Shown here piece after piece: positions 1-38,149 of a stretch of DNA of 38,149 nucleotides. How positions within the stretch are numbered: position 1 is the first letter of the stretch; each line of letters opens with the position of its first letter. Under the pieces are notes generated by a model. The model saw nothing but the letters and a program-made list of their open reading frames with translations, ran no database searches and had not been told where the DNA came from. Both the position numbers and the translations under genes were made by a program. This DNA is from Neonectria sp. B-13. Taxonomy: Eukaryota > Ascomycota > Sordariomycetes > Hypocreales > Nectriaceae. The stretch lies in NCBI GenBank assembly GCA_002682825.1, contig NOKP01000071.1, positions 38,894 to 77,042 of the forward strand, written 5' to 3'.

Positions 1-1838
1 AATCGGCTCCCTTCTCTAGAAGCGCCTGGACGACCTCGATGTGTCCATTCTGCGAGGCCAAGTGAAGCGGCGCCCATCCGTCCTTAGTTATAATAGTAAA
101 ATCGGCTCCCTTCTCTAGAAGCGCCTGGACAACCTCGACATGTCCATTCTGTGAGGCTAAGTGAAGCGGCGTCCATCTGTCCATCTTCGCGACCATAATG
201 TCGGCTCCCTTCTCCAGAAGCGCCTTGACTACCTTAGCGTCTCCATGCTGCGAGGCCCACAAAAGCTCCCTGCGTTCTTGTCTCACACGCTGAGCGTGGG
301 CCGTATTAATGGCAAATATAGGATCTATAGCCTGTGGCTGTTCTTGAGGTCCGTTGGACTGAGTGATGGTGCCTCTTATGCTTGTAGTTGGCAATTCAAC
401 CTGGGGCTGTTGAAGTTTCTTGTGTGTGGCGCTGATTGGAATTGAAGTTGACCATCTATCCTGGGCCTGTTGAGTCTCCTGGGGAGCGGTGCTCCACTGA
501 GCCGTGTCCTCGAAATGAACCACCCGCTGCGGGTTTGGTGTCGCGGGCCACATCGGAACCTTGGCAGGAATGGGCAGTGGCACTTCGCGTCCCCTAGAAG
601 AATCGAGCCGTCAGCATTACCTATCTTCGAGGCCTGGGTTAGTTGTGGCGACGGCTACTGACCTTGTCGGTGAGCTACGGCCACTGGATCGCGATGACGG
701 CCGAGATGTCTGCACCCAAGGGTGCGCAGGGGCCTCGGAGACCTTGAGACGACATTTTGGGTCTGCTGCCATGCATTCGGTGACGAAGTTGCAGCAGTCC
801 TGGCTGGCGCCGGTCGCCTTCAGCGTCGGTACGGGGAACGGGTGCTTATTGAAGACATGATTGAAGAGGTCGGGCCGGTTCGGGAAGACAGGGCGCTGGG
901 CAATCATGCGGAACAGCAGCTCGCCGAGCGCCCACATGTCAACGGCGAAGGTGTAGGAGAAGGCGTCGGACGACGACGAGCTCTGGTCGTGGACGAAGCC
1001 GATGACCTCGGGGGCGAAGTAGCCCTCCGTGCCGATCACGGTCCTGAGCGCCGTGCCCTCCTGCTCGGCGCGCTTGGAGATGCCGAGGTCGCCGATCTTG
1101 ACCCACCAGTCGGGACCGGGCTGGTAGACGAGGATGTTCTGCGGCGGACAGAAGCAGTGATGTTAGTTGTGCGAAAGAGGCGAAGCAGAGGAACGAAGTG
1201 GTCGCCGGCGCCACTCACCTTGGGCTTGAGATCACGGTGAGCGAAACCGTTCTCGTGCATGTACCCGAGGCCCTCGACAAGCTGGGAGCCGATGACCTTT
1301 GCGTGGGCCTCCGAAAAGGGCTGGTTCAGGTAGTTTTGGAGGTCGCCGTGCTCGATGTATTCCATCGCGATGAAGACCATGTTCTCGGACTCGTACCAGC
1401 CGTAGCATTCAACGAAGCAGTGGACATACTAATCAACAGAGGGGAGTCAGCTTCAACGTTCCCCCAAGAAACGGGCAGGGAGAAAGCCCGCACCCTCTCG
1501 TGCGAGAACTTGGCCATGGCCTCCAGTTCTCTCGAGTACGACACCGGTAGCGAAGGATCCTTGCGTATCTCCTTGACAGCCCGGAGCCCGCCCTCCGCGG
1601 GCCCGGACGCGCACCTCTCCAGCCAGACGCATCCGAAGCTGCCGTGGCCCAGCTCTTGCTGCCGATACCACGTCTCATTGATGCGGGCCGGCCGCCGGTG
1701 GCGGGACTGGTGGGAGACGCGGTAGACGGTGTGCTGGGTCGCGCCACTGGGGAGGAAGCGTGTCGTCAGCTGGGAGTCACGGACAAGGTCGGGGACCCGC
1801 TGGCTCTCGCAGTTCTGCTGGTTCGATGAGCTGCTCAT
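1..1838 (-). CDS. Protein kinase with C-terminal ankyrin repeats (partial, runs off left edge)
   Basis: Likely a Ser/Thr protein kinase joined to an ankyrin-repeat domain. I model four exons on the minus strand: 1838-1494, 1428-1219, 1138-663 and 593 to beyond base 1. The introns (1429-1493, 1139-1218, 594-662) all have GT/AG ends and keep one frame. Seen motifs in order: glycine loop GHGSFG, AVKEI lysine strand, HRDLKPKN catalytic loop spanning the exon 2/3 junction, DLG in place of DFG, GTEGYFAPE activation-loop end, and VDMWALGELLFRM. A Pro/Ser/Gln-rich linker of roughly 130 residues leads to ankyrin repeats with the TPLHLASQNGH pattern, starting near residue 450. The last intron removes in-frame TAA and TGA codons, so the long single gene depends on that splice. 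The substrate is unknown. Kinase-ankyrin proteins are common in fungal NLR and incompatibility loci, and a HeLo-NACHT gene lies divergently nearby. The C-terminus is outside the window. Confidence 0.82.
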
Positions 1839-2694
1839 GACAAAGTTCGGGTGTCTAGGCGGTCGGTGGCGGGGCGATTCTTTCCCTGGCAGTATGGGAT
1901 GGCATTATCTCGTGAACGAGGCCGTCCCACACAAACTGATAGATTGAGGAATGAGGATGAGGATGAGGATTGATGAGGAGGTGCAGCCAGCTTGCGTCTG
2001 ATCCGTAGAAGACCCCCTCATTGCAACCGATCCGCTGCCAGATCAAAAACGCCACTCACGCGGTGGGTTGACTCAGCAAGGCTCCTCTCAAATAACCGCT
2101 GTATCAAATGCCAAAAGTAGGCCCATACCAAAGGTATAGGTACATTAATACATAACCCTCCTTCTGCCTTCTGACAAATCCGTGGACGCTGCTACTGCTG
2201 TATCCACTATCGCGATTGGCTGTAACTCAGGGAGAGTTCTCGTAATCATGAGTTTCGGGATTCCGAAGTTCAAGCTTCGAGTCTTCAGCCTTTTTTTCTT
2301 TCCCTTGCAGGGTTGTAGTGGCAAAGAGCAATATATCTTCAGAACTAAATGTTTGAGCAGCGATTGAGAGCTGAGATAGTAATTCCACTCAAGGAAGTGG
2401 GATTCTCGATACACATGGCTCCCACACCAGTAAGGAGACGTGCACTGCCAGGCACAAAATGAAGGTAGGAAGGTGAAGTCTCGAGGTGCCATTATTTTCT
2501 GTACACTCACCCGAGTCGACCCTCCAGATCCGTACTGTGTGGTTATACGAGGGGGCCTAAGCTGCAAGCTTGGTCAGCCCCAGCTGGTGTGCGGGGTCTT
2601 CAGCCGCACAAGGCGTCGGCTTGCCTTCTACGGGTTCTCTGTCTCGACCTCTAAGCCGTCCTCTGCCTCCAGTACTCCACCGCTGTCGGGAACG
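1839..2694. other. No gene recognised; upstream of kinase gene
   Basis: No reading frame here has recognisable family motifs or convincing splicing. It presumably contains the kinase promoter on the minus strand. A short GAGGAT direct repeat lies at about 1948-1975. Confidence 0.4.
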
Positions 2695-3230
2695 CTAGGG
2701 TCCAATTCCGCAAACGCTCATGTCAGGGTCTTGCCTTTCTGGCCTTTCTAGAGACAGGTGTCTTTCGGTGCATGCGTCGGGCATCTTAGGAATGGTGTCG
2801 TGGTCCGCGGGAGTACTGTTCACGGGTTCGTCATCGCCTTGACACGGAGCTTCGTCTATGTCGAGAGGCGTAGGGGTGGGTGACTGCAATGCGGGTGCTG
2901 TTGTCGGAGGATCTACGCCCTCTCCGGCGAAGAGTTTCGCGAGGCTACGCCCATGACAGCACTTAGTCCAAGGGGGTCGGCATTTGACTTCACGGAGCAG
3001 ACACCATTGGCGTCATGAATCGCCCTGCCGTTGTGGCAGTCTTTGAAGATCCGTTCGATGTCGGCAGGCTCTACCTCTTTCCCCTCAGATTGGCTGCACT
3101 TGCATGCTGCGGGCGACAAGCTGCACATGACGTGCAGGCTGCCGTATGTGGCTGTGCAAAGAAACTTGGCTGCCTCACCAGGCCGCTTATAACAAGAGGC
3201 ACCCGCCTCGGATTCATTCCCGGCAATCAA
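2695..3230 (-). pseudogene. Possible Cys-rich small protein, frameshifted
   Basis: I do not recognise a family. Two minus-strand frames abut here. The first, starting at 3230, is rich in cysteine (SCY, FLC, MCS, ACKC, DCH, GVC) and ends near 2913. A second frame, overlapping at about 2940-3010, continues with further cysteines (KC, KCCHGRSL) and then a Pro/Thr/Asp-rich tail ending at 2695. Together they could be one Cys-rich protein with a frameshift or an unseen intron. No signal peptide is visible at the first methionine. It lies head-to-head with the HeLo gene, whose start is only about 12 bases away, so a shadow of a promoter region is also possible. Confidence 0.2.
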
Positions 3231-3241
3231 AGCACGCAGCC

Positions 3242-4221
3242 ATGGAGCCTGTTGGACTAGCCGTTGGGATCGCTGGGCTTGCCAGCCTCTTCAGTTCCTG
3301 CTTGGAAGCCGTCGAGAAGGTGCAGTCTTACAGGTCTTTCGGGGCTGATTCTCAGGTGCTAGACACCCAGTTCAAGGCTGAAAAGCTCCACTTCGAGCAA
3401 TGGGGCCGGCATGTCGGGTTCGACCGAGGGAAGCCGTCGGCCGACCACCACCAGGCTCTCGATGACCCGGACATATCTTCGGCAGTACGGGACCTTTTGC
3501 TGATCATCGACAATATTTGCAACGCAAACGGCGCTTCTCGGCGCCCGCTCCTGGCCGGCACCGGGCTTGCTAAGGATGAGTTGTTTCGCGCCAGCCAGGC
3601 CCAACCTTCCCGCAGCGCACCATCCGAATCCAAGAGGCGAAAGCTTGCTTGGGCCTTAGGCGGTAAGGGAGAACGCACAGAGCAGGTCAACCTGCTCAGG
3701 AGGGTGGTGCAGCAATTACACAACTTGGTTCCTCCTGACGGCGCGAAGACTACACGGCCGGTACATGGACCAAACTCCGGGGGTACTAATGCCCTTGTGC
3801 CCCTGCAAGGTGCGGATGCGAATGTTGACTTAATGCCGGTTGTCGTGCTGTTCTAACCGAGATTTGCAGGAACATTCTCACATCACGCTTGGCCTACCGA
3901 GCTTCGGCAGATTCTAGCTCGGATAGACGACGAGATCAAAGGTAAGATGACGGAACCCACCACATTCCCGTCCCGAAGCTAACGGGCGAAGCCGAGACTC
4001 GACGTGAAGTCCACACCTGGCTGCTCGGTCGCCACTCTGCCAACGAACTCTACAACGACTCCATCCAGAAGAGGCTGGACGGCACCTGCGACTGGATTCT
4101 GGACCAGCCCGCATTTCTCCACTGGCTCTCACCCGACTTTCCGGCAGGGACCGCCAAGCTGCTTTGGATTAACGGACCTGCCGGGTTCGGAAAGACGACA
4201 AGGCCGAGGGTACACGTTTAG
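3242..4221 (+). pseudogene. HeLo-NACHT (NLR-like) gene, truncated after Walker A
   Basis: The start at 3242 gives a typical HeLo N-terminus (MEPVGLAVGIAGLASLF, then SYRSFGADS and FEQWGRHVGF). HeLo domains are known in fungal NLR-type proteins, where they act as membrane-targeting cell-death effectors. Introns at 3810-3869 and 3942-3991 (GT/AG, with CTAAC branch sites) preserve frame. The joined product reaches the NACHT-proximal linker (ETRREVHTWLLG, SIQKRLDGTCDWIL) and a Walker A motif GPAGFGKTT near residue 280. It then hits a TAG at 4219, about six codons further on, so the product is about 289 residues. The rest of the NACHT domain and any C-terminal repeats are missing. A broken allele is the likeliest reading; a shortened HeLo-only product is possible. 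The neighbouring kinase-ankyrin gene fits a self/non-self recognition locus. Confidence 0.75.
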
Positions 4222-4379
4222 TACATGGAGCGCTTGCGGGTGCCAACTACAACCCCGGGCGCCTGCATGGTAGGACCCAAGCCCCAATGATGCACTTGTT
4301 ACATTGGCCTTAACCGCATTTCTAGGACACTCCGTAGATAGGGAGGCTTTGACTGCCGGGTTTCAACGGTGTACTGCCG

Positions 4380-4556
4380 AGCTTTGACAGATGCGGGTTA
4401 GGTGGGTGGAAGAGATTACGGGTAAGGTGACCCAGGACCATGGCTTCTAGCCCCGGAAGCTAACGGCCGAAGCCGAGACCCGTCGGAGAGTGCATGCCTG
4501 ACTGCTGTGCAACCATTCCCTGAACGAAACCTACGACGACTCCATCCAAAAGAGAA
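4380..4556 (+). pseudogene. Second decayed copy of the HeLo-NACHT linker segment
   Basis: This stretch repeats the part of the HeLo-NACHT gene that spans its second intron. The donor GGTAAG, the CTAACGG branch region and the GCCGAGAC exon start recur in order. They are followed by frames matching the linker just before Walker A (Asn-Glu-x-Tyr, then DDSIQKR). A TGA and other differences interrupt it. It therefore looks like a tandem or dispersed remnant of a paralogous NLR gene rather than an exon of the upstream copy. Similarity stops near 4556. Confidence 0.6.
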
Positions 4557-4770
4557 TACATCTTCCAGCACAAAAGATAAGACTGGCACGATGGAGCTTA
4601 TGGCTATTTGCGCCTGTTGCATCTGATAGGAAGGGTTCATTTGAGATGTAAATTGGAAGCTCTTCATTTCTATCTAGCAGAGGGCTCGTAGCAGCTCCTA
4701 TATACAAAGATGCCCTTGTTATCCTAGGGGCTGCGATGAGGTCCTTGAGACAGAGAAAGTGACGGTCTTC

Positions 4771-4856
4771 AGACCGGATCCAAGGGATCCGGGTCATCGA
4801 GACCGGATTGCTAGGGATCCGGGTCTTTGAGACCGGATCCTAGAAGACCGGTATCA
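4771..4856. repeat. Three-copy ~30-bp tandem repeat with hairpin potential
   Basis: Units begin with AGACCGGAT at 4771, 4800 and 4830. The first two also share GGGATCCGGGTC. GACCGGATCC and GGATCCGGGTC are near inverted complements, so each unit can fold on itself. The function is unknown. Confidence 0.7.
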
Positions 4857-4934
4857 GCGAGCATTTGAGTTCTGTATGAAAAGCAGGAAAAAGCAAATAC
4901 GCCTCAATAGCGGTCTCAACAGCTGATAGATGTG

Positions 4935-5127
4935 ACACATTATCTCCAGGGTGGTCATGTGACCACCTTGGTGGTCAACAGACAGCTCGCCTAACCCTTG
5001 CCGGCTGTAGCCCGAACAGGAAGGCGGTCAAGGAAAGGAGATATCCCCTGAACACCACAGAGATAGCCCAGGGGGGCAAGGACACAGACAATACAAGTTA
5101 TCTGAGTGCCACGCTAGCTTTCTGACA
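4935..5127 (+). repeat. LTR-like repeat, copy A
   Basis: This is one of four copies in the window. It shares ACACATTATCTCCAGGG at the start, the inverted repeat GGTGGTCA-TG-TGACCACC, and the end TTTCTGACA. The outermost ~18 bases seen in copies B and C (TGTTAGATTGGA) are diverged here. No target duplication is visible. It abuts a 17-bp piece of pogo transposase sequence and then the left end of the hAT element. Confidence 0.8.
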
Positions 5128-5144
5128 GCTTAAGCAGCGCTCCC

Positions 5145-8100
5145 CATATGTCAACTCAATCAATCAAACACAACAATCAAATCAACCAAGTCGGTCAATT
5201 TCCGCCTTCAATCAAATCAAATCATCCGATTTTCTAAGTTGAAATGATTGGTATACTACTACCTGCCCCTAAAGTCTTCATATGTCCCTGCTAAGGGTTG
5301 TCAGGTTGTTGCCCTACCCTATACCACACGGCCCAAGATCAGCGATATCTCATTATCGTAGGCACTGATAGTCTAGAAGTTGGTATTTACTAACACAGCC
5401 AACCCCGTTTCGCCTTGTTCCCCACCGATCCAAGACGCGCTGTGACTTCCGACCGCGTCGCGCGCGTCGCGCGCGTCGCGCCAACGCATCCCTCGATACT
5501 TTTGCTGTGTGCCCGTCTCAATATACAACAACATGTCTTTCCAACCCGCGCTCGCATCCCCGGCAAGTTTGTCGCCGGCAATCTCAACGCCATGCCCAAC
5601 GCCAACGCCGACGCCGATTCCTTCAGCCTTCTCGCGACTAGCCCAATCCCGGACGGTGGCCAAGCAATTGGAAGAGGCAGCCGTTGTGGAATTACCCGCA
5701 AACCCGACCGTTGAGGATCTCCCCAAGATTGTCTGGAAGAACCGTCGGTTCGTTCATGAAGACTCGCTAGCTCGAAAGGGTACGAAGGGCAGGAAGAGCT
5801 GGATCAGATCACACGGGACATTCTTGATCGAACTAAATCACCATGATCAACCGATCGGCCATGTGTGGTGCTGCAGCCAGTGTGACAGCAAAGGCGGTGC
5901 TGAGTTTTTCTCGGTGCAAACCACATCTTCTGCAGCAGATCATCTTCGGAAGTCAGTTGCATTCCTACAAGAGCTTGTTGATGAAGCGTTCATTGGCTGA
6001 CCTGTGTAGAGCTCATCGGATCACGCCCGCGAGCCAGTCGAGCCCCGGCGATGAGAGCGCCGTTGATCCCTGTTACTATACGACACCCAAACGACGTCGC
6101 CTTGAGCAGAGCATCATACCAAAGGCAAAAGTCAGGACCATACAAGAGCTAAGCGTCGGGTTCGTCGTTGATAGCGATGTGCCATTTACGATATTCGAAC
6201 ATAGCTTCCTACGAAAGCTCTTCAATCAATTTGACCGTGAGTTAGTGCTTCAGATTCCGTGGAGTGGCAGCTCGATCACCCGCGAGCTCCAGCGTCTCTT
6301 TGAGACGAAGAGGGATGTTATCAAAGCTGAATTGCGGGATGCTTTGACAACAATACACCTCAGTTTCGACCTCTGGACGTCACCGAATCGATTCTCAGTA
6401 ATGGCTGTGTTTGCTCACTTCATTGACCAACGAGGGCGCCATCAGTCTCAACTGCTTGCTCTGCGCCGTCAGTTAGGCAATCATAGCGGCAAGAATCTCG
6501 CTAGTACTCTTGTTGAAGTTGCCTAAGAATGGGATATTAAAGAACGGGTTGGTACTATCGTTTCGGACAACCTGGCTACGAATGATGCATGTCTGCACCA
6601 TGTGTACAAGGAACTGGGCCCCTCGCTGAGACCTAACGATGTCAAAGCGCGTCGGATGCGTTGCTATGGGCATATTCTCAATCTTGTCGCGCGTGCATTT
6701 CTGTTCGGCAACGATGCGGATGCTTTCGAGCTGGAGTCGGATATCAACAGCATCCGAGGTCTTGCTGAGCAGGATCTGGCCCACTGGCGCACAAACGGTC
6801 CCATCGGAAAGCTTCACAATATCGTCAAGTTCATCAGATCGTCACCACAGCGGAGCGAACAGTTCAAGCGAATTGCTCAGGAGCAGGATCACGAGGGATA
6901 TCGCATTTGCGAAGAATCGACCGCGGAACTTGAGGTGACGCTGAATAATGAAACAAGGTGGAATTCTACCTATATGATGATTCAGAGGGCCCTGCGGAAG
7001 CAGACTGATATACGAGCCTTCATCTTTGCAGTTGAAGGTGAATCAGATGCAGCGAAACGGATCCCCTCTGACGACATTTTGTCCAACGAAGATTGGCGCG
7101 TGCTGGGAGAGATCAGCGAAATACTCAAGCCGATACACTTTCAGACGATGCGAACACAGGGCTGGGGGAAGGGAGACGGTCACGGGCGGCTGTGGGAGGT
7201 GTTGATGGGAATGGAATACCTCTTGGAGCACTTGGAGGAGTGGAAGAGCTTTTACGATGAGGTCACAGTCGAGACACCAAGTGCGACCAATGCGACCGAC
7301 CTAGATGGCGTCGGGCCAACGGGCAAGGACTCTGAAGGGCGGCCAACCCGGGTACGGCGCCGCCCTGCTCGCTTTGAAGAGGACGGGGTTTACTTGCCTC
7401 AAGAACATAGGCAGATGTCGAGGGGCGTTGGAGCCGCCTCATCAGAGCGTTCACAGGCGGCAGGCAAGGCACCAGCCTCAGGTGTATCGCAGAAGAGCGG
7501 CTTGCCTTCGAACCACCAGACATACATCCGGACATCGATCAACAACGGATGGAAAAAGCTTGATGAATACTACGCTAAGCTCGGAGAATCTCCTTTGTTT
7601 GCTGCGGCAGTCATTCTGCATCCGAGGTTTGGAATCAGCTGGCTAGAGGCTACTTGGGTCTCGAAGGAGCAATTGACGTGGGTTCGAGATGCGAAGATGG
7701 GCATAAAGGAGTACTTCAATCGCTGGTACGACTCAAAGCAAGGGGGAAACGAAGAGAAACCGCACCACGCGATACTGCCAAGGACGATGGGCCAGGAGGA
7801 TGACCACTACAGCGAATGGATCAACAGCAAGACGAAGAAAGCATTTGCAACAGGGAACAGTTTCAGTGAGCTCGATAGATACCTCCGTATCGAACCGCAA
7901 GATACGCAGGATCCAATCCAGTGGTGGAGAGATCACAAGGCTTCCTTTCCGTTAGTGAGCCGCTTTGCGCTGGACGTGTTAGCAATTCCAGCTATGGCCA
8001 GTGATTGTGAGAGGCAATTTAGTCTGGCCAAACTGACTCTGACGTCGCAGAGGCTCTCAATGGGTTCAGGGACGCTGGAACAGGTTCAATGCCTCAAGAA

Positions 8101-8299
8101 CTGGGTTAGACATGGTGGGGTAGAGCTAGGTAGCTGGGTGAATGGGTGAAGGTGAAGATGTGGTGATGTGCAGAGCGTGTAAGAAGCACGACCCACAAAG
8201 TTGATTACGGGTATCAATCAACTCAATTAAATCAATTTCGACATGGAAGATAGTCAATCAAATCAACTTTGGGGTCAAAGTTGATTTGATTGACATATG
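5145..8299 (+). mobile_element. hAT-family DNA transposon (copy 1)
   Basis: Both ends carry the inverted sequence CATATGTCAA followed by AATCAA-rich subterminal repeats (left 5145-5240, right 8200-8299 in complement). A hAT-type transposase gene fills the interior. The target duplication is unclear, because the flanks themselves are inverted copies of a pogo transposase fragment sharing the palindrome AGCGCT. The boundaries are therefore my best estimate. A (CGCGCGT) short tandem repeat lies at about 5455-5482, upstream of the gene. Confidence 0.7.
5533..8149 (+). pseudogene. hAT transposase with BED finger, one premature stop
   Basis: Transposase for cut-and-paste movement of the surrounding element. 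I start at the ATG at 5533 rather than the upstream GTG. An intron at 5952-6009 (GTCAGT donor, CTGAC branch, TGTAG acceptor) restores a BED zinc finger: CCSQC, then HLRKAHRI, residues about 112-144. Seen further: SFDLWTS (first catalytic Asp), VSDNLATND (second Asp region), and a C-terminal hAT dimerisation region with ASDCERQFS (catalytic Glu) and LVSRFALDVLAIPAM. The full frame is 852 residues. TAA at 6524-6526, in a context where Gln is likely, cuts it, so this copy is probably non-autonomous or dead. Everything after the stop is open for 541 codons, so decay is recent. Confidence 0.88.
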
Positions 8300-8608
8300 A
8301 TGAGCGCTGAGCTTAAGCCACTCAAGACCTGTCTCATTGTCGGTCCAGCCATTTTGAGTCGTTGCAATAGCCCAATCGCCCGGGAGGTTGCTTTCTTGGT
8401 ACCAGTTGGCGAGGTGATATTGGCCCGCAACCACGATAAATGGCTGGATTGCCCAGCCTTCCGCATTGATCGCCTGAATGACTGTAACCCATTCCCGGTT
8501 TCCAGGCTGGACTGATTTCGGGTTTCCACGCCTATCTGCGCCTGTGACGACCATTCCGCTTGCGATTATGCCCATCATAAAGCCGGTCTCATCAAAGTTG
8601 TAGATATT
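8300..8608 (-). pseudogene. Pogo/Fot1-type transposase fragment (DDE centre)
   Basis: On the minus strand the frame reads IYNFDETGF, then GNREWVTVIQAINAEGW and TDNETGLEWLKLSA. This is the central part of a pogo/Fot1-like DDE transposase, including the first catalytic Asp region (NFDETGF). It is cut on the N-terminal side by LTR-like copy D, exactly at the Asn codon, and on the C-terminal side by the hAT right end. About 100 codons survive. A 17-bp piece of the same gene end lies at the hAT left end in inverted orientation. Confidence 0.82.
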
Positions 8609-8798
8609 GTCAGAAAGCTAGCGTGGCACTCAGATGACTTGTATTGTCTATGTCCTTGCCCCCTTGGGCTATCTCTGTGGTGTTCAGGGGATATCTCCTT
8701 TCCTTGGCCGCCTTCCTATTCAGGCTACAGCCGGCAAAAGTTAGGCGAGCTGTCTGTTGACCACCCTGGAGATAATGTGTATATAATCCAATATAACA
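8608..8798 (-). repeat. LTR-like repeat, copy D (inverted)
   Basis: Complement of the repeat at 4935 and 26706. It starts TGTTATATTGG in its own orientation and ends CTGACA. A 20-bp stretch between two GGTGGTCA direct repeats, present in the other copies, is missing, as expected from slippage or recombination. The flanks are not a 5-bp duplication. The TG...CA ends support an LTR, probably solo. Confidence 0.78.
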
Positions 8799-8904
8799 TG
8801 TCTGTCTCGCTCGCTTATCATGTACGTTAGGTTTATTTTAAGTAGGGTTTATTTTAGACATAGGTAGTGTACTACTGTACGTAGTCGTGAATGTAATTCA
8901 TCGA

Positions 8905-9003
8905 ATTACCACTTTTCTGGCCCGTGCACACTACGCAGTCGTCCGTGCACACACCGCATCTCTTGTATTTCATTTAATTACCTTAAATCTGGCCCGTGCA
9001 CGC
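8905..9003 (+). repeat. CCGTGCAC-containing tandem repeat upstream of OrsD-type gene
   Basis: CCGTGCAC occurs at 8922, 8943 and 8994. The first and third lie in a longer duplicated block (AATTACC...TCTGGCCCGTGCAC). The array is 150-250 bases upstream of the OrsD-type start at 9147. A comparable array precedes the second OrsD leader at 17697. Confidence 0.65.
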
Positions 9004-9146
9004 ATCACATCTCTTCTCTCCCCCTGTTTCTTTCTACCTTGACTCCTCGTCTTCCTCTTTTTATTACTTCCCTCTTCAAATTATCAACCTCATTCAGTTA
9101 CCTCCTACTCTTGGCATGTACATCTAGTTATATATACTTAGGCAAG

Positions 9147-10374
9147 ATGTCTCATTCCGATCTTTTAAAGAACCTCAATCTCTTCCACGATGCCAGAGCG
9201 TGTGTCTATCTGTACCCGAGATGAATGCAAATTCGCATTATCCAACGGGCCATCACGCGTAACGACACATCTTCGCGATAAACACAACGTCTCTACTGAA
9301 GCAAGGAAAGGGCTAAGTCGAATTCTCAGGTCCCTATCTCCACCTAGCCTCCTGGATCCCGACGAGGCACCACCCCGAGCCGATGGATCTACCGAGCACG
9401 ATAAGCTGCGAGTCTACGAAGGCTTCATCTGCCTCCACTGCCAATTTCGTATCATCAGTATTTAGTTGATGCGGCGCCATATATCCAGCCCGCCGAAAGA
9501 CTGCCGCCTGAAAGCTAGTCATGGCCGCCCCCGTCGCCGTCGCGATCTTGACCAGCAGTTCGAAAGCGTATACCTACAGACATGGACGACCGGGTCGGCC
9601 CGGAGATGCTGGATCATCGAGCGAGACGGAAGTGTTATCCGGCCAATGGACGGCCCGGCGGCCCAGTCGCACCTGCAAGCCGTATTCACACGGGAATTCG
9701 ACCGACGTGGGCAGCAGGAGACCGAGCTAGCGCCAGCTCCGCAGACTGGAGCAGCGGACATGACGGCATTCGCACTACAGCGGCCCTGGATGGAGAGAAC
9801 CTGCTGGGACCGGACGTATAGCGATAAGGGCCGCCGCCAGGTACTCGCAGCCCTGATCCAGACCTCTACCCATCTAGGTGGACGGGAGTACCTCATCGGA
9901 CGACGCGGAGTATGCGGGCTTAATGAAGATCTCATAAGCCCAAGCAGAGACGAAGAAAGGATCGCCTCACTTGTTCGTCTTACTGACGTAATGATGGATC
10001 GGTGTGAGGAGACGGCAAGGAAGACGAGCCGACATATCCTCTGCTGGCTCCGAAGCACACAGGTGTCATCGATATACGGCAAGCCCTTTGCGCTCGTTCA
10101 GCATCCATCATCGTCGGGCAAGTATCGACTCCTCCTTAAGCGATGTCTAATGATGGTCCTTCGGCTTTACCGGATGCCCCCTGACACCCGTATGCAGGCT
10201 GCGGGCCTGATGCTGAATAGGAAGCAGCTGCAGTTCCTGGATGCGATCTGGAACCATGAGGCGGTGAAGGACTTAGCTACTATGCCTGTCTTTCTGCTTC
10301 GGAATATTCCATGCTTGCCCCGACGTGGCACTTTCTGGAGGCCGCATCATCATTTTCTGGGCAAGAAACACTGA
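9147..10374 (+). pseudogene. OrsD-type zinc-finger N-terminal part of a recombinase-like protein
   Basis: ATG at 9147 opens a short frame (LLKNLNLFHD) that must shift near 9190 to continue into ICTRDECKFAL...HLRDKH. That is the first Cys/His finger of an OrsD-like (formerly DUF3505) domain. A second finger (FICLHC) follows. TAG at 9463-9465 interrupts the frame where Gln is plausible (ISI*LMRRH). The frame then stays open to 10374 and aligns by eye with residues about 150-400 of the intact protein at 18532, for example KYRLLLKRC...LNRKQLQFLDAIWNH. It ends before any recombinase motif. The first ~60 residues resemble the truncated leader at 18092. This is the decayed N-terminal half of a gene, possibly once joined to 11141-14863. 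Confidence 0.65.
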
Positions 10375-11140
10375 TCTGAATAGGGGGTAAGTTATCGGAT
10401 CTCTTGCGCTTTAGCTGCCTGCACTGAGAGTGCTCCTCCTCCTGTAAATAGATTTACTGACGGACTCGTCTGCGTTACCACCGACCGCCTTGTTGTCTGG
10501 CATATGGTGAAAGGTATTGCACCTCGCAACTGGTCACTCTTAATATCGACGTGGGCCGCTCTTGTATATTTGGCACGGAAGAAGTATGTATTAGAAGTAG
10601 TAAATGCCTCAGGATGTACCTAGACGCCTTCGAGTTTGTTAGCGAAGAAGACCGCCGAAGAATGACGGAGCAGGCGCTGTGGCTTGTTGCCGGCCTGTAG
10701 CCACGCGCGAAATCGTGAACAGAAGGTCGAAATAGCATGCCAGACGTGGGATGCAAGTGACAGCCTTCTTAAACGTTCACCACACCTCGGCAGCATTAGA
10801 TGCTCTGCTCTGCATAAATGACCCTCACATGCATCATCTGCAAATATACTTTTCGTATGGTACCCGTACATGTCCTCAGTGGCAGGGCTGCACCCCGGAA
10901 TGAGTATAATCGAACGCTCTATTTACAACTCCAGCAGGCTGATCAGTAAGACGTGTCAGGGTCCACGCACGCAACGAAGTCTGGTGTTCCGCAGCCCCAC
11001 GAAGCTCTTCGGTACGAGCCACGTCAGCTGTTTGTTTGACGCGTCAAACTGCTACGCGGTTCCAGGGTGCCTTGGGGCATTCTCAGAGCGGCTCAGCCAC
11101 GAAGTTGGGCGTACAACGCAGAGGCCATTCGCAAGCTTAG
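10375..11140. other. No coherent gene; decayed OrsD-gene remnants near its right end
   Basis: No continuous frame with family motifs is seen. From about 11030 short pieces in shifting frames (for example RPFASLV before 11150) resemble the region just before the recombinase-like part of the neighbouring gene. This end is therefore probably a frameshifted 5' portion of 11141-14863. Bases 10400-10950 show nothing I can identify. Confidence 0.35.
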
Positions 11141-14100
11141 TTCGCGCTTGTGTGTGCAGCAAACTCATTCACATTAGGCCTCAATAGCTTAAGATCGTGC
11201 GTGTCCTTCTGGGCTTTGAAGAATGCCTTGCTAGAGCCGGACATTCGGGAGAGGTTGACCGGGATTCGGCTGAGGAAGAGGCTCTGTAGGCTCTTGGAGC
11301 TGATATGGAACCATCCAGCATGGGTTACGCCCGCTCCTTGTTCTCGGGAGCCTATTGTTCGTGACTCAGCCTTCGAGGATGATGACAGTGTTAGCGAGGG
11401 CGAGGATTCCGATGAGGGCGAGAATACCGATGAGGGCGAAGAAATCGATGAAGAAGAAGTCGACGAGGACGAAGGTGAGGATGAAGACGAGGACGAAGAC
11501 GAAGACGAAGACGAAGACGAAGACGAGGAAGACGATGAGGAAAACGATGAGGACGATATCTTCACGGATGATGGGCAGTCTGAAGACGCCTGGGAGCTGC
11601 AAGAAGAGGAGGCCGAGAGACTCTATGGCGGACCTGCTCAGTTTACTGCCACAGAGAAGAAGCACAGAAATGAGGCGATGAGCAAGGAGGACACTGAAAC
11701 CCTCGTCGAGCTCCTCTTCGGCCTCAGCCTAGCCCTTTGCACCGAGCCTCTAGTGGATAGTCAGCCTAGCTCGACCATACTTGTCTATTTCAGCGGCATA
11801 CTAGGTTTCTCGACAACCACGCCAAACCGAACCCTTCCCGCTCGCATCTACACGAGCCATCTCTCCGCTCTCCTCTATATCCAGAGGCTCCTCTTCCTCG
11901 AGCAGGCGCTTCCACTTCGGTCATACCCTACACTCGGAATCAAACGTCGCCCACGTACTATGCAGCTGGACCGGTTCCAGAAGATCCGTCAGCGATACAT
12001 GGTCCTTGGCTCCCAATCGGCCTTTGAGGAGTTCCTTTCCCTCCGCAGCTATGGGCGAGTAATGGCCCAGTCCGATACACCGGCGACACTCCTGAACTGG
12101 AGTGAGGACAACCAGACTGTGTCCTGGGGAGAGGAGATGCAGCTCTCTATGGGCCAGTTCCGCCGGCTGCCTGAGTATCTCATTGAACAGGCCAGCGGCC
12201 TCTGTGACGAGCTGATGTATGGGTGGGAGCCTACCGTCGATCTCACGGGGATCAAGGATACAATATCCAACTGTGACGGTGGCTATTCCTTCGTCAGTGA
12301 CCCTAGAAACAAGCTTGGTCGGGCATACCTTAAGCTGTTCCAGCGCGCTTGTATCGCTCGGCAGAAACCCCTTTACCGGAAAGGCTACTGGGACAGGCAG
12401 GCAGTGGCTGAATACCGGAAGAAGGAGGAATCCTTCCGGAAGTATCTAGGGCTGGCCATGTACATCACGGGCGGCCAGCTACCAAGATGGCCTGAGCTGC
12501 TTAGTCTGTGGTGCGAAAACACCGAGTTTGGGGAGAGGGGCATTTATGCATACAAGAGGTCTTTGGTTTATGTGGCCCGTCACCATAAGGCAAAGAGGTC
12601 TACGAACCGGGAGTTCATCGTGGCCCGCTTCCTGCCGGCTGAAGTTGCACATCTTGTCTATAAGTACTGTGTATACATCCGCTGCCTTATTAACCTATTG
12701 GATCGGGAGTGTGAGCTGGCTAGCTATGGCATCTCAGGAAGCTCTCCTCTTCTCTTTCGAGTAAGCTCAGCGCCCAGGAGCAAGCCGTGGCAGACTAGCC
12801 AGGTCACTCGAATCCTCAAAGAGGCCACTACAAAGGTATGGGGCTACCCGGTCCACTCCCAGCTGCTCCGCCAGCTATGCATCGGCATAACAGAGAGGCA
12901 TGTGCGTGAGGTACATCAATCCTTCAACCGGTTCGATGATACAAGCGACAAGGCACATCGCAACGTTGTGTTCGCCTGGCAGAGTGGTCATCGTCCCCTC
13001 CAGCGGGCCATAACATATGGTCTTGATGGGGCTTTCCCGACAAAACTGCAGCCCCAGCTCCTGGAGCTCTACGAGTGGGCATCTATGAAGTGGCATGAGT
13101 TTCTACATCTACCTAGTAAGCTAGCTAGTCTACCTAGCGAGGGGACTAGCAGTAGCCATCGACTGGCCTGGTTATCGACCACAGGCCAGCCAGCGCCCCT
13201 ACAGGCAGCCCAAAGGCAGAAGCGCAAGCGCAAGCGCGATGACGATGACGAAGGAGCAGAAGCTGCCATTGGGCAGCAGGCAATCACAAGGAGACAAGAG
13301 CCCCTACTGACCCAACCCTTGTTCGGCTGCCTAAGTGAAGCGGAATCGGTTGGGGCAATTCAAGAGCAGCGCTCCCTCGTCCAATTCCTTCACAAGTACC
13401 AAACCACCGAGGCAAACAGATTTGGTCGGCAAGATCAACTAGCCCGAGTGGTCGAGACAGTGGAGTGGTGGGGGCTGGTAGGATGCCAGCTCTGCTTCGC
13501 CGCGACAGGACAGCGTGAGCCTGATCACGATATACACTCATGCAAGCGCGGTGTTGATAGTGAAAGGGCTAGGCTTCTCCTTCGATGGTTGGAAGGTTTA
13601 GACATACCTCTGTCCCATCACCCTCGGCGTCGAGGCGATTGCAGTATATGTGCACCATTCTACCCGTGCCGTGAGGTGGCTTATGGTGTCCATAAGGCTG
13701 AGGCTAGATCGCCGGGCAGAAAGGCTTATTGGACCAAGCAGTTTGAGGAAAAGCCCGGTCCAGATGGCCATTGCGAGCATAGACCTCTTATCCGACAAGC
13801 CATTGCTGCTCTTTGCACATATGACAATCAATTTCTCGGGAAACTCCTTACGAAATTGGCTTCTGATCGAGATAATCTCGACCTAAGCAGTAAGGTTGAT
13901 GCTCGAAAGTGGTTCGAGCAGCTGGCACAGATCCCACACTGGCGCTTCTGGAACATTCTCCAGATTTACGAATCCCTCATTCGTGCATTCTATTTCCGCC
14001 GGAATCAAAGCTTAGGGCGGGAGCCCTTGTGCGGGTTTCCTGATGAGCCGCCTGGGGACATGTCCTACAGCCTAGATTTGGAAGTAGACTTTCCAAGTTG

Positions 14101-14863
14101 GAACGACTCAAAGGAGGTGGACAGATGGCAGGCCTCGCTTGACTGGTGGGTTGGCAAGTGTAGCTTTTGTGCAGGCCGTGGCCTGGTAGGCCAGCATATC
14201 CTGCATACTCTGCGAGAATGCGAAAGAGGCGGTGCGGCCAAAGTAAAGAGCGAGCTTGGCATTGCTATGTATTACGATGGAGTCCTCCCGTCGAGTGGAT
14301 GCAGGAACTGCCATGTCCCGTTTGACTTCTGCAACAGCTGGGCTAGGGAAGAAGGTGGAGAGTGGGCAATGGCAAGGCCAGACCGTCTACAATGCCAATA
14401 TGGTCCATATCTACTCGCGGATACCATCATTGGATTGTTTCACTGTGGGAAGAGTGAGATCCAGCAGAGTTTCCTTGACGAAGCTGAAAAGTATTGTGAA
14501 GCTCATGACTTTCAGATGGACTTTGACGGGGAAACGGTAGCTTGCAGTCTATCACAGTGCATCACTGTCGCCGGAACGAAGGGTTCAGAGATGATTCGCA
14601 CACTAGCAGTGTTAACAAAACCAATGCGGGCTATGACTGGAGAGGGCAACCAGGGAGTTGTAGATTGTCCCATGGAAGAGAGGGGTTCATGTTCTACATG
14701 TCCTATTGCATGTGGTTCGTCCAAGGTCGGTCTGGGCATAAAGCTAGCTACTGGTGCTGGTGATGATGGTGATGAGGATGAAGAGGAAGAAGATGGGAGT
14801 GAGGATAGAGTTGCTGCATTTCTCCGCCGTCTTCACCGAGAAGATGAGCTGATGTTTGAATGA
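11141..14863 (+). CDS. Tyrosine-recombinase-like protein with Cys-rich C-terminal domain (5' truncated)
   Basis: An open frame of about 1237 codons, counted from 11150, with no early ATG; the first ATG is 11678. The N-terminal OrsD fingers found in its relative at 18532 are missing. In order: a KRC-like region (residues 15-60); an acidic Asp/Glu run (about 75-150); then a module with GGQLPRWPELLSL (near 445), RHHKAKRSTN (477), LRQLCIGITERHV (573-585) and QSGHRPLQRAITYGLD, giving GH-x8-Y at His614/Tyr623. These match the order Arg, Lys, helix Arg, GH...Tyr of tyrosine recombinases; that assignment is inference. The C-terminal ~350 residues hold CxxC pairs (GCQLC, GKCSFC, GCRNC) and LQCQYGPYL. 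The same domain type follows the RecQ part of the gene at 22331. If translated from 11678 it gives about 1061 residues containing the whole recombinase-like and Cys-rich parts. Confidence 0.7.
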   Translation, partial: FALVCAANSFTLGLNSLRSCVSFWALKNALLEPDIRERLTGIRLRKRLCRLLELIWNHPAWVTPAPCSREPIVRDSAFEDDDSVSEGEDSDEGENTDEGEEIDEEEVDEDEGEDEDEDEDEDEDEDEDEEDDEENDEDDIFTDDGQSEDAWELQEEEAERLYGGPAQFTATEKKHRNEAMSKEDTETLVELLFGLSLALCTEPLVDSQPSSTILVYFSGILGFSTTTPNRTLPARIYTSHLSALLYIQRLLFLEQALPLRSYPTLGIKRRPRTMQLDRFQKIRQRYMVLGSQSAFEEFLSLRSYGRVMAQSDTPATLLNWSEDNQTVSWGEEMQLSMGQFRRLPEYLIEQASGLCDELMYGWEPTVDLTGIKDTISNCDGGYSFVSDPRNKLGRAYLKLFQRACIARQKPLYRKGYWDRQAVAEYRKKEESFRKYLGLAMYITGGQLPRWPELLSLWCENTEFGERGIYAYKRSLVYVARHHKAKRSTNREFIVARFLPAEVAHLVYKYCVYIRCLINLLDRECELASYGISGSSPLLFRVSSAPRSKPWQTSQVTRILKEATTKVWGYPVHSQLLRQLCIGITERHVREVHQSFNRFDDTSDKAHRNVVFAWQSGHRPLQRAITYGLDGAFPTKLQPQLLELYEWASMKWHEFLHLPSKLASLPSEGTSSSHRLAWLSTTGQPAPLQAAQRQKRKRKRDDDDEGAEAAIGQQAITRRQEPLLTQPLFGCLSEAESVGAIQEQRSLVQFLHKYQTTEANRFGRQDQLARVVETVEWWGLVGCQLCFAATGQREPDHDIHSCKRGVDSERARLLLRWLEGLDIPLSHHPRRRGDCSICAPFYPCREVAYGVHKAEARSPGRKAYWTKQFEEKPGPDGHCEHRPLIRQAIAALCTYDNQFLGKLLTKLASDRDNLDLSSKVDARKWFEQLAQIPHWRFWNILQIYESLIRAFYFRRNQSLGREPLCGFPDEPPGDMSYSLDLEVDFPSWNDSKEVDRWQASLDWWVGKCSFCAGRGLVGQHILHTLRECERGGAAKVKSELGIAMYYDGVLPSSGCRNCHVPFDFCNSWAREEGGEWAMARPDRLQCQYGPYLLADTIIGLFHCGKSEIQQSFLDEAEKYCEAHDFQMDFDGETVACSLSQCITVAGTKGSEMIRTLAVLTKPMRAMTGEGNQGVVDCPMEERGSCSTCPIACGSSKVGLGIKLATGAGDDGDEDEEEEDGSEDRVAAFLRRLHREDELMFE
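11483..11530 (+). repeat. GACGAA hexamer run inside coding sequence
   Basis: Imperfect (GAC GAA/GAG) repeats encode alternating Asp-Glu in the acidic linker of the recombinase-like protein. A second acidic run lies near the C-terminus at 14770-14810. Length changes here would stay in frame in multiples of three. Confidence 0.85.
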
Positions 14864-15409
14864 AGAATGGCAGGAAGGATGGAGAGGGATAGAGATAGGG
14901 ATGGGGAGGAGAATGCCTGTTGCGATGACCCGTACAACCCGTGGTGAAGACCCGGTGCGAAGTCGCGGAAGCCGGGACCCGCAGTAAGTGCCACCGGGTC
15001 GTCTTAAAGGAGAGGGAGATAAGGCAGGGCCGGAGTGCAAACTGATGAAGAGGAGAAGATCCGTGGCGAAGGCCCGCTGCTTGGGACTTGGAACGTGGGT
15101 GTAGGACAGGGCCGGCGGTGAGGTCGGCGCCGGCGAGATTGGCGTCGGCGGCAGTGGGGCCGTAATGCGGCGCGTGGAAGGCCGGGCCCACTTTTTGGGC
15201 TGTAACAATGGCTTATGACTAAGCCGTGCCATGGCGGTATAGGAGGCCGGAGCCGGAGCGTGTTACGACGGTGCCGTAGAGTGGGAGGCTTCCGCTGGGG
15301 CGAGGAGACTGACGACGGGACCAGGCCAGGATGGAGTTGAGGCCAGGGATGCCACACGAAGCCGATCATTTTGCCGGTGGATTGCATACTTCGGTGTAAA
15401 GACACCACA
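14864..15409. other. No gene recognised, GC-rich
   Basis: Several short minus-strand frames overlap here (Pro/Ser/Arg-rich), but none has motifs, and they overlap one another in different frames. I see no basis for choosing one. Confidence 0.35.
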
Positions 15410-16010
15410 CAGGATAAAGCGGTCTTGAAACGGCAGAGCTAAAAGGAGGGAAACGGCGATTGTGCCAGTCTTGGCGGTGGGAGGGGCTTACTGTCAATGA
15501 TCACAGGTTGATCAAGGCGGAAAGATTCAATGATACATACAAGTTACTCTTAAAGGTGAAAGATGGCTTCTGTGACAGCAGTCTTCATCGTAGGACATAA
15601 GACAAGGAAACGACAGTTCCAAAATAAGGGACAGAATGAATAAAGTGAAAGAGATGCTGGCTACTAGGTGGCTCCATAGTGTAGGGTAGGGAGGGTTCAT
15701 ATAGTAGAATGAACGAGTGTTATAAAGATGAGAGGCTTTTGATGAAGAGGAACAGGAGAAAGCAGTCTTACAAAGGCAAATCTGGATGGAGGAAAACAGT
15801 GATTGTGCAAGCTATAAAGGTAGGAGCGGTTTTCATATAATGATTGTATGTTAATCAAGCAATCAAAAATAGATGATAATAAATATTATATATAAAAGAT
15901 GGAAATAAGCTACTATAACGGGAGTCTCAAATATAAGACACAAGACAAGAAAATAACAGCTTAAAGTAAGTAATAATATTGATAAAGGGAAAAGAATGCT
16001 AGCTAGGAAG
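15410..16010 (+). repeat. Two diverged direct copies (~260 bp, ~340 bp apart)
   Basis: A block at about 15410-15670 recurs at about 15750-16010. Shared landmarks in order are GGATAAAGCGGTCTT / GGAGAAAGCAGTCTT, the GATTGTGC block, GTTGATCAAG / GTTAATCAAG, GACATAAGACAAGGAAA / GACACAAGACAAGAAAA and AGATGCTGGCTA / GAATGCTAGCTA. The second copy has A where the first has G at many sites (G-to-A on this strand), consistent with RIP on the complementary strand. Confidence 0.65.
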
Positions 16011-16245
16011 ATAACCAGTAACCACTGACGTATGGATGGCCGCCGGAGGCATAGATGGGAAAGGGAGTCATACTAACCGCTAACCTCTGACGTGTGGATG
16101 GCCGTCGGAGGCAGAGGGAGGAGGGAGTACTAACCGCTGACACTCGGTTAGCCGCTGGATGCAGAGACTGAGGAGAGAGTAATAACCGCTGACACTCGGT
16201 TAGCTGCTGGATGCAGAGACTGAGGAGAGAGTAATAACCGCTAAC
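16010..16245 (+). repeat. 52-bp tandem repeat array
   Basis: TAACCG starts recur at 16131, 16183 and 16235 with near-identical 52-bp units (CTGACACTCGGTTAGC, GCTGGATGCAGAGACTGAGG). More diverged units precede from about 16010 (GTAACCACTGACG, CTAACCTCTGACG). The function is unknown. Confidence 0.8.
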
Positions 16246-16269
16246 CTGTCGGAAGAATAGCACAGCGAA

Positions 16270-16292
16270 GGCTGCGGCTGCGGCTGCGGCTG
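16270..16292 (+). repeat. GGCTGC microsatellite
   Basis: Nearly four head-to-tail copies of GGCTGC directly downstream of the 52-bp array. Confidence 0.8.
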
Positions 16293-16980
16293 GAAGTTTC
16301 TTGGATAATCTTTTCCGTCTCAGATCAATTGCTAACATGAAAAGCAGCTCCAAGCCTGGATCCGAGACCCGCACAAATTATAGCTGCAGAGAGACCTGAA
16401 CTCACTCATTGAATATGGAATGGATAAATTCCGAGAACGGGGCAAGGTCAGAAGAGTCGAATGATGGGCGACCGTGCTCTAGTGCGGCTTGGTAGGCAAT
16501 GCTGGTGCAGGCGAGGGAGCAGATGAGGCAGCATATTGAAGGGAAGAAGGGAACGGCCATATATTGGGGGCGATTATTAGAGGAGATGGGTGAGTACAAG
16601 ACACGCCTAGGCATTATAAGACTTTATATGAATAACGCTGACTTTGTTAGTGGACGCATGGTTCTATTAGAGAGTAAGTATATGGAAAGTCTAAGCGGAC
16701 CGTCGAAATCAATATAGCCTTGTGGATTCGACAAAACATTGCGAGTGTTTACTGTCAGGCTTCCTAAAGCTCAAGCCAATAAAAGCACACAATAGTAGGA
16801 CATAATTTCCAGTAAAACAAACAATAACTGCACAGAACTGAGAAGGAGACATCTCCCCATGCCGACTAGCCATGCCGACCGGGAACTTGGCGAAGATACA
16901 GGAATGTGAATGGCGTCGTTATTATTACCAACATACCATAGCGATGGCAGCTGTGAGATATCGGTAGGCCATACGCTCCT
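16293..16980. other. No gene recognised
   Basis: Only short frames without motifs are present on either strand. Nothing I can support. Confidence 0.35.
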
Positions 16981-17608
16981 TTACTTCGATGATGAGCGGC
17001 TCGTGTTGGCTTCGGTGGTTATTGGTGTTTTGAGTATACTCTTGCGGACTTTGGAGGGATGTAAACGGCTGATAGGGGAACGGAGGGTAGCTGTTGGCAT
17101 GAAGTCAGATCAGAGCAGGGAAAGAAGGAAACCAGGTTGAGGAAAGGCATACCAGATGTTGATTCGGTGCGGATGAAGGTTCTGGTGTCGTGGGAACGGG
17201 CAGTACAAGCAAGCAATAACAGCTTCCGGGTAAAGAGAGAGCAAGCACCGAGAATAGCGACATAGTCATGATGGGTGTCGGATGAGACCCCAGTTAGAGT
17301 AAAGACGCGGTTGTCGTCTTGCAGGAGGGTAGCACCAGTAGCGTGGGCGACGCTTGGAGCGGCATTAGTGACGAGGTGATTCCAGGAATCGAAGTCCGGT
17401 TGGAGGAGAGCAGAGAGAGAGGCTAACTCGTCGGACCTGATGGCAATTAAGGCGGCCAGGAAGGTCTGCCTGGCGGTACGGAGGGCTGCTTGAAGAGAGA
17501 CAGTACCAGCGGTGTACTCAGGGGTTGTGAGGAAGGAGGTGGAAAAGCGGAGAGATGGTGGCTGGATAGAGGCAGCGATGGAAGGCGGACAAGAGCCTCG
17601 ATCGAGAA
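16981..17608 (-). CDS. Uncharacterised two-exon reading frame (5' end unknown)
   Basis: On the minus strand a frame is open from about 17608 to 17153. It continues after a good intron at 17091-17152 (GTATGC donor, CTGAC branch, CAACAG acceptor) and ends at TAA 16981-16983. The product is about 188 residues. It includes AALRTARQTFLAALIAIRS, LLQPDFDSWNHLVTNAAPS, FTLTGVSSDTHHDYVAILGA and a basic Ser/Thr-rich tail. I do not recognise the family. No ATG is found at the 5' side before a TAG near 17625, so a first exon further upstream, or 5' truncation, must be assumed. Long open coding plus an in-frame intron argues against chance, but only moderately. Confidence 0.4.
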
Positions 17609-17696
17609 GAGCCTACTGTACAAAGGCTACTGTACAAAGGCTGTGCTGTATTCTGTCGTTTTTTTGTGTTCTGTCGGCACTTTTTAACAAGACCCA
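17609..17696. other. Short spacer with CTACTGTACAAAGG direct repeat
   Basis: CTACTGTACAAAGG occurs twice in tandem at about 17611-17640. No gene is seen. Confidence 0.6.
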
Positions 17697-17792
17697 CCGT
17701 CCGTGCACCTCGTTTTGCCTCGCCAACACAACAATTCCGTCCGTGCACTATGTTTTACCTCGCTCGCCAACATAATAATTCCGTCCGTGCAA
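17697..17792 (+). repeat. CCGTCCGTGCAC ~40-bp tandem array upstream of OrsD leader
   Basis: CCGTCCGTGCA recurs at 17697, 17737 and 17781, separated by related CTCGCCAACA(C/T)AA(C/T)AATT spacers, giving units of about 40-44 bp. The core CCGTGCAC is the same as in the array at 8905-9003. Both arrays sit upstream of an OrsD-type start (18092 and 9147). Confidence 0.75.
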
Positions 17793-17794
17793 CC

Positions 17795-17818
17795 CTCTCT
17801 CTCTCTCTCTCTCTCTCT
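17795..17818 (+). repeat. CT dinucleotide microsatellite
   Basis: Twelve CT units in a row, directly after the CCGTGCAC array. A pyrimidine tract in this position is common in fungal promoters. Confidence 0.9.
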
Positions 17819-17904
17819 AGACATGTACATCCACTTTCCGCAATCTCAAACCTGACTGATAGAAGTAGCTATACACCTTCCTTTAATCAAGCTTGATTAA
17901 AGCT

Positions 17905-18064
17905 ATAGGCATCTTCCTTCAAGCAGTTGCGTTTGAAATCCTACTACCAATCTTTCCTCATGCTCATGCAGCCACATTTGAGATTATACTATCTTTCTTC
18001 ACGCAGCTGTATTTGAGATTCTACTATCTTTCTTTATGCAGCTGTATTTAAGATTCTACTATTT
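17905..18064 (+). repeat. Four-copy degenerate ~38-bp repeat in leader region
   Basis: Units built on TTTCTTCA-GCAGCTGTATTTGAGATTCTACTA occur near 17910, 17957, 17993 and 18031. They become more alike toward the start codon at 18092. They may be part of the promoter or 5' leader of the truncated OrsD gene. Confidence 0.65.
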
Positions 18065-18091
18065 TATACTTTCTCTCTAGTTCTCTCCACT

Positions 18092-18300
18092 ATGTCTAAC
18101 CACTTTACCTTCCACTCGCCTACACCCTCTCTCTCCTCCCCCTCCTCGACCGCGTCAATAGCACCAACAACTCCGCTCGAATCGTTAGCCCATCTAGGAT
18201 TATGGGTTGACCTACAATCCAAGCTGCTCATCTGTACCCAGCCGACATGTAGATATGCCCTTGGCATTAGTCCAACCTACTCAAGTATTAAAGACAGGAA
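18092..18300 (+). pseudogene. Truncated OrsD-type N-terminus
   Basis: ATG at 18092 opens a frame with a Ser/Pro/Thr-rich start, then LWVDLQSKLLICTQPTCRYAL. This matches the first half of the OrsD-like finger in the pieces at 9147 (ICTRDECKFAL) and 18532 (ICTLCGYAL). Similarity ends near 18290, before the His pair of the finger, and the first GGGCCC palindrome begins at 18299. It looks like the remaining 5' end of a gene whose body was replaced or deleted. Confidence 0.6.
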
Positions 18301-18422
18301 CGGGGCCCGTTCCGTGTTTTGAGCCAATCACATACGCTAAAATGGACAAGGATCGCTCTGTTTCGGAACGGGGCCCGTTCTGGTTTTTGACTCTCAACAG
18401 CAAACGCGAAACGGGGCCCGTT
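18299..18422 (+). repeat. Three AACGGGGCCCGTT near-palindromes
   Basis: The 13-mer lies at 18299, 18367 and 18410. Flanking bases differ between copies but stay self-complementary (GGAAC...GTTCC; GGAAC...GTTCT; CGCGAAAC...GTTTTCGCG), so dyad symmetry has been kept while sequence changed. They sit between the truncated leader and the intact gene at 18532. They may be a protein-binding site, a recombination junction or a hairpin; the sequence alone cannot decide. Confidence 0.75.
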
Positions 18423-18531
18423 TTCGCGTCGCGGTAGACCGTGCCAACCTTGCTAAGTCCATTGAAACCACTTTCCCTTTCCCTTTTCCTGTTTGGCACG
18501 TGTTAACTCATATGAACAACTGACATATACA

Positions 18532-21500
18532 ATGAATGGAATTCATCAAGAAATCTCACTAAGCCTGGATCAATACTCCAGGCTGGAGAAGCTTCATCTT
18601 CACTTCAATCTACCAGAGAAGGCCATTATCTGCACGCTATGTGGCTACGCGCTCGCGGCCGACAACGATCGTGTCGGGCGGCATCTCGGTGAAAAACATC
18701 ATATTTCCAAAGCAGCTCGCCACAAGTTAAATGCCCTGGTTAACTCGCTCAATCTCCCTAACCCTAATACCCTTCCCAAGCGACTAGATGGCTCTTCGCC
18801 ACATCCTCATCTACGAATCCAGGATGGTATGGCCTGTAGACACTGTGGTCTTCGCTCTACAAGCTCGGATGTTCTCTCCAAGCATATGAGGGCGTTCCAC
18901 AAGCCAGAACTTGCCAATGCGAGAAGTGGTGGGAAGCATTGGTTACGAGATCACATCATTGACAATCTCTCTTTACAAAGCTGGACACTAAGCGATATCA
19001 AACGGGCTTGGGTCGTTACAGCACCTATCAGTGCAGGAGTGACCGGGAGCCAATCTAGTAACAAACCGCTACAGCCAGCGCCAGATTCCATACAGTATTT
19101 TGCCAATCAACTACTGGACGAAGAACGGAAACGCCTGGGTCTGCAGTCTACATCAATCCAGTTACCAGCAGGGGGAGACATCGCGCCGTCGCAAGCATTA
19201 TTGACAAACTGGATGCGCCGAACAGGCTGGGAGCGAACGTTTGAACGCGCAGATTGTCCGATACTCATATCCCTCTCGGCCCTGCCCACGACGCTATCGG
19301 GGACCGCAAACTATTTGGGCACACATAATGGACAGAAGCTCCGCAGCTCGGCTGTAGATGAGTATAAAATCTTATCTATTGTCACTGCTCTTGACCGGCT
19401 TTTCGACCTATGTGGTGAGACAGTGAGATTCACGGACGTCAGCGTTCGGCGATGGCTGCGTGGCCGCTTTCCGGACCGTCCTTATAAGGCCCCGTTTGAG
19501 CTCGTATCTCAGGCTGGGTCTGAGCGGCTATACAGGAGCGAATTCAAGCGTTGTGTCTGCTTTTGGCTACGTGTGTTGAGACTGCCACTTGCCGTCTCTC
19601 GGTCTATCATAGGCCGCTCCTTGTCAAGGCCTCAACGAAGGATGTTAGAAGAACTCTGGCTTGACTCTTGCTGGGATGAAATTAACAACGAAGTTGATGA
19701 TATGGAAGATATAGCTGGGGGTTCTCTCGAATATTTGCGTGAAAGAAATCTTGGGTCTCAGCCCAATGAAGAGGAGGAGGACGAAGGGTCAGGATTAGGG
19801 GATGAGAACATGTCTGAGTTTTCTGAATATGGGAGCGCAACTAGCGAGGCATCAGACACAGAAAATTCAGGCGATGAGGAATGTGACCCTGGAAGCCAGT
19901 GGGCTGGAGCCTCTAGTTCCCGAGGCTATATGGGAGATGGAAACAGTACTAACACTCACACATCTAACTTAAGACGGACGGACGACAGTTGTGATCGATC
20001 TGTGGATGCAGTACTGCGATTCTGTTACCAGATGGTCACTGAGGATTTCGAAGACGGCATGTCAAGCTCGACCTTACTCGTTTACTTTAGTGCCGTCCGG
20101 GGACTCTCCAGCCAAGAAGGGAACGGATACTTGCGACCCGCCCGCTATACCCCCATACTCTCTCGATTAATCTATTGTACGCGGTTGATATTTCTTGAGG
20201 CTATCCTACCTCGGCGTGCTCACACCTATGCCGGATTCGCCGCAAGACCCCGCTATGGTCAGCTCGCAGCCCTTAACGCCATTCGTGTCAACCATATGTG
20301 TGATGGTACTATGTCACCGCTTGGCGAGTTCTTCAGTCTCTTGGCATACGGAATGACCCTTCAGCGGAGTGAGGGTCCTGTATATCATTTTGAGTGGAGT
20401 GAGGATGGACAAAAACTCTCGTGGGATGGAAATACGCAGCTGTCTATGGGACAATTTCGCAGCCTAGCCTACGAGGCATTTCGCCAAGCCACTGTCCAGT
20501 GTCAGCGTTTGATGTACGGCTTCGAATCAGAAGATCCGGACATGGGAAGCTTACGCGATAGGTTATCGAAGACGACTCCTGGGTATTCCTTCCTCACGGA
20601 TCCTCAAAACAAGCTGGAGGAGCTTTACCTAACTGTCTTCATGCGGGCCTGTACAGCCACTGTGGATGGTCTCCTCAAAACTCAACAGCGTGACTCTCTG
20701 AGTAGCTGGGACATTGATGCGGCGCAAGCATATCTTCACAGTCACGATGCCCTTCTCAAGACACTCATGGTTCTAGGGCAGCTAGACAGTGGCCAGGGTG
20801 CGCGAGTCTCGGAGCTTCTTACTCTCGAAGAGAAAAATACAAGATCGAGGCTCAGAGGTATAGGGATTTTTGGTGGGCAGATGTTTTCAGTAACTCGCCA
20901 CCACAAGGCTCGTCTATCCACAAATAGTGAGTTCCAGGTCGCAAGGTTCTTCTCTCCGCAAGTCGCCGCGCTACTGTATAGGTATCTTGTCTATATACGG
21001 CCGACGGCATATGCTATCTTGCGTCGATGTTTCGGACATGAGCCGCAGAGGACCCTTATCTTCACGCCAGTCTCGAAAAATACAAAGTGGACCACCAAGG
21101 TTTTCACAGAAGAGCTAAAGCGGTTGAGCCGAGATGCCTTGGGGGCTCATGTGGATATCGGCGTGCAGCTATATCGTCAGCTATCAATTGCCATTACCGA
21201 GCGGCATGTACGCGGGGCTCTCCCGACCTTCAACCGTTTTGATGATGTGACTGCAGCAGCTGATCCGGACGTCGCCTTTGCATGGCAGAGTGGTCATCGC
21301 CCCAAGCAGCGGTACATAAATTATGGCTTGGATGGGGCTTTTCCGGATAAGCTACAGCCATCGCTGCTTAGGATATATGCAAGCTGCTCTGCGAGGTGGC
21401 ATAAATTTCTTAGCATCGGACCTGAAGTACTGTCTACAGGTAATCTCACCCCCTTACTTCCTGGCTCGTATGCCACAACGTTAATACGTACCGTAGGACA

Positions 21501-22188
21501 AGATATAAGCCCGAGAAAGAGACAGCAAACGCCCACACTTGCTGTAGACCAGCTAAGCTCGAAACGTCAACGGCTGGAGGGGAACTCGACAGCAAGTAGG
21601 GAGGTAATGCTGTCGAGCCCTGCATCAGTCCCATCACAATCGAACACAACCAAGTCAACATGTCTAGTCGTTCGCAGGGACGAGGATCATGAGCCTGAAA
21701 CTCCAAAACTCAAATCGTATGGTATATTTGTGCACCTGGCAGAGTTTGGTTTACTTGTCTGTCGCATCTGTCAGTGCGCAGTCTTTACAGATGAGGTCCC
21801 TACACATTTACGTCGCCCGAGGCATATTAGCAACTTTACAGCCCGTGAGAGACGGGAGCTGATTTCAAGCCTTGACCAGGTGCCAGGCTTATTACAATCT
21901 CGAGGTGCTGAACTTGACGTCAAACGGCCGCCAGTAGACAGCCAGCCAGTGCCGTTCATAAAGCCTCCCCAGCACGATGGGCTTGGCTGCAGTCTATGTA
22001 CATATGTAGTACGTGCAGAACGCCGCATGATGGAACACTATAGGAAGGAGCATCAATGGGTTAATGATCGGAGAAGGGGGGGTCGCCACGATAAAGGATT
22101 AGATCGTCCTTGGAGGAAAAATGTTATTTGCCAGTACTTCTTCCTCAACTGTACAGGTTGGGGCTGGTTTGAAGTATGCCGTACATAG
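18532..22188 (+). CDS. OrsD / tyrosine-recombinase-like / OrsD protein, intact (1218 aa)
   Basis: Start chosen at ATG 18532; the frame also extends upstream without ATG. N-terminus: OrsD-like double finger (IICTLCGYAL...HLGEKH; MACRHCGLRS...HMRAFH), residues about 35-125. Then an all-helical-looking region, an acidic linker (about 415-480), and the recombinase-like module: GQGARVSELLTL (Arg758), RHHKARLSTN (Lys792), LYRQLSIAITERHVRG (Arg882), AWQSGHRPKQRYINYGLD (His922, Tyr931). C-terminus: a second OrsD-like pair (LVCRICQCAV...HLRRPRH; GCSLCTYVV...HYRKEH), about 1074-1170. The order of conserved residues fits a tyrosine recombinase, which would cut and rejoin DNA in the nucleus; that role is inferred. 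No introns are needed and no stop interrupts it, unlike its relatives, so this is the most likely active copy. The YR-RecQ gene follows about 150-200 bases downstream in the same orientation. Confidence 0.8.
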   Translation: MNGIHQEISLSLDQYSRLEKLHLHFNLPEKAIICTLCGYALAADNDRVGRHLGEKHHISKAARHKLNALVNSLNLPNPNTLPKRLDGSSPHPHLRIQDGMACRHCGLRSTSSDVLSKHMRAFHKPELANARSGGKHWLRDHIIDNLSLQSWTLSDIKRAWVVTAPISAGVTGSQSSNKPLQPAPDSIQYFANQLLDEERKRLGLQSTSIQLPAGGDIAPSQALLTNWMRRTGWERTFERADCPILISLSALPTTLSGTANYLGTHNGQKLRSSAVDEYKILSIVTALDRLFDLCGETVRFTDVSVRRWLRGRFPDRPYKAPFELVSQAGSERLYRSEFKRCVCFWLRVLRLPLAVSRSIIGRSLSRPQRRMLEELWLDSCWDEINNEVDDMEDIAGGSLEYLRERNLGSQPNEEEEDEGSGLGDENMSEFSEYGSATSEASDTENSGDEECDPGSQWAGASSSRGYMGDGNSTNTHTSNLRRTDDSCDRSVDAVLRFCYQMVTEDFEDGMSSSTLLVYFSAVRGLSSQEGNGYLRPARYTPILSRLIYCTRLIFLEAILPRRAHTYAGFAARPRYGQLAALNAIRVNHMCDGTMSPLGEFFSLLAYGMTLQRSEGPVYHFEWSEDGQKLSWDGNTQLSMGQFRSLAYEAFRQATVQCQRLMYGFESEDPDMGSLRDRLSKTTPGYSFLTDPQNKLEELYLTVFMRACTATVDGLLKTQQRDSLSSWDIDAAQAYLHSHDALLKTLMVLGQLDSGQGARVSELLTLEEKNTRSRLRGIGIFGGQMFSVTRHHKARLSTNSEFQVARFFSPQVAALLYRYLVYIRPTAYAILRRCFGHEPQRTLIFTPVSKNTKWTTKVFTEELKRLSRDALGAHVDIGVQLYRQLSIAITERHVRGALPTFNRFDDVTAAADPDVAFAWQSGHRPKQRYINYGLDGAFPDKLQPSLLRIYASCSARWHKFLSIGPEVLSTGNLTPLLPGSYATTLIRTVGQDISPRKRQQTPTLAVDQLSSKRQRLEGNSTASREVMLSSPASVPSQSNTTKSTCLVVRRDEDHEPETPKLKSYGIFVHLAEFGLLVCRICQCAVFTDEVPTHLRRPRHISNFTARERRELISSLDQVPGLLQSRGAELDVKRPPVDSQPVPFIKPPQHDGLGCSLCTYVVRAERRMMEHYRKEHQWVNDRRRGGRHDKGLDRPWRKNVICQYFFLNCTGWGWFEVCRT

Positions 22189-22330
22189 CAGAAAAGGAAA
22201 TTCAGATCAACGCATGAACATCAACCCACCCCAACAATAAGGCATACATACTAACAATATTATTATCAAGTTAGAAAACCACACTAGACCTTACTATAGT
22301 GCTTTCTGCCCATATACTTCAGCGAGGTGC

Positions 22331-25300
22331 CATGGCGTGCCGGGGTCCAGAGCCAGCGGGTAGTTTGAGGTCAGTTTCGGAGCGCCAGGCAGCCAGACGG
22401 CCGACGAGGCAGCCGTGATGGAGCGTGCGATTTGGTTCATGGAGCAGAAGCAGCAACAGTTCGAGTTAGAGGATAAAGAGTGCATCAAGGCGGCCGATGC
22501 CAAGACAGACGCCAATGCGTGGTTGGAGCACGTCGGGTGGGCGACCCATTTAGAAGGATTCGACCCGGAAGTGATGCAACGGTTGATCGATCCGGTAGGC
22601 GAGCAGGAACACGCATTGCAGTTAATACAGGACAGTTTACTGCAGGTGATGAACTGAGCACGCGCCATAGCCACGCCCGCACAGGTAGGGAGCCAGGCAT
22701 TATTCGAAGTGCAGAGGAAGGACGTGGATAAGAAGCCGAGGCGGCCGTTCGACAACCGAATGGAAAACGATACGTGGGCCCGTTATACAGCCGTGTGGAC
22801 CAAGTTGATGTGTTACATATACCGCGCCGATACCATGGGGGATGATGAGAGGCCCGGTTTCCGATTATCGAAGCAGCAGAGCGAGCCATTCGATGAGTTA
22901 ATCGAGATAGTCGAAGCACATGTTAACGATCCCGATACGCAGTCGCTGGAAGAAGACCGAGTGGATATGTTGACATTGCAGGTAGTGATGGCATTATTAG
23001 ACCATCGTTTAGCAGCTGGGGAATATCGCAGCGCCATTATCAGCGGATTGGCGGTGATGGGTATCCGAAAGGATGGTGGTTGGATGGATGTGTTGGATTA
23101 CACGCCCATATATTCCGCCGTCATCAAGATCGCCCGGGCCATGGTCGTGTACCAATCGTATATGGAGAGACAAGCCGAAGTAGCTCAGTTGAAGCATATC
23201 AAGATGGACGAGCAGCGGCAAGAAGAGGATTCATCCGATGAGAGAGAAGCTCAGGAGGAGGCGGAAGAGGAGGCCACGAGCATGTTCTGTATTGTATGTG
23301 GGAAGGTGCAGCGGTTCATGACGGTCACGTCAGGTAACGCCAAGGCCGAGCCAACGCCAATGGATTGGATATACGAGGCATGCATGTACGGAATGCATAT
23401 ACGATTCAATACACCAGCCGGCGGGACAATCGATTGGGTTGGCGACCGCATCAAGCACCGCCGGGTGCAATTCCGGATGGGCGAGTTGACAGAGATGTTA
23501 CATTCGTTGAAGGATGAAGCACGAGGGTTGTTAGTAACATTGACTGTGGTGGATGACATCAACCAGTTACCGCGGATCCCGTGGTCGTCATTTGAAGATG
23601 ACCACAGCGAAGACAGAGTGGGATATTCATTTTTAGAAGACGACTGCAACCGGACGTGGTTAGAGGCGGGCAAGAGTTGGGTCATATAGTGAATCACTGA
23701 TTCGCAAAGCCGTCGAAAGATTTGGTTCGACCACGGGAGGGAAGATGGAAAGCCGTTCCGAGCCAGAGCGGTACAGTCGTACGATCAGACGTTAAAAGAG
23801 TTGATAGAAAGAATGTTTTTATTAATGCATATGGCATCCGGTCAACCAGCGCGGGCCACCGAGATTTTGAGTATCCGATATAAGAACATGATGAACGGCG
23901 GCATACGTAACATATTCAGGCACAGCGGTTTGATATATTTCGTCACATCATATCACAAATCATTCCGAGCCACGGGGCAGGCCAAGGTTATCCATCGATA
24001 TTTACCACGCAAGGTAGGCGAGTTATTGATGTAGTATTTATGGTTAGTGTTGTCGTTTTAGCAGCAGGTGCAGGGCATTATTAAAGATGCCGGCATACAC
24101 AGCCCGTATTTATGGCCAGATGAGGTGGTTCGCAAGGGGGAGATTAGCGAGACCAAGCAAAGGGAGAGAAGGCAGGCCGAGATGGAGACCGGGAGCGAGG
24201 ATGACGGGATCGGCAGTGGTAGTGGCGGTCGTGGCGATGACGATGATGGTGGTGATAACAATATGGGTTTGGATATCAAGTTTGAAAGATGGGTGGAGGA
24301 GCGTAATTGGACATCAGACCGTGTCCGTCGAATCATCCAACGGAACAGCCGACGATTATTGGGCACGATGTTGAACATCAGTTCATGGAGGCAAGTTTCC
24401 GTGGCCATAGCGCGTCGGTATTTAAACGGAGCATTTAAAGAGTCGACGTTGGATGAAGACGAAGACGATAATATAGAGGACAGCCCGGTCGATTTACAAG
24501 CAGGTCATGGAACGCACGTGGCCGGCATGGTATATGCACGGGAGATGCAGCAAAGGTTATTCAGCACGGCAACGATGCGTGACAAGTTCCGGTCAGTCAG
24601 CCGCCAGTGGCATTGGTTATTGGAGTTCTAGGATGGCGATAAGGTTATGGGCAGAGTCGGCGGTGCATGGCGGCGAAAGCGAGAGCGGGAGCCATTCGAG
24701 ACAGAGCAGGAGCATAACCAATTGCAGCGTTTCAGATAGATACAGCAAGTTGACATCGCCGGCCAATTGAGGCAGATGTTAGGTCCGGATACGTCGTTCC
24801 GTGGCCAATAAGAGGCGGTGATCCGGGCCATTATGCGGGGCGAGAGCCCCATCGTGCAGATCGCAGGCACAGGAGGGGGCAAGAGCATGTCATTCATGTT
24901 GCCGGCGTATTGTTCCCATGACAGCGGAGGCGTTACCATTGTGGTCGTGCCGTTGGTATCGTTGCAGGATGATTTACATCGGCGTTATGCCGAGTGTCAG
25001 ATCGAAACATACATTTGGGACAGTCGTGGTGGGCACCAGATCGCCCCCATCATTTTTGTAACGCCAGAATCGGCCGTGACAAAAGGGTTCGGCGAGTTCG
25101 TGAACCGATTGCAATCACGAAAAGTGTTGGATTGTGTAGTGGTGGACGAGTGTCATGCCATTTTGGATAGTACCAACCATTTTCGGCCGCAGTTGTTGGA
25201 GTTAGGCCGAATATTGAGTGGATGGGGCGTCCAAAGGGTGTTTTTGACAGCCACATTACCACTAGATGAAGTCGGGAGATTTTTTGAGGTCACGGGTTTA

Positions 25301-27028
25301 TCGGCAAGCCGTGTGAGGTTATTCCAGTCACAAACAACGAGGCCAAATACCGGGTATAGGGTAGTCGATGTACGGCCACCACCAAAACGCAGAGGTCAAT
25401 GCAGGCAGGGGCAGCAGAAGAGAAAGGGGCAGGACGGCGATGATAATCAGATTGGGGAATATGAGGAGGCGGAGGATAGCCACACCGTCAAGATCGTATG
25501 TGAGTGGTTAGACAAAAACAATCATGGTCGAGTTATTGTTTATGCCAGCACCATCGACCGAGTGGAACGATTGGGGCGTTTATTGGAATGCAGTGTATAC
25601 CATTCCAAGGTTGATACGACATTGGGGAAAAGACAACGACTAAGGTCGTGGATGGAATAAGGCCATTTAATCGTGGCCACAAATGCATTGGGATTGGGGG
25701 TCGATGTGCCAGACATGCGGTTGGTTGTGCATGCCGGAGTGCCGAGTCGATTGCGAGATTATATACAAGAAAGCGGGCGAGCCGGGCGGGATGGGGGGCA
25801 GAGCGAGGCCGTGGTTGTTATATGTCAGCCAGAAGGTAAAGCAGATAGGCAGCCGTCATCATCGTCGATTAAGGCAGGGGCGGGAAAGAAGGCGGCAGTA
25901 TCATCGTCTAAATCCAATTGGCCATCAAGGGAGGCGGCGGTCAAGCGATTCATCAGCGGGAAGTGGTGTCGCCAGGTGGTTTTAGATCAGGTGATGGATG
26001 GCCAATATGATCGGGCAGGTTGCCGGTCCGAGTCGGAAGTGGGATGTGATGTGTGTAAGCGGCAACGAGAACGAGTAGAGTTGGAGGATGATATATCATG
26101 GATCGAACGAGAGGGCAATATGGAAATGGCGGAAGAAGTAGAAGGAAGGCAGGAGAGGGAAGAGATGAGGGCGGATGATATTGTGGAGCAATTTGAAAAG
26201 GCATAACGGAATAACCGATACGAGCAGTTTAAAGCAAGACAAGAGGAAGTGCAGGAGAACGAAGAAGCCAAGCGGTTTGAGGAGGTTTTGGAATTTATAG
26301 TCAGTCGATGTATTGGGTGTTTTATAGCGGTAGGAAAGGTTGAGGATAACCAGATTCACATAAGGGAAGAATGTCTAGTGCGGGATAAAGAGTGGTGGAG
26401 ATGAGTGGAACGAAGTGAAGTGGAAGGGCAGGAGGGGATGTTTAAGAAGGGTGTGATGGGAAAGTTTTCAAGGTGTTTTTGGTGCAGGTTGCCGCAAGCA
26501 ATTTACATACATTGGGAGGCATTAGGTGATAATCAGGGGTCATTTAAGTTGCGGAAAGATGGATAGTGCCAGTATGCCGGATTATTAGTAAGTGTATGGG
26601 GAGCGGCAGGTGTAGGGTATGCCGGCTAAGTGGAGGAAGTAATTGGTAATATAGATATAGAGCAGGTGTATGATTGGCAAGATGCAGAAGATGAGACGAT
26701 GTATATGTTAGATTGGATTGTGTACACATTATCTCCAGGGTGGTCATGTGACCACCTTGGTGGTCAACAGACAGCTCGCCTAACCCTTGCCGGCTGTAGC
26801 CCGAACAGGAAGGCGGTCAAGGAAAGGAGATATCCCCTGAACACCACAGAAATAGCCCAGGGGGGCAAGGACATAGACAATACAAGTCATCTGAGTACCA
26901 CGCTAGCTTTCTGACAGTATAAGGCAGGGTTTATGAAGTGGTTAGGAGAGACAGTTCAATGGGGACCGTTTCAGACAAGCAGGTTTTATCAAGGCAGTTA
27001 TAGAATAGTAAGGTTAATTATAGGATAG
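22331..27028 (+). pseudogene. Tyrosine-recombinase-like / RecQ helicase fusion, 14 in-frame stops
   Basis: One frame can be followed for 4.7 kb with no frameshift. Order: a region near 22415-23690 with a CxVC motif (FCIVCGK); recombinase-like motifs SGQPARATEILSI (~23840), SYHKS (~23945), SWRQVSVAIARRYL (~24385), QAGHGTHVAGMVYARE (~24500, GH-x8-Y); then RecQ helicase motifs FRGQ (motif 0), AGTGGGKS (Walker A, ~24865), VVDECHAI (DEAH-type box, ~25140), FLTATLP (motif III), ATNALGLGVDVPDM and QESGRAGRDG (motif VI, ~25770); and a C-terminal Cys-rich part (CIGC, RCFWCRLPQ, CQYAG). Stops: 22361, 22655, 23687, 23690, 24032, 24059, 24629, 24737, 24809, 25658, 26204, 26402, 26564, 26627. LTR-like copy B interrupts at 26706 and keeps frame. 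RecQ genes of this kind are known near fungal telomeres. Leucine is nearly always TTA/TTG, unlike the neighbours. The 5' end is uncertain. Confidence 0.8.
26706..26916 (+). repeat. LTR-like repeat, copy B, with 5-bp target duplication
   Basis: Begins TGTTAGATTGGATTG and ends TTTCTGACA, i.e. TG...CA with imperfect inverted ends TGTTAG/CTGACA. It is flanked by GTATA at 26701-26705 and GTATA at 26917-26921. This is the clearest copy and reads as a solo LTR of a retrotransposon. It sits inside the 3' part of the YR-RecQ gene; the 216-bp gain is a multiple of three. Confidence 0.88.
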
Positions 27029-27470
27029 GGAAGTTATTATTAAGATTAATATAAATATAACATTTAGAATAAAATAATTAAAATAAAGAGTTAATAAAAA
27101 TAAATAATAAAGATAAGAGAAAGAAAACAAGACTAAGGGATAAGTTTAGGTTAGTATAATAAAAATAAAAAAATAATAAGAGTTATAATAAGTTATAATA
27201 AGTAATTATATAAAGTTAAAGTAATTATAAAAGTAAATAAGATTAATAATTAATATAATAGAAAAGAAAAGGGTATAATATAAAGAAAAGCAAATAAAAA
27301 ATAAAAAAATAATATATAGTAATTTTTTTATAAAAAGAAAAATTATAAACTAAAACACTACCCATTAACTAACTCGAACTAGATACTAGATATAGTATAA
27401 AACTTAAAAACGCTAAGAAAATATATAACATAAGAGATTGAGACTTGCTTTATCTAGTTTTTTATTACTC
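27029..27470. other. AT-rich, gene-free tract (probably RIP-mutated)
   Basis: Very AT-rich, with TAAT/TATAAT runs and no open frame. The composition switches abruptly just after the end of the YR-RecQ frame. This is the look of an old repeat destroyed by C-to-T mutation. Confidence 0.65.
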
Positions 27471-27479
27471 CTTCTTGCT

Positions 27480-27608
27480 TATTGTCTACATATTCGTCTT
27501 AGAAGATGTTAACCTTGTCGTCGACCTCCGAGGAATAACAGCCAATTAGAATCTAGTGGATACATGGGGCATGTAATCAGCCAATTACAGCATTTTGCGG
27601 GCAACATC
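27480..27608 (+). repeat. Upstream block shared with the second AT-hook gene (35500-35600)
   Basis: ATTCGTCTT, GTTGACCT/GTTAACCT, CGTCGTCGAC and ACAGCCAAT-AGAAT recur in the same order at about 35505-35575, at a similar place before the paralogous gene at 36048. The two genes were therefore copied with their upstream DNA. Copy C of the LTR-like repeat has since inserted at 27609. Confidence 0.65.
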
Positions 27609-27817
27609 TGTTAGATTGGACTATGTACACATTATCTCCAGGGTGGTCATGTGACCACCTTGGTGGTCAACAGACAGCTCGCCTAACCCTTGCCGGCTGT
27701 AGCCCGAACAGGAAGGCGGTCAAGGAAAGGAGATATCCCCTGAACACCACAGAGATAGCCCAAGGGGGCAAGGACAGACAATACAAGTCATCTGAGTGCC
27801 ACGCTAGTTTTCTGACA
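27609..27817 (+). repeat. LTR-like repeat, copy C
   Basis: Starts TGTTAGATTGGACTATG and ends TTTTCTGACA; nearly identical to copy B. The flanks (ACATC before, TCTAT after) are not a clean 5-bp duplication. Related GCGGGCAA sequence lies on both sides, so local rearrangement is likely. Confidence 0.82.
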
Positions 27818-28103
27818 TCTATCTATTTTCAGATACATAGGGCCTTCATTCAGCCAATCATTAAATTTCGCGGGCAAGATTTATCTATTTTAAGCTAGTG
27901 CAGAACTACCCCCCTGGATCTTACGTAAAGCATATTACGATGCAATGCATTGAATAGATCGCATGATCTGAGTCGCGCCTGTCCTCTGCTTGAGAATCCT
28001 GCCTGATTCACGTCCTGTTATTTGCACCGCCTAAGCACCTAAGAATCACCCCCAATTCATATGCTGTTATTTATACCTCGTACTATCATATACTAGATTT
28101 AAT
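27818..28103. other. Leader of the AT-hook gene, no separate gene
   Basis: No independent frame is seen. It contains two related CACC-TCATGCTGTTATTT-type blocks (near 28010 and 28060) and presumably the promoter of the downstream gene. Confidence 0.4.
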
Positions 28104-29890
28104 ATGCAAAGGCAAGCAAAACGTGGATGACCACGTAAATATGCAACAGCCAAGGACAAAGCGACAGCAGATTATCAACGACAGCGGGACAAACGGCAGA
28201 GAGCAGCAGCTGAAAGTAAAGGCTTACCCTATAGCAATTTTCATAACTTGCACTATCCTATCCAGCAGTTAGATAACTCACAGAGCAGTGGTTTCACACC
28301 GCTACAAGAACAAGACATCAGCAACTTTCTGCCTCCACCTAGCCCTCCACTCCAACCCACCACCGAGGTTATTTTCTCTGATCATAATGAGCCTCTCAGA
28401 TCAGCATCGATTATATCCTCAAGTAGTGCGCCCGAAGCAGACAACGTGGAGAGGTCACAGCCCCTACTCGCAGCAGATCCTCAGTCACCCGGAGATATCA
28501 ACGAACCGAGTATACCTAATACCGGATCTCCCCCCTATGCGGAAGATCCGGTAGCTGTTTCAAGTCACCAGGATCCTGACCCGGTTCAGGATGTCTCTGA
28601 TACAATCCCAGAGACCTCTCCACAAGTGGGGGACGGCGAGTCAGGTCCAATTGAGCATCTCGCACAAGAGCTGGCAGAACAGCTTATCAAATTTCAAGGA
28701 TGCTGCAACGAGTGCCACCAGGCAACAAAACGCAATCATATGGAAGATACCAACGAACATATCAGCCTTGCCGTGTACCTGGACTTCACGCCTGAATTAG
28801 GTCCTGACATCCTCAGTCATGAGACCATCGCGCACCAGAAAGATGATCTAACTGGAAAACTAAGCCCTGAATCCAGAAGACAGCTCTTTTGTGGTATTGA
28901 CTCCAGAGAGGAGGTACCATATATCTGCTTGGATGAAGATGAGCGGGGTTCAGATGGTGCTGGGGTTACCTTCGATATAGACAGCGTCGTGGCCTTCCCG
29001 AGTAGCCTTGCTATTGCTAAGAAGGGAATTCACTGGTCTCCTACCCGAATGACTGTATCTGATCTTCAGTCTGATCTCCACCTTCGATCTATGCCTGTCG
29101 TGTTCCTCGATGCAAATGGAAAACAACATCAAGTCCGCCGGCCCATACACCACATTCCTCACTATACATTCGGTCGTGTTATCGGATTTGAGGATATATC
29201 TTTATATCTTCTATTCCCTAACTTATATCGAGAAGAGCAGAAGTGTAGTAAACTCAGGGATGAAGACTTTCGACTATGGATGGATGGTATTCTGCTCCCT
29301 GCAATATACCAATGCTACAGCACAGCTCATGTCCAGCATTATCCATCAAGCTATGACCACAGTCGTTACAACTCTACCGCCCGCGGAATAGAGGGACTTT
29401 CTCAGCACGTGCATCCAGTGGCACGGGAGCAACAGCTAATGTATTATTTACCACCAGAGGCACTGGCAGATGTTTAGGCTAATATCACCACTGCCATTCA
29501 AGAACCAGGATTCCAGCAGTTCCGGGATGTTACCATTCTTCTTCAAGCAAAGAACCTGAAGGTTCTCACAAAGGACGTTACTTGGGAGAAGATGATGTCG
29601 CGTTTTGAACAGTATTGGACCAGCGCAATCGACAACAGCCATACGACAACAGACCTCTACTTTGATATTGCGAAAGAAACTTGCCCCCAGCAGCCATCTG
29701 AAGTTGTACCTTGGAACCATCTGGCAGCTGGTACTATTGACGATCCACCACAGAAACGAGCAGAAACACTACTTTACCGGCGATGCTGCTTAGAATCATA
29801 TGCCTTCCAGGTCGGCAATAGGTATACCAATGATAAAGGGACCCAAAAGCAGGTCTTCTATCCATTCAGTATGCTTCAAGATACTGGGAG

Positions 29891-32868
29891 CAGGCTTTCT
29901 AACCATACGCCATACGCCATACGGACCTGAATGGTTTATGGTGTATGATTTATTCTCGTATGGCGAACTAAACCATATATTGCCCATACGGCAAATGACG
30001 TCAAACCGGTCAAGGGCCCACATCTTCCTCTAGAGCGCTGGTGCTTCCCTCCTCTGCCATGTACTCGTATTGTTCAACCTCGTCTACTTGTAGCCCTGCC
30101 GTTATACCGCTGCGAATCCAGCTCTTTAAGCACTCCCCCTTTTCAATTGTCGATGCTCCAAGGAGCATTCGATCCCACGAAATTGTACGCCGTGCTCCAG
30201 AGAATGTACGCTCAGGGTCAGCAGACATGGCGGGTATTGAGAGAATGTCTATTGCCATCTTTGACAGTCGGGGAAAGCGCTCCTTCTGCTCATCGCGGAG
30301 CCACCAGGCAAGGGGGGAGCAGTCGATTGGAATGGGTGGCTGGGAGGTGTAGGTTTCGTATTCGTCAACGTCGGGCTCTGTGCCTATGACATTAAGCTCC
30401 TGTGCAAGCAGGTCATACTCATCCAGTTCCAGTGCCGGAACAATGGAAGGAGTAGTATAAACGGTTGGCAGTTTCTTGTATTCGTCTTCCCACAACTTCT
30501 TCACTCCTGTAAAGACCTTCTTATGCCATGCCTTTGGCCAATTTTTCTGTATATGAGCCTTTCCTCGGGATGGATGGAGAATAAGCGCTGCACCGTATGC
30601 CGGGCTCTCATCGGAGAGCTGGTAGTATTTGTCGAAGACATGCCAGCTCGTCAGTACTGGACCAAGTAGCTGTTGGTTCATCTTATATTTGTTGAATGCT
30701 TGCTGGTAATGCTTGTGAAGGACGTCCATCGTAAATAATGTACGATCGAGCGTTGAACGATATCCCTCAGTAAGGAGAGTTATCTTCCAAAACGGCTGTA
30801 GGAAATTCCGCGTCTCGCGAAGGTTTTGCCAATCCTGTGGTGCTAAGTAGTCGTCCACAAGGGCGTCGTAGTACTTGTCCTGATACCACTTGATATGCTC
30901 CTCCTTATCAAGAGCGGCATCGAGCAGAAGAAACCATGAGTTCCAGCGTGTATCGTTGTCGAGCCCGAGGACTTTGCCGGCACGCCTCCGAAAGAGATTA
31001 TACCTGTAATCGTTCGCTCAAATATGGATAGCAGTATTATGCAACTTGCCGAGCGGACCGAGTTGACTCCAGCCACGCTCCTTTCGCTTCTTCCGACCCT
31101 GCATCATGTCAATGTTGAACGAAGCTTGGTCCATCTCTTCAATCTGCCTGCAGGCTTCAAGCACAGCCTCTTTGCTATCCATGAAAAGAAACGCTTGGAC
31201 GCAAAGGTTGACAACGTGGCCATGGCAACGAATCCGTCGGTGTCTTGCATTCCAGGCGACGCCTCGTCCATCAAGGAAGTGGCTCAATAGACGACATAGC
31301 ACGTCATTGGAACCGTGATTATCTCCTGTAATATATCCCAGCTGGCGTGAGATGCCGTACTCCTCAATGACTGGCTGAAGGAGCTTCCACTGCTCGGCTC
31401 CGCTGTGGCTTCCAGGGCCGTCTATGCCAGGAAGTTCAGGTAAGGCCAGCAGCAGTGCCTGGCAGGGATTTTTCGTGCCTTCCTGCATAAATTGCACACA
31501 TATTCCTAGGAAAGCTTTGTGGTTTGGTGCGCTCCATACGTCAGCGGAGAGGTGAAGCTTGGCAGGTGAGGATTGCAGCTTTTTTCGGAGAATATCTTTG
31601 TGGATCGCATATGAGTTTGAGCAGAGTTTTTGGACATGGCCGTGGGAGGTGTTGATAAGCTCTTCTGCAGTATAATTTGCCTCCATAAGCAGAGCGTGCA
31701 ACTCTGGCCAAGTATTGCAATTGTATGGGAGATTGCGGACAGTAACCAGCTGGACTAAGGCTTCCATTGCAGCCTTTGGATTAAGTACGTTCCGAAGCAC
31801 TTGCTCCTCTCTTTCTTGAAGCTTAGCAACCTCAATCTCGCCAGCTTTGTTGAACGCCTCTTTGATGAGGCTGGCACACACTTTCTTGGTTGAATTTGGC
31901 TCTGAGCCAGCGGCTTCAACTGAGTGTATCTTAAGTAGGTGGTTGCGGAATGTGGTAGACACGTATGTGGAGTACGATGGGTTGCTGCAGTATTTGCAGT
32001 AGAACACTAAGTCTTGCTTTGGCCCAGCGCGCTCAGGCTCGGATCCTTGAGGTTTTCGAGTGTGTTGCCACGTCGCATCGGCCGTAGTGATGCGTTTGCG
32101 CTTTGGAGTTGTTGAAGTGGAAGATTCAACGGAGGGTAAGCTCTGCCTATCAGGTATCTCAGAAGCCGTCTCGATTGTTGCAGCAATGGAGGACTCGCAG
32201 TCACTAGGCGTGCGGCTGAGGAAGGAGTCCATCGCAAGCAATCAACGGGCATCATGGCTTTCCACTAGCTTCGTCATGAAGTGTCGCGCGACACGGAGGC
32301 GTGGCTAGCTGACGGCCGGTCACGGCAGTCAGAAGGTCGCTCAGTGAATCGGGTAAGGTTAACGAATGAGACTTGATTTCTATCTCAAGGAGTGGAATCG
32401 TATGAGACTATATGATCTGGAATAATGTTGCTGCCTGCAAGGCAGCAGCTGTTGCCTACCAGGCAGGATCGTACTAACTGTTTGCTATAAGTGAGCGACT
32501 TGATCTTGACATGAAGTCTGACAATGTGACTCGAAGCGATCTTGATAGTTGCCTTAGGATTGGAGCTACGGAGACGTTGCACGGCAGTCCAAGTTGCCCA
32601 CGCATAGCTTAAGCAACCGATTTGCCATTCAAGAATCCTTTCTACCTTATGGATCTATTGGAAAGGGAGGCCTTTCAGGACCAGGAGGATGGTCAAGGTG
32701 TTCTAGTGCCGCCGATTTCCTTACCTGACTATTTTTGACTCGGGGCAACTTTATCCCGCGTATGATCATATATGGTCATACGCCTCAGGCCGTATGGTAT
32801 AGGTATATGGGCAATATATGAGTAATATATGGTTTAACTAAACCATACGCGTATGGTTAGAAAGCCTG
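29891..32868 (-). mobile_element. Complete hAT transposon (copy 2), 2978 bp
   Basis: Ends are perfect 20-bp inverted repeats, CAGGCTTTCTAACCATACGC on the left and its complement on the right. It is flanked by the 8-bp duplication ACTGGGAG at 29883-29890 and 32869-32876. Subterminal CCATACG/CGTATGG repeats lie inside both ends. It carries one minus-strand transposase gene. It is unrelated in its ends to copy 1, so two hAT families are present. Confidence 0.95.
30010..32232 (-). pseudogene. hAT transposase (copy 2), single premature stop
   Basis: Start chosen at ATG 32232 (MDSFLSRTPSDCESSI). A single frame of 741 codons, stop included, is interrupted only by TGA at 31018-31020, in a context (TAIHI*ANDYRYNLF) where Arg is expected. 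Seen: BED-like finger FYCKYC...HLLKIH (about residues 85-115), LSADVWSAPNHKAF (first Asp), YITGDNHGSND (second Asp region), RCHGHVVNLCVQAFLF, DNDTRWNSW, and a C-terminal dimerisation region with SADPERTFSGARR (catalytic Glu) and SKMAIDILSIPAM. No intron is needed. Ends and gene are otherwise intact. The element could still be moved by transposase supplied in trans. Confidence 0.9.
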
Positions 32869-34553
32869 ACTGGGAGTCTCACTATAGAGACTGGAAAGCG
32901 CTCTCAGCGCCGAGCTGCTGGTCTTCTCTACTCTCAATTCTACTCCAGTGTCAAGGAAGTATTTGCAGCCGGAAACGTGTATCCATTCACAAACGCGGCT
33001 ATCGAAACACTTGCCCTTGATAAAAAGCTAAGAAAGACATGGGAGCTTGTCGGAGGCGGTCTTAGTCACCAGCCAACGGCATTAATCAAGGCATACCTAT
33101 ACACAAAGCTTCGATGCCACCATGCCATAGTAGGATCTATGCGAAAGTCTTTCGGCATTCGAGAAGAGCATCGTGTTTCGAAGGACCTGTTCTATGCTAT
33201 TGACAACCAGATAAGATCCAGAGAGTTACACGACAAGCGCCTCATCGTTCCTACTGACGATGGTTCCCCATACTATAGCTTCACAACCAATACTCTCCTT
33301 ACGTGGGTGAGGTGTAATATTAATAAGTTCTGTGTAGGGTTCGAAATGGTATACAGCTTTCAAGATCCACACTTTGTGACTTGGGAACACACAAGAATTA
33401 TGCTCATGTTTCTTCGCTGTCTCCAATTCTCATATACAGGCGGACTGATACAGAAGGTCGCTGGGTGCTGGCGAGACGTACGACAGCAACCCGATACAAG
33501 TCAGCCAAATGGACTTCGCCGCCACGAAGGTCTCGGATTCAAGCTTACTATGGAGAGGTATGGCTATGCCTGGTTTCTTGATAAGATCGACTGGAATACG
33601 CTTACCTTCCGCTAACCTTATGCACCTTATATGATGTTCAACAATCCGTCGATGCAGAATGTGTATCGCGCTCGGTACCACCAAGTCCGAGATGTACGAA
33701 TCGACTTCATTCGAGTGAATAAGGCCTACCAGTGGATGCTCGAGTTTAGCGCTATTCCTAAGTGCCTTGACCTCCTAGAAAACTATCTTCGAGAGCTATG
33801 TCTGTGTGCTTTTTGCAAGGACGTTTTCTTCCACGTCAAGTCAGCTCTGAAGCCAGAATATCTGGAATCTGCATTGTCAGGAGAGATTCCCTTGTGTTAC
33901 GATAGTGTTAATAACGCCATGCTGCAGGATCACCAGCCACTACAACTTGCACAAGGAAATCGATTGGCGGTGAAGGATATCCATGTATTGTTTTCTTGGC
34001 TTTGGAAATTGAAGGATGACTATTTTGAACGGCAAGGATGGAAGGAGAAGCCATATTAAATGCTATTCCAATAAAGCTTCCATGCCATTAAAACTGCATG
34101 AGGGAAGGCTGGTGCATGGAAATGGCGATAAGACCTGAAAAGATCGTTTCTTGGAAGCCATTGGATTCTTCCTTATCCACATAGCCGGGGATTTATGCAC
34201 AGGGACAAAGAAGAAAAACAGTTCATTTGGTGGCCTAGCGCACATCAGGGACTTATCAGACACTACGCCAAGTTCCGACAGACTGGAACTCTAGCACATC
34301 CATTGCCAGCCTCCAACATCAAACTCCATCCTATTAATGGCTGGCAATTAGCAACGACTCTATTTTCCAAGAGCTACATGCCCTATGTCATCCAACCCAA
34401 CAGGAGTTGATTCACATGCCTGAGAATGAGCTTTATGCCGAACTCGTCCGTCTCCGGGAGCAAGTAACAGCCAGTCCAACCCAAAGTCCCTTTCCAGCGC
34501 CCATGCTAGAATTAGATAACTCACCTAAGAGATATTATTTTCCAAGCAAATAG

Positions 34554-35480
34554 TGCCTAATAAGGCAGATTAAAGTCGCCAAAACATTTAAGGAATATAA
34601 TAAGGTTAATAAGTATCTATGGTTTTTAAAGAGGGGGCTAGAAACCTATAAACGTCTCCAATATAGTTATCTAAAACGACGCAAAAGGCGACGTTAAAAT
34701 CATACTATAATTCAATTAGACATTAATTTAGGTTCTATCTTAGGGGGTAATAAAGCTAAGGCTACCTTAGATAAAGAGAGCCTAGATATTATATAAAAGA
34801 AGTAAGCATAGGTCATATGCCATATAGAAAGCCAAGTATATAAGCTTATTAAAGCATACTATTGAAGATATCCATAGTAGAAGAAGTATTATAACCCTAA
34901 GCTAAGGGAGCTAAATTATTGCCTAAAGAAAGTTAAATAATATTTAAGAGGATAATAAATAGGCATAAAATAGAAGCAGGTAACTATATAAAGAAAGAAT
35001 AATTATATATAACTATAGAGTAGTTAATTTATAACTAACTATTTCTACTAGTTATATAGTCTATATAGTATTTTCTATACTACCTATTATATACTATTAT
35101 ATATAATGTACATGATAAGTGAGTGGATTAGACAAGTGAGTGGATTATTCTGATTTTCACCTTAAATCGCGATTTTTAAGAAATTCTTAAAAATTCAAAC
35201 TAGTATAAAAATAGCTATAATTTAAGATGTATGTCTATTAAGTATATTCTAATAAGTCAGAATTTTCTTAGATTATTAGAAAAATACCTTATAGAGTTAT
35301 TTAGAAAAACCTTATTCATACTGTTTCTTTTCTTATTTTAATTTTAGAAAATCATGTAAATTAAGAAAAAACTATTACTACTTGACCATCTCAGACTAGA
35401 AGCCAAATACATAGTAAAATGACTGAGCACAGAATTTAACATATAATAAGGACTTCTAATTCATCTTATATATATATTAA
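34554..35480. other. AT-rich, gene-free tract (probably RIP-mutated)
   Basis: TAAT/ATATAG-rich sequence with many stops in every frame. Faint coding-like traces (for example AAACGACGCAAAAGGCGACG near 34675) suggest a destroyed gene. It lies between the two AT-hook gene units. Confidence 0.6.
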
Positions 35481-36047
35481 TATTCTTTTCCTTGTTGTTG
35501 TTATTATATTCGTCTTGTAAGTTGTTGACCTCGTCGTCGACTCTGGGTTTTACAGCCAATCAGAATTTAGCGGTCAAATTGAACCGCTTTCGTTTTTGCG
35601 GTCACCGTATTTGGAATAGTGCCAATCCAGTTTGCCCTATGCCCCATTCAGCATCAAGCACCTCCTAACTCGTTGACATGTACCCAAGTAAAATCGCCCA
35701 GCGCTACCAAATTAGAAAGATAACATTAAGGACATATCGCACATTCATTTTCAATGTCACCAGAGTCCAATTGCAGCGTTGCAACCGGTTTAACCTTTCA
35801 TTATGGTTGATTGATGTGGTCAACAGAAAGGCAGTGTAGTAAGGCTTGCATATCTGTTTACACGCACATTGCATAATGTGAGGTTGATTAAGCAATTGTG
35901 ATGGGTTTCATCTCTGAGAGGGGTTGGGAAGGGGCTGAATTTAAACTTCAGATGATCTTAACACCCTGCACCGATTCTAAGAGATATCGATTTATCTAAT
36001 AATAGTTCTATAAGACTCTTTCTTCATTATTGCTCTATTATTACATT
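35481..36047. other. Leader region of the second AT-hook gene
   Basis: The left part (about 35505-35575) matches 27480-27560. No gene is seen. The ORF-free remainder is moderately AT-rich. Confidence 0.45.
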
Positions 36048-37535
36048 ATGGATAACGCTAGTTCCAACACTGTCCCATCAAGGCGTCAGCGTGGCAGGCC
36101 TCGAAAATACCCCACATCTGAAGCCAAGGCCGCGGCGGATGTAGAGCGGAAACGGGCGAGGCGGCAGGATACGGCCCCTGTGCAACGCGATACGGTACAT
36201 GCCAACTTTCACAACCCAGCTTTTCCCCTACAATCAGGAGGTGCTGGGTGGGTGAACGTATTCAGCGGATCTTATTCCCCGGCCAATTCCAATGCACTGG
36301 AACCGGACAACACAGACATCGCACAGTTCCTATCCGCAGTCGATCCTCAACCACTGGAAGACATAGAAGAGCAGGCTATGTCCGATGATGGCACTTTCAC
36401 AGGCCCTGTACATTCGATATCCACTTCGAATCACGAGAGCCCCAATCCAGGCCAAGCCATTGCCTTCGATACAACCTTGGAAACCTCGCCCCAGGCAGAG
36501 AATGATGAGCCAGATCCAGTTGGGTACCTTGCACAAAAGTTGGCAGAACAACTTGTTAAATTTCAAGGATGCTGCAATGACTGTCATCAAGCAGCCCAGC
36601 GTGCCCATATGGAAGATCCGAATGAGCAGATCGGTCTCGCCATGTACCTGGAGTCTGTACCTGCGCTGGGCCCTAACGTCCTTGGCACCAAGACTATCGC
36701 ACGCCAGAAAGATGATCTAGCTGGGAAAATGAGCCCTGAATCGAGAAGAGAAGCCTTTTGTGGTCTTACCTCTCGAGCTGAGATGCCCTACATTTGCTTA
36801 GATGAAGATGAGAGGGTTTCAAACGATGCTGGGGTTACCTTTGATGTGGATAGCATCATAGCCTTCCCAAGTAACCTTGCTGTCGCCAAGCAAGGCATTC
36901 GCTGGTCTCCTACCCGAATGGCTGTATCTGATCTTCAGTCTGATCTTCACCTTCGATCAATCCCGATCACATATTTCGATACGAATGGAAGCCAACATCA
37001 CGTCCATCGGCCTGTACACCAAATTCCTCACTATACATTTGGCCGCGTTATTGGATTCGAGGATATATCATTATATTTCCTATTTCCCAATCTGTATCGG
37101 GAGGAGCAAAGGTGCAGTCGGCTTCGGGATGAGGACTTTCGATTATGGATGGATGGCATTCTCCTCCCTGCCATATACCAATGCCACAGCAGTGCCCATG
37201 TCCAGCATTATCCGTCGAGCTACGACTACAGTCGTTACAATTCTATAGCTCGTGGAGTGGAGACACTTTCTCAACGTGTGCATCCAGTAGCACAGGAACA
37301 ACAACTAGTGTACTTTCTACCACCAGAGGCACTTGCGGATATTTGGGCCAACGTCCTTCTTAGGGTTCAGGAACCAGCATTCCAACAGTTCCAGGACGTT
37401 ACTATCCTCCTTCAAGCAAAGAACTTGAAGGTTCTCACAAAGGATGTCACCTGGGAGAAAATGGTATTACGATTCCAAAAGCATTGGGCTCATGCTATTG
37501 ATGAGAGCTACCATGCATTACCCACCTGCGGCTAA
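36048..37535 (+). CDS. AT-hook protein, paralog of 28104 gene, 3' truncated
   Basis: ATG at 36048 gives an AT-hook (RRQRGRPRKYPT, residues about 13-24) and a basic run (VERKRARRQ). A low-complexity region and the core shared with the gene at 28104 follow: AEQLVKFQGCCNDCHQ, MPYICLDEDER, SDLQSDLHLRSIP, HYTFGRVIGFEDISLYFLF, LWMDGILLPAIYQC, LPPEALADIWANV. The frame is open for 495 residues with no stop. Homology to the paralog ends at HAIDESYHALPTCG, where the paralog continues for another ~650 codons; a different element follows. The protein, if made, lacks the C-terminal half. Function unknown: the AT-hook suggests binding of AT-rich DNA in the nucleus, and CC-x2-CH might bind metal. It is much better preserved than its neighbour. 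Confidence 0.68.
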   Translation: MDNASSNTVPSRRQRGRPRKYPTSEAKAAADVERKRARRQDTAPVQRDTVHANFHNPAFPLQSGGAGWVNVFSGSYSPANSNALEPDNTDIAQFLSAVDPQPLEDIEEQAMSDDGTFTGPVHSISTSNHESPNPGQAIAFDTTLETSPQAENDEPDPVGYLAQKLAEQLVKFQGCCNDCHQAAQRAHMEDPNEQIGLAMYLESVPALGPNVLGTKTIARQKDDLAGKMSPESRREAFCGLTSRAEMPYICLDEDERVSNDAGVTFDVDSIIAFPSNLAVAKQGIRWSPTRMAVSDLQSDLHLRSIPITYFDTNGSQHHVHRPVHQIPHYTFGRVIGFEDISLYFLFPNLYREEQRCSRLRDEDFRLWMDGILLPAIYQCHSSAHVQHYPSSYDYSRYNSIARGVETLSQRVHPVAQEQQLVYFLPPEALADIWANVLLRVQEPAFQQFQDVTILLQAKNLKVLTKDVTWEKMVLRFQKHWAHAIDESYHALPTCG

Positions 37536-37666
37536 GACCCACCTACCGTACAGCAAAAATAAAATTTCCCCATACAAAATGCACTTTTTCAACCTCATGG
37601 GAAAAAGTCACCAAAAATAATAAAAATACAACCTTTTACGAAATTGAGTTTAGGATTGAATAAAAT

Positions 37667-38149
37667 TTAATATTTTCTCGGTCTTTTTACCTCACGGCCT
37701 GCGCGGGTGCGTTCGACGGGTAACTCTTCCGCCTCCGAATTTGAACTTTCATCCTCTTGCATCCCTCCCACCTCGATCACATCCTCAACAGCCCCTGCCT
37801 CTTCAGTTGCCTGGTTTGGCTCGGGAATAGTTCCAGCAGCCACTAGAGCCTCGGCTAATGTGATGAACTTCTTGTTGGGATTGGGTATGGCCTTTCTCCT
37901 CTTGCCTCTACTTAAACGGCCGACTTCCTCCTCCAGACTGGTGATTCTTGCGCTCAGGGAGGCAATCTTTGACTCCTGGACTTCAAACCCTTTCGATATC
38001 ACAGAATACCGTCTTCTGGTTGAGCGGCTCTTGTTTTTTCCCAGATCTCTGATATGACGGCTGGTTTTTGGCGTATTATCAGAGTCGCGTTGCCCGTCTC
38101 TGAGACCCTCTGATTCAGGAGTAGTTTCCTTCTTGTCTGGTTGAATCTC
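37667..38149 (-). CDS. Pogo/Fot1-type transposase, C-terminal part (runs off right edge)
   Basis: The minus-strand frame is open from the right edge to the stop at 37667. It reads NTPKTSRHIRDL, then a coiled-coil-like SKIASLSARITSLEEEVGRL, RGKRRKAIPNPNKKFITLAEAL, and an acidic tail ending in REVKRPRKY. This pattern (TP-x-T, coiled coil, basic KRRK with PNxKF) is typical of the end of pogo/Fot1-like transposases. The catalytic domain is beyond the window. The AT-rich segment 37536-37666 should contain the terminal inverted repeat; the element probably begins near 37545 and truncates the AT-hook gene. Confidence 0.7.
   Translation of the reverse strand, partial: EIQPDKKETTPESEGLRDGQRDSDNTPKTSRHIRDLGKNKSRSTRRRYSVISKGFEVQESKIASLSARITSLEEEVGRLSRGKRRKAIPNPNKKFITLAEALVAAGTIPEPNQATEEAGAVEDVIEVGGMQEDESSNSEAEELPVERTRAGREVKRPRKY

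What the first reader, a model, noticed from the sequence alone, without database searches (positions are those of the whole stretch)
11141..27028. Three neighbouring genes share a tyrosine-recombinase-like module in different fusions: candidate YR/RecQ mobile system
Directly seen: GQ-x2-R-x2-E-[IL]-L-[ST]-[LI], then [HY]HK, then RQ-[LV]-x-[IV]-[AG]-I, then GH-x8-Y recur in order in all three genes at similar spacing. Known: the Arg / Lys / Arg / GH...Tyr order is the tyrosine-recombinase signature. Inferred: the module is a recombinase. One copy sits between two OrsD-like fingers (18532), one is followed by a Cys-rich domain (11141), and one is fused to a RecQ helicase (22331). A recombinase joined to a helicase, next to a finger-bearing relative, would make a plausible self-moving or telomere-maintaining unit that I cannot match to a named element.
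Basis: partly seen in the sequence, partly recalled or inferred. Interest (0 to 1): 0.88.

Follow-up and report, generated by a model that had tools for sequence, protein, structure and literature searches.

The report
Recombinase-helicase genes of chromosome ends
In a fungal genome, likely a Fusarium, three neighbouring genes share the active-site residues of tyrosine recombinases (enzymes that cut and rejoin DNA), one of them is predicted to have that fold and another, now broken, carries a RecQ helicase in the same reading frame, so the long-unexplained helicase genes near fungal chromosome ends are likely recombinase-helicase machines that would move or remodel those ends.

The parts
11150..14863 (+). 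Gene A: open frame of 1237 aa, inferred tyrosine recombinase with Cys-rich C-terminal region
   Evidence: no Pfam family at E<=1
12485..13018 (+). Gene A catalytic module, R446 to Y623
13355..14860 (+). Gene A Cys-rich C-terminal region (residues 736-1237), matched in 9 of 240 other proteins, two of them C-type helicases (weak)
18493..22188 (+). Gene B: open frame of 1231 aa (first ATG at 18532), OrsD - predicted tyrosine recombinase - OrsD
19480..21492 (+). Gene B segment modelled by AlphaFold2; aligned with Cre residues 28-319
20803..21324 (+). Gene B catalytic module, R771 to Y944
21724..22056 (+). Gene B C-terminal OrsD finger domain (PF12013); resembles the N-terminal OrsD of C-type proteins
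22364..26566 (+). Gene C: single broken frame of a telomere-linked RecQ helicase with N-terminal recombinase-like module; 12 in-frame stops (the last closes the frame), no frameshift
23852..24535 (+). Gene C catalytic module, first Arg to Tyr
24821..25795 (+). Gene C RecQ-type DEAD and Helicase_C domains, in two pieces split by an in-frame stop
   Evidence: DEAD 4.3e-16, Helicase_C 2e-9
9178..10400 (+). Broken remnant of a fourth family member (N-terminal half), end approximate

Best explanation
The three genes share the active-site residues of tyrosine recombinases, at least gene B is predicted to have that fold, and with the RecQ helicase of gene C they would form a recombination system that likely spreads and remodels repeats near chromosome ends. 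Shown here: one homologous module in all three genes, kept active-site residues, RecQ in the same frame as one module, B-type and C-type genes side by side in this and two other fungi, many decayed copies near contig ends. Predicted: the recombinase fold of the B module; A and C are inferred to share it by homology. Inferred mechanism: OrsD zinc fingers bind a subtelomeric site, the B-type and C-type recombinases cut and rejoin DNA through the conserved tyrosine (possibly as a mixed tetramer, as XerC and XerD do, recalled), and the RecQ domain opens or extends the joined DNA so that the repeat is copied or exchanged between ends. Untested: catalysis, target site, mobility.
Confidence: 0.55

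Rival explanations
1. The module is an active cut-and-rejoin domain, but the system is a resident chromosome-end caretaker rather than a mobile element: RecQ plus a strand cutter-rejoiner would resolve or promote recombination between ends, functionally like RecQ helicases working with a topoisomerase (recalled).
For: RecQ fused to the recombinase-like domain in 112 of 120 C-type proteins; bias to contig ends and outward orientation; in Ustilago mutants without telomerase RNA a TLH gene is up-regulated (PMC10532341, passages).
Against: Many decayed copies and B-type relatives without helicase fit a proliferating element better; the His-Tyr spacing of 9 equals that of Cre W315-Y324.
Confidence: 0.25
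2. The recombinase fold is catalytically retired and serves only as a DNA-binding part of OrsD and TLH proteins.
For: Replaced His of HxxR; low-confidence Tyr loop; no site known.
Against: All five key residues kept in 50/54 and 64/65 rows, although mean column identity over the whole alignments, gaps included, is 17% and 28%.
Confidence: 0.12
3. The GH box of C-type proteins (GHGTHVAG) is a subtilisin-like protease motif and the shared motifs are not a recombinase.
For: Weak Peptidase_S8 matches, E 0.005 to 0.06, below the Pfam cut-off.
Against: The homologous box in A and B reads SGHRPxQRxxxYG, unlike a protease motif, and got no such match; the fold of B is recombinase-like.
Confidence: 0.01
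4. Ordinary subtelomeric gene-family expansion carried passively by homologous recombination and other transposons; genes A, B and C have no joint function.
For: hAT remnants and a high-copy 220-bp repeat surround the genes; the copies are diverged and mixed.
Against: B beside C recurs in two other species; the B tail and the C-type head share OrsD.
Confidence: 0.07

Closest known systems
Telomere-linked RecQ helicases of fungi (TLH; UTASa of Ustilago; DHX_G198 and related repeats of Colletotrichum higginsianum)
   Same: RecQ helicase core; DUF3505/OrsD domain; bias to chromosome or contig ends; for Ustilago, OrsD-bearing UTASb near telomeres or 5' upstream of UTASa with RecQ (PMC10532341)
   Different: The passages read (PMC12857005, PMC10532341, PMC4522978, PMC5576322) name no recombinase domain in them; here the region between OrsD and RecQ is homologous to a predicted tyrosine recombinase
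Xer / Cre tyrosine recombinases
   Same: Predicted fold; Arg, Glu, Lys, Arg, His, Tyr; nine residues from His to Tyr as from Cre W315 to Y324 (Cre numbers from PMC12506042)
   Different: His of HxxR replaced; OrsD fingers and RecQ attached; no significant sequence-profile match to XerD
Starship captains (DUF3435)
   Same: Fungal tyrosine recombinases; the Sanctuary captain aligns R260, K308, Y424, R427, Y458 to Cre (PMC12506042, passages) and also lacks the His of HxxR
   Different: No PF11917 match in the three genes, while the host genome has 15 such match rows elsewhere; Sanctuary has Ala where this module keeps Glu
Crypton transposons
   Same: Fungal DNA elements with a tyrosine recombinase
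   Different: No further DNA-binding family of the Crypton kind appeared in the Pfam scan; helicase and OrsD fusions are not part of Cryptons as I recall them
AcademH, KolobokH and Helitron transposons
   Same: Fungal transposons that carry helicases (PMC10799480, passages)
   Different: No Helitron_like_N, PIF1 or DDE domain in A, B or the four C pieces scanned

Membership tests
Tyrosine recombinase superfamily | Catalytic-domain fold | tested here: met
Tyrosine recombinase superfamily | Arg, Lys, Arg, His/Trp, Tyr in order | tested here: met
   50/54 B-type and 64/65 C-type rows complete; present in A, B and C of the window
Tyrosine recombinase superfamily | His of HxxR (common but not defining: Tyr in the Sanctuary Starship captain, PMC12506042) | tested here: not met
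   Ser 58/65 in C-type; Gln 37/54 or Arg 14/54 in B-type
Tyrosine recombinase superfamily | Significant sequence-profile match to a known member | tested here: inconclusive
   hhalign to a narrow XerD/Fim profile: P 0.012 (B) and 0.17 (C); no Pfam integrase hit
Tyrosine recombinase superfamily | DNA cleavage and rejoining through the Tyr | not testable with these tools
   needs biochemistry
Telomere-linked RecQ helicase (gene C) | RecQ-type DEAD and Helicase_C core | tested here: met
Telomere-linked RecQ helicase (gene C) | Location next to telomeres | tested here: inconclusive
   12.5 kb from a contig end, pointing to it; no TTAGGGx4 in the assembly
Telomere-linked RecQ helicase (gene C) | Intact reading frame (of a working copy; not needed for kinship) | tested here: not met
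   12 in-frame stops, the last closing the frame
Starship captain | DUF3435 (PF11917) | tested here: not met
   no match in A, B or the four C pieces at E<=1
Helitron / AcademH / KolobokH | Helitron_like_N, PIF1 or DDE transposase domain | tested here: not met
   no such domain in A, B or the four C pieces
Topoisomerase IB | Catalytic His and Tyr far apart in sequence (recalled: about 90 residues in human TopI) | tested here: not met
   9 residues in A, B and C
Telomere resolvase (protelomerase) | Hairpin-forming activity and palindromic sites | not testable with these tools

The most novel reading that the evidence does not exclude
Fungal telomere-linked helicases and their OrsD companions are the genes of an unrecognised class of DNA element: a two-recombinase plus RecQ transposon that lives at chromosome ends, inserts by tyrosine recombination and uses its own RecQ helicase to copy or exchange itself between ends.
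Probability: 0.4. Interest if true: 0.93.

Novelty: new variant of a known kind. Interest (0 to 1): 0.8.

Why it matters
Helicase genes at fungal chromosome ends have been described in many species, yet what they do and how their repeats spread is open. A recombinase-like domain with kept active-site residues, lying between the fingers and the helicase, gives a specific enzyme activity to test and a possible reason for their copy number and end-bias. It would also add a helicase-bearing branch to the tyrosine-recombinase elements and change how OrsD (DUF3505) proteins are read; Pfam names them after a secondary-metabolite cluster, but the B-type ones look like recombinases.

Tried and rejected
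Sequence libraries do not see the module: Pfam at E<=1 gives gene A nothing, gene B only OrsD above its cut-off, the C pieces DEAD and Helicase_C (relatives alike); NCBIfam gives helicase models for the C-type proteins, two chance-level rows for A and none for B; PDB by sequence nothing for B at E<=1. Viral relatives: one scan of viral contigs with the C-type profile found none; viral structures gave nothing below E 0.001, though a nudivirus Vlf-1 (integrase-like, recalled) is at rank 17 and an unnamed protein at rank 2 has probability 0.96. Sequence profile against XerD: not significant. Element ends: the A-B spacer and the region after C mostly hit scattered repeats; the exceptions, C83 and C119, are told in the report. 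A 71-bp block at the break point of truncated A/B-type genes in two loci looked like a possible recombination footprint but has only five match rows, its own included, and remains unexplained. RIP as cause of the stops in gene C: the stops fit C:G-to-T:A change, but composition indices are not RIP-like. Palindromic copies in the genome at first suggested hairpin ends; the two centres inspected are 100-N joins, an assembly artefact. The full-length structure search of the C-type model was filled by RecQ rows, so the C module was not tested alone. Rows dropped: P0103 was left out of the B alignment (54 rows), 11 of 75 non-redundant C-type proteins out of the C alignment (65 rows with P0124); only the best 120 of 217 and of 393 hits were listed to choose from. 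Paper lists were partly seen: 20 of 72 and 20 of 38.

Full report
What was checked. The window is the end of contig C96 of an unnamed 60.9-Mb genome of 123 contigs. The seven best protein hits of gene B have 73-85% identity, six of them named Fusarium, so the organism is likely a Fusarium; this is inferred. Three genes on the plus strand carry the reported motifs. Gene A is an open frame of 1237 codons (11150-14863), gene B one of 1231 (18493-22188, first ATG 18532). Gene C is a single frame from 22364 to 26566 that aligns with RecQ-type proteins of relatives (68% over 1456 columns to P0123, 85% over 1217 to P0125) but holds 12 in-frame stops, the last closing the frame, and another just upstream, without frameshift. 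It is a broken gene, likely recently broken.

The module is one homologous domain. A and B align over 673 columns at 37% identity, E 5e-107. Profiles of 54 B-type and 65 C-type proteins align with probability 100% and E 5e-62 over 788 columns that include OrsD and the module; cut to the module alone, E 2.5e-32. The five key residues lie at similar spacing in A, B and C: 34/34/35, 94/90/144, 40/40/39 and 9/9/9 residues.

Active-site residues are kept. Arg-Lys-Arg-His-Tyr is complete in 50 of 54 B-type rows (exceptions P0004, P0061 with a gap, P0085, P0112) and 64 of 65 C-type rows (exception P0130). These rows were reduced to below 80% mutual identity from the best 120 of 217 and 120 of 393 hits, with P0103 and 11 C-type proteins left out and P0124 added. 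Mean column identity over the whole alignments, gaps included, is 17% and 28%. The Glu three residues after the first Arg, the Cre E176 position as given in PMC12506042 (passages), is kept in 52/54 and 64/65. The His of HxxR is not kept: Ser in 58/65 C-type, Gln or Arg in 51/54 B-type. The Sanctuary Starship captain also replaces it, by Tyr (same passages).

Architecture. By profile search, 237 of 241 proteins could be typed: of 120 C-type proteins 64 are OrsD-YR-RecQ, 48 YR-RecQ, 5 OrsD-YR and 3 YR; of 117 B-type (two the window's own) 39 are OrsD-YR, 29 OrsD-YR-OrsD, 28 YR-OrsD, 19 YR and 2 YR-RecQ. Many are fragments or partial gene models and the searches limit length, so absences count for little. 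One of 238 proteins, P0035, scores for both module types; it may be a gene-model fusion. Gene B's C-terminal OrsD resembles the N-terminal OrsD of a C-type protein (39% over 156 residues), while gene C here starts just after where its OrsD would end. This suggests, by inference, that B and C were once read as one unit. Gene A's Cys-rich tail matches 9 of 240 other proteins, two of them C-type helicases, weakly.

Pairing and place. B precedes C on the same strand here, and at C4 and C101 a truncated gene, A/B-type by best match, precedes a C-type frame. Elsewhere, consecutive locus tags FPOAC2_10245/10246 (Fusarium poae) and CaCOL14_012794/012793 (Colletotrichum acutatum) are B and C, and P0108 and P0144 of one C. 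fructicola strain share a contig length. In the host genome 43, 41 and 21 places match B, A and the C helicase piece; these rows include the window itself, mirror copies, split pieces and, at C1, probably the host's own RecQ. They form 48 clusters on 36 contigs; of 18 clusters on contigs of 300 kb or more, 14 lie within 100 kb of an end or scaffold join against 12% expected (one mirrored pair is counted twice, so 13 of 17 is fairer). Of 13 helicase matches within 20 kb of an end, 11 point to it (p 0.02; two are on C83 and may be one gene, and C4 is nearly mid-contig). Contig ends are not proven telomeres: TTAGGGx4 is absent from the assembly. As to flanks, a 650-bp stretch upstream of gene B (17627-18279) recurs 0.9 kb upstream of an A-type copy on C83 and at other places, and part of the A-B spacer lies 0.8 kb from a helicase fragment on C119; no constant pair of ends was seen.

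Literature. No held paper contains both 'OrsD' and 'tyrosine recombinase' or both 'tyrosine recombinase' and 'telomere-linked helicase'; the one paper with RecQ, tyrosine recombinase, transposon, fung and telomer is on a bacterium by its listing. Passages read in PMC12857005 (FoTeR and TLH in F. oxysporum; 'recombinase' and 'OrsD' do not occur), PMC10532341 (Ustilago), PMC4522978 and PMC5576322 (helicase plus DUF3505 repeats at all 24 subtelomeres, same orientation) mention no recombinase domain in these proteins; in PMC10532341 and PMC5576322 I did not search the word. The dedicated F. oxysporum tlh paper was not held, nor two older TLH papers.

Mechanism. The best reading is that B-type and C-type proteins form a recombination system of subtelomeric repeats: fingers for site binding, two tyrosine recombinases for cutting and joining, RecQ for unwinding. 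Homology, residues, fusion, pairing and placement are shown; the fold is predicted; catalysis, partnership, sites and mobility are inferred. Whether it is a mobile element or a chromosome-end caretaker cannot be decided here.

Noticed in passing
4935-5134 (+), 8604-8799 (-), 26707-26926 (+), 27611-27830 (+): A dispersed repeat of about 220 bp, TGTTAG...CTGACA, solo-LTR-like; by eye the 26707 copy is flanked by GTATA. 45 other match rows at 82-98% identity in the host genome, mirror copies and the window's own other copies included.
   Followed up: partly
L043:7526-7596 and 7733-7803, L044:1782-1852: A 71-bp block, 96% identical between two loci whose other alignable parts are 64-70% identical, sits where A/B-type genes are truncated upstream of a C-type gene.
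   Followed up: partly
host contigs C72 and C87, and by coordinates others: Mirror-image copies on one scaffold; the two centres inspected are 100-N joins, so these palindromic scaffolds are an assembly artefact.
   Followed up: partly
whole assembly: No run of TTAGGGx4 in 60.9 Mb, odd for a likely Fusarium; telomeres may be trimmed or masked.
   Followed up: no
6602-8149 (+) and 30010-30858 (-): hAT transposase C-terminal domains.
   Followed up: no
28248-29477 and 36030-37535: Two related open frames, 72% DNA identity over 300 bp, no Pfam match at E<=0.01.
   Followed up: no
3146-3856 (+) and 2-583 (-): A HeLo domain frame and an ankyrin-repeat frame.
   Followed up: no
24506-24535: The C-type GH box reads GHGTHVAG and weakly mimics the subtilisin His motif; a trap for annotation.
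   Followed up: yes
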